Shown here: piece by piece, positions 1-64,000 of the stretch
Layout of the letters: each line of letters opens with the position of its first letter
Position numbering within the stretch: position 1 is the stretch's first letter
Assembly (NCBI RefSeq): GCF_030145145.1
Contig: NZ_JAQYWD010000005.1
Coordinates: forward strand, 62,001 to 126,000
Reading direction: 5' to 3'
Source of the DNA: Desulfobacula sp.
GTDB lineage: Bacteria; Desulfobacterota; Desulfobacteria; Desulfobacterales; Desulfobacteraceae
DNA: 64,000 nucleotides
Made by a program: the position numbers and the translations under genes
The notes under the pieces: model-generated
Seen by the model: the letters and a program-made list of their open reading frames with translations, nothing else
Databases searched by the model: none
What the model was told of the DNA's origin: nothing

Positions 1-378
1 ATCCCCATGGGAATGGTCATTGGGGCGGTTACGTTCCGCCTGGTATCTTTTTTGCCCAAATTAAAAGGACTCGCCAGAACAGGATATCATTGTATTATTT
101 TAGGGCTTTTGGGCATGTTCCCTACGGCCTATGCCGGTTACCTGGACTGGCAGCATACGTATGAGGGTGTCTGGGGTGGATTGATTATCATAAAAATAGC
201 TCTGGCGGTTGCTCTGACGGTTATTCTGGCAGCAATAGCCATCATGGATGATCCTGAAAATCGAAGATTTGATAAAAAGACATTTTTTTATGTTTTGACC
301 TTCCTTTTGGTGATCGGATTGGGATTTTCAGGTGGTGAACTTACCCAAAAGCTTTTGCATGCTGCTGTGAACGGATAA
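1..378 (+). CDS. DUF2231-like membrane protein, 3' part
   Basis: The reading frame is open to the first base of the window, so this is the C-terminal part of a longer protein; the first visible ATG (base 7) has no ribosome binding site. The 120-odd residues form about four hydrophobic helices, with a short loop carrying a YLDWQHTY stretch between the second and third. The pattern resembles DUF2231 membrane proteins, which often sit next to redox genes, but that assignment is tentative and the function is unknown. It ends 33 bases before the next gene on the same strand and may be co-transcribed with the ebo-like genes. Confidence 0.55.
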   Translation: MPMGMVIGAVTFRLVSFLPKLKGLARTGYHCIILGLLGMFPTAYAGYLDWQHTYEGVWGGLIIIKIALAVALTVILAAIAIMDDPENRRFDKKTFFYVLTFLLVIGLGFSGGELTQKLLHAAVNG

Positions 379-411
379 AACAGCATCGTAAAATAAAAAA
401 AGGATGTCTGA

Positions 412-1257
412 TTGATGGTGTTTTCTTACAGTACCAATGCGTTTGTTAAATACACCCTTTCCCAGGCGGTGGAACTGGTGGCCCAGACAGGGTTCAGGGG
501 AGTGGAAATTATGTGTGACAGACCGCATCTGTATCCCCCTGATGCGGATTCTCAAGTGCTTGAAACGTTCAGACAACGGCTTGAAACGCTGAAGTTGACC
601 ATTACGAATCTCAATTGTTTCACGCTTTTTGCCGTGGGCAATACCTGGCTTCCGTCCTGGATAGAGCCGGATGAATCAAGGCGGCAGGAAAGGATTGACC
701 ATACATTGAACTGTCTGGAGATAGCTCACGTTTTAGGCAGCCCGTGTATTTCAGTCCCGCCGGGCGGGCCGCCGGTTGCAATGGATCGAAAGGCATCATT
801 GACGCTATTCCGACAGGGACTTGAACACGTCCTCCCCAAAGCCGAGGCCCTGGGGGTCTCTATCTTGATTGAGCCGGAACCCGATCTTTTAATAGAAAAC
901 AGCCGACAGATGAATTCGTTTATCCGGGAAATGGCATCCCCTCACCTGGGGGTTAATTTTGATGTAGGGCATTTCTTCTGTGTGGGCGAGGCTCCGGAAG
1001 AGGCCCTTGACTGCCTGTTTGAAAAAATTGGTCATATCCACATTGAAGATATTGCATCAACAAGAGTGCATCACCATCTCATACCGGGCCTCGGTGCCAT
1101 AGACTATGATGCGTTTTTTAAACGGCTTGGGCAACTTGAATATCAAAAAGATATTTGTCTTGAACTTTACACCTATACGGAAAGTCCTTGTGAAGCAGGC
1201 CTGAAAAGTATTGAAACCCTGAAACCTGTGATGGAAAAATATGGTTTTTCTGTTTAA
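412..1257 (+). CDS. sugar phosphate isomerase/epimerase-like TIM-barrel protein (EboE-like context)
   Basis: A 281-residue protein of the xylose-isomerase-like TIM-barrel superfamily. It shows the usual metal-site landmarks: LIEPEPD near residue 165, NFDVGHFF near 185, IGHIHIEDI near 208 and a late CLELYTY strand. The start is TTG at 412, seven bases after an AGGA; an in-frame ATG at 415 is the alternative. Three bases separate its stop from the cyclase gene, so the two are translated as a pair. In ebo clusters a TIM-barrel protein (EboE) accompanies an EboD cyclase and a UbiA-like EboC. This protein is shorter than typical EboE, so the link rests on context. The substrate is unknown. Confidence 0.75.
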   Translation: MMVFSYSTNAFVKYTLSQAVELVAQTGFRGVEIMCDRPHLYPPDADSQVLETFRQRLETLKLTITNLNCFTLFAVGNTWLPSWIEPDESRRQERIDHTLNCLEIAHVLGSPCISVPPGGPPVAMDRKASLTLFRQGLEHVLPKAEALGVSILIEPEPDLLIENSRQMNSFIREMASPHLGVNFDVGHFFCVGEAPEEALDCLFEKIGHIHIEDIASTRVHHHLIPGLGAIDYDAFFKRLGQLEYQKDICLELYTYTESPCEAGLKSIETLKPVMEKYGFSV

Positions 1258-1260
1258 ACG

Positions 1261-2472
1261 ATGAATAACATGATGCGTTCTCTGACAGATAATTACACCC
1301 AGAAAATAATTCCACTGGAATTTGATCAGTCGTATGGCTACCCGGTCTGTTTTACCCATGATGTGTTCAGCATCGACAACCCTATCCTGTTAAACGTGAT
1401 GGGTAAAACAAACCGTGGCGAGGCAAAAAAAACAGTGGTGTTCGTGGATCAAGGGGTTGTCAGTGAAACTCCCCGGCTCCTAAAGGAAATTGTCCTGTGG
1501 TTTGAACACCACCAGGATTATTTTTGTCTGGCGTGCGATCCAGTGGTGTTTCCCGGCGGTGAAAGCGTAAAAAATTCCTGGGACCATGTGCACCGGGCAA
1601 CACGGGTTATGGACGATTCAGAACTGGACAGACATGGCATGGTTGTTGCCGTGGGCGGCGGGGCATTGCTTGATATGGTCGGGTTTGCCGCTGCCATATT
1701 CCACAGGGGCATACAGCTGATCCGGATCCCCACGACAACCCTGGCGCAGAATGATGCCGGCATTGGCGTTAAGAACGGGATAAATCAGTATGGCCGAAAA
1801 AATTGTCTTGGCACATTTTATCTGCCGACAGCTGTGATCAATGACGCTGGTTTTTTAAAAACCCTGCCCTTTGACCACTTCATCGGGGGGGTGGCAGAAG
1901 CGTTTAAAATTGCTTTGATACGGGATGGTTCCTTTTTTTCCTTTCTTGAAAACAACAGCGCTTTATTGAAACAAAGAGATCAAACGGCCATCGAAGAGTC
2001 CATTGAGAGATGTGCCCAGCTTCACCTCGACCATATCTCCCACAGCGGCGATGCATTTGAAACCGGCTCTTCAAGACCGCTTGATTATGGTCACTGGTCA
2101 GCCCATAAGATTGAAATGCTGTCCGGGTTCACCATGGGCCATGGCCAGGCAGTTTCCATTGGAATTGCCCTGGATTCTTTTTATGCATGGCAGTGCTGCC
2201 TGATTTCCCGAATCGAACTGGACCGTATTATTACAGCGATGATGAACTGCGGTCTTCCGGTCTGGAGTCACTATCTTGAAATCAAGGACAGTGGGGGCCG
2301 GCTGGAAATAGAAAATGGGCTTGAAGAGTTCCGGCAGCATCTGGGGGGCAGGTTGACCTTTACCATGCCCCATGGCATCGGGCATACCTGTGAACGCCAT
2401 GAAATGGACTTTGATATTGTCCGGGAAGGCCTTATTTTCCTCAAAAAGATCCCAGGGGTCAAACAGACGTGA
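1261..2472 (+). CDS. eboD: 3-dehydroquinate synthase family protein, EboD-like
   Basis: A 403-residue NAD- and metal-dependent sugar-phosphate cyclase-fold protein. It carries the glycine-rich GGGALLDMVG motif near residue 140, a RIPTTTLAQNDAGIGVK block, a GGVAEAFKIALI helix and the metal-binding GHGQAVSIGI region near 298. The N-terminal YPVCFTHDVFSIDNP and the GVKNGIN segment match the EboD subgroup better than housekeeping AroB. EboD proteins occur in ebo clusters, implicated in moving or processing small-molecule precursors at the cell envelope. The ATG has no clear ribosome binding site and lies 3 bases after the upstream stop, which suggests translational coupling. Its last 14 bases overlap the end of the convergent methyltransferase gene. 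Confidence 0.82.
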   Translation: MNNMMRSLTDNYTQKIIPLEFDQSYGYPVCFTHDVFSIDNPILLNVMGKTNRGEAKKTVVFVDQGVVSETPRLLKEIVLWFEHHQDYFCLACDPVVFPGGESVKNSWDHVHRATRVMDDSELDRHGMVVAVGGGALLDMVGFAAAIFHRGIQLIRIPTTTLAQNDAGIGVKNGINQYGRKNCLGTFYLPTAVINDAGFLKTLPFDHFIGGVAEAFKIALIRDGSFFSFLENNSALLKQRDQTAIEESIERCAQLHLDHISHSGDAFETGSSRPLDYGHWSAHKIEMLSGFTMGHGQAVSIGIALDSFYAWQCCLISRIELDRIITAMMNCGLPVWSHYLEIKDSGGRLEIENGLEEFRQHLGGRLTFTMPHGIGHTCERHEMDFDIVREGLIFLKKIPGVKQT

Positions 2473-3166
2473 AGCTTGCCATATAGTTGACCATGGCGTT
2501 TTTACAAAAATAGTATGTCCGGGTAACCGGGTTGTATGAAAACCCGGTCATATCAACTCTTTTCAATCCTGCTGCTGAACATGCCCGGTTCAGTTCATCC
2601 GGCTTGATCAATGATCGATAGTCATGGGTCCCTCGGGGCAGAAATCCCAGGATATATTCTGCACCGACAATGGCCAGCAAAAAGGACAGCAGGTTGCGGT
2701 TAATGGTGGCAAAAATGATAATTCCTCCGGGATTCAGAACCGGTTTGCACGCCCGGATGACCGATTCATAGCTGGGCACATGTTCAAGCAGTTCCATGCA
2801 GAGAATCACATCAAAACCGGCAGGGATGAACTGGGTAACATGCTCAATGTCCGTGTTGATATACCGGATGTCAAGATTTGATTTTTCCGCGTGGGTCCGG
2901 GCAATGGCCGTCATATGGTCTGATGCGTCAATCCCGACGGTGACAGCACCCTGCCGGGCAATGCTTTCGGTAAGTATCCCGCCTCCGCAGCCCACATCCA
3001 GCACCCGTTTTCCCTTAAGAGGGGTTTCCTTGAGGATGTAAGCAAGCCTTAAGGGATTGATATCATGAAGGGATTTCATCCTGCCGGTCTCATCCCACCA
3101 GTCTGTTGAAAACCGGTTGAATTTTTCAATTTCTTTCGAAGAGATATTGTGTTTAATCTGTTGCAT
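2459..3166 (-). CDS. ubiG: UbiG-like S-adenosylmethionine methyltransferase
   Basis: A 235-residue class I methyltransferase resembling UbiG (3-demethylubiquinone 3-O-methyltransferase). The N-terminal FSTDWWDETG...LHDINPLR signature, the SAM motif VLDVGCGGGIL near residues 55-65, the CMELLEHV motif and the GTHDY segment are all typical. UbiG O-methylates polyprenyl-benzene intermediates in ubiquinone synthesis. An organism of this kind would be expected to use menaquinone, so the real substrate may be another prenylated phenolic. It sits between EboD and a UbiA prenyltransferase, on the opposite strand, which fits a role on a prenylated aromatic compound. It is convergent with eboD, with a 14-base overlap at the 3' ends. 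Confidence 0.78.
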   Translation of the reverse strand: MQQIKHNISSKEIEKFNRFSTDWWDETGRMKSLHDINPLRLAYILKETPLKGKRVLDVGCGGGILTESIARQGAVTVGIDASDHMTAIARTHAEKSNLDIRYINTDIEHVTQFIPAGFDVILCMELLEHVPSYESVIRACKPVLNPGGIIIFATINRNLLSFLLAIVGAEYILGFLPRGTHDYRSLIKPDELNRACSAAGLKRVDMTGFSYNPVTRTYYFCKNAMVNYMASFTSV

Positions 3167-3446
3167 TGATAATCCCTGTCCATTGCCTTATTTCAGGCGA
3201 TTTGCTGAATAATTTCTTGAAGTTTCCATTTGATCGGTTTATAGTTTTTTCCATGATTGATAATTGTACTGTATTCATCGGTTCCTTGATATAGATAATA
3301 TATATTCTTTGTTTTTACTAAAAGATCCGGTTATCTACAACAATAATGTTAAGGATTTAAGGCAGAAGGCTGCGGCTGCTCGACAGGATGCAGACCTGGC
3401 CTTAAGACGGTGACTGATGCTCTGTTTTTCTTTTGGGGGGTGACGA

Positions 3447-4382
3447 TTGAAATATGTAATGTCCATTTATGACACAGTGGTTCCAGAGAAACTCCAATTC
3501 TTTTTTGCACTTTCAAGGACCCATCATGGCGTACTCGACATGATGGCACCGGTATTTGCCGCATTGGTTTATCTTGGGCGGTTTCCGGATCAGGGGATCG
3601 TTATGGCAGGGGTTATAACGGTTTTTGCCGGGTATACGGCTGTATATGCGCTGAATGATATTGCCGGCTATACAGATGATAAAAAAAATATTCGACAAAC
3701 CGTGAAAAGAGGCACCGACCTGGATTCGATTCTTATCCGGCATCCCCTTGCCCAGGGCGTTATCAGCCTGAAATCCGCTGTTTTATGGGCGGGTTTCTGG
3801 TCGGTTGTGGCTTTACTAGGGGCATATTATCTCAATCCTGCCTGTGTCCTGGTCTTTCTATGCGGCGCCCTGCTGGAAATCGTTTACTGCTTTCTGTTGA
3901 AAATCAGTTATCTCAGGGTCATCATCAACGGATTTGTAAAAGCTGCAGGTCCTGTTGCAGCCGTTTTTGCCGTGGACAGGACCCCCGATGTCCTGTTTTT
4001 GTCTCTGGTATTTGTTTTCTTTTTCCTATGGGAGGCCGGAGGACAGAATATTCCAAATGATTATACAGATATAGAGGAAGATCGCCAGTTAAATGCCAAA
4101 ACACTTCCGCTGGTGCTCGGTCGAGACATTGCCTGTTCCCTGATCATGGTCTCCCTTGTGGCCGCTTGTTCAATCATGGCCGTCCTGTTGGCTATATCAC
4201 CGGTTGATTTTGGTTGGGTGTCATATCTGCTTTTTGTGGCAGGCTCTCTTTTCCTGTTGATCCTGCCCGCGCACAGGCTTCGAAAAACCGGTGTAAATCA
4301 AGCCGCAATGGTCCTTTTCAACAAGGCAAGTTATTACCCGTTTTTTCTTTTGTGTGTGGTGCTGGTGAATTTGTTTTTATAA
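3447..4382 (+). CDS. UbiA family prenyltransferase (EboC-like)
   Basis: A 311-residue integral membrane prenyltransferase with about eight to nine helices. Both Asp-rich diphosphate-binding motifs are present: ALNDIAGYTDD at residues 68-78 and NDYTDIEED near 206. The start is TTG at 3447, placed just after a GGGGGGTGA ribosome-binding stretch; ATG at 3459 is a weaker alternative. UbiA enzymes attach isoprenoid chains to aromatic acceptors. Placement next to an EboD-like cyclase and a TIM-barrel protein matches EboC, which is UbiA-like. The UbiG-like gene between them makes a quinone-like pathway an alternative. The aromatic acceptor cannot be told from the sequence. Confidence 0.8.
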   Translation: MKYVMSIYDTVVPEKLQFFFALSRTHHGVLDMMAPVFAALVYLGRFPDQGIVMAGVITVFAGYTAVYALNDIAGYTDDKKNIRQTVKRGTDLDSILIRHPLAQGVISLKSAVLWAGFWSVVALLGAYYLNPACVLVFLCGALLEIVYCFLLKISYLRVIINGFVKAAGPVAAVFAVDRTPDVLFLSLVFVFFFLWEAGGQNIPNDYTDIEEDRQLNAKTLPLVLGRDIACSLIMVSLVAACSIMAVLLAISPVDFGWVSYLLFVAGSLFLLILPAHRLRKTGVNQAAMVLFNKASYYPFFLLCVVLVNLFL

Positions 4383-4433
4383 ATACGTCAACGATCAATA
4401 AAAAAGACTTTGATTGAATCCGTGCGTTAAAAC

Positions 4434-4515
4434 ATGAAAGTTATGAGAGGTGAGTCATGAGTATTGAGGGAGCATAACTTCTCACTACTCAAAACTCATA
4501 ACGCACTACTTTCAT
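4434..4515. repeat. 82-bp imperfect inverted repeat
   Basis: The ends read ATGAAAG and CTTTCAT. Inside, TTATGAG...TGAGT...TTGAG on the left mirrors CTCAAAACTCATAA on the right, with a 7-base insertion in the right arm. It is non-coding, between the UbiA and ACT-domain genes, and abuts the second palindromic element. It could be a miniature repeat element or a degenerate terminator; no T-tract follows. Confidence 0.6.
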
Positions 4516-4526
4516 ATAAATCTACA

Positions 4527-4614
4527 TGTCGGCCTGCCGACACAACGAATAACGAAAACGGTATTATGGCGCCCCCGACGCGCCGATCCGATCGCCCGTC
4601 GGGGGATCTGCTGT
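4527..4614 (+). repeat. palindromic intergenic repeat, copy 1
   Basis: An element with two hairpins. The first is TGTCGGC-CT-GCCGACA (4527-4542). It is followed by the conserved linker ACAACGAATAACGAAAA and a second stem, CCCCCGACG (4572-4580) with CGTCGGGGG (4597-4605). The 73 bases at 4542-4614 match 9931-10003 with 6 differences by my alignment. The first hairpin has a different stem sequence in the two copies but pairs in both. It lies about 30 bases upstream of the ACT-domain gene. Confidence 0.85.
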
Positions 4615-4642
4615 TGCATTTTTATATAAAAAAAGAAAACTG

Positions 4643-5044
4643 ATGACTGGTATTCTGGAAATTCAAGTATTATTAAAAAAAATGAGGCCTGTTCTTGATA
4701 GGACAGAGTATGTTTTTTCCACCAAAAAATGTTTTCAGATGGATGAAGAAATTATTGTTTTAAATCCCATAGCGACATTTCTGGAGTCAGAAGGAATGAC
4801 GATTGTCGTGTCCAAAACCAAAGCAGATAGACATGAGATTTCTTACGATACAATATTTAACAAAATCACACTTGAAGTGCACTCGAGTCTGGCGGCGGTT
4901 GGGCTTACGGCTGCCGTATCGACCGCTCTGGCATCTCGTAATATATCAGCAAATGTAGTCGCAGGTTATTACCACGACCATATTTTTATCCCAAAAGATA
5001 AAGCGGATATCGCTTTGGAAACACTTGAGGGGCTCACAGAATAA
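4643..5044 (+). CDS. ACT domain-containing protein (COG3602-like)
   Basis: A 133-residue cytosolic protein made of two small ACT-like modules: roughly residues 1-65, ending before SKTKADRH, and 66-130, containing ITLEVHSSLAAVGLTAAVSTAL. It resembles uncharacterised ACT_3/ACT_7 proteins. ACT modules bind amino acids or other small ligands and are usually regulatory; no catalytic domain is attached here, so it may act as a stand-alone sensor. It is preceded by the palindromic repeat and followed after 58 bases by xdhC on the same strand. No strong ribosome binding site was seen ahead of the ATG. Confidence 0.75.
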   Translation: MTGILEIQVLLKKMRPVLDRTEYVFSTKKCFQMDEEIIVLNPIATFLESEGMTIVVSKTKADRHEISYDTIFNKITLEVHSSLAAVGLTAAVSTALASRNISANVVAGYYHDHIFIPKDKADIALETLEGLTE

Positions 5045-5102
5045 TGTTATGAACTATAATTTTTTTCAAAGCCCATAAAACAAAGGATTAAGAGAGAACC
5101 AG

Positions 5103-6146
5103 ATGCTTAAAAACAGTGAAGTGCTGTATGACAGTTTAAAACAGGGCAAAGCCGTGGTCATGGCCACCATACTTAGCAAACAGGGATCTGCCCCCAGATC
5201 TGCCGGAACCAAAATGATCGTCCATGCAGAGGGTGATATCAGTGGCACCATTGGTGGGGGGTGGGTGGAAGCCCAGGTGCAAAAACAAGCCACAGACCTG
5301 TTTGAACGCAAGGAAGGTGCCCTTATCCGGGAATTCACCCTGGATTCCAATAGATATGCGGACATGGACATGGTCTGCGGCGGCAATGTCACCCTGCTCA
5401 TTGAGTACCTGCCTGCAAATAATGACAATATCAAGGTTTTTTCAAAGCTCCTGGAGATCCTCTCCAACAATCAGAACGGTTTTATGGTCAGCAGGCTCCA
5501 AAGGGACAAGCGTGGTAATTATACACTGGAGCGCTCTATTATTTCAGACCGGCAGCAGACCGGGGTGTTTCCTCTGGGCGAACAGACAGTGGGCCAGCTG
5601 TCAAAGCAGGCAGAACTCATGCGCTCTCCTGGTCTGATCACCATTGATGACGGGACATTTTTTGTGGAACCTGCCCGATTCAATGGGGTTCTTTATCTCC
5701 TGGGGGCAGGACATCTTGCCGTGGAAACTGCAAAACTTGCCCTTCATACAGGATTTAAAACCGTGGTCATGGATGACCGTGGTACCTTTGCCAATGAGGA
5801 GCGGTTCCCCGGATCCAGGGTGCATGTGGTGGAAGGCTTTGAACATTGTTTTGCGCCATTCTCCATTGGTCATGGCTCGTATATTGTCATCATGACCCGG
5901 GGACATCTCTATGATCAAATTCTGCTGGAGCAGGCCCTTCATACCCCTGCCACCTATATCGGCATGATCGGCAGCCGGTCCAAGAGAAAAATTATTTACG
6001 ATTATCTCCTCTCCCAGGGTGTTTCCCAGGAACAGCTTGACCGGGTTCACGCCCCCATTGGACTTTCCATTGGCGCCCAGACCCCGGAAGAGATAGCGGT
6101 GAGCATTGTTGCCGAACTTATTCAGGTGAGGTTCCAGACCATATGA
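5103..6146 (+). CDS. xdhC: XdhC/CoxI family molybdenum cofactor accessory protein
   Basis: A 347-residue two-domain protein. The N-terminal XdhC_CoxI domain covers about residues 10-80 and contains SKQGSAPRSAGTKM and GTIGGGWVEA. The C-terminal Rossmann domain covers about 195-340, with LYLLGAGHLAVETAKLA and MIGSRSKRKIIYDYL. Family members bind and help sulfurate the molybdenum cofactor of xanthine-oxidase-family hydroxylases. No hydroxylase gene of that family is in the window, so its client is elsewhere. The start ATG follows AGAGAACCAG, only a weak Shine-Dalgarno sequence. It is followed 57 bases later by an ADP-ribosylglycohydrolase on the same strand. Confidence 0.85.
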   Translation: MLKNSEVLYDSLKQGKAVVMATILSKQGSAPRSAGTKMIVHAEGDISGTIGGGWVEAQVQKQATDLFERKEGALIREFTLDSNRYADMDMVCGGNVTLLIEYLPANNDNIKVFSKLLEILSNNQNGFMVSRLQRDKRGNYTLERSIISDRQQTGVFPLGEQTVGQLSKQAELMRSPGLITIDDGTFFVEPARFNGVLYLLGAGHLAVETAKLALHTGFKTVVMDDRGTFANEERFPGSRVHVVEGFEHCFAPFSIGHGSYIVIMTRGHLYDQILLEQALHTPATYIGMIGSRSKRKIIYDYLLSQGVSQEQLDRVHAPIGLSIGAQTPEEIAVSIVAELIQVRFQTI

Positions 6147-6203
6147 AGATCGCGGCATTTATTCTTTCTAACCTTACGCCGCCTGCAGGGGAATTTAAAA
6201 AAA

Positions 6204-7247
6204 ATGACTAACAAACGAAACAGTGAAAATTTTAAGGGATGCATTGTCGGAGGGGCTGTTGGAGATGCCTTGGGGGCGCCGATTGAATTTATCTCCATGG
6301 ATCAGATTAGATCCACCTTCGGGTATCAGGGATTAACCGACTATTCAGAAGCATATGGTCGAAACGGGGCGTTTACGGATGATACCCAGATGAGTTTATT
6401 TACAGCCGAAGGCTTGATTCTATCAAAGGTCAGACAAGACTATCAGGGGGATGAAGGTGTTATCACAGCGGGTTACCATGCCCTTTTACGGTGGTTATCT
6501 ACCCAGGAAACACATCTCCAGGAACCGCTTATTCAACATCATGGCACCTGTTCAATCGTGGATGGCGTATTAACGGGATATAAAGAATTGTTTTCATTAA
6601 GGGCGCCGGAGAACACTTGTTTATCCGCTTTGAAGTCCGGACAATTGGGTACAATGGCCAATCCGGTAAATAACAGCAAAGGCTGTGGCGGTGTTATGCG
6701 TATGGCACCGGTAGGACTTGCGTATGATGATGCTGAAAAAGCGTTTCGTTTTGGTTGTAAATTAACGGCACTTACCCATGGACATGCAACCGGGTATTTA
6801 ACTGCCGGAACGTTTGCGGCACTGATTTCCTTGATAATTTCCGGCAATTCTCTGGCTGAAGCAATCGAGAATTCTATGTTAATTTTAAAATCCAGTAAAA
6901 ACCATGAAGAATCATTAAGAGCGATTGATGAGGCATTAAACAGGGTTGGCAAGCATACCCCGGAACCGGATGTGATAGAAGCGATGGGTGCCGGATGGAT
7001 CGCTGAAGAAGCTTTGGGCATAAGCATGTATTGTGCTTTAGTTGCCAGTGATGATTTCAGGAAAGGGGTCTTGTTGTCCGTTAATCATTCAGGCGATAGT
7101 GATTCAACCGGTTCTATTACAGGGAATATTTTAGGGGCTTTAAATGGCCTGGACTCCATTCCGGAGAGCTGGGTGACAGATCTCGAGTTAACGGATTTGA
7201 TTGAAGAAATCGCCGTGGACCTGTTTGATCAGTTCGGGAGCCAATAG
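6204..7247 (+). CDS. ADP-ribosylglycohydrolase family protein
   Basis: A 347-residue all-helical protein of the ADP-ribosylglycohydrolase/DraG family. It has the N-terminal GGAVGDALGAPIEF motif, the metal-binding TDDTQMS motif near residue 60, and the C-terminal NHSGDSDSTGSITGN motif near 300, all needed for the two-Mg site. It would remove ADP-ribose from proteins or small molecules. No DraT, PARP or toxin-type ADP-ribosyltransferase was seen beside it, so the substrate is open. The length is typical, and the gene is convergent with the speE operon. Confidence 0.88.
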   Translation: MTNKRNSENFKGCIVGGAVGDALGAPIEFISMDQIRSTFGYQGLTDYSEAYGRNGAFTDDTQMSLFTAEGLILSKVRQDYQGDEGVITAGYHALLRWLSTQETHLQEPLIQHHGTCSIVDGVLTGYKELFSLRAPENTCLSALKSGQLGTMANPVNNSKGCGGVMRMAPVGLAYDDAEKAFRFGCKLTALTHGHATGYLTAGTFAALISLIISGNSLAEAIENSMLILKSSKNHEESLRAIDEALNRVGKHTPEPDVIEAMGAGWIAEEALGISMYCALVASDDFRKGVLLSVNHSGDSDSTGSITGNILGALNGLDSIPESWVTDLELTDLIEEIAVDLFDQFGSQ

Positions 7248-7353
7248 ACCCTTTCATTCCTCCTGGCCATACACCCGGTTCGATATCTGTTCTTGTTGAA
7301 TCAATAAGGGTGAGCCATGGGCTGAAACCAGCTCACGGTATACCTTACCGGTA

Positions 7354-8235
7354 TTAAGGGGAGAACTTTTTATGGTATTCATTGTCTCTCTTTTCAATGG
7401 CCTCCAGAACATATTGGGGTAATGCAAATGCCCCGTAATGGACTTCCGGGTTATAATATCGGGTCTTGATTCCCCATGCCTCAAACCGGTTTCCCAGTGT
7501 ACCCAGGTCCGTCCGGCGAAGCTCTGGGTTGTCGGTGGCCCAGGCAAAGGTCATGATCCCGCCAACGTAGGTGGGTACTGCAGCAGCAAAAAAGTGCCAA
7601 TCGTCAAAAAGGGTTTTAAGATATCCGGCCGTGGTGGTGACCTCATCTTGTTGCATATACGCTACGCCGTTCTGGGTCACCAAAATCCCGCCTGGAGACA
7701 GGCATCGTTTGCAACCGGCATAAAATTCATGACGAAACAATGCCTCCCCCGGACCGATCGAATCGGTGCTGTCGGAAATGATGACATCATATTGATCATC
7801 GGCCAGTTTAACGAATTCACACCCATCTTCAATGACAATATTCACCCGAGGATCATCAAATGCCCCCTGGGAGTGATTCGGTAAATATTGTTTACACATC
7901 TCGATTACCTGTTGATCGATCTCCACTTGGGTGATGTGCGTAATCTGTTCATATTTAGTCACCTCCCGTAGCATGCCGCCGTCGCCCCCCCCTATGATCA
8001 GCACCTTTGCCACATGGCCATGGGCTATCATGGGGACGTGGGTGAGCATTTCATGATAGACGAACTCATCTTTTTCCGTGGTCTGGACGATACCGTCCAG
8101 CGACATCACCCGGCCGAATTTGGCATTGCAAAAGATGAGCAGATGTTGATGGTCAGTTTTATTTTCGAACAGCACCTCGTCAATATGAAACGCTTGGCCA
8201 TAGCTGTCGTATAGTGTCTCAACAAATTTAGTCAT
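7354..8235 (-). CDS. speE: spermidine synthase
   Basis: A 293-residue aminopropyltransferase of usual size. It has an N-terminal beta domain ([13 protein letters not shown]), the glycine-rich [13 protein letters not shown] motif at residues 80-92, [11 protein letters not shown] for adenosine binding, and the catalytic [13 protein letters not shown] loop at 155-167. It transfers an aminopropyl group from decarboxylated SAM to putrescine, releasing methylthioadenosine. Its ATG overlaps the end of speD by 8 bases, so the two genes form a translationally coupled speD-speE operon. No putrescine-forming decarboxylase is present in the window. Confidence 0.93.
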
Positions 8236-8710
8236 TCCCGATAATCCCTCTCAAGTTTTCCGATATTTTCATGGTTCTGGGTGTAAATGCCCTTTTTAAT
8301 ACAGAAATAGATTCTTCGGGTTTCGCCTTCCCGCACATAAAAATATCAAAGGCGGCAAATTCCCGCTCAGGCCAGGTATGAACGCTGATGTGCGATTCAG
8401 CAAGGACTGCCACACCGGAGATTCCCCCGTTGGGCGTAAAATGGTGCAAATGGATATGTAACAAGGTCGCCAAAGATTTTCGGACGCATTCCCGCAAGGC
8501 GTCTTCCATGAGTTGCAAATTATCCAGCCGTTTGGCACCCCAAAAATCAAGAATTAGATGGGAACCTGCGAAAACGACCCCGTCTCTTTCAATAAAATGG
8601 TCTTCAGTCTGGTCGGCTGGGGTGTGATGATGTGTTGGCCAAGGTTCTTGTCGGATAGGTTTAACGACCGGTTGTAAAACCTCAGGTGTTGGGTATGATA
8701 CTGTTTTCAT
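8228..8710 (-). CDS. speD: S-adenosylmethionine decarboxylase proenzyme
   Basis: A 160-residue prokaryotic-type SAM decarboxylase precursor. The self-processing site is visible as [13 protein letters not shown]: cleavage before Ser106 would leave a pyruvoyl group on the alpha chain. The catalytic Cys lies in DIFMCG near residue 126. Compared with the usual 115-130 residues it has an N-terminal extension of about 35 residues rich in Pro and His (PWPTHHHTP), so the true start could be further in, although ATG at 8710 is well placed. It makes decarboxylated SAM for the overlapping speE gene. Confidence 0.92.
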
Positions 8711-9018
8711 CCATATAGGCCCCCCTATTCATATGGTTCATCAATTGAAACTTTCATCTGTGGCACCTGGAGAAAAATCCGGGATTTCATGTAAAGTTTC
8801 ACAACAAAACTGGCGAGAATTAATTTAAAAATCAAATTTTTGCAAGACTTTTTTTGTGCTGGGAGAATAATTTTAATGTCTGTATAGCTCGTGTTCGACA
8901 GTCGTAGAGATACAAAAATGGAAAAGCCCCGCCAGTCAAGGGAGATAGCTATCCGCCCAAAATGGTGTAGTGCCTGCAAAATTAGGCGGTGGATTTGATG
9001 GATTTTATCTTTTAGTGA
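8711..9018. other. intergenic region, no gene seen
   Basis: AT-rich DNA upstream of speD. An 84-codon open frame on the minus strand (8725-8979) has no ribosome binding site or recognisable motif. The speD promoter should lie here, but no convincing -35/-10 pair was found. Confidence 0.4.
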
Positions 9019-9186
9019 ATCTCCAGTACGCGCCTCACCTTTCCCGGACAGATCAACATGGACTCTTTGACCATGGAAAGATCACGCAAGAGGATACGGA
9101 TCGAACAAGGTAAAGGCAGAAAAGACCGGTATACCGTGTTGTCAGATACTCTTTTGAAGACCCTTGACGCGTATTGGTGCGCTTAG
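9019..9186 (+). pseudogene. remnant of a tyrosine recombinase/integrase
   Basis: An open stretch of about 55 codons bounded by stops encodes IRIEQGKGRKDRYTVLSD followed by LLKTLDAYW. This is the segment around the catalytic Lys beta-hairpin in XerD-like tyrosine recombinases and integrases of insertion elements. The catalytic Arg region upstream and the HxxR...Y region downstream are missing. It is therefore a decayed mobile-element relic between speD and the aldolase gene. No terminal repeats were found around it. Confidence 0.6.
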
Positions 9187-9220
9187 ACCCTTGGCAAACA
9201 ATTCGAGTAGCGTGATAAAC

Positions 9221-9871
9221 TCAGCGATTCTTTTTTTGACCATAGGTCTTGAATTTTTCAAGCACTGTTTCCATCTCTTCTTCCGGCAGAATCACTGGCT
9301 TGCCGATGCTTCGGGTTTGGTAATAAATTCGGGCGACAAATTCGATCTCTTCGGCGGCAGCAAAGGCGGCGTCCATATTCTGCCCCACAGCCAGCAGGCC
9401 ATGGTTGGCAAGGAGCAGGACGTTGTACTCCCCGATATTTTCAGCCACATTCCGGGCCAGTTCCAGGGTTCCGAAGGTAGCATAGGGTGCTATGGGAACT
9501 TTTTTTCCTGCAAAGCCCACCAGGTAATGAACCGCCGGGATTTCCCATCCCAGGCAGGCTATTGTGGTGGCATAGGGAGAATGGGTGTGCACCATGGCTT
9601 GAACATCCGGCCGCTGACGGTATACGGACAGGTGGAATCCCAGCTCGCTTGATGGGTTGCAGTCTCCATCCAAAATATTCCCGCCCAGATCGGTGAGGAC
9701 GACATCCTCAGGCTGTAAAGCCGCATATTCAATACCGCTGGGGCTGACAGCCACCCGTCCGGAATTCCGGTCAATTATGCTGAGATTGCCGCCGGTGCCG
9801 GTGGTCAGACCGGATTCAACCATTTTAAGCCCAAAACGCACAACTGTTTCTCTTTGTGTTTCCAACTGCAT
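9221..9871 (-). CDS. class II aldolase/adducin family protein (L-fuculose-phosphate aldolase-like)
   Basis: A 216-residue zinc-dependent class II aldolase. The zinc ligands are visible in VHTHSPYATTIA and LLLANHGLLAVG, and the phosphate-binding TGTGGNLS lies near residue 25. The ATG at 9871 was chosen because GGAGG lies six bases upstream; a longer frame to 9934 runs into the palindromic repeat and lacks a ribosome binding site. Family members cleave fuculose, rhamnulose or ribulose phosphates. Some annotated this way act on 5-methylthioribulose-1-phosphate in methylthioadenosine salvage. The nearby spermidine genes make that conceivable, but no other salvage gene is present. Confidence 0.85.
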   Translation of the reverse strand: MQLETQRETVVRFGLKMVESGLTTGTGGNLSIIDRNSGRVAVSPSGIEYAALQPEDVVLTDLGGNILDGDCNPSSELGFHLSVYRQRPDVQAMVHTHSPYATTIACLGWEIPAVHYLVGFAGKKVPIAPYATFGTLELARNVAENIGEYNVLLLANHGLLAVGQNMDAAFAAAEEIEFVARIYYQTRSIGKPVILPEEEMETVLEKFKTYGQKKNR

Positions 9872-9917
9872 AAATGCCTCCATTAAAAAAGATGATGCAT
9901 CTTTCGAATAACCCCCA

Positions 9918-10003
9918 TGCCCTGGAGGGCACAACGAATAACGAAAATGGTATTATACCGCCCCCGACGGGCCGATCCCATCGCCCGTCGGGGGCTCTGC
10001 TGT
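9918..10003 (+). repeat. palindromic intergenic repeat, copy 2
   Basis: Second copy of the element at 4527-4614. The first hairpin is TGCCCT-GG-AGGGCA (9918-9931). The shared linker ACAACGAATAACGAAAA follows, then a perfect 12-bp stem GCCCCCGACGGG (9960-9971) with CCCGTCGGGGGC (9984-9995). It lies between two minus-strand genes, downstream of the nitroreductase and just upstream of the aldolase start, a different context from copy 1. Confidence 0.85.
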
Positions 10004-10079
10004 CATATTTTCATATAAAAATCATCCAAATTAGAAAATTGGTTTGAATCATGGGGATACCCCGGCTTTTGTATGCGCT

Positions 10080-10748
10080 CTATAGAAATTCAGCAATATC
10101 TTGCAGGCCTTTTTTTTCTATTACCGGTACAAGCGTATTTTCAGACGGATATCCAACCACAAGAATCATAAAGGGCTTTTCGTTTGACGGCCGTTTAAGG
10201 ATTTTATTTAAAAATCTCATATTCGCAGGCGTATACGTCAGTGTCGCTAAGCCGGCATGATGCAAACCGGTAATCAGCATTCCCGTGGCAATGCCCACGG
10301 ATTCCAATACATAATAGTGCTTCTTTTTTTCCCCTGCCAAAGAATAGCCGTGAAGCTGTGAGAAAATGGTTATCAAAAATGGGGCCTTTTCCAGGAATGG
10401 TTTATTGGGAACTGTTCCCAGATGCGCCAAATCCTTTACCCAGTTTTTAGTCGAGGCCTGGCTGTAGAATTTTGTTTCAACTTCCTCAGCAGCTTTTCGG
10501 ATTTGTCGTTTGACAGTCCCGTCAGAGACAACAACAAAATGCCATGGTTGTTGATTGGCACCACTGGGGGCTGTAGCGGCAGCTCGCAGGCAGTTTTCTA
10601 TAATGCGTTTGTCAACGGGATGATCTGAAAATTCTCTCACTGTTCGACGTTGCTTCATTTTTTTATAAAATTGCAATGACCGTTCCTTCATTTCAGGTTC
10701 CGGATAGTTACAATAGTCACTTAACGGCTGCATCTGCTTTGTTGTCAT
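10080..10748 (-). CDS. nitroreductase family protein
   Basis: A flavin-dependent nitroreductase-fold protein of about 222 residues. The FMN-binding [12 protein letters not shown] motif is near residue 35, [15 protein letters not shown] near 60, and a late [16 protein letters not shown] helix is present. The N-terminal extension and [11 protein letters not shown] pattern resemble the iodotyrosine-deiodinase-like branch. ATG at 10748 is preferred because AGAAGGG lies five bases upstream; an ATG at 10763 is possible. It probably reduces nitro or halo-aromatic or quinone-type substrates with NAD(P)H, but the substrate is unknown. It has its own consensus promoter about 130 bases upstream. Confidence 0.85.
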
Positions 10749-10877
10749 GAAAACCCTTCTCATACACTCTGATTTTAATTATAAAGACCTATTTTCCTTC
10801 CCATTAAACCATTTTTAAAAGACGGTTGAGATCCTGGGGATGAATGGGCTTTTTTTGCATTTTTTTTCCACTGTATC

Positions 10878-10905
10878 TGTATATGAAAGCGTGATGATTT
10901 GTCAA
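10878..10905 (-). promoter_or_regulatory. sigma70-type promoter for the nitroreductase gene
   Basis: On the minus strand TTGACA (10905-10900) is followed after 16 bases by TATACA (10883-10878). It points toward the nitroreductase start at 10748, leaving a leader of about 120 bases. Confidence 0.6.
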
Positions 10906-10914
10906 TAAACGGGT

Positions 10915-13425
10915 TTATTCCTTGAGCGACATTGCTTGGGTTTTGATTTTCGACTCCCGTTTGACCAGCAGCAAGGTATTGAATGTCACGGAAAGACTGC
11001 TCATCAGCATGGCCGTGGCAGCGATGATGGGATTCAACAGTCCGCTGGCGGCCACCGGGATGCTGATGAGGTTGTACACAAGTGCAAACAAAAGGTTTTG
11101 TTTGACTTTTCCGTTCACCCGCTTTGCCAGCCGTATAAACTCAAGCAGCTGGACCGGGGTCTCCTGCATGAGGGTGATGGCGGCAACGCCTTCACCGGGA
11201 TTAAGGCCGGAATGAACAGCGATGGCAATGTCCGATTGGGCCATTGCCGGGGCATCGTTTACGCCGTCGCCCACCATGGCGATCTTTTTACCGGATTGCC
11301 GGAGTCCCCGGATAAAATCGGCTTTTTCATGGGGCAGCAATCCGCCATGGATACATTGCGCCGGGATGTGGACAAAGGCGCCGGCCGCCAGAGTGGTTGC
11401 CGGGGCATCTCCTGAAATCAGGAAACTGGTGAATCCCATTTTGCCGAGACGGGCGACAAGCGATTTCACGTCTTTTTTCATGGAGTCCCCCAGATGGACA
11501 GCCGCCACAATGGTCCCGTCCGCAGACAGAAAAACTGTGGATATGATCTGGGCGCCTTTCCTGGAAGGGGATATAAAGGAAGGTGCCGGGCTGCCGTCTG
11601 TTTGAACAAAGGCCATGCTGCCGAACCGATAGGGTTTATCCTGAAAACGGCAGGAGACACCGTTGGCATGATACACCACATTTTCCAGTTCAAGGGGTGC
11701 CAGGTCCTGTTGGATCCCATATGCCTTTATGGTATGGGCAATGTAATGGTCCGACCCTTGCTCCATGGCAAGGACAATCTGCCAGGCCTTTTTATCCGGA
11801 AAATCCATGGCCGTATCCATGTCCAGCACGTCAAGTTTGCCGGTTGTCAGTGTGCCTGTTTTGTCAAAGGCAATGGTATCCAGTCCTTCAACTTTTTCAA
11901 AGGCTTCAAAATTCCTTACCAGGATTCCTTTTTTTCCGGCGGCAGAGACACCGGCCACCAGTGCCAGGGGAATGGCAATACCCAGGGCGCAGGGACAGGA
12001 GATGACCAGGACTGAAATTCCCCGGTTAAAGGCCTCATAGGCGGACAAATCGTTTATCATCCAGAAAAAAAATGTCAGCACGGAAAGCCCCATCACCCCT
12101 GGAACAAAAAATTTTAAAAGGTTTTCAAGCCGCTGGGTCTGGGCAGTTTTTTCGGAAAGGCTGTTTTCCATGATGGCCAGCATTCTGCCGAGAATTGAGT
12201 CTTCCCCCACTCGCACGGCTTTTACTTGAATTTTTCCGGAAATAATCCGGGTGCCGCTTTTGACCGCATCCTCAAGACTTACACTGACCGGTTTTGCCTC
12301 TCCGGTGATCGAAGACTCGTCAATGACGGCAGCACCCTTGGTGACAATGCCGTCTGCAGCCAGGATCTCTCCCTGCTCCGCCATGAACGAGTCCCCCTGG
12401 GACAATTGTTTTATGGAAACATACCGCCCCTTTGGAAACTGCGCGGCACAGATTCTGACTTTCTGGGGAACCAGGGAAAAAAATCCCGCCAATCCTTCGG
12501 AGATTTTGTTTTTTGCAGACTGTTCGAGCATTTTACCAGTCAGTATCAGCAGGATCAACATGGATGCGGCATCAAAATAAAGATGGATGCTTCCCTTGTA
12601 GAAATGAAACAGGCTGTAACTATAGGTAGAAAATGACCCTGTTGAGATCAGGGTTTCCATGCCCGGCCATCCGGAGGTGATATTGCCAAGAGCCCGTTTG
12701 TGTATGGGATATCCGCCGTAGAAAACGACAACGGTGGCCATCAGGAAAACAGGCCAGGCCAGAAGCTGCACGGAATGACGTGACAGTTCAATGAAAAATC
12801 CTGAATAAATGGCCCAGCTGAGCATCATGACATTCATGGTTAAAAACAGGGTCACACACAGCCGGATAAATTCTTTTTTGTTTTTTTGAGGGGCTTGATC
12901 AAGATCCGCACAAGGGTATCCCAGTTTTTTAATGGCGGTATAAACTTTTTCCGGAGATGTTTTTACGGGATCATACAGCACGCTTCCCCGGTCGCTGGAA
13001 AAATTGCACGAGGCGTTTATAACTCCCTTGGACCGGGTGAGCGTGTTTTCAACAACCCATGCACAGGCAGGGCACCACATATTTTGAATCTGGAAATTGA
13101 GGGTCAGAAGATTGTCGGAATCAATGGGAAGCTTACCAACTGTCCCGGACGAATCTTTGGGCCTGGATGAATCTTGGGTAACGGCCCCAGGGTCTTGTTC
13201 CCCTGATGTTGGATTTTTTTCAGATGTGTCCGGGATAATGCCTGCGGCAACACATTGTTTGTAAAGGTCGGTATCCTTGAAATCTTGTGTGTCTTTGTAT
13301 TGATCCGATTCCATGAGCATGGTATGGACCATTTTACAGCCATTGCAGCAAAAAAAATCTTTTGACGGATCCTGGCAAGTTTTAACCGGCAGACCGCAGA
13401 GTTTGCAAGGAACTCGTGTTTTCAT
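10915..13425 (-). CDS. ccoI: copper-translocating P-type ATPase, CcoI/FixI-like
   Basis: An 836-residue P1B-type ATPase. The N-terminus holds a Cys-rich metal-binding segment (C7, C10, C17, C26, C27, C30) typical of oxidase-associated CcoI proteins. It is followed by an HMA domain with CPAC at 118-121, then eight membrane helices, the TGE actuator motif at 374-376, the CPC transport motif at 477-479, and the phosphorylation site DKTGT from D521. GDGVNDAPA lies near 720. CcoI proteins export copper to the periplasm for the heme-copper centre of cbb3 oxidases. It lies 55 bases downstream of the oxidase genes on the same strand, so it is probably the last gene of that operon. Confidence 0.9.
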   Translation of the reverse strand: MKTRVPCKLCGLPVKTCQDPSKDFFCCNGCKMVHTMLMESDQYKDTQDFKDTDLYKQCVAAGIIPDTSEKNPTSGEQDPGAVTQDSSRPKDSSGTVGKLPIDSDNLLTLNFQIQNMWCPACAWVVENTLTRSKGVINASCNFSSDRGSVLYDPVKTSPEKVYTAIKKLGYPCADLDQAPQKNKKEFIRLCVTLFLTMNVMMLSWAIYSGFFIELSRHSVQLLAWPVFLMATVVVFYGGYPIHKRALGNITSGWPGMETLISTGSFSTYSYSLFHFYKGSIHLYFDAASMLILLILTGKMLEQSAKNKISEGLAGFFSLVPQKVRICAAQFPKGRYVSIKQLSQGDSFMAEQGEILAADGIVTKGAAVIDESSITGEAKPVSVSLEDAVKSGTRIISGKIQVKAVRVGEDSILGRMLAIMENSLSEKTAQTQRLENLLKFFVPGVMGLSVLTFFFWMINDLSAYEAFNRGISVLVISCPCALGIAIPLALVAGVSAAGKKGILVRNFEAFEKVEGLDTIAFDKTGTLTTGKLDVLDMDTAMDFPDKKAWQIVLAMEQGSDHYIAHTIKAYGIQQDLAPLELENVVYHANGVSCRFQDKPYRFGSMAFVQTDGSPAPSFISPSRKGAQIISTVFLSADGTIVAAVHLGDSMKKDVKSLVARLGKMGFTSFLISGDAPATTLAAGAFVHIPAQCIHGGLLPHEKADFIRGLRQSGKKIAMVGDGVNDAPAMAQSDIAIAVHSGLNPGEGVAAITLMQETPVQLLEFIRLAKRVNGKVKQNLLFALVYNLISIPVAASGLLNPIIAATAMLMSSLSVTFNTLLLVKRESKIKTQAMSLKE

Positions 13426-13480
13426 TGTCTGCCTTTTTTATGAGGGACACGATATTTCTGCACGATAGAACCGGATAGGC

Positions 13481-13996
13481 TCAAAGGGTTGTTTTCTGTT
13501 TGGACCGGATATACTGGATAACCGCCTCCCGGCTTTCAACGGACATGGAGCTTGCCAGGGCAGGCGCTTTCTTGCCGCCGTAACTGATGAAGGCAAACAG
13601 CTCCGCATCACTCATGCCGGCGGTTCGTTTGTTGGTCAGGTTCGTGGGCAGGGGGAAAAAACTCTGGCCGACCGTTCCGAGCCCGTCCAGATTAGGCCCA
13701 TGACAGTGAAAGCAAAAGGCTCTGTAGTCTTTTTCCCCTTTTACCAGCATGACCTGGGCCGATAGCGTCGGGGCAAAGGTAAAATCGGTTTTCAGATTTG
13801 CCCGTATTAGGGCTTCACTTTTTGTGTCGGCAATGGTCCGTTTGTCCATTACAAGCTGGGGTTCTTCATGGGGCCGGATCACAGGCGTTTGATACATTCT
13901 CCCTGCTTTCAAATTTGAATCATACAGGGTAATGACCGTATAGGCCCCTGTTAAAACCAGCGACACAAAAACGGCAAGAAACAGCACCTTTTTCAT
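13481..13996 (-). CDS. membrane-anchored monoheme cytochrome c (CcoP/ActE-like)
   Basis: A 171-residue protein with an N-terminal membrane anchor (about residues 4-24) and one c-type heme site, CFHCH, near residue 96. The downstream PLPTNLTNKRTAGMSD segment and its Met could supply the sixth ligand. The fold matches the small cytochrome c modules of CcoP or of ActE in Alternative Complex III. Being directly behind the oxidase genes, it probably passes electrons from ACIII to the oxidase. Its ATG follows the preceding stop immediately (13996/13997), showing tight coupling. Confidence 0.8.
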   Translation of the reverse strand: MKKVLFLAVFVSLVLTGAYTVITLYDSNLKAGRMYQTPVIRPHEEPQLVMDKRTIADTKSEALIRANLKTDFTFAPTLSAQVMLVKGEKDYRAFCFHCHGPNLDGLGTVGQSFFPLPTNLTNKRTAGMSDAELFAFISYGGKKAPALASSMSVESREAVIQYIRSKQKTTL

Positions 13997-14224
13997 TTAA
14001 TTTGCCTCCTTGCCGCTGACATGCTGGCCCAGGGGATTTTTCTCATACACCGCATAGGGGGATTCAGACGGAAGGCTTTTCACGGGCCGGTAATCCCAGG
14101 TGGGAACGCCTTTGTCCGCCACCACGACAAAAGAGAAATATCCAACACCCAGGATGATGGCCACCATGGTGGTGATCCACAGGCAGGTTCGCACGAGGGA
14201 CTCTTTGGGCTTGAGTGTGTCCAT
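13997..14224 (-). CDS. small single-helix membrane protein of the oxidase operon
   Basis: A 75-residue protein with one transmembrane helix (about residues 12-35) and a polar tail containing GVPTWDYRPVKSLPSESPYAVYE. I do not recognise a family. It is enclosed between the CcoP-N-like gene (4-base gap) and the cytochrome c gene (directly abutting), so it is very probably an accessory subunit or assembly factor of the oxidase. Confidence 0.65.
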   Translation of the reverse strand: MDTLKPKESLVRTCLWITTMVAIILGVGYFSFVVVADKGVPTWDYRPVKSLPSESPYAVYEKNPLGQHVSGKEAN

Positions 14225-14228
14225 AATT

Positions 14229-14504
14229 TTATAAAATTACCTCCGAAAGGCCGTAAAACAGTATATAATAGATCGCCCATAAAACCGTACCACCGATAAT
14301 CAGGGCCATGATCATGGGGAACGGGCCGTCTGCCTTTTCGATGCCGTCCGCAAACTTCTGGACGGTTTTAAGGTTGGAGACCCGGGATTTGGGCCCGAAC
14401 ATGGGTAGAACCCACAGGGTCACGCCAAACAGGATCGCAAAGATAAGGGTCAGAAGGGTCAGAGCCAGTACCTGCTGGGTATTTAAAAGTTCGAAAAATC
14501 TCAT
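14229..14504 (-). CDS. CcoP N-terminal-domain-like small membrane protein
   Basis: A 91-residue protein with two membrane helices. Its second half, FADGIEKADGPFPM followed by a helix ending YYILFYG, resembles the FixP_N/CcoP N-terminal domain: an acidic GIEE-like loop, a Pro-rich turn, then a helix. In ordinary cbb3 oxidases this domain is fused to a diheme cytochrome c. Here it is a separate protein without a heme motif, and a monoheme cytochrome is encoded just downstream. It probably docks cytochrome c to the oxidase. Confidence 0.65.
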   Translation of the reverse strand: MRFFELLNTQQVLALTLLTLIFAILFGVTLWVLPMFGPKSRVSNLKTVQKFADGIEKADGPFPMIMALIIGGTVLWAIYYILFYGLSEVIL

Positions 14505-14568
14505 TTAAAAGTCCTTTTGTTTCAGGTTTTGTATCTGTCTTCCGGCCAAATCCCGGAAAAATTGCTGC

Positions 14569-14817
14569 CTAACGGAAAAAAAGGGCATATCCCACCAGGA
14601 CAAAACTTGCCGCAACGGCTGCAAAGCCCAGATAAAGGACACAATACAGATCACGCCCGACCTTTGCTGAGGGTGCTTGGGGCGTGGTCTCCTCCAGAGC
14701 CAGAAACCTTGCCCGCTGCTGGTCCGAAAACTGTCCGGTTTTCAGCGCCCATACAAACACGGTAATGCCGATAATAAGTCCGGTCAAGATATATGCCAGA
14801 AAAAATGGATAATACAT
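14569..14817 (-). CDS. CcoS-like oxidase assembly/membrane protein
   Basis: An 82-residue protein with two predicted membrane helices. The N-terminal helix followed by FVWALKTGQFSDQQRARFLAL matches the CcoS pattern (helix, then WALKxGQFDD), associated with copper or heme loading of cbb3 oxidases. Unlike CcoS it carries a second helix after a polar linker of about 20 residues. The ATG at 14817 was chosen for its AAAGG seven bases upstream; the frame extends to a TTG at 14841 without support. Confidence 0.65.
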   Translation of the reverse strand: MYYPFFLAYILTGLIIGITVFVWALKTGQFSDQQRARFLALEETTPQAPSAKVGRDLYCVLYLGFAAVAASFVLVGYALFFR

Positions 14818-14852
14818 GGCGCTGCCTTTATAGGTGTCCAAATGGGTTAAGG

Positions 14853-15788
14853 TTAAGGTTCATAGGATGCATCAATTCCTTTGGGTTCCTCATTGGCGTC
14901 GATTTCATCAATAAAATATTTGGCAATATAGTTTCCCACATCCCATATTTTTTCAGATTCCAGTTCTCGTTTAAAATAGGGCATGGCCGTTCCGGTAATA
15001 CCGTTCATGATCTGGTAGTAGATAATCCCCCCGCTGATCCCCCGACCTTTGAGGATGGTAAAGTTCAGCGGCGGCGGATACAGATAGGGCTGGGCCGGAC
15101 CCATGCCGTCTCCCACGGGTCCGTGGCAGCCAAAACAAAAATCCTGGTATATTTTTTCACCTCTTGCAAGGCCCGCCTCGGTTGCCGGATAGGGGGTGGG
15201 AATATCCCGCCAGCCTTGGGGGACATTGTCGTGAATCCATGCCACGTTTTCGTTAACCCCCGCTTCATAGGCGTTAACAGATCTCTTTTTCCAAAGCGTT
15301 TGTCTCTCCATTCGCAGGTCTGCATTCTTGAGCCCAAGACTCTGGGTATAGTGGATCAACAGGTCCAGATTGGCCTGTTTTAAAAATTCAAACGGGGGCA
15401 TGATGGAGAGGGGCCGGGTATATCTGGGGTTGGTAAAATGGGCCTGGTGCCAGTCATCCGGGTGCTCTCCGCCTTGCTGGGACAGGTCAGGACCGGTTCT
15501 CTGGGAGCCCAGGAGTATGGGGTAATCCTTTAGATAATCCCCGGCCTGGGCCAGTCTTTCAGCGCCCAATCCCCAGTCAATCGATCGGATTGACTGGGTG
15601 TGGCAATAAACGCATCCGTTGCTGACATACAGGGCCCGGCCTTTTTCCTCCATAGCTGTCCGACTTCTGAACAGATCTGAAGGGAGGGTTTTACTCGTGT
15701 TGGCATAGGGAAGAACGATGACGACCAATACCACTGAAATGAGGATAAGAAGGCTGCCGGCGACAATGGCTGCAGGTGTCATTTTCAT
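14853..15788 (-). CDS. ccoO: CcoO-like diheme cytochrome c subunit
   Basis: A 311-residue protein: one N-terminal membrane helix (about 8-28), then two cytochrome c domains with heme sites CVYCH (59-63) and CFGCH (218-222). The first domain carries the CcoO hallmarks SNGCVYCHTQSIR, DWGLGAERLAQAGDY, RTGPDL and SIMPPFEFL. Ordinary CcoO has a single heme; the extra C-terminal c domain replaces part of what CcoP normally provides. Its GMGPAQP and GTAMPYF segments could give the axial Met. The start overlaps the end of the CcoN gene by 4 bases. It should carry electrons from the ACIII side to the catalytic subunit. Confidence 0.87.
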   Translation of the reverse strand: MKMTPAAIVAGSLLILISVVLVVIVLPYANTSKTLPSDLFRSRTAMEEKGRALYVSNGCVYCHTQSIRSIDWGLGAERLAQAGDYLKDYPILLGSQRTGPDLSQQGGEHPDDWHQAHFTNPRYTRPLSIMPPFEFLKQANLDLLIHYTQSLGLKNADLRMERQTLWKKRSVNAYEAGVNENVAWIHDNVPQGWRDIPTPYPATEAGLARGEKIYQDFCFGCHGPVGDGMGPAQPYLYPPPLNFTILKGRGISGGIIYYQIMNGITGTAMPYFKRELESEKIWDVGNYIAKYFIDEIDANEEPKGIDASYEP

Positions 15789-17158
15789 GATGTTTCTCCG
15801 GGGTTTGAAATGAGTGATCTGAAAATATTATAAAACCCTGAAACAGCAGCCAGAAAAATTAACAATCCTAATGATGCACGGACAATGTTGTATATGTGGA
15901 TTTGGGGGAGTACCCGGTACACGGTTTCTCCGTTCAGCCAGGCATTTCCCTGGATGAGCCCGGAAATGGTCAGCACGATGGTAAACCCGACCACGCCGAT
16001 CAATATCATCCAGTATTGAAAATTGGCCAGAAATTGGCTGTAAAGTGGTTTGCCGGTTATTCTCGGAAGGATGAAATAAACGCCTCCCAGGGCAATCATC
16101 CCGGCAAACCCGAGGACACCGACATGGGCATGGCCCACCACCCAGTGGCTGAAGTGGGTCACCCGCTGGACATCGGGCAGTGCCATCATGGACCCCCGGA
16201 TACTGACGATAAAATACATGATGGTCCCGGTAAACACAAATTTACCCCCAATGTCTTCACTTATTAATCCAAGCTTTCCCCTGGCCGTGTACCAGATATT
16301 GATGAGAAAGGCCATCACCGGAATCACCATGGCAATGCTGTCAACAATGGCAACCACCTTGAGCCAGGTGGGAACCGGCACCTGTAAAAGATGGTGGGTT
16401 CCGATATGGGTGTAAATAACAATCAGGGCCCAGAATCCCAGGAGGGACAGGGTGTGACTGTACAGGGGTGTCCGGCAGACTTGGGGGATGATATAATAGG
16501 CAATGGCAGCTGAAAATGGTGTCAGCAGGAGCCCGAACACATTGTGTCCGTAAAACCAGAGGAGAATGGCATCGGGAATGCCGACAAGGGCGCCCGAATC
16601 GGGCTGCCAGATGACGTTTCCCAGGCTGTAGGTACAGGCAGTGAGAATGGTTCCTGCCAGCACATACCAGACAGAGACATACAAAATCTTTTCCTTCCTG
16701 TTTTTTACCGTCATCATGAAATTAAAGAAAATCAGGCTGAACGCAACGACGATGCCGACATCAATGGGCCAGATCATTTCTGCATATTCACGGCCTTGGG
16801 TAACCCCCAGAGCAAGGGTGATCACCAGGGCCACAAGGGCAATGTTCCACAAGACAACGGTGATAACGCCCAGCCGTTCACTGTAGAGCCCGGTGCGCAG
16901 CAGCCGGGGAACCATATAAAACGCGCAGGCCAGAAGGGCCGGGGTCGCAAATCCAAACAAGACCAGGTTGACATGCATGGGGCGAAGTCTTGAAAAAAGG
17001 AGCCAGGAAATATTGCCGGTTAAATCAGGGGCCACAAGCTCTATGGCTGCAGTAAATCCTACCAGGGTGGCCAACATCATCCAGGCGGCGGAGGTCAGGC
17101 AAAAACCCCTGGCTGTAAGGTAAGTGGCTGTATCGGGTCGGGTCGGGTTCTCGGGCAA
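15785..17158 (-). CDS. ccoN: cbb3-like heme-copper oxidase catalytic subunit I
   Basis: A protein of about 457 residues with 12 helices resembling CcoN. Visible landmarks are RLRPMHVNLVLFGF (low-spin heme His), WFYGHNVFGLLLTPF (CuB His), AAIAYYIIP, whose Tyr matches the cbb3 cross-linked Tyr, GTHHLLQVPVPTW (two CuB His), and HFSHWVVGHAHVGVLGF (heme His pair). TTG at 17158 was chosen: GAGGAG lies eight bases upstream and directly follows the actA stop; GTG at 17167 is too close to that sequence. The conserved Glu of FEGPMM in classical CcoN is Arg here (SIRGSMMA). It should reduce O2 to water with electrons from ACIII and CcoO. Confidence 0.85.
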   Translation of the reverse strand: MPENPTRPDTATYLTARGFCLTSAAWMMLATLVGFTAAIELVAPDLTGNISWLLFSRLRPMHVNLVLFGFATPALLACAFYMVPRLLRTGLYSERLGVITVVLWNIALVALVITLALGVTQGREYAEMIWPIDVGIVVAFSLIFFNFMMTVKNRKEKILYVSVWYVLAGTILTACTYSLGNVIWQPDSGALVGIPDAILLWFYGHNVFGLLLTPFSAAIAYYIIPQVCRTPLYSHTLSLLGFWALIVIYTHIGTHHLLQVPVPTWLKVVAIVDSIAMVIPVMAFLINIWYTARGKLGLISEDIGGKFVFTGTIMYFIVSIRGSMMALPDVQRVTHFSHWVVGHAHVGVLGFAGMIALGGVYFILPRITGKPLYSQFLANFQYWMILIGVVGFTIVLTISGLIQGNAWLNGETVYRVLPQIHIYNIVRASLGLLIFLAAVSGFYNIFRSLISNPGETS

Positions 17159-17174
17159 AGCAAACACTCCTCTA

Positions 17175-17804
17175 TTAGTTGTGACAGGAAAGCCAGCAAT
17201 CCAGATTGGCTTTTTCTTTCCTGTGACATTGGATACAAAACCCCATTTTAAATTCATGATACTTGAGCCGGTCAATTCCGGCGACATCTCCGTGACAGGC
17301 TTCACACTGGAACTCTCGTTTTATGTGGCGCTCATGGTTGAACATGACATGCTCGGGCACATAAAAAACTTTTTTCCACGGTGTGGGCGTCTGGGTATCA
17401 AAGTAATTGTGTTCTTTTCTGATTTCCGGGTGCTTGGGAATAATATAGTTGTGGCAGTACAGGCATTTCTCCACCGGCGGGATCCCGGGATGAACCGCCC
17501 GGTCCACATATGGATGGCAAAACCGGCAGTCAATCTTTTTGTCTCCAGCATGCAGCCTGTGGCTGAAAGCGATGGGTTGAACCGGACCTGCATTCACATG
17601 GGGCATGATATAAAACGAATAGACAAACAGGGCCAGAGAAATGATCAAAGCGCTTAAAACAAACAATTGAATTTTATTCACCCGCAACTGAGCGACAAAC
17701 GACTGAAAGTGAGAAACAAGGGTCAGGGGCTTACCGCCTGTTCCCACCAGTATCACCAGAAGGATAAGGGTTAAAAGGGTCAGGGATACCAGTATTATTT
17801 CCAT
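17175..17804 (-). CDS. actA: Alternative Complex III pentaheme cytochrome c subunit ActA
   Basis: A 209-residue multiheme protein with two N-terminal hydrophobic helices (about 3-22 and 47-67). Heme motifs are CRFCH (93-97), CLYCH (114-118), CEACH (167-171) and CIQCH (190-194), plus a fifth, unusual CWLSCH (203-208) with three residues between the cysteines. Spaced His residues provide bis-His ligation. ActA is the pentaheme subunit that takes electrons from ActB in ACIII. In most ACIII operons actA comes first; here it is last of the ACIII genes, directly before ccoN. It overlaps actF by 10 bases. Confidence 0.85.
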   Translation of the reverse strand: MEIILVSLTLLTLILLVILVGTGGKPLTLVSHFQSFVAQLRVNKIQLFVLSALIISLALFVYSFYIMPHVNAGPVQPIAFSHRLHAGDKKIDCRFCHPYVDRAVHPGIPPVEKCLYCHNYIIPKHPEIRKEHNYFDTQTPTPWKKVFYVPEHVMFNHERHIKREFQCEACHGDVAGIDRLKYHEFKMGFCIQCHRKEKANLDCWLSCHN

Positions 17805-19066
17805 TGAACCGCCTCCCCTGAATCTTCGTTCAGGACATCAGGAAATTCTTTGAAATACGCTAAAAGGCAAATAACGATGAGACCCAAAAATCCAAGGCTA
17901 ATGATGATTTCATTGATGCCGATGGGAAACACACCCGGATCTTGATGCAAAAAGCTGGGTCCCAGAAGCAAAAAATGTTCGATCCACAGTCCTGACAGAA
18001 CGCAGGCGCTGATAACGATCATGCACCAGGGGGTTTTTTTGATATTTCTGCTTAAAAGGATAATAAAGGGCAGGATAAAACAGCCGATAAAGACGGTCCA
18101 CGCCAGGGTACTCCATGGCTGGGTCATGGTTCGTTCAATGATATAGGCGGTTTCTTCGGGAATGTTCCCGTACCAGATCACCACAAACTGGGAATAGAAA
18201 AAATCTCCCCATACAATGCTGAAGCCAAAAAATAGCGTGCTCATGTCGCCCAGCTGGGCCGGGGTAAGGGTAAAGGGAACCCGGGGGATCGAGTGAAGAA
18301 TCGCTACCAACAGGATAATGGCACCGAAACCAGCGTAGATGGCTTTGATGAAGGTGTAGGCACCAAACAGAGTCGAATACCAGTGGGGGTCTGTGCTCAT
18401 GACAAGATCAAACCCGATCAGGGCCAGACACATGGCAAAGGCAAACATATACCAGCCCGCAAAAACCGTCATCCGGTGTTTGATGGTTTCAGGATCCTGG
18501 GGGGGGTGGTCTAAATGGCGGAATAAAAAAGTTTTCATTCGCGTATTTTTGGGGGCTGCCTTTAACCTGAATTTGAGCGAATAGTACAGGTACGCAAACC
18601 CAAGGCTGTAGAGAATCAGAAAGGCCACACAGTCCCGGAAGAATAAAAAGGGAACATTCAGCCAGACTTCTTTTCCGTGCAGATCTTGTCCCAGCCATGT
18701 GAACACATGGTCCTGTCCGATAAAAAGCAGGAGGAACAGGACAAATGAGACGGGGAAAAAAGCGGAAAACGCCTCTGCAATTGCCGCAAAAGAGTGGCTC
18801 CATTTGGCTTTGACAAAGTGCATGAGGGTTGAAAATAAAAGCCCTCCGCAGGACAAGACGGTAAAGAACAAAAAATTTGTCAGGTAAACAAGCCAGGCTT
18901 TTTCCGGATGAGCACCTGCTGCCAGAACGGTGAAAAACAAAAATCCCAAACCGGCAATGAGGGCCGGAATGATAAACATACTTTTTTTCAAGGATGCGAA
19001 AGGTTCGGTTAATGCCGTACCTTCTGCTAATGCCGGATCCTCTGGTAATGCTGTATCGGACGTCAT
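17795..19066 (-). CDS. actF: Alternative Complex III membrane subunit ActF (NrfD-like)
   Basis: A 423-residue polytopic protein with about ten helices, of the NrfD/PsrC-like family, in the ActF position. A short Ala/Pro/Glu-rich N-terminal tail precedes the first helix. The helical core includes FFRDCVAFLILYSLGFAY and HFLLLGPSF near the end. ActC and ActF are homologous quinone-interacting membrane subunits; ActF lacks some quinol-site residues in characterised enzymes. The start overlaps actD by 4 bases (ATGA) and the end overlaps actA by 10 bases, so the genes are co-translated. Confidence 0.83.
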   Translation of the reverse strand: MTSDTALPEDPALAEGTALTEPFASLKKSMFIIPALIAGLGFLFFTVLAAGAHPEKAWLVYLTNFLFFTVLSCGGLLFSTLMHFVKAKWSHSFAAIAEAFSAFFPVSFVLFLLLFIGQDHVFTWLGQDLHGKEVWLNVPFLFFRDCVAFLILYSLGFAYLYYSLKFRLKAAPKNTRMKTFLFRHLDHPPQDPETIKHRMTVFAGWYMFAFAMCLALIGFDLVMSTDPHWYSTLFGAYTFIKAIYAGFGAIILLVAILHSIPRVPFTLTPAQLGDMSTLFFGFSIVWGDFFYSQFVVIWYGNIPEETAYIIERTMTQPWSTLAWTVFIGCFILPFIILLSRNIKKTPWCMIVISACVLSGLWIEHFLLLGPSFLHQDPGVFPIGINEIIISLGFLGLIVICLLAYFKEFPDVLNEDSGEAVQWK

Positions 19067-19578
19067 TTGTCTTCCCTCAATTCTTTTAAAGACCCTGTAT
19101 GGTGAAGCAGATCTTTCAGACTGTCAAGATTCTCAGGTGCTGAAGCCACTTCGATCCCATACAGGGAACCTGAGCATTCCGGGTCATAATTTATTTCATA
19201 GTCCGGGTCAGGCAGCCCCACCTGGGTGACGATGCCCAGCACATTGCCCAGCACGGCAAACAGGATGGTAAACTCAAAGGCGATCACAAAAAACGGTATC
19301 CAGGAAAGAATGGGTTTTCCGCCGACAATGAGGCTCCATCGGGTCGCCGTGAAAACGGCAAGGGAAAATCCGGAAACAAATCCTGTAATACCACCGCACA
19401 GTGTAAACCAGCCAATTTTGCTTTTTTTCCTGCCCAGGGCACGGGCAAGGGCATTGCTGGGGATGGGACTGTGTACTTCCGTTACCTCGAAGCCTTGTTT
19501 CTGTATTTTTTCTACAGCAGCCAGGGTGTCTTCCTGGGTGTTAAAAAGACCTGTGACAATGATGGCATCCGTGCTCAT
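19063..19578 (-). CDS. actD: Alternative Complex III subunit ActD (DUF3341)
   Basis: A 171-residue protein with a ferredoxin-like N-terminal half (VTGLFNTQEDTLAAVEKIQKQG, EVHSPIPSNAL) followed by two membrane helices (about 60-85 and 95-120) and a DPDYE-type acidic tail. This matches the DUF3341/ActD family, the small peripheral-to-membrane subunit of ACIII encoded between actC and actF-type genes. The order is conserved here: actC ends 3 bases upstream and actF overlaps by 4 bases. It carries no cofactor motif and is thought to be structural. Confidence 0.87.
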   Translation of the reverse strand: MSTDAIIVTGLFNTQEDTLAAVEKIQKQGFEVTEVHSPIPSNALARALGRKKSKIGWFTLCGGITGFVSGFSLAVFTATRWSLIVGGKPILSWIPFFVIAFEFTILFAVLGNVLGIVTQVGLPDPDYEINYDPECSGSLYGIEVASAPENLDSLKDLLHHTGSLKELREDK

Positions 19579-19581
19579 GAA

Positions 19582-20886
19582 TTACTCCGTTTTATGTATC
19601 ATTTCTTTCATTTCAGTCATGGAAACAGACGGCAGGTGACGGATAAACAGCAGAAACAAAAAAAAGAAGAAGCAGAAGGCCCCCACCATGATGCCGCCCT
19701 CGACCCATGTGGGACGGTAATGCCCCCAGGCATTGGGAAGAAAGTCATGGGCAACACTGCCCGCGATGATCACAAACCGTTCAAACCACATGCCGATATT
19801 GACAAAAATCGAGATGACGAACAACGGGATGACATGGGTTCTGATTCGTTTAGATAAATACAGCAAGGGAATCACGGTATTGCAGACCACCATGATCCAG
19901 TATTCCGGTGCATAATGACCAAATGCTCTCCACCAGAAGGTTTCCATTTCAATGCTGTTCCGGCTGTACCAGGCAATAAACAATTCCGTGGCATAGGAAA
20001 AGCCCACGATGATGCCGGTAAAAACAATGGTTTTTGCTATTGCTTCCAGCACCTCCATGGTGATAAGCGCCTCGTACTTGAGAATTTTTCTCAAGGGAAT
20101 GCTCAAGGTCAATACCATGGCAAGGCCGGAGTGAATGGCCCCGGCAACAAAATAGGGGGCAAAAATGGTGGTGTGCCAGCCGGGTGTCACGCTCAGGGCA
20201 AAGTCCCAGGACACCACGCTGTGAACCGAGATGACAAGGGGGGTGGCAAGACCTGCAAACAGCATATAGGCCCGTGAATAGTTCAGCCATTGCCCGGTTT
20301 TACCGGACCATCCAAGGGACAGGACCGCAAAAATCTTTTTGCGTACCCCTTTGGACCGGTCCCTGATAATGGCCAGATCCGGAACCAGCCCGGTATACCA
20401 GAAAAGGCTGCTCACGGTCAGATAGGTGCTGATGGCAATGACATCAAACATCAGGGGGGACTGAAAGTTGGGCCACAAGGTCCGCTGGTTGGGAAGGGGC
20501 AGCATGTAAAAGACCAGCCAGGCCCGGCCCAGGTGGATGAAAGGGAAGAGGCCTGCTACACAGACGGCAAAGACGGTCATGGTCTCGGCAGCCCTGGCAA
20601 TGGGATTTCTCCAATTTGCACGGAAAAGAAACAATATGGCCGAGATCAGGGTGCCGGAATGGGCAATCCCCACCCAGAAAACAAAATTGATCAAATAGGT
20701 ACCCCAGTGGACGGGCGTGTTCATGCCGGCCACGCCCACGCCGACAAAGATCTGGTATGCCCAGCAGGAGGCACCCAGGGCTGCCCCGCAAAACAGCAGC
20801 GCAATGATGCTCCAGTAACCCTTGCCCGGACGGGACAGCGTGTTCAGGACAGTGGTGTTGATTGTTTCAAACGTCAATTGAGACAT
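19582..20886 (-). CDS. actC: Alternative Complex III membrane subunit ActC (NrfD/PsrC-like)
   Basis: A 434-residue polytopic protein with ten predicted helices of the NrfD/PsrC superfamily. Characteristic segments are GMNTPVHWGTYLINFVFWVGIAH near residue 55, FIHLGRAWLVFYMLPLPNQ near 115, HSVVSWDFA and PGWHTTIFAPYFVAGAIHSG near 235. The acidic and His residues there form the menaquinol site in characterised ACIII. The gene follows actB by 25 bases. It would oxidise quinol and hand electrons to the Fe-S clusters of ActB. Confidence 0.9.
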   Translation of the reverse strand: MSQLTFETINTTVLNTLSRPGKGYWSIIALLFCGAALGASCWAYQIFVGVGVAGMNTPVHWGTYLINFVFWVGIAHSGTLISAILFLFRANWRNPIARAAETMTVFAVCVAGLFPFIHLGRAWLVFYMLPLPNQRTLWPNFQSPLMFDVIAISTYLTVSSLFWYTGLVPDLAIIRDRSKGVRKKIFAVLSLGWSGKTGQWLNYSRAYMLFAGLATPLVISVHSVVSWDFALSVTPGWHTTIFAPYFVAGAIHSGLAMVLTLSIPLRKILKYEALITMEVLEAIAKTIVFTGIIVGFSYATELFIAWYSRNSIEMETFWWRAFGHYAPEYWIMVVCNTVIPLLYLSKRIRTHVIPLFVISIFVNIGMWFERFVIIAGSVAHDFLPNAWGHYRPTWVEGGIMVGAFCFFFFLFLLFIRHLPSVSMTEMKEMIHKTE

Positions 20887-20911
20887 ATGTTTAAAATCCC
20901 CGGTTGAAGTT

Positions 20912-23900
20912 TCATAACGCCTGCACCATTTTTTTCAGATAAATAACGGCAGGTTTGGTATTCAGATAGCCCAGCACCTGGTATGCCCTTGGATCCCGGG
21001 CAAGGATGGAAACCGCACTGTTCTTGTCGAGAAAGTTGCCAAAGGTCAGTGCACCCGCAGGACAGGTCTGTACACATGCCGGTTGGACCTCCCCGTCCCG
21101 GATATCCCGGTTTTCATTTTTTGCCTGATTGTGGGCCTTTTTTATTCTCTGTACGCAAAACGAACATTTTTCCATGACGCCTTTATTTCTGGCGGTGACA
21201 TCGGGGTTGAACTGAAGGTTGAGGGGTTTGGGCAGATCCCATTCAAACCAGTTGAACTTTCTCACTTTGTACGGGCAGTTCTGGGCACAGAACCGGGTGC
21301 CGATACACCGGTTATACACCTGGTTGTTGAGGCCCTCTTTGGAGTGGTGGGGGGCATACACAGGACACACGGATTCACAGGGCGCATTATCACAGTGCTG
21401 GCACATCATGGGAAGAAATATCAGCCGGTCTTCACTGTTCTGATCCTGGTAGCGTTCGATTCTCAGCCAGGCCATCTCCCGGCCCTTGGTAAGCTGGGTT
21501 TTCCCTGCGACACCGATATTGTTTTCCGCGTAACAGGCCGCCACACAGGCGCTGCATCCCACACATTTGTCCAGGTCCACGATCATTCCCCATCGGTAGC
21601 CTTCATGGGCGTGGGCCGGGTAAAAATCCCGTTTTTTATCGTATCCTTCCTCGGTGGGAAGAGTCAGTGGGAACTGGTTCATATCCAGGCCTCCGACTTG
21701 TTTCTCCCCATGCCCGGCAGCGTCGCCATGCCCGGCAGCGTCGCCGTGGCCACCTTCCTGGCTGTGACCGTGGCCAATGGTCATGGACAGGGCAATTTTT
21801 CTTTTATACTGGGACCGGCTGCCGTCTGTCTGGGGAAGTGCATCAATTTTGCCTGTCCGTTTAACCGAAGTGGGGGTGATAAGATAGGCGAGAAAATCAG
21901 CGGTTGCAGGATTGCCGGACAACAGATCATTTCCGGATAAAAGATCAATGGGGCTGCTGCCGAATCCTGCGGCATAACGGCCGTAGGCGTTGTGTCCCTG
22001 ACCGATCTGCATGACCATCAGTCCGGGAGCAACCCCCTGGTAGGAATAGACCGGCGCTTGAATGGTTTTATTATTGGATTCGATGTTCAGGATGTCTGCG
22101 TGTGCGAATCCATTTTCTTCAAGGGTTGCCGGATGAACCATGACCATGGTTTCCCAGGCGATACTGGTAACCGGATCGGGGATTTCATTGAGCCAGGATT
22201 TGTTGGCCCCCCGGCCGTCATACAGCCGAAGGGAGGGAACCGCCAGAAAGGTTAATTCTTGTTTTTCAGTGGGTTGAATGGCGTCCAGTGTTTTTTTGAA
22301 CACCTGAATCGATCCTGTATTAAGGGGCGGTCTCTGGGTACTTGCGTTGCTGTCGGGATGAAATATTCCGCCTGTTTGAATTGTTTGAAGAAAATGGACT
22401 TTGCTCTTTTCCACCATATTCGTATACAGGTAGTCGGCCAGGTATTGATAGTAGTTATCAAACTGCCGGTCCCGACTTGACAGGTCAAGGAAGACATCAG
22501 CGATGGAAGGGGCCTGGGTGAGCCGACCCATGGCAGGCTGAAGCGTTGAAATACATGCCGTGTTGCTTTCAAAACTGTCCCAGGTCTCCAGAGACAGCTG
22601 GACCGGGAAGACGAGGTCTGCTTTTTGGGAGGTTTCATCCATGAAATTTGAAAAACTGACTTTGAAGATATCCTTGCGGTTGAAAATCTCTGTCAAATTT
22701 TTGTTTTCAGGAAACGTAAACAGGGGATTGGTATTATACGACAAAAAAAGATCTGTGGGGTTCGTGACAGCCGTTTCAAAGACATCTGCTGTTTCTTTTG
22801 CGGTCATGACCTTTTCAAGGGCATGCCTTCGTTCAAAATCATACAGGGAAAGATCCTTGTCCAGCAAAAGATTCATCAGGGTCACGGCCATTTCCAGGGC
22901 AAAGGAGTTGTCTGCCATTGTCGCGCCTGTTGACCCCAGAACCAGGGGGCTGTGGGATGCGAGCAAGGATTCGGCCAGAAGCGTTTGATCCGCTGCCAAA
23001 AACCCGGTGTTTCGTTCAACAAACTCAGCATCATATGCTGCGGCAACAGCCGCAAGTTCCCTTAAAAACGGGTCGGGCAGATGATCAATTGTTCTGGTTT
23101 CCAGAATCCTGCGGATCAACCCCAGGGCCACCATATATTCCGTTCCCGCAGTGATGGGGAGAAACTTGTCTGCATTGGTGGCGGTCAGGGACATGTAAGG
23201 CCCGGCATGGACAAACATCCCTTTTGTACCATCTTTAACACTATGCATGGATTTGAATTTGCGGATATATTCAACCGGTGACAGCCAGGTTTCTATGAAA
23301 TCTGCCCCAAAGCCCAGAATAAAATCTGATTTTTCCATATGAAAAGAGGGAAGCGCACGCCTTGAAAATACAGCCCGGTGAGCTGCTCTCAACGCATCAT
23401 GGGCGTAGGGTTCGTACATGGCGGCAGGGCTTGCACCGAATTCTTCCAAAGTGCTTGCAAACAGGGCAGAAAGCGGTGCAGATGTGATGCCGGTCAACAA
23501 TTTAATGCGGTTGCTTCCTTTTTTAGATGACGCGGTCATCCGTTCTTTAAGGATGTCAAAGGCTTGATCAAAAGAAATGGGTTTGAATGTCTGGTTCGTT
23601 TTCAACTGTGGCATTAACAGCCGGTCTGGATCATAAACAGACTGCAGGGCCGCCTGTCCCCGGATACACAGTTTCCCCTGGTTCACCGGGTGGGCGGGGT
23701 TACCCTCCAGCTTGATGACGCGGCCTTCACGGTTTTTTGCAAGAACGCCGCATCCGGCCGGGCATTCCATGCAGGTGGAGGCATACCAGACCCCTTGTCC
23801 GGTCACAAAATCTTCAGGTGCTGTCACCAGGGAAAAAATATTTTTATCATAGTCTGAGCTGCAACCATAGGCAACAGTAAGGCTTCCAAGTCCAGCGGCT

Positions 23901-23923
23901 TTGAGAAATGTTCGCCTATCCAT
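20912..23923 (-). CDS. actB: Alternative Complex III molybdopterin-fold/Fe-S subunit ActB
   Basis: A protein of about 1003 residues. It begins with a twin-arginine signal (MDRRTFLKAAG), then a molybdopterin-oxidoreductase-like domain and a C-terminal multi-cluster Fe-S domain (about the last 230 residues). The third cluster motif reads CIGTRFCAQNCP, lacking one Cys and consistent with the [3Fe-4S] cluster known in ActB. An N-terminal CMECPAGC...LCIRG motif, which could hold a further cluster, is retained. A His/Gly-rich linker with two GHGDAA repeats joins the domains. ATG at 23923 is preferred because AAAAGGA lies six bases upstream; the frame also opens at 23944. It relays electrons from quinol to the heme subunits. 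Confidence 0.9.
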   Translation of the reverse strand: MDRRTFLKAAGLGSLTVAYGCSSDYDKNIFSLVTAPEDFVTGQGVWYASTCMECPAGCGVLAKNREGRVIKLEGNPAHPVNQGKLCIRGQAALQSVYDPDRLLMPQLKTNQTFKPISFDQAFDILKERMTASSKKGSNRIKLLTGITSAPLSALFASTLEEFGASPAAMYEPYAHDALRAAHRAVFSRRALPSFHMEKSDFILGFGADFIETWLSPVEYIRKFKSMHSVKDGTKGMFVHAGPYMSLTATNADKFLPITAGTEYMVALGLIRRILETRTIDHLPDPFLRELAAVAAAYDAEFVERNTGFLAADQTLLAESLLASHSPLVLGSTGATMADNSFALEMAVTLMNLLLDKDLSLYDFERRHALEKVMTAKETADVFETAVTNPTDLFLSYNTNPLFTFPENKNLTEIFNRKDIFKVSFSNFMDETSQKADLVFPVQLSLETWDSFESNTACISTLQPAMGRLTQAPSIADVFLDLSSRDRQFDNYYQYLADYLYTNMVEKSKVHFLQTIQTGGIFHPDSNASTQRPPLNTGSIQVFKKTLDAIQPTEKQELTFLAVPSLRLYDGRGANKSWLNEIPDPVTSIAWETMVMVHPATLEENGFAHADILNIESNNKTIQAPVYSYQGVAPGLMVMQIGQGHNAYGRYAAGFGSSPIDLLSGNDLLSGNPATADFLAYLITPTSVKRTGKIDALPQTDGSRSQYKRKIALSMTIGHGHSQEGGHGDAAGHGDAAGHGEKQVGGLDMNQFPLTLPTEEGYDKKRDFYPAHAHEGYRWGMIVDLDKCVGCSACVAACYAENNIGVAGKTQLTKGREMAWLRIERYQDQNSEDRLIFLPMMCQHCDNAPCESVCPVYAPHHSKEGLNNQVYNRCIGTRFCAQNCPYKVRKFNWFEWDLPKPLNLQFNPDVTARNKGVMEKCSFCVQRIKKAHNQAKNENRDIRDGEVQPACVQTCPAGALTFGNFLDKNSAVSILARDPRAYQVLGYLNTKPAVIYLKKMVQAL

Positions 23924-24068
23924 TCTGCGTCCTTTTATCGTCATGGTGCGGATAAATTATCATACATTTTTCCAGTTAAAAGGGTTGTTTGAATAAACCC
24001 GGATTTGTATTGAATGGTCGTCCTGCCTTTAAAAACCGCATAAAATATCGGTCAAAATAGATATTTCA

Positions 24069-24097
24069 AATTTATAGAAACGGGTTTTAATTGTCAA
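24069..24097 (-). promoter_or_regulatory. sigma70-type promoter upstream of the ACIII-oxidase operon
   Basis: On the minus strand TTGACA (24097-24092) is followed after 17 bases by TAAATT (24074-24069). It faces actB and would leave a leader of roughly 140 bases. No FNR-type or similar dyad operator was found overlapping it. Confidence 0.5.
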
Positions 24098-24107
24098 ATG
24101 GTTTTAC

Positions 24108-24920
24108 TTATTTTTTTGCAGAATGAATCACTGCGATGCCATTGGTTAATTTTTTGATGTTGATCTCCTTAAAACCGATCTTTTTTAAGATCAGGCATAA
24201 CTCTTCGGGTAGCGGAAATGCCCTGATAGTTTCCGGAAATGCTGTATAGGCTTCTTTTGAGCCGGTGATGAGGCCCCCCAGTACCGGCATTATCCTGAAC
24301 GAATACCAATCGTAAAGAGATCTGAACAAGGGGTTGTCCGGTTTTGAAAATTCCAGGCAGCACATGGTACCGCCTTTTTTTAATACCCGGAAGATTTCCT
24401 TGAAACCGGTTTCAAGATGGGTGACGTTTCGAATGCCGAATCCAATGGAAACAGCGTCGAAGGTGTTGTCCGGAAACGATATGCTTTCCGCATCCCCTTG
24501 GACAAAAGTGACCCCTTTCATGGCTTTTTTTTTGCCTTGTTCCATCATTTTACGGTTGATATCGTACACGATGGAGACCCCTTTTTCCCCGACCCTGGAT
24601 GCCGATAAACAGGCAATGTCTCCGGTCCCTCCGCATACGTCGAGAATCTTTTTGCCCGGTTTAATCATCAGCGTTTCAACCGCTCTTCGTTTCCATGCGT
24701 AATGGATTCCACCACTCAGGATAGTGTTCATTAAGTCATATCGAGTGGCAATGGTATTGAAGTGTCGATTGACCCGGTGAATTTTGTCGGATTCAGCATA
24801 GGCGGTAAACCCGAATGTTGCGGTCCGGGTCTGGCGTGTATGCGTTTCAAGCTGTTCGAGTCGTTTTGCTTTATTATACCATTTATTCGTGTTAAAGATC
24901 ATTTTTTTACCCGATTCCAT
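24108..24920 (-). CDS. ubiE: UbiE/MenG-type quinone C-methyltransferase
   Basis: A 270-residue class I methyltransferase. Signature segments are FNTIATRYDLMNTILSGG near residue 53, the SAM motif ILDVCGGTGDIA near 92, SIGFGIRNV near 158, and YDWYSFRIMPVLGGLI near 205. This is the demethylmenaquinone/2-polyprenyl methoxybenzoquinol methylase family. It has about 40 extra N-terminal residues compared with most members; ATG at 24902 is an alternative start. It would supply the menaquinone used by the downstream ACIII, and it lies upstream of that operon on the same strand. Confidence 0.88.
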   Translation of the reverse strand: MESGKKMIFNTNKWYNKAKRLEQLETHTRQTRTATFGFTAYAESDKIHRVNRHFNTIATRYDLMNTILSGGIHYAWKRRAVETLMIKPGKKILDVCGGTGDIACLSASRVGEKGVSIVYDINRKMMEQGKKKAMKGVTFVQGDAESISFPDNTFDAVSIGFGIRNVTHLETGFKEIFRVLKKGGTMCCLEFSKPDNPLFRSLYDWYSFRIMPVLGGLITGSKEAYTAFPETIRAFPLPEELCLILKKIGFKEINIKKLTNGIAVIHSAKK

Positions 24921-25031
24921 TTGTTAGTCATGTGAAATGCCCTGTTTTTATAGCACCTGCGATAGAAAATGAAAATATTATTTTAAATAGCACACCTTTC
25001 GGAATTGGCAAAGCAGAGTTAAACCGTTCGG

Positions 25032-26069
25032 CTATCCTGACATCCAGACACCATAGTGCAGTCGCCAGACAATGGCCGGCAGGATGGCGATGATCAAAAA
25101 AAGAAGCTGTGCAAATGTGATTCGGTTAGCGGCCCGGCGGCAGCGATCCAGGGCTTTTTTATAAACGGTGATGTCCTGGTTGGCTAACCGGGGCAGCATG
25201 AAGAGTGTAAATCCTTCCATTCCGATCACGTACAAGGCGCCATAAAGTGGATACCCCACCAGGCGATGTTCAGGAAGAAATAAACACCAGGGGCAGTGAT
25301 GGTGAAGCACTTCATAGTGATAGGCTGAAAAAATATTTACCAGTGTCAGTGATGCCACCGGTAGCCACAGGCAGCTGATGATGGCATGTAACCCCCTTAT
25401 CCCGGGGCGGTCAACCATTGACGTGCGCAGGGCAACCGACAGGCTGAAAAGGGCCAGGCTTAAAACAATGAAGGCACTGATCCAAAAAGCATCTCCCAGC
25501 CCGAGAATGCTTTTTGCGTGTTTCAGGGTTGTGAATTGATCGTAGACAACAGCGCAGCAATCCACGGGCTGGTGGGGACGGATACCGGCAAATGATGCAT
25601 AGGTTTGCTTTAATGTTAATACTGCCACCGCTGGAATGACCAGGAACAGGCGGGCGGTTATGTCTGTCAACGGCATTTCAACAAGCATTCGATTTAGTTT
25701 GTCCATTTCATGCCACAGCTGCATCAGCAATAACAGCAGCCCGGTATATAACAGCAATTGGGTACTGCCTCTTGGGGACATTGCCTGGCAGACGCCGGTA
25801 CCGCACATGGCTCCGGGAATGTCTTCGGCAAAGATATTGGTAATACCGAATACAAGGAGAACGGCTGAAAATACAGATAGCCAGAACGCGGCTCTTCCCT
25901 GGATAGAGACCCCTTCCGCCCGTGCTTCCAATGACAGCTGCCGGCTGTCCGCTGAAAGCGGCTGCCAGTGAAGTGCTGTATTTAATGATGTCAGGGAACC
26001 CGCAAGCAATAGGAGCAGGGCCACAATCTGTGCTGAAATGATGGCCAGCAATAGGGGATGCCAAAACAT
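25032..26069 (-). CDS. polytopic membrane protein of unknown function with Cys/His motifs
   Basis: A 345-residue protein with about eight to nine helices. I do not recognise a named family. Conspicuous conserved-looking clusters are CGTGVCQAM (near 89-97), DCCAVVYDQF (near 170) and HHHCPWCLFLPEH (near 255), all in loops at membrane boundaries. They could bind copper or act in thiol redox exchange. The gene lies 7 bases downstream of the ABC ATPase and is last in a minus-strand operon that also encodes an FtsX-like permease and a NosL protein. A role as the membrane partner of a copper-delivery ABC system is inferred. Confidence 0.75.
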   Translation of the reverse strand: MFWHPLLLAIISAQIVALLLLLAGSLTSLNTALHWQPLSADSRQLSLEARAEGVSIQGRAAFWLSVFSAVLLVFGITNIFAEDIPGAMCGTGVCQAMSPRGSTQLLLYTGLLLLLMQLWHEMDKLNRMLVEMPLTDITARLFLVIPAVAVLTLKQTYASFAGIRPHQPVDCCAVVYDQFTTLKHAKSILGLGDAFWISAFIVLSLALFSLSVALRTSMVDRPGIRGLHAIISCLWLPVASLTLVNIFSAYHYEVLHHHCPWCLFLPEHRLVGYPLYGALYVIGMEGFTLFMLPRLANQDITVYKKALDRCRRAANRITFAQLLFLIIAILPAIVWRLHYGVWMSG

Positions 26070-26076
26070 GATCGCC

Positions 26077-26763
26077 TCAGTCGGTTAAATGATTCAGGGC
26101 ACCGTTTTCCAGTCGATAACACAGGGCGGGACCCGGCAGCCTGTTCAGGATTGATTCGTGGGTGGCAACGATCACAACCGCATTCCTGCCGGTGCAGTGA
26201 TACAGCAGTTCCATCATTTGCCGGCTATTTTCAGCATCCATGTGGGCGGTGGGTTCATCCGCGAAAATAAAGTGCGGTTGAGTAACAAGGGCCCGGGCAA
26301 TGGCCGTTTTCTGCCGTTCTCCGCCTGAAAGTGAGTTGGCTAAACGGCCGGCATGGTGGAAAAGGGCCACTTGTTTCAGTGCCGCTATACTTTGACTGCG
26401 GCAGTGGGACACGGTATGACCTAACGGGATCAACGGCAGCATGATATTCTCGAGCACCGTTAACTCATGCAGGAGATGACAATGTTGAAAGATGATGCCT
26501 GCCTGTCGCCGCCATTGGTCTCTGTGTGCACCGGACCACCGGGAAACCGCTTGATCGTTTACGACCACCTCCCCTGATGTTGGCCGGGTAAGTCCTGCCA
26601 TTGTATGGAGCAAGGTACTCTTGCCGGCACCGATGGGGCCGGTGATAATGTTCATTTTTCCGGCGGGAAAGGTGACATTGATGTTATCCAGAACACTGCG
26701 GGTTCTGCTGTTTTCCCCGGAAAAGGCAACGCTTAGATTTCGACAGGTGATTTTGGAATTCAT
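26077..26763 (-). CDS. ABC transporter ATP-binding protein (LolD/MacB-like)
   Basis: A 228-residue ABC ATPase with Walker A GPIGAGKST near residue 42, signature NSLSGGERQKTAIARAL near 145 and Walker B FIFADEPTAHMDAEN near 168, with the H-loop in VIVATHE. Size and signature place it with the LolD/FtsE/MacB group, which works with FtsX-type permeases. It overlaps the permease gene by 4 bases. The nearby NosL gene suggests a mechanotransmission role in copper loading or lipoprotein handling rather than small-solute import. Confidence 0.9.
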   Translation of the reverse strand: MNSKITCRNLSVAFSGENSRTRSVLDNINVTFPAGKMNIITGPIGAGKSTLLHTMAGLTRPTSGEVVVNDQAVSRWSGAHRDQWRRQAGIIFQHCHLLHELTVLENIMLPLIPLGHTVSHCRSQSIAALKQVALFHHAGRLANSLSGGERQKTAIARALVTQPHFIFADEPTAHMDAENSRQMMELLYHCTGRNAVVIVATHESILNRLPGPALCYRLENGALNHLTD

Positions 26764-27908
26764 CGACGGCCAGCTCCTTCGATCAACTCATGAACATCGG
26801 CTGTTGCCGCCTTTAATGCCGGTAAAAGTGCGGATGCCATTACCGGTGCCACCATAACACCCGCTACTTCCAACAGGACAGTGACGGCACCTTTCGTTTC
26901 CAGGTAGAGCCGGGGTGGAAGGGTGTCCCAGCCAAGAAAAAAACCGGCTAACCCATCGGCACCCGGCCCATAAACCAGAAAAAAGCACAGGCAGGAGCCC
27001 AGGGCGACCGATGGCAGACAAACGAACAGGTCTCGATACAGGTGGAGCCGGATAATATCACCGGTTGTCCAGCCCATTGCTTTCATAATACCCAGGTCTG
27101 ATTGCCGTCCCATTGATTTCCGGGTGTTCACCGCAACCAGCAGGCACATTGCCAGCACCGCAGGGATCATGGTTATGGCACCCAGGGCTCTGCCGCGATT
27201 AAAACCGCCGGCATAAATTCCGGCACTTTGCCGTCGGGTGACACACCGTACCGGCCAGGGAAAGGCCGCTGTCAAATCTGATAAAATCGCGTCCTGTTCA
27301 TCTTCGTGAAAAACGTCTATGGCCAGATCACTGGCATACCCCTGGGGAAGGCCAATCAGCTGTTGGGCATCCAGGGGGTTCAACAGGACCAGGTCGTGGG
27401 TGAACATACTTGTTTGTTCCGGCAGACGGTGGATGACCTGATAGGTTTGGCGAATCGCGCCTTCCAATGGCAGGGTGCCGGCGGGGTCATGGGAGGCTAT
27501 GCCCCATCCAACGATGGCCTGTCCCTTGGCCGGCAGCCGGGTCAGCGGGTCAGCAAGAATTTCAGGCAGCCCCTCCTGCTGTACCCCCATGACGGTCAAT
27601 GGCCCGTCCGGGCCATTGACCATTCCCCAGATTCTGGGTCTGACAGAAACAACCCCGATAACGCTGGTTGCGGCCTGGACGGATTCCCGGATAGGTAACG
27701 GACGCCAGCCTGTGGGATCAACCTGTCGCAGGATAATGGAAGGTGTTGCTTTTAAGACGACAGTGAGCGTGTCATACACCGCCCTTGGAAACAGCAGCAG
27801 GGTCCCGACGGTGGCAATGGCGAAGGTTAAGGTGACTGCAAGGAGAAGCGATTCAAAAGGCCGCCGCAAAATATCCCTGAAAGCCCATATCTGAAGGGTA
27901 TTAAACAT
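26760..27908 (-). CDS. FtsX/MacB-like ABC permease
   Basis: A 382-residue permease with the FtsX topology: one N-terminal helix (about 18-40), a large periplasmic domain (about 45-245), then three C-terminal helices, with the DLGIMKAMGWTTGDI coupling motif between the first two. The periplasmic part has no Cys-rich site. It pairs with the overlapping ATPase gene. Its ATG overlaps the stop of the upstream small gene (TAATG), so the three are translationally coupled. Confidence 0.85.
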   Translation of the reverse strand: MFNTLQIWAFRDILRRPFESLLLAVTLTFAIATVGTLLLFPRAVYDTLTVVLKATPSIILRQVDPTGWRPLPIRESVQAATSVIGVVSVRPRIWGMVNGPDGPLTVMGVQQEGLPEILADPLTRLPAKGQAIVGWGIASHDPAGTLPLEGAIRQTYQVIHRLPEQTSMFTHDLVLLNPLDAQQLIGLPQGYASDLAIDVFHEDEQDAILSDLTAAFPWPVRCVTRRQSAGIYAGGFNRGRALGAITMIPAVLAMCLLVAVNTRKSMGRQSDLGIMKAMGWTTGDIIRLHLYRDLFVCLPSVALGSCLCFFLVYGPGADGLAGFFLGWDTLPPRLYLETKGAVTVLLEVAGVMVAPVMASALLPALKAATADVHELIEGAGRR

Positions 27909-28240
27909 TAATCGTTTGATCGGATGTCTCCTGTTTCAGGTTTAAGGCTGCTGATCACCAGGTCTTCCGGGGAGAAGTGGATCAATGGCAGGTGCGGACT
28001 GTGACGCAGGTCAATGGCCGGTTTGACAGTATCGGCATTGCGTAACGCACGTCCGGAAGGAATAATTGTCGGTGTGGTGAGCGCCAGGGTTTGGATGGCT
28101 CTTTGTGTTATCTGCCGAGCATCACGACACGTATCCAGGCTGAGCAGTGTGATAACAACACATGCCAGAACAGTTACCAGGGTTATTGCCCAAAGGCCAT
28201 ATCCGGCCTTGTCTAATCGGTCATAAGTTACCTGCATCAT
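27908..28240 (-). CDS. small single-helix envelope protein in the NosL-ABC operon
   Basis: A 110-residue protein with one membrane helix (about 16-36) and a periplasmic tail ending in SSLKPETGDIRSND. I do not recognise a family. It contains LSLDTCRDARQITQRAIQTLAL just outside the membrane. Coupling to the permease gene (shared base at 27908) and its position 40 bases after the NosL gene suggest it is part of the transporter complex. Confidence 0.6.
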   Translation of the reverse strand: MMQVTYDRLDKAGYGLWAITLVTVLACVVITLLSLDTCRDARQITQRAIQTLALTTPTIIPSGRALRNADTVKPAIDLRHSPHLPLIHFSPEDLVISSLKPETGDIRSND

Positions 28241-28280
28241 TTGCTTATGATTTAAAGGGATTGTGACGTATCAATAACAC

Positions 28281-28835
28281 TTACTTCACCATTTTTCTGC
28301 CGGTCATTTCATACCATTTGACATCGGTCAGGTTCTTGAGCAAAAATTGGGTTTTTCCGCCGTGCCGTTTTTTAAACACTGTCAGGTAATTCTCATCATT
28401 AACCGGTACAAGCGCGGGTCCCATGGGGCCAATAACGTCCGAACCATACACAAAAATGATGTCACGGGCGTCGACTTGCCGGCCGGAAAAGTATTCTTTA
28501 ACCACGGGCAGGTGAAGCCTGTCCGCTGCAGTGCCCAGATAGATTTCAGGATGCATCCATGACCGAATCATACAACCGGTACTGCAAAAATAATAGGTGA
28601 CGGTATTTTTCAACTGAATGGCGCAGTTAAATTTTGGATACCGGATAACGGTCATTCCGCAAACCGGACAACGGTCCCCGGGGCTGACCTGCATTTGTTT
28701 GTGTTCATCCAGAGGAAGAATGCCGCTTTGCGGACGGCTGCCGTCTGATGCACAGGTCAATCCCGTTGGCAGCAAAAGAACCGCAAATGAGTATGCAATC
28801 ATATTGAGGGCGTTTCTTCTGGATATCGCTGACAT
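28281..28835 (-). CDS. nosL: NosL-like copper-binding protein
   Basis: A 184-residue exported protein with an SRRNALNM-type twin-arginine signal and a NosL domain. The metal-binding motif GDRCPVCGM lies near residue 53, YYFCSTGCMIRSW near 82, and the C-terminal VIGPMGPALVPV-type strand is typical. NosL proteins bind Cu(I) and support maturation of nitrous oxide reductase, but no nosZ is present in this window. A strong AAGGAGG precedes the ATG. As first gene of the ABC operon it may hand copper to, or receive it from, the FtsX complex. Confidence 0.85.
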   Translation of the reverse strand: MSAISRRNALNMIAYSFAVLLLPTGLTCASDGSRPQSGILPLDEHKQMQVSPGDRCPVCGMTVIRYPKFNCAIQLKNTVTYYFCSTGCMIRSWMHPEIYLGTAADRLHLPVVKEYFSGRQVDARDIIFVYGSDVIGPMGPALVPVNDENYLTVFKKRHGGKTQFLLKNLTDVKWYEMTGRKMVK

Positions 28836-28906
28836 ATCCCCTCCTTTTTTATTCGACTTCCGGTCATCTTGAATCGGTCAAACGCAATAGACCCCGGAAG
28901 CCCGAC

Positions 28907-28935
28907 TTGACGTAATATCAAACAGTCTGTAGTAT
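28907..28935 (+). promoter_or_regulatory. sigma70-type promoter for the SafE-like gene
   Basis: TTGACG (28907-28912), a 17-base spacer and TAGTAT (28930-28935) lie in the divergent region between the nosL and SafE-like genes, pointing to the latter. Confidence 0.5.
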
Positions 28936-28990
28936 ACCCACAAGTAATAGTCAACGCAATTTATTGAAGATTGATTCATGGAACCCGCTG

Positions 28991-29680
28991 ATGATGGAAG
29001 CATCCTCCCTATTGACCTTATTCTTGTTGGGATTTTCAGGTACGGGCCACTGCATCGGTATGTGTGGTCCCCTTGTGCTGGCGTTTCCCGGTAAATCCGG
29101 AAGAATCGATGCCCACCTGTGTTATCATGCCGGTCGAATACTGACCTACACGGGTATCGGTATCCTGATGGGGAGTCTGGGGCTGGTCCTGGCAAAAGTC
29201 GCATCCGTAACCGGGCTCAACTATCTGGTAACCCTGGCCCGCATACAATTGCTGTTCTCTTTGCTGGCGGGAATTTTTCTGCTCGTGTTTGGTTTTGGCC
29301 AGCTGGGGATCATCCGACAGCCGGAATTCCTCATCATATCTAACCCTGGGATAATTCCCGGCTATCGCTTTATTGTCCGATCCGCCTTTAAAAAATCGGA
29401 TCGAGGCTTGATGGTCATCACCGGTATGTTTATGGGGTTTATCCCCTGTGGTCTGTCTTTTGCCGCCTTTTCAAGGGCCATGGCCGCCAGTCGCCCATTG
29501 GAGGGCGGCTTGTTTCTGGTTGCATTTGGCCTGGGGACCTTGCCGGGGTTGCTGTTGCTGGGGACAGGGGCCTCCGTTATCGCCCGCAGATATCAGCAGC
29601 ACTTTGAACTTTTTTCTGGAATGCTCATGATTGGCATGGCCGCATCCCTTCTTGTAGAAGGGATTGCAGCTGTATTTTAG
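28991..29680 (+). CDS. DsbD_2/SafE-type heavy-metal transport membrane protein
   Basis: A protein of about 229 residues with six helices. The first helix carries the hallmark GFSGTGHCIGMCGPLVLAF, and a repeat of the pattern appears in MGFIPCGLSFAAFSRAM; both hold Cys residues suited to Cu(I) or thiol exchange. Such sulfite-exporter-like proteins are common next to cbb3 oxidase maturation genes and are implicated in copper supply. ATG at 28991 was chosen; the frame also opens at a TTG at 28964. It is divergent from the nosL operon and overlaps the end of the tandem-NosL gene by 4 bases. Confidence 0.8.
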   Translation: MMEASSLLTLFLLGFSGTGHCIGMCGPLVLAFPGKSGRIDAHLCYHAGRILTYTGIGILMGSLGLVLAKVASVTGLNYLVTLARIQLLFSLLAGIFLLVFGFGQLGIIRQPEFLIISNPGIIPGYRFIVRSAFKKSDRGLMVITGMFMGFIPCGLSFAAFSRAMAASRPLEGGLFLVAFGLGTLPGLLLLGTGASVIARRYQQHFELFSGMLMIGMAASLLVEGIAAVF

Positions 29681-30645
29681 TCCCTAGGGGGTTCTGACGG
29701 TTTGCCCTGATATCGCCACTTCGGTACAATTTTTTCGATGGCGACAGCCTTGTAATCCACCGCATTGCCACCGTTTTCAGCAGCAAATTGAACAGCGTCC
29801 TTCATTGAATTGAATGGAAACGCTTCATAGCCCATGGGACCGAATACCTTTGAAGAGCCAATAACATAAAACGCGGCAGGTCCACTGATCCACATACCGG
29901 AATTTTGATCCACGACCCAGATTAAAAAGGGGATCACCGGCGTATCAATATATAGGGACTGCTTTCCCATAAACGCAAACAAACACTGGGTTGAGCAGAA
30001 GTGAATTGCTTTCCCTTTTTGGGTTTGTATCTGACACTTACCATAGGGATAGCGGGCCGGAAACATATTGCAGACCGGGCATTCGTCTGTTTTTGCCGGT
30101 TCAACGATTTTTCCCTTTTTAAGCCGGCGGGACGTTATCATCTTGTTCTCTTTTACCAGGCTCAGTTTGGCTGTCTCCAGGGCTTTGGGAAAATCAATGA
30201 GGTCACCACCGCAGTGCTCAGCAAATTCAATCGCCTTAACCCGCTCATCAAATACAATTTTGGAAATTGGACTCATGGTCCCGGCAGCAGCTGACCCTAA
30301 AACGATGACGGCCTTGTCAGCCGGTATCATCCGTTCCGGCGAATGATAGACAGTGAGCAGAATATTTGTCGGGGATTGACCTGTTTTCATAATCCAGTCG
30401 GCCAGACAATGGAAGGAGCAGACCTGCCCGACCCCCTGGCAGGGGTCAAACCTAATCCAGGTTCGTGCCCACATGGGCCGGACCATACCGCAAACCGGAC
30501 ATTGTCCATGGTATTGTTTTTGTGGCGGCATGAATGGGTGCTCAATTTTGCAATCCATTGCATTCACACTGCCGGGAAATAGAGACAAGGAGATGGGGGT
30601 TAAGGTGATGGTTTTTAAAAAACGGCGGCGGTTGAGTGGTGTCAT
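29677..30645 (-). CDS. tandem NosL-domain protein
   Basis: A 322-residue exported protein: a twin-arginine signal (NRRRFLKTITL), then two NosL-type modules in tandem. The first has QCPVCGM near residue 48 and CSFHCLADW; the second has ECPVCNM near 189 and FCSTQCLFAFM. Each is followed by the conserved FGPMGYEAFPF-type or TMSPISK strand. Single-domain NosL binds one Cu(I); two domains could relay copper or hold two ions. It is convergent with the SafE-like gene (4-base overlap). Its role in copper supply to the oxidase is inferred. Confidence 0.82.
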   Translation of the reverse strand: MTPLNRRRFLKTITLTPISLSLFPGSVNAMDCKIEHPFMPPQKQYHGQCPVCGMVRPMWARTWIRFDPCQGVGQVCSFHCLADWIMKTGQSPTNILLTVYHSPERMIPADKAVIVLGSAAAGTMSPISKIVFDERVKAIEFAEHCGGDLIDFPKALETAKLSLVKENKMITSRRLKKGKIVEPAKTDECPVCNMFPARYPYGKCQIQTQKGKAIHFCSTQCLFAFMGKQSLYIDTPVIPFLIWVVDQNSGMWISGPAAFYVIGSSKVFGPMGYEAFPFNSMKDAVQFAAENGGNAVDYKAVAIEKIVPKWRYQGKPSEPPRD

Positions 30646-30878
30646 TTTCTATCCTTTCAAGCAATTGTATATTCTGTCATGTTTTACTAGATTACGCTTT
30701 GAAAATCGGGTTGTACATAAAAAATGATGGCATAAATGAAAAAACAGCCGCGGTTTTAAGGATTCCACCCGCCTGCCAATTCAGGAAAACCTTTTGGGAA
30801 GTGTCTGTTGACAGGCTGTTTACCCGTTTGCTTTTGATGTGATATCAGGGTAGTATTAATGTCGAAAGCGTCACCCCT

Positions 30879-31331
30879 TTATTGGATCGTCTCGGTTATT
30901 TCTTTGATTCTGTCCGAGATATCCCTGACAGTTGTTTTCCGGTTGTCTATCCACCATTTGGCGTCTGTTTGTTTCTGCCACTCGAGTAAAAACAGGCTAA
31001 ATGCCAGGTCTGATGTTTCCTTTTCCTTTTCCTCGCTAAATCTAAGGCTGTCTTTGAGGAAGTCCACTTTGTGAATCAGTTCTGCTCTGATTTTTTCTGC
31101 CCAGGAAATTCTTTTCGGCGTGCCTTCCAGGGCTGTAAAACCGATTTCAGCATGGGATTTTGTCAGTTTTTCTGTCTGTTGTTTGAAATATGCTCGTTTA
31201 CATGAATCACAATACCAGTCTTTTTTATCCACGAGAAATAGATTCTTTTCATGGCTTTCAAAAAGTTGAACAATAAATTTTTTAAAGCAGGTATGACACC
31301 TGACATCATAATTGTAATTTTCTTCAGTCAC
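30879..31331 (-). CDS. hypothetical zinc-ribbon protein
   Basis: A 150-residue cytosolic protein. The first 50 residues hold two CxxC pairs (CHTC and CDSC) spaced about 29 apart, a probable zinc ribbon. The rest is charged and helical, with WAEKIRAELIHKVDFLKD and EWQKQTDAKWWID. I do not recognise the family. It stands alone, with gaps of more than 150 bases on both sides. The region 30646-30878 upstream of it holds no convincing gene. Confidence 0.65.
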   Translation of the reverse strand: MTEENYNYDVRCHTCFKKFIVQLFESHEKNLFLVDKKDWYCDSCKRAYFKQQTEKLTKSHAEIGFTALEGTPKRISWAEKIRAELIHKVDFLKDSLRFSEEKEKETSDLAFSLFLLEWQKQTDAKWWIDNRKTTVRDISDRIKEITETIQ

Positions 31332-31507
31332 GCTATATATGGGCTTTGAATTCAGCCCCCTCCCTTTATACCGCCGTTATCTGTTGATATCCAACCCGAT
31401 TTCAAAAATTGATTGTTTATCTTTTGATGAACCCCCTTTTCTTATGAATCCGGGGCGTGGCATTCATACCATACCCGGCCTGGATAATCAAAAGATTGCA
31501 AAAATTA

Positions 31508-32491
31508 TCATTCAAATAACCCCAACAGATTTTTCATCCCTTCTTTTTCAAGGGTTTCTTTTGGAATGAATCTTAATGATGCCGAGTTGATACAATATCG
31601 TAACCCTGTGGGGCCAGGTCCATCGTTAAATACATGACCCAGGTGAGCATCCGATTCTTTACTTCGAACTTCAATCCGTTTCATAAACAGACGATTGTCT
31701 TCTATTTCCCGAATAGCGTCCTTGCGTATGGGCTTTGTAAAGCTTGGCCATCCGGTGCCTGAGTCAAATTTGTCCCGGGACGAAAACAAGGGGTCGTTGG
31801 ACAGGATATCCACGTATATCCCGTCTTGTTTATTATCCCAGTAGGCATTGTCAAACGGTGGTTCTGTCCCGTTTTTCCGGGTGACTTGATACTGCAGCGG
31901 TGTTAGCTTTTCTTCGGGTATTTCCTCCGGCGGCAGATCTGAATCAAATATCGGGCCTTTGGCCTTCCAGTTTTTTTCAATAAACGTATCCCGCCCGGTG
32001 CCGGCCCGATACAAGTTGTATTGCAGGGTATTTTTTTTATGGTAATCCTGATGATACAATTCTGCCTCATGGAAGGTTTTAAATTCAAGGAGTTTCGTTA
32101 CCACAGCGGTGCTAAAAATCTTTGAATGATTTATCTGGTCTATGATTTTTTGGGCAGCTTTTTTTTGGGTGTCTGTATGATAAAAAACAGCAGACCGGTA
32201 CTGGCTTCCCCTGTCAACAAATGATCCTTCAGCATCGGTGGGATCGATCTGTTGGAAAAAAAATTTAAGCAGTTCCGGGTAAGAGATGATCTTTGGATCA
32301 AAGGTTACCTGGACAGCCTCATAATGCCCTGTTCTCCCTGATGTGACCTGTCCATAGGTGGGGTGATCCACCTGTCCCCCGGTATATCCGGAAATGACGT
32401 CTAAAACACCATTAAGCCTTTCCAAGGCTGCCTCTATGCACCAGAAACAACCGCCGGCAAGGGTTGCCATGTCAACTTTTTTATTATCCAT
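31508..32491 (-). CDS. msrAB: peptide methionine sulfoxide reductase MsrA-MsrB fusion
   Basis: A fusion of about 327 residues. MsrA comes first, with the catalytic GGCFWC near residue 12 and [18 protein letters not shown]. MsrB follows, with [22 protein letters not shown] and the catalytic Cys in [11 protein letters not shown] near residue 305. The two halves reduce the S and R forms of methionine sulfoxide. ATG at 32491 was chosen because AAAGGAG lies eight bases upstream; the longer frame to 32575 is unsupported. No signal peptide, so cytosolic. It fits an oxygen-exposed lifestyle alongside the oxidase. Confidence 0.92.
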
Positions 32492-32701
32492 ATTATGTCT
32501 CCTTTGGGATCGCTGTAATCCCTGATTGGATATACCCCAACGTTCCCATCTCCGCCGTTGGAACATTGATTTCATCCACCATTTCCATGGTGTTCCTGCA
32601 AGTCTTCGGGAAAAATGGGTGATGGCCTGAAATCCAATTGTTCATTATCTTTTAATGAGATTCTATGCATTTTTTATGCCATCGAAAAGGCATGCAACAG
32701 G

Positions 32702-33724
32702 CTAAAGATTTTTTTCAGCGGCTATGATGGCCAAAAGTCCCTTATAAAGATTCTGGATGATCCCGAACTCTGAAATCCCGAGTCTTTGCCGGTTGCTGAT
32801 ATCAAATATGGCATTTTCAACCCTTGTTTTCTCTCCCCGGGTTCCCCGGATTTGGAGATTCCAGCGCCTGGCCAGCACCTGGAGCAGATTTTTTTTTGAT
32901 GCCAGTCGTTCAAGTCGGATATGGACCCCGGCCCTCATGGCAGTACCGATGTTTGTGGGGCAGGATGTCAGGTATCCATAGGTTTTATCCCATGCAAAAT
33001 CAAGGCGGCTGTTTAATGCGGGGAGGGCACGGCAAAGTCGATTGTAGACAGTTGAAATGTCCGATGTTTTTTCCAGGCTGATAATTCTCAAGTGATCTTC
33101 TTCATTGACCCAGGCCAACAGCTGGTTGTTATCAGAATGAAATACGCCCCTGCATTTGGGGAAATCCGCATTCATGCCGGCAGCTTCCTGGAACCGGTCC
33201 CCTTTTTCAAACGTTAATCCCTCTTTTTTGAGTCGTTGAAACGCTGTATCATCCATCTGTTCAAAAGAGACATATTTTCCCTTAAGATCATCTTTCAGAC
33301 CCCTTAAAGCCACCAGGATATTTTGTTCAAGTTCTTTTCGTTGGGACAAGGTCATGTGACAAGGAAAGCTGAATCCCTTAAGATTCCTGGCAACCCTTAT
33401 CCGGGTTGACCGGATATAGGACCCTTCCGGATCAATCAGGGGAAGGGCAATTGGGGTGATATCTGATGTGTGTGGGCAGGTTTTTGAAAATCCATGGTAT
33501 TCAGAAATGATGGGATCCAAAAGGGGAGACAGGGTATGATAAGATTGGGCATCCCCGGCATAAATACCAATGGAACTGTCTGGATTTTTTATCCCTGAGC
33601 GGATCGCTTTTGCCAGGGTAAAACCGGAATCGGTTTTCCGATGTTCAAGCCTGGTGAGAATTTTTCGGGACAGATGCTTTTTTACAAGAGAATTAGAGCC
33701 TTCAGGAAGGGCAAGCGCAGTCAA
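32702..33724 (-). CDS. phosphagen (ATP:guanidino) kinase, arginine-kinase-like
   Basis: A 340-residue protein matching full-length animal-type phosphagen kinases rather than bacterial McsB. It has the small N-terminal helical domain (1-95), the DPEGSYIRSTRIRVARN nucleotide-binding segment (98-114), catalytic WVNEEDH (E209), the reactive Cys255 in LTSCPTNIGT, and RGTRGEKT with E298. All key residues for phosphorylating a guanidino compound are present; arginine is the likely substrate. Such enzymes are rare and scattered in bacteria. The start is TTG at 33724, seven bases after the stop of a small Cys-rich gene, suggesting translational coupling. Confidence 0.88.
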   Translation of the reverse strand: MTALALPEGSNSLVKKHLSRKILTRLEHRKTDSGFTLAKAIRSGIKNPDSSIGIYAGDAQSYHTLSPLLDPIISEYHGFSKTCPHTSDITPIALPLIDPEGSYIRSTRIRVARNLKGFSFPCHMTLSQRKELEQNILVALRGLKDDLKGKYVSFEQMDDTAFQRLKKEGLTFEKGDRFQEAAGMNADFPKCRGVFHSDNNQLLAWVNEEDHLRIISLEKTSDISTVYNRLCRALPALNSRLDFAWDKTYGYLTSCPTNIGTAMRAGVHIRLERLASKKNLLQVLARRWNLQIRGTRGEKTRVENAIFDISNRQRLGISEFGIIQNLYKGLLAIIAAEKNL

Positions 33725-33730
33725 CTGCGG

Positions 33731-33916
33731 TTAGCTTTCATAGGTGGAAGACTGGGAGGAGATTCCCCTTGCAAGCAGTGTCTGGATTTCTTCCAGGATA
33801 GGGCAGTCTGCATGACATTTTGGCAGGGCTGTATTGTTTTCACAAGTGGTGCACGGGCTTTTGGTCAAGTACCCAATTTCAAAATCAAATACATCTCTGT
33901 TAACGGTGTTTTTCAT
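33731..33916 (-). CDS. small Cys-rich protein coupled to the phosphagen kinase
   Basis: A 61-residue protein with a C-x2-C...C-x3-C arrangement (SPCTTCENN, PKCHADC) followed by a helix PILEEIQTLLARG. This looks like a small metal-binding or redox module and not a random frame. The stop lies seven bases before the kinase start codon. No clear ribosome binding site precedes its ATG, so confidence is moderate and the function is unknown. Confidence 0.55.
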   Translation of the reverse strand: MKNTVNRDVFDFEIGYLTKSPCTTCENNTALPKCHADCPILEEIQTLLARGISSQSSTYES

Positions 33917-34105
33917 AAGGTGTTTTTTTTAAAAATGGTTAAATCAAACATCATTCATATCAATTATCCGGAGAATCGTCAATATCTGCATTCATGCCGG
34001 ATAGAAGAATCGTCTTTTGCCTTGTCAGATGATGAAACAAGTGCTAAGTCAAAAAGATTATTGAATGAACAAAAGACACAGTGCGCAGGAAAGGGTTGGA
34101 TCGTT

Positions 34106-34723
34106 TTGGCAGAGTCAAGATTTGCAGAGCTGAAAGAAAAAGAAAAGGAAGCAAGAAAACAGATTGTGGTTGAATCTGCATTGGCTCTTTTTGCAAAAAA
34201 ACCGTTTTATGAAGTGGGCATGCGGGAAGTGGCAGATGAAGCAGGGATTTCACCTGCCACCATCTATCGGTATTTCCCCAGCCAGGAAGAATTGTTTCAT
34301 GAGGCGTTTCTCCAGGAAATTGCTTCTGCCAGCACAGCATTTAAATCAATGATGATAAAAGACAAGCCGGCAAGTATTGAAGAGTTCGGCATCACCTTTG
34401 TTGACCATTTGATTGAAAATGAGTCAACCTTTCAGATGATGACATATCTGATGTTGAAAAATGATCTGGCAAATCCTGTTATGGGTAAGTTTGATTCGGT
34501 TACCAAGATCTTTTTTGATCTGTTTGAACAGCTCCTGGTCAGACACGGTGTAAAAAAGGAGAATGCAAGATTATATGCCCACTCGTTTATTGCATCCCTT
34601 GCGGGTATTTTAATGACATTTCGAAATTATCCGTTAAAGAATAAAAAAGCCATTAAAGATCACATTATTAAAATAATCAAAATCACGTCATCACTTTACT
34701 CTCAGCAGCTGATAAACAAATAG
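34106..34723 (+). CDS. TetR family transcriptional regulator
   Basis: A regulator of about 205 residues. The N-terminal helix-turn-helix is clear: ARKQIVVESALALFAKK, then MREVADEAGISPATIYRYFPSQEELF. The C-terminal all-helical ligand domain has no recognisable specificity. The frame extends upstream to 33641 but overlaps the small Cys-rich gene. TTG at 34106, ten bases after AGGAAAGGG, gives the normal TetR size and is preferred. It is divergent from the kinase pair, which it may control. Confidence 0.8.
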   Translation: MAESRFAELKEKEKEARKQIVVESALALFAKKPFYEVGMREVADEAGISPATIYRYFPSQEELFHEAFLQEIASASTAFKSMMIKDKPASIEEFGITFVDHLIENESTFQMMTYLMLKNDLANPVMGKFDSVTKIFFDLFEQLLVRHGVKKENARLYAHSFIASLAGILMTFRNYPLKNKKAIKDHIIKIIKITSSLYSQQLINK

Positions 34724-34757
34724 GTAATTTATACATATTCTGCAGTTATTTCAATCC

Positions 34758-34785
34758 TTGACACTTTTTTAACCAACATTATAAT
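34758..34785 (+). promoter_or_regulatory. consensus sigma70 promoter of the moxR-bat operon
   Basis: TTGACA (34758-34763) and TATAAT (34780-34785) match both hexamers exactly with a 16-base spacer. They lie about 80 bases upstream of the moxR start, so strong constitutive transcription is expected. Confidence 0.75.
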
Positions 34786-34865
34786 AGTAAAAAATTGGCC
34801 TGCTGAAAACAGGCATTGGTATGGTTTGGGATGGATAAATTTAAATGATACGGGCATAAAGGATT

Positions 34866-35840
34866 ATGGAACAGATCAAAGAATCAATAGAAAAAAGTCA
34901 TCTGCTAATCAGCAGTATCCGCAAAGAGATCTCAAAGGAACTTGTCGGCCAGGAAAAACTGGTGGACAGTCTGTTGACAGGGCTCTTGACCGGAGGTCAT
35001 GTGCTGATCGAAGGCGTCCCCGGACTGGCTAAAACACGGGCGGTAAAGGCCCTGGCATCTGTTGTACAGGCACAGTTCAAACGGATCCAATTTACACCGG
35101 ATCTGCTGCCGGCAGATTTGACCGGAACGGAGATTTATCGTCCCAAAACAGCTGATTTTATCACGAGAAAAGGGCCTTTGTTTAACCATATTATCCTGGC
35201 CGATGAGATTAACCGGGCGCCGTCCAAGGTTCAGTCCGCACTGTTGGAGGCCATGGAGGAAAAACAGGTGACCATTGGCGACCAGACGTATCCTTTGCCG
35301 TCTCCTTTCCTGGTGCTGGCCACCCAGAATCCCATTGAACAGGAAGGGACATATCCGCTGCCGGAAGCCCAGGTGGACCGGTTCATGCTCAAGGTCTGTG
35401 TTGACTACCCGGACAGGGCCCAGGAATTGGAGATTCTCAAAAAGAACAGTTTTCAAACGCCCGAGGCCATCACCCCGGTGATCAGTTGCGATCAGCTGGC
35501 TGCCATGGGCGAATTGATGGAACAGATCTATGTGGATGAAAAACTCAAAGAATATATCGTCGATCTGGTGTTTGCCACACGGCAACCGGAAAAATACGGG
35601 ATGAACATGGCCGAGTATATCGAGTTCGGGGCATCTCCCCGGGCCAGTATCTTTCTTGCCAAGGCCGCCCGGGTGAATGCCTTTTTATCGGGCAGAGCCT
35701 ATGTGACGCCCCAGGATATCAAACTTGTGGGTCCGGATGTACTGAGACACAGAATCCTTTTAACCTTTGAAGCCGAAGCCGAAGATATTTCTTGTGACCA
35801 AATCATCCAGGCCCTTTTTGATTCGGTTGAGGTGCCCTAA
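34866..35840 (+). CDS. moxR: MoxR family AAA+ ATPase
   Basis: A 324-residue MoxR ATPase with Walker A GVPGLAKT near residue 50, Walker B ILADEINRAPSK near 110, sensor 1 ATQNPIEQEGTYPLPEAQ and the C-terminal lid GASPRASIFLAKAAR. MoxR proteins act as chaperones with von Willebrand factor A proteins, which are encoded directly downstream. It is the first gene of a six-gene moxR-DUF58-bat operon; the next start is 15 bases beyond its stop. Confidence 0.92.
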   Translation: MEQIKESIEKSHLLISSIRKEISKELVGQEKLVDSLLTGLLTGGHVLIEGVPGLAKTRAVKALASVVQAQFKRIQFTPDLLPADLTGTEIYRPKTADFITRKGPLFNHIILADEINRAPSKVQSALLEAMEEKQVTIGDQTYPLPSPFLVLATQNPIEQEGTYPLPEAQVDRFMLKVCVDYPDRAQELEILKKNSFQTPEAITPVISCDQLAAMGELMEQIYVDEKLKEYIVDLVFATRQPEKYGMNMAEYIEFGASPRASIFLAKAARVNAFLSGRAYVTPQDIKLVGPDVLRHRILLTFEAEAEDISCDQIIQALFDSVEVP

Positions 35841-35855
35841 AAGGAGCTGCATCCG

Positions 35856-36734
35856 ATGATTCCTGCACATATTATTAAAAAGATAAAGCGAATTCACATT
35901 AAATCCAGCCGTACGGTTAACAGTATCATGGCCGGGCAGTATAAATCCGTGTTCAGGGGTTCGGGTATTGAATTTGAAGAAGTCAGGGAGTATTGTCCGG
36001 GGGATGATGTCAAAACATTGGACTGGAAAGTTTCGGCAAGGCTTGGCAAGCCCTTTGTCAAGCTTTACAAGGAAGAACGGGAAAGCATTGTCATGTTGCT
36101 CATTGACATGAGTGCCTCTTTGAAGTTTGGGACGTTTTCAGGACCCAAACTCGAAAGGGCCGCGGAGGTCGCATCGGTCCTTGCTTTTAATGCCATTAAA
36201 AACAATGACAAGGTCGGCGTGATCTTTTTTACGGACCGGGTTGAAAAATATATTCCCCCTAAAAAAGGTTCCAGTCATATCTGGCGGGTGATCAAGGAGA
36301 TCTTTACCTTTTCTCCCCAGGGAAAAGGAACCCATATCGCGGCAGCCCTGGATTTTCTGGCAAAAATATCCAAGAAACGATCTTTTGTGTTTGTTTTGTC
36401 GGACTTTCTGGACGACGGGTATTTGAAAAGTCTGAGAACCGTTCGGCAAAAGCATGAGATCATCGGGGTGAAGATCTATGATAAAGGCGCATTTGAACTG
36501 CCTTTGTCCGGCATTGTTACCTTGTCTGATTTTGAAACCAATAGAGAACTGGTGTTTGATGCGTTCAATCAAAAAACACGGAAAAAATTTACCGCCATAA
36601 AACAGGCAGAACACCAGAAAACCCTGGGCCTTTTTTCCCAGGCCAGAAGTGATGTGATTGAACTTGAAACATCCGCTTCCGTTTCAGATACTTTGTCACA
36701 ATACTTTAGATTAAGGGAAAGGCGATTCCGGTAA
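35856..36734 (+). CDS. DUF58 domain protein (VWA-like)
   Basis: A 292-residue soluble protein of the DUF58 family. The diagnostic GSGIEFEEVREYCPGDDVKTLDWKVSAR-type region lies near residues 32-60, followed by a VWA-like fold with MLLIDMSASLKFG replacing the strict metal-site motif. These proteins are standard partners of MoxR. It lies between moxR and the DUF4381-like gene with a 0-15 base spacing, so it is co-transcribed. AGGAG precedes the ATG. Confidence 0.88.
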   Translation: MIPAHIIKKIKRIHIKSSRTVNSIMAGQYKSVFRGSGIEFEEVREYCPGDDVKTLDWKVSARLGKPFVKLYKEERESIVMLLIDMSASLKFGTFSGPKLERAAEVASVLAFNAIKNNDKVGVIFFTDRVEKYIPPKKGSSHIWRVIKEIFTFSPQGKGTHIAAALDFLAKISKKRSFVFVLSDFLDDGYLKSLRTVRQKHEIIGVKIYDKGAFELPLSGIVTLSDFETNRELVFDAFNQKTRKKFTAIKQAEHQKTLGLFSQARSDVIELETSASVSDTLSQYFRLRERRFR

Positions 36735-37277
36735 ATGCAGGATATCCATGACATAAGACCCCCGGTACCCGTCGGTTTGGATCCGATGATTTTCAAGATT
36801 GTCCTGATGGTAATGGGGGGGATCCTTTTTTTAAGCCTGGTGTTTTTCCTGGTCAAAAAATACTTGAAAAAGAAACATCAGCCAAAGGGGTTGAAATATC
36901 TTCCTGCCCCCCTGGCACCCTATGCAGCGGCTTTAAAACAACTGAAACTTCTGTTTCAAAGAGAGCTTACGGATCCCAGACTGTTCTATTTTGATTTGAC
37001 GGCTGTCCTGCGACACTATATGGGCGGCTCCTTTGGTGTCAATGCCATTGAAATGACATCCCAGGAGTTTGTTCGATGTGTCAACACCCTTGATCTGGGT
37101 CGAGAGATAAAGCAAGATATGGCCGTGTTTCATAAACGGTCTGATCCCTTTAAATATGCCGGGATTATGCCGGAAAAAGACCAGGTGAAAAAAGATCTGT
37201 TGTTGATCGAAACCATCATCCATCAAATCGAAAAAGACCTGACAAAAAAAGCTGAATCAAAAGAGGGGGATGCATAA
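36735..37277 (+). CDS. DUF4381-like membrane protein of the bat operon
   Basis: A 180-residue protein with one membrane helix (about 17-40) and a cytosolic helical domain containing YFDLTAVLRHYMGGSFGVNAIEMTSQEF. The position between DUF58 and BatA genes and the architecture match DUF4381. Its ATG follows the previous stop immediately, and it shares one base with batA. Its role is presumably structural within the MoxR-Bat complex. Confidence 0.75.
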   Translation: MQDIHDIRPPVPVGLDPMIFKIVLMVMGGILFLSLVFFLVKKYLKKKHQPKGLKYLPAPLAPYAAALKQLKLLFQRELTDPRLFYFDLTAVLRHYMGGSFGVNAIEMTSQEFVRCVNTLDLGREIKQDMAVFHKRSDPFKYAGIMPEKDQVKKDLLLIETIIHQIEKDLTKKAESKEGDA

Positions 37278-38272
37278 TGTTCAGGTTTGCCTCGCCGCTT
37301 TTTTTATGCTTATTGTTAGCGGTCGCGCTGGTCCTTTTTTTGAAATTCAGGAAGAAAACGGGTCACCCGATCAAGGTCTCTTCCCTGGAGGGGGTGGATC
37401 TTGTATCCCCGTCCTTTATGGTCAAGCTGTCAAGGGTTGTCCCGTTGTTGAAGACAGCCGCGTTGATTCTGCTGATCCTTGCCCTTGCCAGGCCCCAGTG
37501 GGGGGATAAAAAAATAAACGTGACCACTGAAGGGGTGAATATAATTCTGGCCCTGGATCTGTCAGAATCCATGCGGGCCCTTGATTTTAAAAAAGATAAG
37601 CAGATTGTGACACGGCTTGAAGCGGTGAAAACCGTTGTGCGGGAGTTTATCATGAAGCGGGAAGGAGACCGCATCGGCATGGTGGTGTTTGGATCCAATG
37701 CCTTTACCCAGTTGCCCCTGACCCGGGATTATAATACCATTGCCTTTATTCTTGACCGGCTGATGATCGGTGCGGCCGGTCCTAAAACAGCCATTGGGGA
37801 TGCCATAGGCATCTCCCTGAAACGGCTGGAAGATATTAAGAGCAAATCCAATATTATTATTCTGTTAACCGATGGAAAAAGCAACTCGGGAGAGCTTTCC
37901 TGGGAGGATGCAACCCGGATTGCCGTCCAGAGGCGAGTGAAAATCTATACCATCGGGGTCGGCACAAAAGGGGAAGCCCCGTTTCTTGTGGATGGATTGT
38001 TCGGCAAACGGTATGTGTATCAGCAGGTGGATGTGGATCTGGATGCGTTAAAAACCATTGCCCATCAGACATCGGGCAGTTTTTTTGAGGCCCAGGATAT
38101 CAAATCCCTTGAGCAGATTTATGAGATGATCAACAACCTTGAACGAACAAAGGTGGATGTTGAAAAATGGGTGGAATATAAGGAATTGTATGCCGGATTG
38201 CTGGTGACCGGGTTGCTTTTTTTCCTTCTTTACATTGTGTTGTCTAATACAAGATTTTTAAGGATACCCTGA
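37277..38272 (+). CDS. batA: BatA-like von Willebrand factor A protein
   Basis: A 331-residue membrane protein: two N-terminal helices (about 5-20 and 56-73), a VWA domain with the metal-site motif LDLSESM near residue 95 and LLTDGKSNSGE near 195, and a C-terminal helix (about 306-325). The usual LARPQWG motif follows helix 2. Its ATG overlaps the upstream stop by one base. It probably assembles with BatB and BatD at the cytoplasmic membrane. Confidence 0.9.
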   Translation: MFRFASPLFLCLLLAVALVLFLKFRKKTGHPIKVSSLEGVDLVSPSFMVKLSRVVPLLKTAALILLILALARPQWGDKKINVTTEGVNIILALDLSESMRALDFKKDKQIVTRLEAVKTVVREFIMKREGDRIGMVVFGSNAFTQLPLTRDYNTIAFILDRLMIGAAGPKTAIGDAIGISLKRLEDIKSKSNIIILLTDGKSNSGELSWEDATRIAVQRRVKIYTIGVGTKGEAPFLVDGLFGKRYVYQQVDVDLDALKTIAHQTSGSFFEAQDIKSLEQIYEMINNLERTKVDVEKWVEYKELYAGLLVTGLLFFLLYIVLSNTRFLRIP

Positions 38273-40087
38273 ATGAAATTTGCCCATCCCTATCTGTTGA
38301 ATTTATTGTGGACATTAATCCCCGTGCTCGGCATCATGATATACGGCATGTTGAAACGAAAAAAAATCGTGTCCGGATTTGCCGGGGACAGCATGTTTTC
38401 TTTGATTATTCCCGGATTTGATCCCCGGCGGCGATGGATAAAGACAGGGTTGATTATCCTGGCCTCCGGGTTTGCCATGGTGGCCCTGGCAGGGCCGCAA
38501 TGGGGATATCGATGGGAAAAAACAACCCAGAAAGGGGTGGATATCATGATCGCCCTGGACTGCTCCAAAAGTATGCTGGCCCAGGACATCAAACCCAATC
38601 GCCTTGAGCGGGCCAAACGTGAGATTATTGATCTGTTGCGGATGATGAAATCCGACAGGGCCGGTCTGGTGGCCTTCTCCGGAAGAGCCCTTCTCCAGTG
38701 CCCGTTAACCCTTGACCATGAAGCCTTTAATATTTTTTTAAAGGTGCTGGAGCCCGGGTTTTTGCCGGTGGGGGGAACCAACCTTGATGCAGCCATCAAG
38801 ACAAGTTATGACGGATTTGAAAAGATGTCTGATACCCAGAAAGCCATCATTATTATTACGGACGGGGAAAGCACGGCCGGGGATGTGGAAGAAACAGCCA
38901 AAGACATGGTTAAGCTGGGGATTAAAATTTTCTGTATTGGCGTGGGAGATCTCCAGGGAGCCCCCATACCCGATGAAAATGGCGGGTTTAAAAAGGATGT
39001 CTCGGGTAATATTATTTTATCCAGGGTGGATGAAGCGGGCCTGAAAAAACTGGCCACCATCACCGGCGGAGCCTATGTCAGGTCTGTGGCAGGGGATATG
39101 GACCTTGATGTGATTTATACGGATAAAATCCTGGGGACCATGGAACGAAAAACCTTGACCTCGGGCAAGAAAAAAGTATGGGAGAACCGGTATCAATGGT
39201 TTCTTTTTCCCTGCCTGGTATTATTGCTCATAGAATTCATCTTTTCTTCAAAAAAGAAATACTCCCGGTTGTCTGTCTTTGTCTTTGTTTTTGGCATGAG
39301 TTTTTTTGGGGCCCAGAATTTTCCAGTGTATGCCCAAACGGTTTCTTCCAGCGTTAAACAGGGCATAAAGGCCTTTGACGAGCAAAATTATGAACAGGCC
39401 CAAAAGCATTTTATTGATGCCCAGCTTGCGGACCCTGAAAAGGCAGCGCTTTATTATAATATTGGTGCGGCCGCCTATATGAGCCAGGATTATGAACAGG
39501 CCAAAAAAAATTTCATGCAGGCCGCCACCTCGGACGATATTCAATTGCGGCAGGATGCCCTGTATAACCTTGCCAACACGCATTATCGTTTGGGAGAACT
39601 GGATGAGGCCATCAAGGGATATGAAAAAGTTTTAAAAGAGTTCCCCGGGGACATCCAGGCAAAAGAAAATCTGGAACTGGCCAGACAAAAAAAACAGGAG
39701 CAGGAACAGCAGACGTCTGACCCGGATAAAGCAAAAGACGATAAAGAAAAGAAAGACGACCAGAAAAAAGACGACCAGAAAAAGAAAGACGGGCAGGATC
39801 AGGATAAACATCAGGAGCAGCAGGAAAAAAAATCGGAAGACCAGGATCAACAGCAGGGTAAACAGGCCCCTGAAAATCAACCCAGGGATAACCCGGAAAA
39901 ATCTCCCCCTCAATCCCAGGAGCAGACAGCCCAGCCGGCCAGAGAAAAAGACAGTACGTCCCTTGAAGAGACACCACAGGAACAGGCAAACCAAACCATA
40001 GAGAACAAGCTCAACCGGCTTGAAGACCAGCCGGGTCGAGCGATGATGCCTGGGTTACAGAAACAATATATTGAAAAAGACTGGTAA
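38273..40087 (+). CDS. batB: BatB-BatC fusion: VWA plus TPR protein with low-complexity tail
   Basis: A 604-residue protein. Residues 1-330 form a BatB module: two helices, VWA metal site LDCSKSM near 93, IITDGEST near 197, and a closing helix near 305-322. A second hydrophobic stretch (about 333-350) leads into two to three TPR repeats (about 360-460, QNYEQAQKHFIDAQL and DYEQAKKNFMQAA), as in BatC. The tail (about 465-580) is Lys/Gln/Asp/Glu-rich with DDQKKDDQKKKD-type repeats and ends with LNRLEDQPG, typical of BatC. Fusion of BatB and BatC is seen in some lineages. Confidence 0.88.
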   Translation: MKFAHPYLLNLLWTLIPVLGIMIYGMLKRKKIVSGFAGDSMFSLIIPGFDPRRRWIKTGLIILASGFAMVALAGPQWGYRWEKTTQKGVDIMIALDCSKSMLAQDIKPNRLERAKREIIDLLRMMKSDRAGLVAFSGRALLQCPLTLDHEAFNIFLKVLEPGFLPVGGTNLDAAIKTSYDGFEKMSDTQKAIIIITDGESTAGDVEETAKDMVKLGIKIFCIGVGDLQGAPIPDENGGFKKDVSGNIILSRVDEAGLKKLATITGGAYVRSVAGDMDLDVIYTDKILGTMERKTLTSGKKKVWENRYQWFLFPCLVLLLIEFIFSSKKKYSRLSVFVFVFGMSFFGAQNFPVYAQTVSSSVKQGIKAFDEQNYEQAQKHFIDAQLADPEKAALYYNIGAAAYMSQDYEQAKKNFMQAATSDDIQLRQDALYNLANTHYRLGELDEAIKGYEKVLKEFPGDIQAKENLELARQKKQEQEQQTSDPDKAKDDKEKKDDQKKDDQKKKDGQDQDKHQEQQEKKSEDQDQQQGKQAPENQPRDNPEKSPPQSQEQTAQPAREKDSTSLEETPQEQANQTIENKLNRLEDQPGRAMMPGLQKQYIEKDW

Positions 40088-40091
40088 GGAT

Positions 40092-42560
40092 ATGAACTTA
40101 AAAAGAATTTTTTTCATCTCACTGGTGTCACTGTTTACCCTGCCGGTAATTGGTTTTTGTTTCGATGTCACTGCCCATGTGGATAAAACCCGCATTTCCC
40201 GGGAAGACTCGGTGTTTTTAAAAGTCGAGGTCAACGGGGGAAAAGCCGACCTGGATCTTTCCATGATAACGGATTTCAAGGTGGTATCCCGGGGGACAGC
40301 TTCAAGTTATAACTATATTAATGGCAAATCAGAAAGAAAATCAACTTATCAATATGCGTTGATTCCTTTGAGAAACGGCGGCTTGAAAATTCCGCCCATA
40401 AAGGCCATCATGAACGGTCAAACCGCTTTTACCCGGGAGATTACGATCCATGTGTCAGATCAGGCGACAGCACCCGATGACGTCAGGGCCCTGTTTGCCA
40501 AATCCGATGTGGTAGAGCCCGCTCTTTTTGTGGGCCAGCAAACGGTTTATTCCCTGACATTTTTTACGTCAAAACAATTGTCCGGGTTAGGGTTTGAAAC
40601 TGCCCCTGAATTTAAAGGGTTTTCGGCAAGATCCTTTGAAAAGGAAAAAAGCTATACCCGGAACATCAATGGTATCCTTTACCACGTGACCCAGGTCAAT
40701 TATATTATCATTCCCACACGTCCGGGATCATTCACCATCGATCCCGCGGTGCTGATTGCCAATGTGATCGTAAAATCAAAGCGGACTTCCGGGTTTGATT
40801 CGTTTTTTAATGATTCCTTTTTTTCGTCAAATAGTTACAAACCCATGCGCGTTGTTTCAAACCCGGTTAATATGGTTGTCTCTCCCATGCCCCCTTATAA
40901 CGGGAAAGAGAAGTTTTCAGGACTTGTGGGTCGTTTTGAGATCAACGGAAACGCAGACAAAACAAGTCTTAAGGCAGGTGAATCCGTTACCTTTACCATC
41001 AAGATTTCAGGGTCAGGAAATATCATGGACGCAAGCCTTCCTGAAATTGATCTGGATACGGATGCCTTTAAAGTCTATGACGATAATCCGGTTGAAACCA
41101 TTCACTTGACCGAAACCGGTTATGAAGGCGTTAAGATATTCAAGCGAGCCATTGTTCCGGTTCATCCGGGTCAATATGAGATCAAACCGGTGTTGCTGAC
41201 GTATTTTGATGTGGACCAAAAGGCCTATCAGACCATCGCAACAGATGCGATCCAATTGGATGTCGCGCCATCTGAAGCGGTTCACCTGGCGGTCACGCCA
41301 GTGAACCCAACAACCGATAAATCAGTTGTGAAGCAAGAGGTGTCCCTTGTCAATAAGGATATCCTGGAAGTAAAAGAAGGCCTGGCAGCATTGAAGGATT
41401 ACAGGGAAATAGACCCATTTCTTTTTGTCCTGTTGTTGTCCATCCCGGCTGTTTTGTTTTCAGGGGTCAAGCTGTTTACCCATGTCACGAAAAGAGATGT
41501 CTCCGTTGAAAAAATAATGGAAGAAAAGGCCAGGCATCACTTAAAACAGGCCGGGAAAATACAGACGGAGGATCACCGTTTCCTGGGACATCTCTATTCC
41601 GGGCTGGTGGCGTTTATTCTGGCCAAAGGGAAGAAAAGAGGCGAAACCGTAACAATACAGGAAGCCCGGACCATCCTAACCGATGCCAATATGGAAACCG
41701 ATGGAATAGTCCAGATCACGGATCTGCTGGACACCATTGAATCTGTAAGGTTTGGGGGAAAACAAATGGATGAAAATAAAGCCGCAACATTGTTGTTGAA
41801 AACAAAACAGATCATGAAATTGTTTTGCCTTACCCTGGTCTGCCTGGGACTCTTTTCTTTTGCCCCGCAAAAGGCAGTGGCCGATTCCACTGCCACATTC
41901 CTAGAGGGAGTTAAGAATTATAAGGCCGGCCATTTCCATGAAGCGGCCCGGCAGTTTGAAACCATTGCAAACAATAACATCAGGAATCCCTACCTTTTTT
42001 ATAATATTGCCAATGCGTATCTGAAAGCCAATGATATTGGTCGCGCCATTTTATGGTATGAACGGGCAAAGGTTTTAGCGCCCCATGATCCGGACTTGAG
42101 GTTCAACCTTGAGTATGCCAACACCCGTGTGAAAGATAAAAAGGATGACGCTGTGACGATCATGGAGGTTCTCTTTTTCTGGGATAAGCTGATTTCCGTA
42201 AAAACAATTCAGGTCACGGCTATTTTCTTTTCTTTTGTTTTCTTCGCATGGGCGGCTTTCCGACTGGTGAAAAAACGATCTGTTTTTTCCGGAACCGGTA
42301 TTTTTCTATGTTCCCTGCTGATTCTGGTGACCGCCATCACCTGCGTGAATTATTATAAGCGGTCTGCAAGGCTGAGCGCGGTCATTGTCCAGGAAGAGGT
42401 GGCGGTAAGGTCAGGCATGACAGATACGGCTACGCGATTGTTCAGCCTCCATGCCGGTACCAAGGTCAGTGTTGAAGAACAAAGAGATGGGTATGTGAAA
42501 ATAGTGTTTTCAAAGGGCAAGGTCGGCTGGGTGAAGATAGACGAAGCGATTATCATTTAG
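40092..42560 (+). CDS. batD: BatD fused to a TPR/SH3 (BatE-like) module
   Basis: A protein of about 822 residues. A signal peptide (NLKRIFFISLVSLFTLP) precedes BatD immunoglobulin-like domains (about 20-420), with GSGNIMDASLPEIDL typical of the family. A membrane helix near 445 and a cytosolic helical segment follow, then a second hydrophobic stretch near 580. A TPR pair (GHFHEAARQFETIANN and GRAILWYERAKVL), two helices and a C-terminal SH3-like domain (AVIVQEEVAVRSG...GWVKIDEA) complete it, matching BatE. It starts within the downstream end of the batBC region; ATG at 40092 is preferred over TTG at 40071. Confidence 0.82.
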   Translation: MNLKRIFFISLVSLFTLPVIGFCFDVTAHVDKTRISREDSVFLKVEVNGGKADLDLSMITDFKVVSRGTASSYNYINGKSERKSTYQYALIPLRNGGLKIPPIKAIMNGQTAFTREITIHVSDQATAPDDVRALFAKSDVVEPALFVGQQTVYSLTFFTSKQLSGLGFETAPEFKGFSARSFEKEKSYTRNINGILYHVTQVNYIIIPTRPGSFTIDPAVLIANVIVKSKRTSGFDSFFNDSFFSSNSYKPMRVVSNPVNMVVSPMPPYNGKEKFSGLVGRFEINGNADKTSLKAGESVTFTIKISGSGNIMDASLPEIDLDTDAFKVYDDNPVETIHLTETGYEGVKIFKRAIVPVHPGQYEIKPVLLTYFDVDQKAYQTIATDAIQLDVAPSEAVHLAVTPVNPTTDKSVVKQEVSLVNKDILEVKEGLAALKDYREIDPFLFVLLLSIPAVLFSGVKLFTHVTKRDVSVEKIMEEKARHHLKQAGKIQTEDHRFLGHLYSGLVAFILAKGKKRGETVTIQEARTILTDANMETDGIVQITDLLDTIESVRFGGKQMDENKAATLLLKTKQIMKLFCLTLVCLGLFSFAPQKAVADSTATFLEGVKNYKAGHFHEAARQFETIANNNIRNPYLFYNIANAYLKANDIGRAILWYERAKVLAPHDPDLRFNLEYANTRVKDKKDDAVTIMEVLFFWDKLISVKTIQVTAIFFSFVFFAWAAFRLVKKRSVFSGTGIFLCSLLILVTAITCVNYYKRSARLSAVIVQEEVAVRSGMTDTATRLFSLHAGTKVSVEEQRDGYVKIVFSKGKVGWVKIDEAIII

Positions 42561-42884
42561 TTTTCCTGATTTGTAAAATAAATCTCAACTTATTTCATTT
42601 GCGGTCATAAACAGGCGATGGATATCATTTTGAATGCAAAATCGTATATAAAACCGCTATGGAACCAAAATTTCTTGATTCCACGTACGATGAAAAACTG
42701 TATTCAGAAACGCTTTCTTCACAGATCAGATTCTTTCTTGAAAACAAGAGGGGGTGACAAACACGTTCACTCAGCGCTGAAATACCAATTAAAACACATA
42801 AGGTACCAATATAATAGATTGATCATTGATTTTTGTCAAAGGCGGGTTTAAAAATAATCTGATACTTCCAAGGAGACACGCTAT
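42561..42884. other. intergenic region, no convincing gene
   Basis: A stretch of 324 bases between batD and the RelA/SpoT-domain gene. A 32-codon frame (42659-42757) and a 77-codon frame (42618-42851) lack ribosome binding sites and motifs. CAAGGAGAC just before 42885 is the ribosome binding site of the next gene. Confidence 0.4.
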
Positions 42885-43979
42885 ATGAGAAAACGCCAGA
42901 AGGAAGCGATTTTAATCTCGTTTCTTAAAGAAAAGCAAAAATATGAAAAACTTGCAGATTATATGATCCATCTGATCAAAGATGATCCTGCGTCCCCCAA
43001 AGAAAGCCTTCACACCATCATCTATCGCATTAAAGACAAGGTCAGGCTCATAGAGAAGATTGATGAAGAAAACAAACAGATCAAGGGTGATGGGACGCTG
43101 ATTACCCTGAAGAATTTTAAAGATAGAATCGGAGACCTTCTGGGAATCAGGCTGATCTGTCTTCGCCTTTCCGATATTGAAGCCCTTAAAGCCTATCTTG
43201 ATCTTCTGGTTGATGAAAAAATCCTGCGGTTCATCCGAAAACCGGATCACAAGAGATCTTTTATCCTGCCGGTGGACCCGGGAGAGACGATTCCGGACGG
43301 ACTTAATCTACGGTACAGCGGGTATTCATCCATTCATTACCAGGTAGAGCTGGGTCAAAATGCCGATGTCCCGGATGAGTTAAAAGGGATTCAGATAGAG
43401 CTTCAATTGCGGACCATCCTGGAAGAAGCCTGGGGTGAAATCGATCACAAATACAGGTATGTATTCAGCAGGAGCGGGGATATCCTTCCGGATCATATCC
43501 ATACCGGGTTCTATAATCTGAGCGCCTACCTCCAGGCCGCGGCTCTCCAGGCAGAACACCTGTGCCGGCAGACAGAGGCACACAGGCTTTTAAAATCACC
43601 CAAAACAAAACCGCCTGCCATGACAAAACCTGTTCAACCCGCCATACCGGATGCCTTTTCAGCAATACTGGAAAAATCTTTTGGGTTTAAACCGACGGTT
43701 AGAACGCTTTTCTATATCCTTAAGCGTCTGGATGAATCAGGCCATGAGCAGCCGCCGCAAATTGCATTTAAAAAAATTTTTACGAAAAACAGGCTCAAGG
43801 AATTTAAAACGATTTTCCGTGAAATCCTCAACCGGGAAGCGTTTGAAAATGATACCAAAAGAAACCTTGATGCCATAAATGCCGTTAATTTCGCGTTATC
43901 CAATGAAGCCCAGGGCAGAAGAGTGGCCAAAGAAGGGTTAAGATCAATTTTAAAATGGAAAAAAGAGCGTTCCGGGTAG
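42885..43979 (+). CDS. RelA/SpoT-domain (p)ppGpp synthetase-like protein
   Basis: A 364-residue protein with a single RelA/SpoT nucleotidyltransferase domain (about 35-215). Visible elements are LKNFKDRIGDLLGIRLICL, YSGYSSIHYQVEL and IQIELQLRTILEEAWGEIDHKYRY, which carry the catalytic and substrate residues. There is no HD hydrolase, TGS or ACT domain. The C-terminal 140 residues are helical and charged with no known motif. It is therefore a small alarmone synthetase-type protein with an unusual tail. AAGGAGA precedes the ATG. It stands alone between the bat and cyanophycin operons. Confidence 0.85.
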   Translation: MRKRQKEAILISFLKEKQKYEKLADYMIHLIKDDPASPKESLHTIIYRIKDKVRLIEKIDEENKQIKGDGTLITLKNFKDRIGDLLGIRLICLRLSDIEALKAYLDLLVDEKILRFIRKPDHKRSFILPVDPGETIPDGLNLRYSGYSSIHYQVELGQNADVPDELKGIQIELQLRTILEEAWGEIDHKYRYVFSRSGDILPDHIHTGFYNLSAYLQAAALQAEHLCRQTEAHRLLKSPKTKPPAMTKPVQPAIPDAFSAILEKSFGFKPTVRTLFYILKRLDESGHEQPPQIAFKKIFTKNRLKEFKTIFREILNREAFENDTKRNLDAINAVNFALSNEAQGRRVAKEGLRSILKWKKERSG

Positions 43980-44215
43980 GGCTGTCTTTTTTTTAAGTTT
44001 TCTCTTTGCTTGCTTAATCAGACACATAAGACTATCATACACGATAAATGTGACGGTAACCCATCGGTTTTGGATAAAATTTTCACGATACAAATTTTCT
44101 ACAAAAAAAGGAAGACAATCCAGAGCTGGTTCAATTGACAGGAAAAACAAGTCCTTTCATTTCATAAACATCATGCAGATACTTGAGTTGTATCATTAAA
44201 ATTCGGAGGTCATAC

Positions 44216-45016
44216 GTGCAAAAATTTCAACGGGCCATTTTAACCCATGGTGGTTCCGCCTCGGACCCCCAAAATTCCGACGGGCCACAATCGGCGGCAA
44301 AAATCGGGATGGCTTTAATGGAAAATGGCCAATCTGCTTTATCTGCAGTGGTTCGTGCAGTAAGATATTTGGAAGATGATCCCCGGTTTAATGCCGGGCT
44401 TGGCTCACAACTCAGGGCGGACGGCTGCACCATCCAGCAGGATGCATCCTGCATGACAAGCAATGGTCAATTTGGCGCGGTTGCAGGCATTGAAGGCATC
44501 CTAAACCCTGTTGATCTGGCCCAGGGTGTATTGCTTTTTTCTCCCCATATCCTCCTTGTGGGTGATGGTGCCATGTTTTTTGCAAAAGAACAGAAGATAC
44601 CGGTAATGTTGTTAAATGGCCCTGATGGTAAAAAACCATGCGCCGCTTCCTGCGATACTGTGGGTTCAGTGGCCTTTGATGGAACAACCTTTGCTGCGGC
44701 CTTAAGTTCCGGTGGGCTTGAAAAAACGGCCATAGGAAGGGTGGGTGATGTCCCCCTCCCCGGATGCGGCCTGTTCTGCGGTCCTTCAGGGGCGGTTGCC
44801 TGCACAGGAGATGGTGAATTTATCGCTTTAAAACTGTTGGCAAGAGAAGTCTATGGCTGGCTTGAAAGAAAGATGAGTGCGGATAAGGCAGCACAAAAGG
44901 CCATGACCCTGTTTGATAGTTCTGTTGATGTCGGACTCATCATTTTAACCCGGGATGAATTTGAATCAACTGCCCGTAACGGCATGGCATGGTCATCGCT
45001 TACGGAGATGAAATAA
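44216..45016 (+). CDS. isoaspartyl peptidase/L-asparaginase (Ntn hydrolase)
   Basis: A type 2 asparaginase/isoaspartyl dipeptidase proenzyme of about 266 residues. The N-terminal ILTHGGSASDPQ, the RYLEDDPRFNAGLGS segment and the self-cleavage site CDTVGSVAFD, whose Thr becomes the N-terminal nucleophile, are all present. GTG at 44216 was chosen for GGAGG six bases upstream. It is the first gene of an operon with cyanophycinase and cyanophycin synthetase, so it probably splits the beta-Asp-Arg dipeptide released from cyanophycin. Its stop overlaps the next start (TAATG). Confidence 0.9.
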   Translation: MQKFQRAILTHGGSASDPQNSDGPQSAAKIGMALMENGQSALSAVVRAVRYLEDDPRFNAGLGSQLRADGCTIQQDASCMTSNGQFGAVAGIEGILNPVDLAQGVLLFSPHILLVGDGAMFFAKEQKIPVMLLNGPDGKKPCAASCDTVGSVAFDGTTFAAALSSGGLEKTAIGRVGDVPLPGCGLFCGPSGAVACTGDGEFIALKLLAREVYGWLERKMSADKAAQKAMTLFDSSVDVGLIILTRDEFESTARNGMAWSSLTEMK

Positions 45017-45858
45017 TGATGGAAACAAATCCATTTTTTCTGGGACGTCTCATTGCCATTGGCGGAAATGAAGACAAAGAAAATGAATTGCTTGTACTCA
45101 AACGGGTTATCAGAGAAATCGGAAAGCCTGATTACAAGGTCGGCGTCATTGCCACTGCAAGCGAAGACCCTGAACAGCGGGGCCAGGACTATCAACAGGT
45201 CTTTACGACCCTTGGCGCATCCGAAATAAAGATCTTAACCATTAAAACAAGGGCCCAGGCAAATGATAAAACACTGGCCAAAACCCTTGAAGACGTTGAT
45301 TTGATTTTTTTTACCGGTGGTGATCAGTTGCGATTAACAACGATTCTGGGCGGGTCAAAAACACTTGCTGTGATTCAAGACCGGCTTGAAGCAGGGGCCC
45401 TCATCGCCGGCACCAGTGCCGGGGCTGCTGTATTTTCAGATACCATGATTTATGAAGGAGAAAGTGAAGACGGACTGTTTAAAGGCAGCGTCCTCACGAC
45501 ATCCGGATTTGGTTTTGTAAAAAATATTGTTTTTGATACCCATTTTATGGCAAGGGGCCGTATCGGTCGTCTCGTTCAGATTGTTACAACGAATCCGACC
45601 TGTATCGGCTTTGGTATTGGCGAAGACTCAGGTGTTGTCCTCAAGGGAGACGGAACGGTCGAGGTCATTGGTACGGGCCAGGTCATTATTGTTGACGGCA
45701 GCGATATTGCCCATTCCAACATAATGGATATTAAACCGGGCGGGCCCATTGCCGTGGAAAATGTGCGAATCCATTCACTGGTTGACGGATATGGGTACGA
45801 TTTCAAAAAAAGGCGGTTTTTAATACCATCATCACAACCCATCGGAGAGGACAGATGA
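45016..45858 (+). CDS. cphB: cyanophycinase
   Basis: A serine exopeptidase of the S51 family, about 280 residues. Key segments are LIAIGGNEDKENE at the N-terminus, FFTGGDQLRL near 95, and the nucleophile elbow AGTSAGAAVFS near 133. The DTHFMARGRIGRL loop near 178 is typical of cyanophycinases. It degrades cyanophycin to beta-Asp-Arg. The ATG overlaps the upstream TAA, with GGAG eight bases before it. It overlaps cphA by 4 bases, so breakdown and synthesis genes are co-translated. Confidence 0.93.
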   Translation: MMETNPFFLGRLIAIGGNEDKENELLVLKRVIREIGKPDYKVGVIATASEDPEQRGQDYQQVFTTLGASEIKILTIKTRAQANDKTLAKTLEDVDLIFFTGGDQLRLTTILGGSKTLAVIQDRLEAGALIAGTSAGAAVFSDTMIYEGESEDGLFKGSVLTTSGFGFVKNIVFDTHFMARGRIGRLVQIVTTNPTCIGFGIGEDSGVVLKGDGTVEVIGTGQVIIVDGSDIAHSNIMDIKPGGPIAVENVRIHSLVDGYGYDFKKRRFLIPSSQPIGEDR

Positions 45859-48467
45859 TTGAAATAAAAGAGTTAAGAGCATTGCGTGGCCCCAATCGAT
45901 ATACCCGGCATTCGGCCATATTCATGGTTTTAGATATCAAGGACTACGAGAGCCGCCCTTCAGATGAAATCAACGGCTTTTCAGATCGGCTGGTGGCACT
46001 ACTGCCGACCCTCCGGGAACACGAATGCTCCATTGGTCAACCCGGCGGATTTGTCCAGAGGCTTGAGAGGGGAACCTGGGCCGGTCATATCATTGAACAT
46101 ATTGCCATTGAACTTCAATGCCTGGCTGGAATGGCGGTTGGATATGGGAAAACGCTGGGCACGATGCAAAAGGGAGTTTATATTGTTGTCTTCAGGTATC
46201 TTGTAGAATCTGCAGGATTAAAAGCAGCTCAAGAGGCCGTATCCATATTCGAAGCAATGGCCGAAGAAGAGAGATTTGATGTCAGCCGGGTTATTTCTGA
46301 TCTCAAAATTTTGCGCGAAGATCATATGCTGGGACCCACAACCTGGAGTATTGTTAAGGAAGCCCATTCAAGAGGCATTCCCTTTATCCGGCTGAATGAG
46401 GAAAGTTATGTCCAGTTGGGGTATGGCGCCCATCAAAAACGGATTCAGGCCTCTATAACCGGCAATACGTCGGCCATTGCCGTGGAAATTGCCGATGAAA
46501 AGACACGGGTGAAGACCCATTTGAAAAAAGCCGGGATACCGGTTCCAAAGGGCCAGGTGGTGACAACCCTGGAAGAGGCCATGACTGTTTTTAACGAAAT
46601 CAATGCTGCTGTCGTGGTCAAGCCGGATGTGGGGAATCACGGCAATGGATCTACCATCAATGTGATTGATACGGATCAGTTAAAAATGGCTTTTTACGTT
46701 GCCAAAGCCTTTTATCCGGATGTCATTGTTGAAGCGTATGTTCATGGGGGTGATTTTCGCCTTCTGGTCATAGATGGAAAAATGGTGGCTGCGGCCAGGC
46801 GAGAGCCTGCTCATATCATTGGTGACGGAACGTCCTCCATAAAAGAGCTCATTGGAATTGTCAATTCAGGTCCGCTTCGCGGGTTTGGGCATGAAAAAGT
46901 CCTGACACAAATTGAAATTGATGAAATGACTGAACGGCTACTGGCCCTGAGGGGATTTTCCCTGGATTCCCGGCCGGAGGCGGGGGAGAAAGTTTACCTC
47001 AAAGCCACGGCCAACTTAAGTCAGGGGGGAACTGCCACCGATGTGACCGATGAGGTAAACCCGGAGATCCGCAGGATGGCTGAACGTGCTGCACGGATTA
47101 TTGGGCTGGATTGTGTGGGCGTCGATGCCCTGGCCCAGGACATATCGCTACCTCTTGACTCCTCCGGCATAAAAGTCGTTGAAGTCAATGCCGCACCCGG
47201 ATTCAGGATGCATCTGGAGCCGACCAACGGCCAACCCAGGAACGTTGCAGTACAGATGGTGGATATGCTTTTCCCGGGCGGATATGACCGGATTCCGGTT
47301 GTGGCTGTGACCGGAACAAATGGCAAGACAACGACCTGTAAACTGCTTGCCCATTCATTAAAGTATTCGGGAAAAATAGTGGGTCTGGCCTGCACCACCG
47401 GTGTTGCCATTGACGGGAACTCTATTTTGACCGGAGACTACAGCGGTCCGGAAGGTGCCGGGATTGTCTTAAGGGAACCCTCTGTGGACCATATTGTACT
47501 GGAAGTCGCCCGGGGGGGAATCGCAAGAAGAGGTCTTGGTGTTGATGCGGTGGATGTGGGTGTGCTGTTGAATATTGGAAAGGACCACCTGGGGTGTGAC
47601 TGGATTGAATCCCAGGAAGAGTTATCCCTGGTAAAATCCACGGTAATAGAAGTTGTTAAAAAAACGGGTACTTCGGTTTTAAACGCAGATGACAGTGTGA
47701 CCATGAGCGTTCTGGACCGTGCCCGGGGAGCGATTATTCTGTTTTCCCTGGACCCGGACAATGAAACGGTTGTCACCCATGTGAAAAACGGGGGAACCGT
47801 TGTTACGGTAATCGACCGGAATGCCGTCATCAGAAAAAGCGAATTGGACATCATTGTCTGCACGCTTGAAGAAATCCCCATTACCTTTGGCGGAATTATC
47901 GACTTTAACATTTCCAATGCCCTGGCAGCCATTGCCGCCCTCCACGCTTTGAACCTGCCCATTGAACAGATTCGAAACGGAATCATGACCTTTTATCCTT
48001 CTGTAAACCAGAATCCGGGTCGTATGAATTTATTTGATTTTCAACACTACAAGGTCCTTTTGGATTATGGTCATAATCCGGAATCGGCCATTGCCCTGGC
48101 CCAATTGCTGCCACGGCTCTCGCCCGGAAGAAAGGTTGGATTATGTCATGGAACCGGCAGCCGGACCGATGAACAACTCATTGACTTTGGCAAAGCCCTG
48201 GCTTTGGTATACGATTATATTATTTTGACCGATTTTGATCCCCGTCAAAGGCCTGTAGGAGAAACTCAGAAGATCGTTCATGAGGGACTCATTCAAGGCG
48301 GGTTCCAGGAAAACCATATTGAAATCATTTCAGAGCCTGAAAAAGCCGTGGATCACATTTTTTCAAAGGCCCGAAAAGGGGATTTGCTGGTCATTCAACC
48401 AGATGAGCTTGAACCTGTCATGGGTCAGATAATGAAACGGTATCGGCAGCTGGTCACTCATTTGTAG
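45855..48467 (+). CDS. cphA: cyanophycin synthetase
   Basis: An 870-residue enzyme of normal length with three parts: the N-terminal domain (1-160), an ATP-grasp domain (about 215-470; VVVKPDVGNHGNGSTI, VVEVNAAPGFRMHL), and a Mur-ligase-like domain (about 480-870) with P-loop VTGTNGKTTTCKL and the LDYGHNPES motif. The ATP-grasp half adds Asp to the backbone and the Mur half adds Arg to the Asp side chain. It makes the nitrogen-storage polymer cyanophycin. It is the last gene of the three-gene operon. Confidence 0.95.
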   Translation: MIEIKELRALRGPNRYTRHSAIFMVLDIKDYESRPSDEINGFSDRLVALLPTLREHECSIGQPGGFVQRLERGTWAGHIIEHIAIELQCLAGMAVGYGKTLGTMQKGVYIVVFRYLVESAGLKAAQEAVSIFEAMAEEERFDVSRVISDLKILREDHMLGPTTWSIVKEAHSRGIPFIRLNEESYVQLGYGAHQKRIQASITGNTSAIAVEIADEKTRVKTHLKKAGIPVPKGQVVTTLEEAMTVFNEINAAVVVKPDVGNHGNGSTINVIDTDQLKMAFYVAKAFYPDVIVEAYVHGGDFRLLVIDGKMVAAARREPAHIIGDGTSSIKELIGIVNSGPLRGFGHEKVLTQIEIDEMTERLLALRGFSLDSRPEAGEKVYLKATANLSQGGTATDVTDEVNPEIRRMAERAARIIGLDCVGVDALAQDISLPLDSSGIKVVEVNAAPGFRMHLEPTNGQPRNVAVQMVDMLFPGGYDRIPVVAVTGTNGKTTTCKLLAHSLKYSGKIVGLACTTGVAIDGNSILTGDYSGPEGAGIVLREPSVDHIVLEVARGGIARRGLGVDAVDVGVLLNIGKDHLGCDWIESQEELSLVKSTVIEVVKKTGTSVLNADDSVTMSVLDRARGAIILFSLDPDNETVVTHVKNGGTVVTVIDRNAVIRKSELDIIVCTLEEIPITFGGIIDFNISNALAAIAALHALNLPIEQIRNGIMTFYPSVNQNPGRMNLFDFQHYKVLLDYGHNPESAIALAQLLPRLSPGRKVGLCHGTGSRTDEQLIDFGKALALVYDYIILTDFDPRQRPVGETQKIVHEGLIQGGFQENHIEIISEPEKAVDHIFSKARKGDLLVIQPDELEPVMGQIMKRYRQLVTHL

Positions 48468-48629
48468 ACAGGGATAAAATATGCTTATTAATATCCCAAA
48501 AACAGTTTGAATGTCTCAGAATAGTGATACAAAATGACCGTTACATCAAAAAAATACAATGCACAAAAACCTCAGGTTTAAACAGTGGGATGGACTTGTA
48601 TGAGAAAACAGATGGTTTCTTAAAAACAA

Positions 48630-48663
48630 AAAGACCCTGAACGATAGCTTGTCCAGGGTCTTT
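48630..48663 (-). terminator. rho-independent terminator, probably bidirectional
   Basis: AAAGACCCTG (48630-48639) pairs perfectly with CAGGGTCTTT (48654-48663) around a 14-base loop. An A-rich stretch on the left gives a T-tract for minus-strand cspA, and TTTTATTTTT on the right serves plus-strand cphA. Confidence 0.8.
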
Positions 48664-48714
48664 TATTTTTCAAGTCATCAAGATGACTTTTTTTGCTGCA
48701 AATAAAACGGTTTA

Positions 48715-48918
48715 CTAAACCACGGTTACATTTGCTGCTGCAGGACCTTTCTGGCCTTCTTCAATGTCGAATGTAACACTATCCCCTTCATTGAGGGATT
48801 TAAAACCAGTGGTATTAATGCCTGAATGATGCACAAACACATCTTTTCCACCGTCTTGTTGTTCAATAAATCCGAAACCTTTTGAGTCGTTAAACCATTT
48901 TACGATACCGTTCGCCAT
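48715..48918 (-). CDS. cspA: cold shock protein, CspA family
   Basis: A 67-residue single cold-shock domain. It has RNP1 KGFGFIEQ and RNP2 VFVHHSGI, opening with [14 protein letters not shown] and ending with AAANVTVV. It binds single-stranded RNA and DNA and melts RNA structure. GGAGATTGCC precedes the ATG. The mapped promoter implies a leader of about 120 bases, as in other cspA genes where the 5' region controls translation in the cold. Stand-alone, with its own terminator. Confidence 0.95.
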
Positions 48919-49048
48919 GTTGGCAATCTCCTAAAAAAAATAAAAAAATATACGTTTCTAACTTTGGGGGCAACGCCGCTTTTATTGTCGGGAATATACT
49001 CCTTGGGAGGGAAACTTATGTGCTAATACAACATAACACAATTCAACT

Positions 49049-49077
49049 AATATAGAAGAATGTCGATTGGAAGTCAA
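49049..49077 (-). promoter_or_regulatory. sigma70-type promoter of cspA
   Basis: On the minus strand TTGACT (49077-49072), a 17-base spacer and TATATT (49054-49049) point toward cspA, giving a long AT-rich leader. Confidence 0.6.
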
Positions 49078-49214
49078 GCATTAAAAAATATTGTTCTCTG
49101 ACAGTTTCCCGTTCTTTTAAAAAGTGAACTTGAACAGATTGACTTCATTAAAATCACCTGTTATCTCTATTACGAGTTTTTTTTTGTGATTTTAAAAGAA
49201 AAAAGGAGACTGTC

Positions 49215-49772
49215 ATGGGAAAAAAAGTGCTTGTTCCGGTGGCCCAGGGGACAGAGGAAATGGAAGCCATTACCATCATTGATGTTCTTCGACGGGCAGG
49301 CGCAACGGTGATCGTGGCATCTGTGGATGAGATCACCATCAAGGCATCAAAGGGCATTGAATTTAAAGCCGACAGACTTATCAAAGACTGTATGTCGGAA
49401 GAATTTGATTTGATTGTCCTGCCGGGCGGGATACCGGGCGCCCAGAATCTTCGGGATTCCGCAGAACTTGAGCGTCTTCTTAAAAAACAGGCAGAACTGA
49501 AAAAATTTTATGCTGCCATCTGTGCATCTCCTGCCGTTGTTCTGCATCATCACGGGCTTATCACTCCCGGTCGCGTGACCTGTCATCCCGGGTTTGCGGA
49601 TCAGATTGATAATGGGAACATTGCCCAAGGAACGGTTGTGGTGGATGGGAATTGTATCACCAGCAGGGGCGCTGGAACTGCCTGTGATTTTGCACTAAAG
49701 CTTGTTGAACTGCTCTATTCAAAGGCAAAGCGAGCAGAAGTGATGCAGGGTCTTGCACTGGAAGTGGATTGA
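49215..49772 (+). CDS. DJ-1/PfpI family protein (YajL-like)
   Basis: A 185-residue protein of the DJ-1/ThiJ family. The conserved acid residue is in AQGTEEMEA (E18 region), the reactive Cys in YAAICASPAVVLHHHG near residue 104, and the VTCHPGF segment near 120 is typical. Length and GRVTCHPG match YajL/DJ-1 chaperone-deglycase-type proteins. AAAGGAG lies upstream of the ATG. It precedes the histidine kinase gene by 19 bases on the same strand, so it may be co-transcribed with the two-component system. Confidence 0.9.
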   Translation: MGKKVLVPVAQGTEEMEAITIIDVLRRAGATVIVASVDEITIKASKGIEFKADRLIKDCMSEEFDLIVLPGGIPGAQNLRDSAELERLLKKQAELKKFYAAICASPAVVLHHHGLITPGRVTCHPGFADQIDNGNIAQGTVVVDGNCITSRGAGTACDFALKLVELLYSKAKRAEVMQGLALEVD

Positions 49773-49791
49773 TTGATCTGCAGGGGCTGCC

Positions 49792-51321
49792 ATGACATTT
49801 AGTTGGGAAAATTTCCTGAGTCGGCATCGAGATGAGATTGTCCTTGCGTGGAAAAAAAGACTCAAAAATGATGTGTCCGAGGATTATGCTCAACGGTCCC
49901 TGGAAGAGTTGCAGGTTACCACGGAAACGGCATATGATGCGAACAGCAGCATGATTGCTTATAATGATTATGCCCCTATTAATGCCTTTATCAATGAAAT
50001 CAGCAATGTCCGTCTGGAAGAGGGCTTTTCTTTGGAGGATGTTCAAAAAGCCTTTGAGCTTTACCGGAAGATTATCGTCCCTGTCCTGATAAGAGAGTCA
50101 CCTGTGCAAGCGTTGTGTGAAAATATTGAAGCGGTGAATAACGCTCTTGCTTATACCATTTACCGGTTCAGTTACGATTTTCAAAAGAAACATGAAAAAT
50201 ATTTAAAACAGTATGCCCAGCAGCTTGAAAAAGATGTGGCAGAAAGAACAGCTGAATTAGGGGAGTCAGAGCATAAGTATAGAACCCTGGTGGAAGATAT
50301 CAGTGATGGATATCTGGCATTGGATAAAGACAGAATTGCCTTTGTGAATCCGGCTTTTTGCCGGATGCATGGATGCCGGGTCAACGATGCAATGGATATG
50401 TCTTTTTTATTGTTTGTTGCAAAAGAGAGTCATGAACAAGTCAGTGCCATTATTTCCCGGGAAATAAAGACGGGAACAGAACCGGAAACCTTTGAGTACC
50501 TGAGATTAACAAAGGACGGGGAATCTCTTCCAACGGAAGTTAATTTCAGGCCATCCCGGTTTGGCGGCCAGGACTATAACCTTTGCATTGTAAGGGATAT
50601 TACCAAACGGGTTGAGATGGAAAAAAGAAGCCGGGAAATAGAACGGATGACCTATATCGGCAAACTCATCACATCCCTTTCCCATGAGATCAGAAATCCG
50701 TTATCCTCGGTAAAAATGAATCTCCAGATTTTGAGTAAAAACATGATCTTAAAAGGGAATGATAGAAAACGGCTCCAAATATCAGAACGGGAGATTAACC
50801 GGCTTGAAGCCATTTTACAAGAACTTCTCAATTTTGCAAAACCAGTGTCATTGCAGCTTACCCGGACAGATATAAACGAGATTGTACGGTCTTGTGTTGA
50901 ATTGTTAGAAATGAAATTCCATAGAAAAAGTATTGATTGTCAGATCCATGTTGACCCAACCGTAAAAGAAGTTCCTGCCGATAAAGGGAAAATAGAGCAA
51001 ATGATGATCAATTTTCTTTTGAATGCCCTGGATTCTGTGGATGATTTTGGGAACATCAGGATATCCACCTGCCGGGTAGAACAAAAGGATAGGCCATATG
51101 TCATGATACGGATTGAAGATGATGGCAAAGGGATTTCAAAAGAACTGCTGCCCCATATTTTTGAACCGTTTTATACAACAAAGACAACCGGAACCGGTTT
51201 GGGCCTTGCCAATGTGAAACAGATTGTGACCGCCCATCACGGCAGGATAGAAGTGATGGCTTTGAAAAATTCAGGGACCGCCTTTGAGGTCTTCCTGCCC
51301 ATGGGAGAAACAAATGGTTAA
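49792..51321 (+). CDS. PAS-domain sensor histidine kinase with RsbRD-like N-terminus
   Basis: A 509-residue cytosolic kinase without membrane helices. Residues 5-130 form a helical RsbRD-like domain (WENFLSRHRDEIVLAWKKRL). A coiled coil (about 130-158) leads to a PAS domain (162-272), then HisKA with the phosphorylatable His298 in SLSHEIRNPLSS and a HATPase with DDGKGISKELLPHIFEPFYTT and GTGLGLANVKQI. The ligand is unknown; a soluble PAS suggests a redox or cytoplasmic signal. It overlaps the response regulator gene by 8 bases, so the two form one operon. Confidence 0.9.
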   Translation: MTFSWENFLSRHRDEIVLAWKKRLKNDVSEDYAQRSLEELQVTTETAYDANSSMIAYNDYAPINAFINEISNVRLEEGFSLEDVQKAFELYRKIIVPVLIRESPVQALCENIEAVNNALAYTIYRFSYDFQKKHEKYLKQYAQQLEKDVAERTAELGESEHKYRTLVEDISDGYLALDKDRIAFVNPAFCRMHGCRVNDAMDMSFLLFVAKESHEQVSAIISREIKTGTEPETFEYLRLTKDGESLPTEVNFRPSRFGGQDYNLCIVRDITKRVEMEKRSREIERMTYIGKLITSLSHEIRNPLSSVKMNLQILSKNMILKGNDRKRLQISEREINRLEAILQELLNFAKPVSLQLTRTDINEIVRSCVELLEMKFHRKSIDCQIHVDPTVKEVPADKGKIEQMMINFLLNALDSVDDFGNIRISTCRVEQKDRPYVMIRIEDDGKGISKELLPHIFEPFYTTKTTGTGLGLANVKQIVTAHHGRIEVMALKNSGTAFEVFLPMGETNG

Positions 51322-52660
51322 CCTTTTGGTCGTGGATGATGAACATCCCATACGGGAATCCATCGACATGTTCATGTCTGAAAAAGGACACCGGGTTTAC
51401 ACGGCATCCACGGTTGAAGAATCCGTCACTGTGTTTAAAAAATTGTCCCCGGAAGTGGTTATTCTCGATATCCGGCTTCCCGATGGCAGCGGTCTGGATG
51501 CGTTAAGCCGGATGCACGCATTTTACCCATTATCCAAAATTATCATGATTACCGCATTCCAGGATATGGAAACCACCATTGAGGCCATGAAAAGAGGGGC
51601 ATACGATTATATTCACAAACCGCTGGATGCTGATGAGCTCGAAAAAACGGTGGCGGATGCCATTGTAAGCTTTTACGAAGATGCCAAGCCTGCCGCAAAA
51701 GGTCCAGACAAAGACACCTACCATGAAAGCGAGATTGTGGGTAAAAGCCGTGTCATGAAAGACGTGTATAAAATGATCGGTATGCTGTGTCAGAACAGGG
51801 CAACCGCATTGATTACAGGTGAGACCGGTACGGGAAAGGAACTGGTGGCAAGGCGGATACATTTGAGCAGTGCTTATAGCCAAAAACCTTTTGTTACTTT
51901 TGATTGTTCTGCCGTGGTGGACACCCTTTTGGAAAGTGAATTGTTCGGCCACGAGAAAGGCGCTTTTACAGGGGCCGTGGACGCGAGGCCGGGTAAGATT
52001 GAACTGGCAGGGGAGGGCACCCTTTTCCTCGATGAGCTCGGGGAATTACCGTTAAATCTCCAGGGAAAACTTCTGGGGTTTCTTGAAAGAAAGCAATATA
52101 TGCGTGTGGGTGGGAAAATTCCCCTCAAGTCTCGGTGCAGGATCATCGCCGCCACCAACAAAGACCTTGCCGAAATGGTCCGGGAAAAACGGTTCAGGAC
52201 GGACCTGTATTACCGGCTCAGGGTGGTGACGGTGGCCCTTCCGCCGTTGCGGCAGCGGTTGTCGGATATCCGGGCGCTTGTGGCCCATTTTGTCCAGAAA
52301 AGCACCCATCAACTGGGGATTCAACAGATGACCCTGCAGGACGGCTGTATTGAAAGATTGAAGCGTCATCCCTGGACAGGAAATGTCCGGGAGCTTGAAA
52401 ATATTATTGTGTCGGCCTCTATACAGTCCCGGGGAAGTGTGATTCTCCTGGACGTCATTGAAAACCTCTTGTCCCAGCATCCGGTTTCCCTGGAAGACGT
52501 CAGCGACTCACAGTCCCTTTCACAAGTTGAAAACCAGCATATTTTCAATACCCTGGAATCGGTCAAATGGAATAAAACCAGGGCCGCCCAAATCCTTAAG
52601 ATTTCTTTGCCCACCTTGAGAAAAAAAATTCAAAAATATCACCTGACACCTCCGGATTAG
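51314..52660 (+). CDS. sigma54-dependent NtrC-family response regulator
   Basis: A regulator of about 448 residues: receiver domain with Asp52 in VVILDIRLPDG, AAA+ domain with Walker A GETGTGKEL near 168, the sigma54 contact loop KGAFTGAVDA near 210, and LFLDELGELP Walker B, then a Fis-type helix-turn-helix (NKTRAAQILKISLPTLRKKI). ATG at 51314 lies within the end of the kinase gene with GGGAG before it. Sigma54-type promoters with dyad upstream sites lie about 4 and 10 kb downstream, so this pair is the nearest candidate activator. It ends with a 4-base overlap with the convergent iclR-type gene. Confidence 0.92.
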   Translation: MVNLLVVDDEHPIRESIDMFMSEKGHRVYTASTVEESVTVFKKLSPEVVILDIRLPDGSGLDALSRMHAFYPLSKIIMITAFQDMETTIEAMKRGAYDYIHKPLDADELEKTVADAIVSFYEDAKPAAKGPDKDTYHESEIVGKSRVMKDVYKMIGMLCQNRATALITGETGTGKELVARRIHLSSAYSQKPFVTFDCSAVVDTLLESELFGHEKGAFTGAVDARPGKIELAGEGTLFLDELGELPLNLQGKLLGFLERKQYMRVGGKIPLKSRCRIIAATNKDLAEMVREKRFRTDLYYRLRVVTVALPPLRQRLSDIRALVAHFVQKSTHQLGIQQMTLQDGCIERLKRHPWTGNVRELENIIVSASIQSRGSVILLDVIENLLSQHPVSLEDVSDSQSLSQVENQHIFNTLESVKWNKTRAAQILKISLPTLRKKIQKYHLTPPD

Positions 52661-53415
52661 GGGGTTACTTTCCTTTGAATTTCATCAGCAATGTGCCGCA
52701 TGAATTTTCCCCAGGAATGGAGTCGTTTTTCAGACAGCATCCTTTTGAGTCCCACCACATAGATGGCAGTGGGAACCGACTTGCGGACAAACAGGGGAAC
52801 GGCCAATGCGCGAATACCTTCGGTGTATTCCTCCCTGTCAAAGGCGATGCCTTCTCTTTGAACCGTTTGAATCATTTGTTTAAAATCGGCTTTATCCACA
52901 CAGGTAAACGGGGTAAAGGCCACCAGGTCGTTGGTGGTCAGAAGAGCATCGAGTTCCGGGTCGGTGAGTTGACACAGGAGTGCTTTTCCACCTGCACCCG
53001 CGAACAGTGAGTGGCTGTTTCCCACTTCAGTGGATATTTTAAACCCTGTGATGGAATCTGCTTTTTCCACCACAACTGCGTTTAAGGCCGAGCGGACCAC
53101 CAGAAAAGCCGTCAGGCCGGTTTCAGCATTGATTTCTTCAAGATACGGCCGAGCGGTTTGCACCAGACCGGCCGCCTGACCCGCGGGCTTACCCAGTTGA
53201 TAGAAGCGGGCACCAGGATGAAAGCACCCTTCATCATCCCGCTCTAGGATTCCCAAATCCACTAGAGAATGCACCAGATTGAATACGGTACTGCGGTGAT
53301 ACCCTAAGGCAGAAGAAATAGCGCTGACCCCCAGGGGTTTTCGGGTGCTGACCAACAGATCAATGAGATCAAAACATTTGTATACGGCCGGTACCGGTTT
53401 GAATTCTACAGGCAT
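52657..53415 (-). CDS. IclR family transcriptional regulator
   Basis: A 252-residue regulator. The N-terminal winged helix-turn-helix (about 10-70, GVSAISSALGYHRSTVFNLVHSLVDLG) and the C-terminal GAF-like effector domain (about 85-250, GLTAFLVVRSALNAVVVEKAD) are typical. IclR members commonly control aromatic or organic acid catabolism. It lies 116 bases downstream of the Fe-S subunit gene on the same strand, with its own AT-rich palindrome just ahead, and probably regulates the molybdoenzyme/symporter cluster. Confidence 0.9.
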   Translation of the reverse strand: MPVEFKPVPAVYKCFDLIDLLVSTRKPLGVSAISSALGYHRSTVFNLVHSLVDLGILERDDEGCFHPGARFYQLGKPAGQAAGLVQTARPYLEEINAETGLTAFLVVRSALNAVVVEKADSITGFKISTEVGNSHSLFAGAGGKALLCQLTDPELDALLTTNDLVAFTPFTCVDKADFKQMIQTVQREGIAFDREEYTEGIRALAVPLFVRKSVPTAIYVVGLKRMLSEKRLHSWGKFMRHIADEIQRKVTP

Positions 53416-53435
53416 GGATGTCTCATCTATAAAGT

Positions 53436-53456
53436 GTCCTTTTAATTAAAATGGAC
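53436..53456. promoter_or_regulatory. palindrome upstream of the IclR gene
   Basis: GTCC-TTTTAATTAAAA-TGGAC is nearly symmetric, about 20 bases upstream of the IclR-type start codon. It is well placed for autoregulation, though the AT-rich core could also hold promoter elements. Confidence 0.4.
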
Positions 53457-53531
53457 TCAAATTGTTAAACAGCCATTTATGGTTGTCAAGTGAAATGATA
53501 ACCGCCTTGGCCTTTTTTAAAACCCCTTAAA

Positions 53532-53876
53532 CTATCGGGGGGACCAGAGCACCATGCGGGGTTTTTTCCCCAGTTCTCCGGCCAGGTCGGGCAGGGAACC
53601 ATAGGTAATCACACCGGCCATGCAGTGTTGAACACAGGCCGGTTCCAGCCCTTTTTTTGTTCGCGGGAAGCATAAAATACACAACTCCGTGGGAAAGGGT
53701 AAGAAATTGAGATACGCCTTGCCCTTGGGAAGGTTTTGCACAATTTCCAGAACCTGAATGCCGCCCATGCCGGCAGGCCAGTGATGTTCCTGGGAACAGG
53801 CCACCTGGCAGGCAAAACACCCGGTGCAATATTCATAATCGATCAACAATCCGTTTTCAGGTTTTTTAGCCATTGC
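53532..53876 (-). CDS. two-cluster 4Fe-4S subunit of the molybdoenzyme
   Basis: A protein of about 114 residues with two [4Fe-4S] motifs: C16-x2-C19-x2-C22-x3-C26 and C65-x2-C68-x11-C80-x3-C84. It resembles a shortened DmsB/PsrB-type electron-transfer subunit, which normally has four clusters and about 200 residues. ATG at 53876 was chosen for AAAGGAGG six bases upstream; it overlaps the end of the molybdoenzyme gene by 11 bases. No signal peptide. It probably shuttles electrons between the molybdoenzyme and a ferredoxin-like partner. Confidence 0.88.
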   Translation of the reverse strand, partial: AMAKKPENGLLIDYEYCTGCFACQVACSQEHHWPAGMGGIQVLEIVQNLPKGKAYLNFLPFPTELCILCFPRTKKGLEPACVQHCMAGVITYGSLPDLAGELGKKPRMVLWSPR

Positions 53877-56316
53877 GTTCCTCCTTTCCCACTGCCTTGT
53901 AAATTTTGCACAGCAGGTGTTTGATGGGCGCGCCCTGGCCGTCTTTTCCCTGATGGCCCATGGGGAGGAGCTGATTGACATTGCATTCCCAAACTCCATA
54001 TAAACTCGGCTCTGCTGCTTTTTTTTCAGGATACCACCACCCGTGGGCCGCCATCACCATCCAGGGCGGAACAATCCGGGTCACCTTTGCCTTCATTTTG
54101 CAACGACCCAGCCAGTTTTCCATCCAGACCCATTCACCGTTACCGATATCATGGGCTGCAGCTGTCTCGGGATGGATTTCAACAATGGGATCCGGGTCCA
54201 GTTGTCGCAGCCACGGGATATTGCGGTGCTCGGAATGGAAATAGGCAGGAGACCGTCTTCCAGTGGAAAGAATCAGCGGGTAATTCCTGGTTAAATCCGG
54301 GCGACTCACCGGTGTAAAGGGCGGCTCTTCATGGTGGGGCAGGGGATCCAGTCCCCAGTCTTCTCGATGGGTGGAGTATAATTCAAACTTGGCCGTAGGG
54401 GTTTTGAATCCGGGTTTGCCGTCGGGCCGCAATTGTCCTTTTTCATGGCGATGGTAGGGGGCACTGGGATGGGATACCGGTGGGATGGCCCATCCTTTTT
54501 GCTGGAGTTGTTCAAAGGTCATACCCGATGGTTTGAGAATGTCATCAAACAACTTATTGATCGTATCATATTTGAATTCAGGATCAAACCGCCGGGCCAG
54601 TTCAAAATTGATCTCTACATCCGGCTTACACTGGTCAACGGTTATGGCCTTGTTGATTGTTTGAAGCGGCACCCACCAGCTGCGTACTCCATTTTTCTCC
54701 AGAAAAGTGGCGGCGGGCAGAAGGATGTCCGCATATTGGGTGGTGGGGGTGTGAAAAAGATCCACCGCAGCAATAAAGTCCAGTTTTTCCAGGGCCCTTT
54801 TCCATTTTTTGGGATCCAGTCCGATACCGTTTAACAGACCCGCCGTCTGAATCCACATTCCTTTAATGGGGTAGGGTTTTCCTGTAAAGATCTGATCCAG
54901 GGTCATATCGGTCTGGGCCCGCCAATGAAAGGTGCGGTAAGGACCGTATTCCTTTACCCCCACCCGTTTGGCATCCATGTCCTTGTCTTTGAGACCTATG
55001 GGGCCCACCGCCCCGGGAAGGGCATAGGATACCGCGTCAAAGGCGAATTTGGCAATCACATTTCCTCCGGGGATATCCAGATTTCCGGTTAAAGCCCAGA
55101 GGGATGCAATGGCATGGCAGGTGGGGGTCACAGCCGGGGTCATATCAATAGGAACCCCCCACTGAATGGCGGCAGGCTTGCTTTTGGCGTAAAGCCGGGC
55201 CGCTTTTCGTATCTTATCGGCAGGCACCCAGGTGATTTCTGCCACTTTGTCCAGAGGATACTTGTTGACCGCTTCGCAATACGCATCCCAGGACGTTCGG
55301 CAACTCACCCGGGACCCATCGGCCAGTGTCACTTCCCAACGCCCTGAAAGTGCTGCCTTAACGTTCAGTGCTTTAAACTCCGCCTGGCTTGAAAGCCAAA
55401 TGGCAGGGGTTCCGCTGTTTTCATCCCACACGACAAAATTGCCCGGATCGCCGGCAGCCTCCAGATGAATTTCCCGCAACAACTTTCCTGTATCGATCCG
55501 TATGAGATGGGCCCCATTGGTCCATTTTTCAAGAAAATCGTGATCATACAGATCTTCATTGATAATGACATTCAGCATTCCCATGGCCAGGGCTGCATCT
55601 GTGCCGGGCCTTAGCTGAAGCCAGTGTTTGGAACGGGAGGCAAAAAAACTCAGGCGGGGGTCCACACAGATAATCTGGGTGCCGCGCTTCATCATGTCTA
55701 TAATCCAATGGCCAAAGAGGTTATCCGGACAGGTAGCTGAAATGTTATATCCCCAGATGATAATGGTCTCGGGGAGTTTGAATTTCGGATCTTCATAGCG
55801 GTCCGGCAGCCATTGTCCGGCATCAAAGACGCAATAACATCCCTGAAATGTGTTACAGGCACTTAATCGGGGTCCATAACAGGCACTCCCGCTGAGAGAA
55901 AACATCACGTTGGGGCTGCCAAAGGCATAGGCCAGCATACAGATCCAGGGACCTATGTCCCGGCCCGTTCCCATGGAAAATATAATGCTTTCAGGGCCAT
56001 GGTCCTCCCGAATCCCTTTCATTTTTTTTTCAATATAGTCAAAGGCCTTTTCCCAGGAAATTTCCTCCCATTTACCTTCGCCGCGTTTGCCCACCCGCTT
56101 TAAGGGTCTTGTGATACGATCTTCGTGGTTCACGTATTGGGTCATGGCCAGGGCCCGGGCGCATAACCGTCCCTGATTCCAGGGATGATTCGGGTCTCCT
56201 TCAAGTTTAATCAGCTGGCCATCCTTAATATGGGCGAGTACACCGCAGCCGCCATGGCACCCCGGTCCGGCAGACCAGGTAGTCGTTGGGACGATGTGAA
56301 CATTTTCAGAATTCAT
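53866..56316 (-). CDS. DMSO-reductase-family molybdopterin oxidoreductase, substrate unknown
   Basis: A catalytic subunit of about 816 residues with all four molybdopterin-fold regions. The N-terminal cluster motif is incomplete: C20-x3-C24-x27-C52 is present, but the usual first Cys is Gly17 in AGPGCHGGCGV. SGSACYGPR near residue 146 has a Cys at the likely metal-ligand position. There is no signal peptide, so the enzyme is cytosolic. ATG at 56316 follows AAGGAG. Context (Fe-S subunit, IclR, symporter, benzoate-CoA-ligase-like gene, FdhD-like gene) points to an aromatic or organic acid substrate. Relatives to consider are transhydroxylase, catechol dehydroxylases, acetylene hydratase and phenylacetyl-CoA oxidoreductase. 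Confidence 0.87.
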   Translation of the reverse strand: MNSENVHIVPTTTWSAGPGCHGGCGVLAHIKDGQLIKLEGDPNHPWNQGRLCARALAMTQYVNHEDRITRPLKRVGKRGEGKWEEISWEKAFDYIEKKMKGIREDHGPESIIFSMGTGRDIGPWICMLAYAFGSPNVMFSLSGSACYGPRLSACNTFQGCYCVFDAGQWLPDRYEDPKFKLPETIIIWGYNISATCPDNLFGHWIIDMMKRGTQIICVDPRLSFFASRSKHWLQLRPGTDAALAMGMLNVIINEDLYDHDFLEKWTNGAHLIRIDTGKLLREIHLEAAGDPGNFVVWDENSGTPAIWLSSQAEFKALNVKAALSGRWEVTLADGSRVSCRTSWDAYCEAVNKYPLDKVAEITWVPADKIRKAARLYAKSKPAAIQWGVPIDMTPAVTPTCHAIASLWALTGNLDIPGGNVIAKFAFDAVSYALPGAVGPIGLKDKDMDAKRVGVKEYGPYRTFHWRAQTDMTLDQIFTGKPYPIKGMWIQTAGLLNGIGLDPKKWKRALEKLDFIAAVDLFHTPTTQYADILLPAATFLEKNGVRSWWVPLQTINKAITVDQCKPDVEINFELARRFDPEFKYDTINKLFDDILKPSGMTFEQLQQKGWAIPPVSHPSAPYHRHEKGQLRPDGKPGFKTPTAKFELYSTHREDWGLDPLPHHEEPPFTPVSRPDLTRNYPLILSTGRRSPAYFHSEHRNIPWLRQLDPDPIVEIHPETAAAHDIGNGEWVWMENWLGRCKMKAKVTRIVPPWMVMAAHGWWYPEKKAAEPSLYGVWECNVNQLLPMGHQGKDGQGAPIKHLLCKIYKAVGKEERNG

Positions 56317-56421
56317 GATGTTTGTCTCCTTCCCCTTTAAAGGGAAATTGTCCATGACACTTGCGGAACATGGCACACTAAAAGTTGTCAAAGGCAGTCT
56401 ATGTTTGTTTTTTATATTGAT

Positions 56422-56459
56422 TGACCTCTATAGAAAACATAATATTTCTATAGAGGTCA
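56422..56459. promoter_or_regulatory. 38-bp operator-like palindrome O1
   Basis: Perfect 15-bp arms (TGACCTCTATAGAAA and its complement) flank an 8-base spacer. Each arm contains the self-palindromic octamer TCTATAGA, with centres exactly 20 bases apart. It lies about 105 bases upstream of the molybdoenzyme start and about 230 bases upstream of the mapped sigma54 promoter. Likely a binding site for the IclR protein or the NtrC-type activator. Confidence 0.65.
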
Positions 56460-56531
56460 TTATGTCAAGCCTTAATGTTTAAAATTAAGTGTGTCTCAAA
56501 AAAAATTGGGAGAATCTGTCTCTCAATCCCG

Positions 56532-56564
56532 GAAAGGATCTTTCTAGTCCGGAAAGATCCTTTC
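56532..56564. promoter_or_regulatory. 33-bp operator-like palindrome O2
   Basis: Perfect 13-bp arms GAAAGGATCTTTC and GAAAGATCCTTTC flank 7 bases. Each arm is itself a GAAAG-N3-CTTTC dyad, again with centres 20 bases apart. It is centred about 130 bases upstream of the expected sigma54 start site, the usual range for an enhancer site. Confidence 0.65.
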
Positions 56565-56653
56565 TGGTAAAATGGTTGAACTCAAAAATTGTCCTTATAT
56601 GGAAACCCTTGTTCCCGTAGTGATACAGACGCAAAGACGTCTTCAAAAAACGC

Positions 56654-56669
56654 TGGCACAGGATTTGCT
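56654..56669 (+). promoter_or_regulatory. sigma54 (-24/-12) promoter of the symporter-ligase operon
   Basis: TGGCACAGGATTTGCT matches the sigma54 consensus with GG (56655-56656) and GC (56667-56668) exactly ten bases apart. It lies 78 bases upstream of the DUF997-like start codon. Confidence 0.8.
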
Positions 56670-56747
56670 CTATAGGTAAACAAATAAAGTTTTATTGGTA
56701 AATGTGGGGGTAATTTTTAACAGCTTTAACTCAAAAGGGGAAAGTGA

Positions 56748-57035
56748 ATGACGTCTAACAAAAAGAAAAATCTTATTTTTCTAATTCTGTTTCTTGTTCT
56801 CACGGTATTCTGTTGGTGTCCTATCGGATATGGAAGCTATGGTAAAGTCGGTTTGATCATGGGAATGCCCTCGTGGGCCTTTTACATGCTGGTGATTGGT
56901 GCCGTGCTCTTTGTGATTGAATGGGTATATCTGTTTTACACAGATCTGGCATTGTATGACGAAGATCTTGAAGAGATCATGATGGCACTTGAAAAAACAA
57001 CCACCACCCAGGTAACCATTAAGGAGGAAAACTAA
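56748..57035 (+). CDS. small DUF997/YhdT-like subunit preceding an SSS symporter
   Basis: A 95-residue membrane protein with two helices (about 8-28 and 42-65), followed by an acidic tail (FYTDLALYDEDLEE). The MPSWAFYMLVIGAVLFVIEWVYLFYTD arrangement matches YhdT/DUF997 proteins, encoded just before sodium:solute symporters such as PanF. Its stop is one base before the symporter start, and AAGGGGAAA precedes its ATG. It probably helps the symporter fold or function. Confidence 0.78.
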   Translation: MTSNKKKNLIFLILFLVLTVFCWCPIGYGSYGKVGLIMGMPSWAFYMLVIGAVLFVIEWVYLFYTDLALYDEDLEEIMMALEKTTTTQVTIKEEN

Positions 57036-57036
57036 C

Positions 57037-58530
57037 ATGGTCGCTGTCACTATTATTACAGGCCTTTGCCTGATATCGGTCTATATCAGCTATGTTGCCT
57101 TTCGTAAGGGGTTTACTAAAACAGCAGATGATTATTTCGTAGCCGGCTCAAGTCTGGGCTATTTCGTGCTGATTTTCAGCCTTCTGGCATCGTTTTTAAG
57201 CGCCTTTTCCATGTTCGGAATGTCAAGTTTCGGATACCGGCTGGGATTTGGATCTTTATATGTCCTGACAGCCAACCTGGTCCCTTTGGGGTTTTTATGG
57301 TATTTCATGCATAAAAAAACATTTCTTCTGGGAAGGGCCAGGAAATGGATGACCATGGGGGCACCCTTTGGTGAAAGATATGGCACGCCCATGAGAATTG
57401 TTTTGGTCCTTGTGGTGCTTGTGGCATCCATTCCCTATGTGGTCGCCCAGATCCAGGGCATCGGCGTCATGCTGGAGGCCATGAGCGAAGGCATCATTTC
57501 TTTTCATATGGGGCTGTTCTTTGTGCCCTTTTTTATTGCCTTATACCTGATGATGGGGGGAATGAAAGGGGCTGCCTGGGTCAACGCCATCCAGGGGGTC
57601 TTTTTTTCCATCATGGTGTTTGTTCTTTTCTTTTTTGTCATGATGAAAAATGGCGGGTTTGTTCCCACCATGGAAATGGTCATGGCAAAACATCCCAACC
57701 TGTTTCAAATCGGCTGGGCCGGGGGCAAGGTCTGGAGCTATCCCATGATTTTCGGCATGGCAGCGGCCATGTGTCTGGGATGTGTCTGTTTCCCCCAACC
57801 CTTTATGCATGCCTATTCAAGCCGGTCTGCCCGGGGATTAAAAGCCATGTTCCTTTCGTTTGGCGGCATCTGTCTGGTGGTCATCACCCTGCCTACACTG
57901 GTGGGTATTGCAGGCAACGTCATTGTTCCGGGACTGAAAGGGGTTGCCGCTGATAAAATTTACGGGCTTGTTGCTGCAGCCACCATGCCGGACTGGCTGG
58001 CGGCGTTTGCTGTGGCCGGTGGATTTACCGCTGCCATGTCAACGGTGAACGGCCTTGTTTTTGGAAATGCAGCCAATCTATCCGTGGATATTATTAAAAC
58101 CCTGCGGCCGGAAACCCGGTCCTCGGAACTCATTACCATTGCCAGGGTATTTGTGGCCCTTATCATGGCGCTATGTGTCTTTATCGCCTGGAATCCCAAT
58201 ACGCCGGTGGCAGAGCTTTCCATCATCGCTTTCGGCACAGTGGCCGTGACCTTTTTTGCCCTTTGGGGGGCGTATTACTGGAAAAGGGCCACTGCCACCG
58301 GTGCCATATTATCAACCCTTGTGGGGGTTGCGTTAAATGTTACGTTTTTTCTTGTCGGCGGCAAAGCCTGGGTTCTTTTTCCCCAGAGAGCATTGCTGAA
58401 CATGAACGGATTTCTTGCTGCGTTTATTATCTCAGGAATCGTTTTCTTTGTGGGATCTTACCTGACAACGCCCGGCAAAACCGAAGAAAAAAGTCTTAGT
58501 CTCTTTTTTCACCCCGTTTTAACTAAATAA
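57037..58530 (+). CDS. sodium:solute symporter (SSS family)
   Basis: A 497-residue transporter with about 13 helices. Diagnostic segments are FTKTADDYFVAGSSLGYF near residue 30, LMMGGMKGAAWVNAIQGVF near 170, and FAVAGGFTAAMSTVNGLVFGNAANLSVDI near 325, which carries the Na+-site Ser/Thr pair. The closest pattern is the PanF/acetate/carboxylate branch. Given the CoA ligase 22 bases downstream, it probably imports the carboxylic acid, perhaps aromatic, that the ligase activates. AAGGAGGAAA precedes its ATG. Confidence 0.9.
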   Translation: MVAVTIITGLCLISVYISYVAFRKGFTKTADDYFVAGSSLGYFVLIFSLLASFLSAFSMFGMSSFGYRLGFGSLYVLTANLVPLGFLWYFMHKKTFLLGRARKWMTMGAPFGERYGTPMRIVLVLVVLVASIPYVVAQIQGIGVMLEAMSEGIISFHMGLFFVPFFIALYLMMGGMKGAAWVNAIQGVFFSIMVFVLFFFVMMKNGGFVPTMEMVMAKHPNLFQIGWAGGKVWSYPMIFGMAAAMCLGCVCFPQPFMHAYSSRSARGLKAMFLSFGGICLVVITLPTLVGIAGNVIVPGLKGVAADKIYGLVAAATMPDWLAAFAVAGGFTAAMSTVNGLVFGNAANLSVDIIKTLRPETRSSELITIARVFVALIMALCVFIAWNPNTPVAELSIIAFGTVAVTFFALWGAYYWKRATATGAILSTLVGVALNVTFFLVGGKAWVLFPQRALLNMNGFLAAFIISGIVFFVGSYLTTPGKTEEKSLSLFFHPVLTK

Positions 58531-58552
58531 TTTAATCAGGAGGAAATAAAAT

Positions 58553-60127
58553 ATGAAACTTGATGTTCTTGACGCTGAGTATTTCAATGCTGCGGATTAT
58601 TTTGTGGACAGAAATGTCCGTGAAGGCAGAAAAGATAAGGTGGCCATTCTGTGTGAAGACCGGCAGATGACCTATGGCACACTTGCCAAAGAAGTCAATC
58701 GATTTGGAAACGCCCTTTTATCCAACGGGTTTAGAATGGAAAATCGGGTGGCCGTGATGATGCTGGATATGGAACTTTATCCCGTGGTATTTTTCGGGTC
58801 CATTAAAGCAGGAGCGGTTCCCATCTGCCTGAATACCCTGATGCGGCCAAAAGATTATCTTTATTTTTTAAATGACAGCCGGGCCAGGGTCCTGGTGATT
58901 GATGAATCGCTGTATTTCAATATTGAAGAGATTAAAGATGAACTCAAATACCTTGAGCGGATTATCATGGTAAACAGTACCCAGGATCGACCGGAGGTTA
59001 CGACATATGATGACTTTGTCCGTGACCAGCCCGATTCCCTTGAACCGGCCCAGACCGGTCCTGATGATGCCTGTTTCTGGTTGTACAGTTCAGGGTCCAC
59101 CGGGAAACCCAAAGGCACGGTTCATTTGCAGCATGATATGCTGTTCACCGTTGAAACTTACGGAAAGCAGGTGTTACAGGTCAGGGAGGATGATATTTGT
59201 TTTTCCGCGGCAAAATTATTTTTTGCCTATGGCCTGGGCAATGGGACCTATTTCCCGTTCAGTGTGGGTGCCACCACCGTATTGATGCCGGAACGTCCCA
59301 CCCCCGAATCTGTGTATAGAACCATTGCCCTGCATGAACCCACGGTGTTTTTCGGGGTGCCAACTCTGTATGGTGCCATGCTGGCATCTGAAGAGGGGAA
59401 GGTGAACGGGGTCCGGCTCTGTGTGTCCGCTGGAGAAGCCCTGCCGGCAGATATTTTTTACCGCTGGAAAGACCGGTTCAATGTGGATATCCTGGATGGT
59501 ATCGGATCCACGGAAATTGCCCATATTTATATTTCCAACCGGGTGGAAAATATCCGGCCGGGAAGTACAGGACAGATTGTGCCCGGTTATGAAGCAAAAA
59601 TTGTGGACAATGAGTTTAATCCAGTACCCCCCGGAGAGATCGGAACCGTTTTGATTAAAGGCGACAGTACAGCCGCCTATTATTGGAACCGGCATGACAA
59701 AACCAAAGAAGCCATGTTGGGAGAATGGTTTAATACCGATGATAAATTTTTTGTGGATGAAGAGGGATTTTTCTTTTACGTGGGACGGTCCAATGACATG
59801 TTAAAGGTCGGTGGTATCTGGGTCTCTCCCATTGAAGTAGAAGCCTGCCTGATCGGTCACCCCGCAGTGCTTGAGTGCGCGGTTGTGCCCAGCCGGGATG
59901 AAGAAAATCTTGTGAAACCCTGTGCCTATATTGTTTTGAATAAGGAGTTTGAGGCATCTGAGGCCCTGGAGAAAGAAATAAAAACCTATGTGAAAAAGGA
60001 ACTGGCCCACTATAAATTTCCCCGGTGGGTTTATTTTGTAAAGGACCTGCCTAAAACGGCAACCGGAAAAGTTAAACGGTTTGAATTGAAAAATCTGGAA
60101 GATCAAAAATCCATGGTATCTGCCTGA
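58553..60127 (+). CDS. benzoate-CoA ligase-like acyl-CoA synthetase
   Basis: A 524-residue ANL-superfamily adenylating enzyme. The AMP-binding P-loop YSSGSTGKPKGTVH lies near 178, FFAYGLGNGTYFPFSVGA near 222, the A5 motif LDGIGSTEIAHIY near 320, the A8 hinge DMLKVGGIWVSPIEVE near 417 and catalytic Lys in KTATGKVKR near 505. The AAKLFFAYGLGN segment is characteristic of the benzoate-CoA ligase branch. It would activate the acid brought in by the symporter. AGGAGGAAA precedes the ATG. The exact aromatic acid is not predictable. Confidence 0.88.
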   Translation: MKLDVLDAEYFNAADYFVDRNVREGRKDKVAILCEDRQMTYGTLAKEVNRFGNALLSNGFRMENRVAVMMLDMELYPVVFFGSIKAGAVPICLNTLMRPKDYLYFLNDSRARVLVIDESLYFNIEEIKDELKYLERIIMVNSTQDRPEVTTYDDFVRDQPDSLEPAQTGPDDACFWLYSSGSTGKPKGTVHLQHDMLFTVETYGKQVLQVREDDICFSAAKLFFAYGLGNGTYFPFSVGATTVLMPERPTPESVYRTIALHEPTVFFGVPTLYGAMLASEEGKVNGVRLCVSAGEALPADIFYRWKDRFNVDILDGIGSTEIAHIYISNRVENIRPGSTGQIVPGYEAKIVDNEFNPVPPGEIGTVLIKGDSTAAYYWNRHDKTKEAMLGEWFNTDDKFFVDEEGFFFYVGRSNDMLKVGGIWVSPIEVEACLIGHPAVLECAVVPSRDEENLVKPCAYIVLNKEFEASEALEKEIKTYVKKELAHYKFPRWVYFVKDLPKTATGKVKRFELKNLEDQKSMVSA

Positions 60128-60160
60128 ATTCAGTGGCTGACCTGACCTCGTAAAATCGGT

Positions 60161-60189
60161 GAGCCCGGTTCTGTTCATGAACCGGGCTC
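60161..60189. terminator. hairpin terminator between ligase and fdhD-like genes
   Basis: GAGCCCGGTTC (60161-60171) pairs with GAACCGGGCTC (60179-60189) around 7 bases. It overlaps the last codons of the fdhD-like gene and lies 34 bases past the ligase stop. T-tracts are poor on both sides, so efficiency is uncertain. Confidence 0.55.
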
Positions 60190-60978
60190 GCCTGCCACAA
60201 TTCTATTGCCATGGGTGTAGATATTGAACCGGTTGTTCCGGGCAAATCCGATAATGGTCAACCCGGCGCTATCCGCCAGCTTAACTGCGGAAAGGGTCGG
60301 GGCGGCATTGGAGATGACAATGGGAATACCGGTTTTGATAATTTTTCCGATGATTTCCAAAGACATCCGGCAACTGACTGTTGCGATCTTGTCGGTCGTG
60401 TCAATCCCTTTCAGCAGGATATCGCCTGCCAGTTTATCAAGGGCGTTGTGCCGGCCAATGTCTTCATAATAATGCAGGATCGTTGACGGATTGCAGAGTC
60501 CGGCACTGTGAACGGCGCCGGTCTTGTGAAACAGTTCAGACTGATCCCAGTGCTGTTGAATCAAAGACAGGACCTGGTCATAAGTGATACAAAGCGTATC
60601 CTTCAGGGTCGCGGATAAAACATCAGCCGGATCCTGCAGCAGCGTGCCACCGGATGATCCCTTGATTTGCCGGCCTTGTTTGAAGCTGTTTAACCGTTGG
60701 GTTGCCCGGTCCGTCAGGGTGACACGGCATTGCTTTTTTCCTTTGACAGACTCAATTTCCTTTAGGTCTGTTTTATCCTGAACAATGCCCTGGGTAAACA
60801 GGAACCCTGCTGCAAGTGCCCGGGTATGGGTCATGGAAAATACCATCTGAAATATTTTTTCCTCGTTGATAAATATGTCAAGAATATCTTCATCAATAAT
60901 GCTGTCTTTCATCCGGATGGGTTTGTTATCTTTTATCCGGATGATATCCACCTGCCGGATGATATGCGTATTGTCCAT
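60175..60978 (-). CDS. fdhD: FdhD-like protein lacking the CxxC sulfur-transfer motif
   Basis: A protein of about 267 residues with the FdhD fold: ALAAGFLFTQGIV early, TGAVHSAGLCN, then DIGRHNALDKLAGD and the SCRMSLEIIGKIIKTGIP...SNAAPT cofactor-binding half. FdhD transfers sulfur from IscS to the molybdenum cofactor of formate dehydrogenase through a CGVCG-type loop. Here that loop reads GRQIKGSSGGT, with both cysteines absent. ATG at 60978 follows GGAG; 60990 is an alternative. Convergent with the ligase and near the molybdoenzyme, it is probably a dedicated, mechanistically altered maturation factor. Confidence 0.85.
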   Translation of the reverse strand: MDNTHIIRQVDIIRIKDNKPIRMKDSIIDEDILDIFINEEKIFQMVFSMTHTRALAAGFLFTQGIVQDKTDLKEIESVKGKKQCRVTLTDRATQRLNSFKQGRQIKGSSGGTLLQDPADVLSATLKDTLCITYDQVLSLIQQHWDQSELFHKTGAVHSAGLCNPSTILHYYEDIGRHNALDKLAGDILLKGIDTTDKIATVSCRMSLEIIGKIIKTGIPIVISNAAPTLSAVKLADSAGLTIIGFARNNRFNIYTHGNRIVAGEPGS

Positions 60979-61033
60979 GTGTGTCTCCATTTCAAAAGTT
61001 GTTTAAATGATATTGACAGTCCCAGCGCATCGG

Positions 61034-62326
61034 TTATATCATATCGGAATATTCCATGCGTGAAATCAGGGCTTCAAGATAACGGGACTTGACCTGTTGA
61101 CTGGCCAGCAGTCGTTTTACCGGGGACAGTTTCAGGATTACGCCCAGGACTGCTGCAAGGGCCCGATGGCTGAACAGCACCTTGTTATCAAAAATCAGGT
61201 GTTGAAGTGTCCCCCGTTCAATGGCCATGACCACGGCCCTGTGGGTACCATTCAACGGGGTGATGACCCGCCGGGGCAGGGACGTCAACGTGATACTGCC
61301 TTCCTTGCAGGACCGGGCACAGAGTCCGCAGCCAAGACAGGTGTCTGTGTTAACCCGGGCCTTTTTCTTTTTAGGGGTTTTGGGATCATTGGCCGATACC
61401 AGGGTCATGGCCTCCACCGGGCAGGCAGTGACACAATTGCCGCAGCCGGTACACGTATCACGGTTGGTTTCCGGGATAAAATTGGAAGGGTGCACCGGGT
61501 TGAACAGGGCAAACCTGCGGGCGGCGATCATGGCCTCACAGCAGCAGCCACAGCAGTTACAAATAAAATTCACCCGCTCCCTGACATTCTCTCCGAACTG
61601 GACCAGGCCGGATTCATACGCCTGGTCCAGAAGGTCAAGGCCCTGTGCTGCCTCCACCGGTTTTGCATGCCCATGTTTGATCAGGGAGGCCGCTGCCGTA
61701 TTAAAGGTCATGCAGATCTCCAAAGGTCTGTCACAGGCCTGGTGGAGGTGAAGCATTTTATGACGGCAGTAACAGGTACTGATGCCCATGTGGGTTGCGG
61801 TTTGAATAACCTGTGAGGCGCGTTCGTAATCCAGAACATGGAGGGCATTCTCATTGGACAGCACCGGCTCGTGGACAAAGACCCGGCCCAGCTGGGTATC
61901 GCCCAGGGTAAACAGATGCTTTATAAAATCCTCTTCTACATTCAGATACTGGTAGAACAGCTCACTTAGCACTTTCTGGTCAATATCATGCCGTACCCGC
62001 ATCATGGCGAATTCAAAAAAACCTGCCATGGGCGGGGGCAGGACATATTGGGATTCTCCGTTTTGATCAATGTCCACCAGGATGGCCCGGGATGCAAGCC
62101 GGTCAAGAATTTTTTTGGCTTTGGGCAGGGTCATTTTCCATATTTTAGCGACCTTGTCAGCTGTAACCGGTTTGATGGGAAGCAGGGAGACCAGATGGGC
62201 TTCTGTTTCTGAAAACAGCAGGGCCAGGATCTTGTCCAGCAGCCTGGACGGGGGTGCCCCCTGGGGGAAACGGTTGATGCGATCCACCAGACGGGAATAA
62301 CCGGATTTATTCGTGTGATGTGCCAT
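61034..62326 (-). CDS. Cys-rich dicluster ferredoxin with winged-helix-like N-terminus
   Basis: A 430-residue protein. Residues 30-100 resemble a winged helix (DKVAKIWKMTLPKAKKILDRLASRA). A central domain has Cys185, 187, 198 and 205. The striking CNCCGCCC run sits at 256-263. Two [4Fe-4S] motifs follow: C292/295/298/302 and C330/333/336/340. Proteins of this layout are common in sulfate reducers next to redox enzymes, and their exact role is not established. It follows the fdhD-like gene's start by 55 bases on the same strand, so it is the first gene of that pair. AAAGGA precedes its ATG. Confidence 0.8.
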   Translation of the reverse strand: MAHHTNKSGYSRLVDRINRFPQGAPPSRLLDKILALLFSETEAHLVSLLPIKPVTADKVAKIWKMTLPKAKKILDRLASRAILVDIDQNGESQYVLPPPMAGFFEFAMMRVRHDIDQKVLSELFYQYLNVEEDFIKHLFTLGDTQLGRVFVHEPVLSNENALHVLDYERASQVIQTATHMGISTCYCRHKMLHLHQACDRPLEICMTFNTAAASLIKHGHAKPVEAAQGLDLLDQAYESGLVQFGENVRERVNFICNCCGCCCEAMIAARRFALFNPVHPSNFIPETNRDTCTGCGNCVTACPVEAMTLVSANDPKTPKKKKARVNTDTCLGCGLCARSCKEGSITLTSLPRRVITPLNGTHRAVVMAIERGTLQHLIFDNKVLFSHRALAAVLGVILKLSPVKRLLASQQVKSRYLEALISRMEYSDMI

Positions 62327-62555
62327 GGTTCAATATCCTTTGGAACAGGTTCAAAAAATTTTCTCATGAATTTTCCTGCATACGCGTTTTTATATAGGCA
62401 TTGAAATGCCGGGAATGCAATAAAATTCAACCATCCGTCCCAGGATATGCGGTTCCAAAGATCTGTCGCAGGTTTAATACTGTATGGGTATTAAATGATA
62501 TAAAGATATGTAAAATATGTAATATTTTTGTAATTCAATTCATACTGCCACCTGT

Positions 62556-62589
62556 CCACTGATATCTTGTATCCCCTGATATCAAGTGG
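62556..62589. promoter_or_regulatory. inverted repeat, possible upstream activator site
   Basis: CCACTGATATC (62556-62566) and GATATCAAGTGG (62578-62589) pair with one bulged base. The dyad is centred about 45 bases upstream of a sigma54-like -24 element. Confidence 0.5.
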
Positions 62590-62611
62590 TTTGCATAGTT
62601 GTTAAAATTGA

Positions 62612-62627
62612 AGGCATGTCTTTTGCA
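62612..62627 (+). promoter_or_regulatory. sigma54-type promoter
   Basis: AGGCATGTCTTTTGCA has GG (62613-62614) and GC (62625-62626) ten bases apart and matches most of the -24/-12 consensus. It lies about 50 bases before the small gene at 62676. Confidence 0.55.
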
Positions 62628-62675
62628 TTGACATTATACAACATCCGAACCCGAATATGGAAAGGGCGGGAGGAC

Positions 62676-62858
62676 ATGGCATATTATAAAAGAAGACCCA
62701 CCGGAATGGAACTGCTGATACAGCGGCACACGGAAAAATTTGAAACCGAAGAAAATATTAATTACTATTCATACAAGGATTTTGTAAAAGCAAAGCGAAA
62801 ATATCTTAAGTATGTGCTTGAAGGGCCATCCTGTGAAGACGAGGCCCCATTATTGTAA
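62676..62858 (+). CDS. small charged hypothetical protein
   Basis: A 60-residue protein, basic at the start (YYKRRPTGMELLIQRH) and acidic at the end (GPSCEDEAPLL), predicted soluble and helical. ATG at 62676 follows GGGAGG closely; the frame also opens at 62586, but a promoter-like element lies inside that extension. I do not recognise a family. A sigma54-type promoter directly upstream supports it being a real gene. Confidence 0.55.
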   Translation: MAYYKRRPTGMELLIQRHTEKFETEENINYYSYKDFVKAKRKYLKYVLEGPSCEDEAPLL

Positions 62859-63072
62859 CACCACCCTTAAAAAAACCGGTTCAGCACCGGGACGAAACGT
62901 TTTTCACAATTACGATCAAAGGGGATAGCGAACAGATACGGATGATATGGATATCCATAGAAAGAATGTATGGCGAAAAAAAAATTGGCATTATCGTAAA
63001 ATTTATGTATGACTGAGAGGTCAGTCTGTTTGCCAAAAAAGAGGGCCATTGAAATATCTATAAAGGGGTGTT

Positions 63073-63960
63073 GTGTCTGCTGGAAAATTTATTGTCCAAA
63101 CCGGTTCTGTTGTGTTTTTATTTCTCAGTTTTCAATTTATTTTTTTTTATCAGAACTTAGAGGCCCAGGTGTTAAAAGAGACATTAAAGTTGGCCATTAT
63201 TCCCCATCGGTCCAATTTTGGCAATGAGCAGGCATATGAGGTGGTGATAAAATTGCTGGAGCAAGAAACCGGGGTCAATTTTCAATGGGTCGGAAGCAAG
63301 ACCTATGGCGATGTGATTGAAAAACTGAGAACCAAACAGGCAGATATCGGTTATGTGGGACCCTTTGCTTATGTCGAAGCCCAGGATGATTTTGGGGTCC
63401 GGTTAATTTGTCGCACCCTCAGTAAACATGCTGATGAATTTTATCATGGTATCATCATTACACGAAAAGACGCTGGTTCTGCTAACCTCCAGGACCTGAA
63501 AGGAAAAAGTTTTGCCTTTACAGACCCAAAATCCACTTCAGGTTTCTTGTTTCCCATGGCCCGGTTGATGAATGTGGGTATTTGCCTGGCGGATTTTTCA
63601 GAGGTTACCTATTTAAAAAGACATGTAAACACTCTCCTTGCCGTTTATAACGGTCATTCACATGCCGGTGCCACTTCCACTACAGCACTGAATAAAATAA
63701 ATATTAACTTTGATCAGATAAAAATTTTGTGGAAATCCAATCCCATCTATCGGGGCCCCTGGGTTGCCCGGAAGGATATGCCCGAAGCCCTGTTTTTTAA
63801 GATTAGAGCGGCAATGCTGAAGATCACCCGGCACAAAGATGCAAAAATGATTTTTGAGGGCCTTAGTACCAAGGGGTTTGTGATCGGCAGGGATGCTGAT
63901 TACAACAATGTTCGTGACGTCATGGCAATAATGCGCCTGGGCACAAAGCAAAGTGAGTAA
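63073..63960 (+). CDS. PhnD-like periplasmic binding protein
   Basis: A 295-residue protein with a signal peptide or membrane anchor (about 8-30) and a PhnD/phosphonate-binding-type fold: LAIIPHRSNFGNEQAYEVVI, then KQADIGYVGPFAYVEA near 97, DLKGKSFAFTDPKSTSGFLFP near 145 and a late NPIYRGPWVARKDMP. GTG at 63073 follows AAGGGG. Such proteins serve ABC uptake of phosphonate, phosphite or similar oxyanions, or form the sensor arm of histidine kinases. The downstream context is cut off by the window end at 64000, so the partner is unknown. Confidence 0.85.
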   Translation: MSAGKFIVQTGSVVFLFLSFQFIFFYQNLEAQVLKETLKLAIIPHRSNFGNEQAYEVVIKLLEQETGVNFQWVGSKTYGDVIEKLRTKQADIGYVGPFAYVEAQDDFGVRLICRTLSKHADEFYHGIIITRKDAGSANLQDLKGKSFAFTDPKSTSGFLFPMARLMNVGICLADFSEVTYLKRHVNTLLAVYNGHSHAGATSTTALNKININFDQIKILWKSNPIYRGPWVARKDMPEALFFKIRAAMLKITRHKDAKMIFEGLSTKGFVIGRDADYNNVRDVMAIMRLGTKQSE

Positions 63961-64000
63961 GTCGCATTTTTTTTCACCGTTATTCCTTATAGAAGGTCAA

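Follow-up and report, generated by a model that had tools for sequence, protein, structure and literature searches.

In our trees, the two-subunit molybdoenzyme that we describe here from Desulfobacula sp. belongs to the Gordonibacter-type catechol dehydroxylase clade, where it falls into a sister subgroup, and we think it probable that the enzyme is a cytosolic reductive dehydroxylase that acts on a catechol-type compound. Its genes lie in a 64,000-nucleotide stretch of contig NZ_JAQYWD010000005.1, which we analyzed as a whole and refer to as the window. The enzyme is a new member of an already described class, and dehydroxylase genes in Desulfobacula are not new as such; the genus is already among those named with putative dehydroxylases in PMC7028382. 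We also observed that the cassette encoding the enzyme and a neighboring symporter-ligase operon are two genetically separable modules.

The alpha and beta subunits

The catalytic bis-MGD subunit, alpha (816 aa; 53866-56316, minus strand), was assigned from Pfam, trees, motifs, and a structural model. Its reading frame runs from an ATG at 56316 to a stop at 53866, with a purine-rich stretch 5' of the start. Three Pfam families score above cut-off (PF00384, PF01568, and PF04879), and inspection by eye found no twin-arginine signal. We judged the protein to be cytosolic, which agrees with the original prediction of a cytosolic enzyme of the DMSO reductase family. The N-terminus is WSAGPGCHGGCG...LCAR, also written TTTWSAGPGCHGGCG...GRLCAR. 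As had been predicted, its version of the common CxxCxxxC motif lacks the first Cys, and Cys20, Cys24, and Cys52 are kept. The predicted Cys metal ligand is borne out as a candidate by Cys146, which lies within SACYGPR, matches the metal-ligand Cys position in our reading of the alignment register, and is invariant in 24 of 24 aligned sequences. His21 is also invariant in all 24.

The beta subunit (113 aa; 53532-53873, minus strand) is a predicted Fe-S electron-transfer protein whose start at ATG 53873 overlaps the alpha stop and whose frame ends at a stop at 53532. Fer4_11 scores above cut-off, and there are eight cluster cysteines in two 4-Cys motifs (CxxCxxCxxxC and CxxC-x11-CxxxC), corresponding to two clusters and to the reduced two-cluster subunit that had been expected. 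Among the loci listed, beta homologues are 34-83% identical. Neither a signal peptide (by eye) nor a membrane anchor is found in the two subunits. An Rfam search gave nothing that reached the gathering score. The window also holds, at 22478-23623, another molybdopterin oxidoreductase, assigned by PF00384 in a frame of 1014 aa.

The gene for an IclR-family regulator (52657-53415, minus strand; Pfam) follows the alpha and beta genes, and its product likely regulates them. IclR homologues are located near alpha in the related genome G008 and in Desulfonema magnum, and also beside some relatives that keep all four cysteines. Upstream of alpha, a sigma-70-like promoter (TTGACA-18-TATTAT, 56439-56468, minus strand) is suggested by a pattern scan that gave 2 overlapping matches against a mean of 1.0 (sd 1.1) in shuffles, which is weak by itself. 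A candidate operator, a perfect 15-nt inverted repeat at 56422-56459, overlaps this putative promoter. In G008 we saw by eye a looser, similar repeat, and a repeat search there did not return the same pair.

The symporter-ligase operon

On the plus strand, diverging from alpha-beta, are genes for a DUF997 small membrane protein (56748-57035; a score of 26.3 bits, equal to the cut-off), a sodium:solute symporter (57037-58530; PF00474), and a benzoate-CoA-ligase-family protein (58553-60127; PF00501, PF13193, and TIGR02262), so the enzyme does face a symporter and a benzoate-CoA-ligase-like protein, as had been described. The ligase scores 646.9 bits with TIGR02262 against a cut-off of 375.25, which places it in the family, and its nearest solved relatives are anthranilate- and benzoate-CoA ligases. 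Its motifs AKLFFAYGLGNG and GIGSTE..HI agree with those of benzoate-CoA ligase 2v7b, and these are positions that we take to have a role in the substrate pocket. Like the TIGR02262 benzoate-CoA ligases in score and motifs, it differs in that its operon is independent of the molybdoenzyme in four genomes (see below), and its activity on an aromatic acid is putative.

A sensor kinase and a sigma-54-activating response regulator (49792-52660, plus strand; regulator Pfam and synteny) likely control this operon; their homologues adjoin it, contiguously, in four genomes. An inverted repeat 5' of the operon (56529-56567, repeat search) is a candidate activator site, and its core GAAAG...CTTTC is kept in 6/6 genomes. 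A candidate sigma-54 promoter element (TGGCAC-N5-TTGCT, 56654-56669, plus strand) was found by a scan that returned 3 sites with at most 1 mismatch, one of them exact. Shuffles yield 2.87 such sites, so the evidence for this element rests on its conservation: it is exact in 4/6 genomes and near-exact by eye in the remaining two. Given that the two candidate promoters are of different types, one sigma-54 and the other sigma-70-like with an inverted repeat, the alpha-beta and symporter-ligase units look separately regulated.

An FdhD sulfurtransferase gene (60175-60990, minus strand; Pfam) adjoins the ligase. The ligase has FdhD as its direct neighbor in G008 and also in G016, where no molybdoenzyme accompanies them, and FdhD is near the ligase in G012; a tie between FdhD and alpha-beta would be conjectural. 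Elsewhere in the window (44989-48467), Pfam matches point to a cyanophycinase-like peptidase S51 gene and, after it, a gene resembling cyanophycin synthase, a pair that we had not expected in a sulfate reducer.

Two modules in the genus

We compared 26 genomes of the genus, of which six, including that of the window, have the ligase at 80% identity or more. In four of the six (G024, G025, G016, and G012), the sensor, response regulator, DUF997, symporter, and ligase genes are contiguous, the gap between the regulator and DUF997 is about 220 bp, and no molybdoenzyme was found within the operon stretch fetched. The sensor frame of G012 is split into two pieces. In the window, IclR-beta-alpha occupies the gap between the regulator and DUF997, and in G008 this gap is about 17 kb, whose contents include a TRAP-like set, IclR, a glycyl radical enzyme, beta, and alpha. 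The adjacency of enzyme and operon is thus kept in two species, whose alpha subunits are 90% identical. Desulfonema magnum carries an 80% alpha orthologue together with beta, an MFS transporter, and an IclR homologue, and no ligase was found within 10 kb on either side of it. The original prediction had treated enzyme, symporter, and ligase as one locus, which these arrangements do not support. The unassigned glycyl radical enzyme of G008, located between IclR and beta (L030, 5053-7482), is nearest to sulfopropanediol dehydratase, at 439 of 1000 bits.

Both a gain of the cassette by insertion in two species and a loss in four are possible. The GC3 of alpha ranks 12th among the 43 window ORFs of at least 200 aa, which is not unusual; in G008, five genes other than alpha and beta have GC3 values of 0.441-0.486, below the 0.573 of alpha. 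In a search of plasmid records, the top match among those listed has 30.3% identity.

Because the operon occurs without a molybdoenzyme in four genomes, the ligase does not fix the substrate of the enzyme, and the neighboring ligase is an unsafe guide to what alpha-beta acts on. The two modules might still form one pathway, in which a dihydroxybenzoate such as protocatechuate is imported and dehydroxylated before or after CoA activation, and hydroxybenzoyl-CoA then enters the benzoyl-CoA pathway. We regard this as a doubtful proposal, which would refine rather than exclude the catechol dehydroxylase reading. The adjacency in the window and G008, the family and pocket motifs of the ligase, and two BamA-type genes in the genome are in its favor. 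So are the neighbors of some subgroup members, which include beta-oxidation genes or genes for an acyl-CoA dehydrogenase, an OYE-type reductase, or an acyl-CoA ligase of another kind. However, it has to be set against the four operons that have no enzyme, the different classes of candidate promoters, the other genes within the 17 kb of G008, and the IclR and MFS surroundings in Desulfonema magnum.

Genome and orthologue context

The genome carries dsrA above cut-off, so we consider the organism to be a sulfate reducer. The earlier remark that no ring-reduction genes are present was made of the window; for the genome it does not hold with respect to BamA, since two TIGR03200 (BamA-type hydrolase) genes above cut-off, with near-identical starts, are found on other contigs. 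The genome also has three TIGR02262 ligases above cut-off. One of its other contigs (L029, 8731-13991; G000:C9) has a tandem pair of subgroup members with an IclR gene, 67 and 57% identical to alpha, and we noted that this tandem order recurs in congeners. On another (L191, 8831-17784; G000:C72), a TIGR02262-family ligase is beside two molybdopterin enzymes with CxxCYHSC that are outside the 74-row clade described below.

At five loci (L033, L034, L035, L053, and L093), orthologues are found beside another acyl-CoA ligase. Several such loci also have beta-oxidation genes or encode a TRAP transporter, an acyl-CoA dehydrogenase, or an OYE-type reductase, with the families assigned for L034 and L036 alone. 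Such surroundings would suit side-chain aromatic acids. With two query ligases in blastp, a ligase was found near a subgroup member at 6/54 other loci, including G008, a weak count made after 12 duplicate or unclear loci were dropped and in which many flanks are short. Since so few of the loci have a ligase nearby, the aromatic-acid context of the subgroup is thin.

Phylogenetic placement

We scanned genomes for relatives of alpha and took the best 80 of 580 matches, which include Gordonibacter, other Coriobacteriia, Sporomusa, Moorella, Dehalococcoidia, Acidobacteria, and Desulfonema magnum. Gordonibacter sp. 28C had 107 matching stretches, from which 30 loci and fetched regions were used, with some paralogues outside the tree; the stretches of its clade members are mostly 34-53% identical to alpha. 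Before the 114-row FastTree was built, 19 of the 104 extracted rows were removed because they were fragments, near-duplicates, or frames fused across neighboring genes, and 21 subgroup rows were hand-picked; the rows of a second, 52-row tree were chosen by hand from this set. Both are FastTree or quick searches without bootstrap, and neither has reference sequences for PadBCD, transhydroxylase, arsenate reductase, or the Eggerthella enzymes.

In the 114-row tree, alpha is in a 74-row clade (support 100) that contains the 24-row subgroup of the window and 23/34 Gordonibacter 28C rows, among others. Outside it fall the remaining 11 Gordonibacter 28C rows, along with acetylene hydratase, the polysulfide reductase PsrA, and five E. 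coli enzymes. In a quick IQ-TREE search of the 52 rows, the 34-row joint clade has an SH-aLRT of 100 and the window group 99, and the window subgroup is sister to the Coriobacteriia groups rather than nested within them. A phylogeny had been proposed along with the original prediction, which had left the reaction open and counted reductive dehydroxylation among the candidates; the placement with Gordonibacter-type catechol dehydroxylases and apart from acetylene hydratase points to that candidate. Record titles in the window subgroup name Desulfobacterales, Chloroflexota, Acidobacteria, Actinomycetota, and others. The gut catechol dehydroxylase branch has a wide-ranging sister group that includes sulfate reducers as well as other bacteria.

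According to excerpts of PMC12771579, Eadh1 and Eadh2 were identified in Gordonibacter 28C through their induction and were then purified and assayed; the cluster that encodes them (eam) includes a LuxR regulator, MFS transporters, and a decarboxylase of the amidohydrolase type. We provisionally assigned Eadh1 and Eadh2 to genes of Gordonibacter 28C by their neighbors, and the second candidate (contig C2) enters the tree as a close homologue, L128. Two clade members on an Adlercreutzia contig (L139) have amidohydrolase, MFS, and LuxR genes between them, and on Gordonibacter 28C contig C16 (L197) a clade member is beside amidohydrolase and MFS genes; judging by these neighbors, both clusters appear to be eam-like.

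The clade can be recognized by simple marks. The N-terminal motif without its first Cys is present in 74/74 clade rows and 0/40 others. Among the 71 clade members with enough flank, 60 have a Cys-rich ORF (8-11 Cys) directly downstream, 47 of them with the full motif, and in 11 no beta-like ORF was found directly downstream. None of 32 non-clade members has the full beta motif (no ORF in 12, 16-18 Cys in 15, and 5-11 Cys in 5). A missing first Cys and a two-cluster beta are therefore useful marks in searches for such enzymes. In 6/74 clade rows, the second Cys of the N-terminal site is Asp or Ser (GDH in L100, L137, L141, and L164; GSH...Y in L123 and L167), and this loss suggests that the Fe-S site decays stepwise.

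Acetylene hydratase 2e7z, which resembles alpha in having a Cys metal ligand, is the closest solved sequence (E 5.6e-78) and, in a Foldseek search with an AlphaFold model of alpha (mean pLDDT 85.7), also the closest fold (rank 1, TM 0.76/0.85). These similarities would be expected if alpha-beta carried out a non-redox hydration of the acetylene hydratase kind, but we think this very improbable and rejected the identity. Acetylene hydratase has a catalytic Asp and a four-Cys cluster and is not known to have a beta subunit, whereas alpha has His21 at the Asp position, is missing the first Cys, and is encoded with an electron-transfer beta. A constraint joining the window group, which was named after the tree had been seen, to acetylene hydratase was rejected (p-AU 4.3e-5).

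Scores against curated families argue against several other identities. Alpha has 273 bits with PhsA (cut-off 694) and is apart from PsrA in the tree, which speaks against a thiosulfate/polysulfide reductase, and 79.7 bits with ArrA (cut-off 1600), which speaks against an arsenate reductase; a close grouping with a known enzyme of this sort had been named as refuting the original prediction, and these scores give no sign of one. With Fdh-alpha, the score is 259.2 bits (cut-off 666.25), and formate dehydrogenase is outside the clade. Nitrate or DMSO-type enzymes were rejected with scores far below curated cut-offs and five E. coli enzymes apart in the tree. Phenylacetyl-CoA:acceptor oxidoreductase, PadBCD, is a membrane-anchored three-subunit enzyme.

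Proposed reaction

The subunits, motifs, clade, and distinct candidate promoters are features that can be read from the DNA; the reaction class and mechanism are proposed by analogy with tested relatives. The two clusters of beta would relay electrons from a low-potential donor to alpha, where they would reach a Mo (or W) bis-MGD held by Cys146. A hydroxyl of a catechol-type aromatic would then bind the reduced metal, the neighboring hydroxyl would tautomerize to a ketone, and the oxygen would pass to the metal while the ring re-aromatizes, in line with the dehydroxylation mechanism proposed in PMC7028382 and PMC12771579. The IclR protein would control the cassette. With this proposal, an open-ended molybdoenzyme becomes testable.

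Given that the subgroup is sister to the Coriobacteriia groups and not nested in them, its chemistry could have drifted from catechol dehydroxylation. The same reductive chemistry might then remove a non-catechol hydroxyl, as in an alpha-ketol or hydroxy acid, much as Eggerthella and Gordonibacter have a Mo corticoid dehydroxylase for which the hydroxyl removed is alpha to a ketone (excerpt of PMC11574389). We consider this rather unlikely, since the corticoid dehydroxylase was compared by description rather than by sequence, and the assayed Eadh enzymes require a catechol group (excerpt of PMC12771579). In a literature search of open-licence papers, we found no functional test of any member of the 24-row subgroup and no functional report on the putative Desulfobacula dehydroxylases.

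More speculatively, in a reading that we think less likely than not, the subgroup could supply the dehydroxylase that is missing from the anaerobic breakdown of catechols and hydroxybenzoates in settings other than the gut. Sulfate reducers, Dehalococcoidia, and others would then use it before ring reduction to remove a ring hydroxyl, either from free acids or from their CoA esters (e.g., protocatechuyl-CoA). If true, dehydroxylation would serve catabolism rather than act as an electron sink.

Comparison with known systems

The first description of the class (PMC7028382) gives acetylene hydratase as the nearest relative. Two types of enzyme can be distinguished. Eggerthella-type catechol dehydroxylases have a Tat signal, an Fe-S motif, a four-cluster beta, and a membrane anchor (excerpts of PMC11585353 and PMC11574389), and we rejected this type for alpha-beta, comparing by description, as it has none of these features. 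Pyrogallol transhydroxylase was also rejected; its metal ligand is Ser (excerpt of PMC10100899), and alpha has Cys146. Relatives with four cysteines (L060 and L063) share the CHGGCG motif and a homologous IclR close by, but they keep all four Cys, have a partner ORF with 17 Cys, and form their own clade.

Gordonibacter-type catechol dehydroxylases consist of two cytoplasmic subunits (excerpt of PMC11887054), with fewer clusters and a catalytic subunit that does not have the Fe-S motif (excerpt of PMC11574389). The loss of this motif is partial in alpha, where three of four Cys remain. The window enzyme also differs in belonging to a separate sister subgroup and in its IclR rather than LuxR regulator. 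LuxR and MFS neighbors are frequent in the Gordonibacter type, although not defining; in the window they are absent, with IclR and an SSF symporter instead, and an MFS transporter is found in Desulfonema magnum. Like Eadh1/2/3, Dodh, Gp Hcdh, and Cldh, alpha-beta has two predicted cytoplasmic subunits, a catalytic subunit of similar size, and a two-cluster beta, and it shares with the Gordonibacter type the missing first Fe-S Cys, a Cys at the metal position, and one clade with full support.
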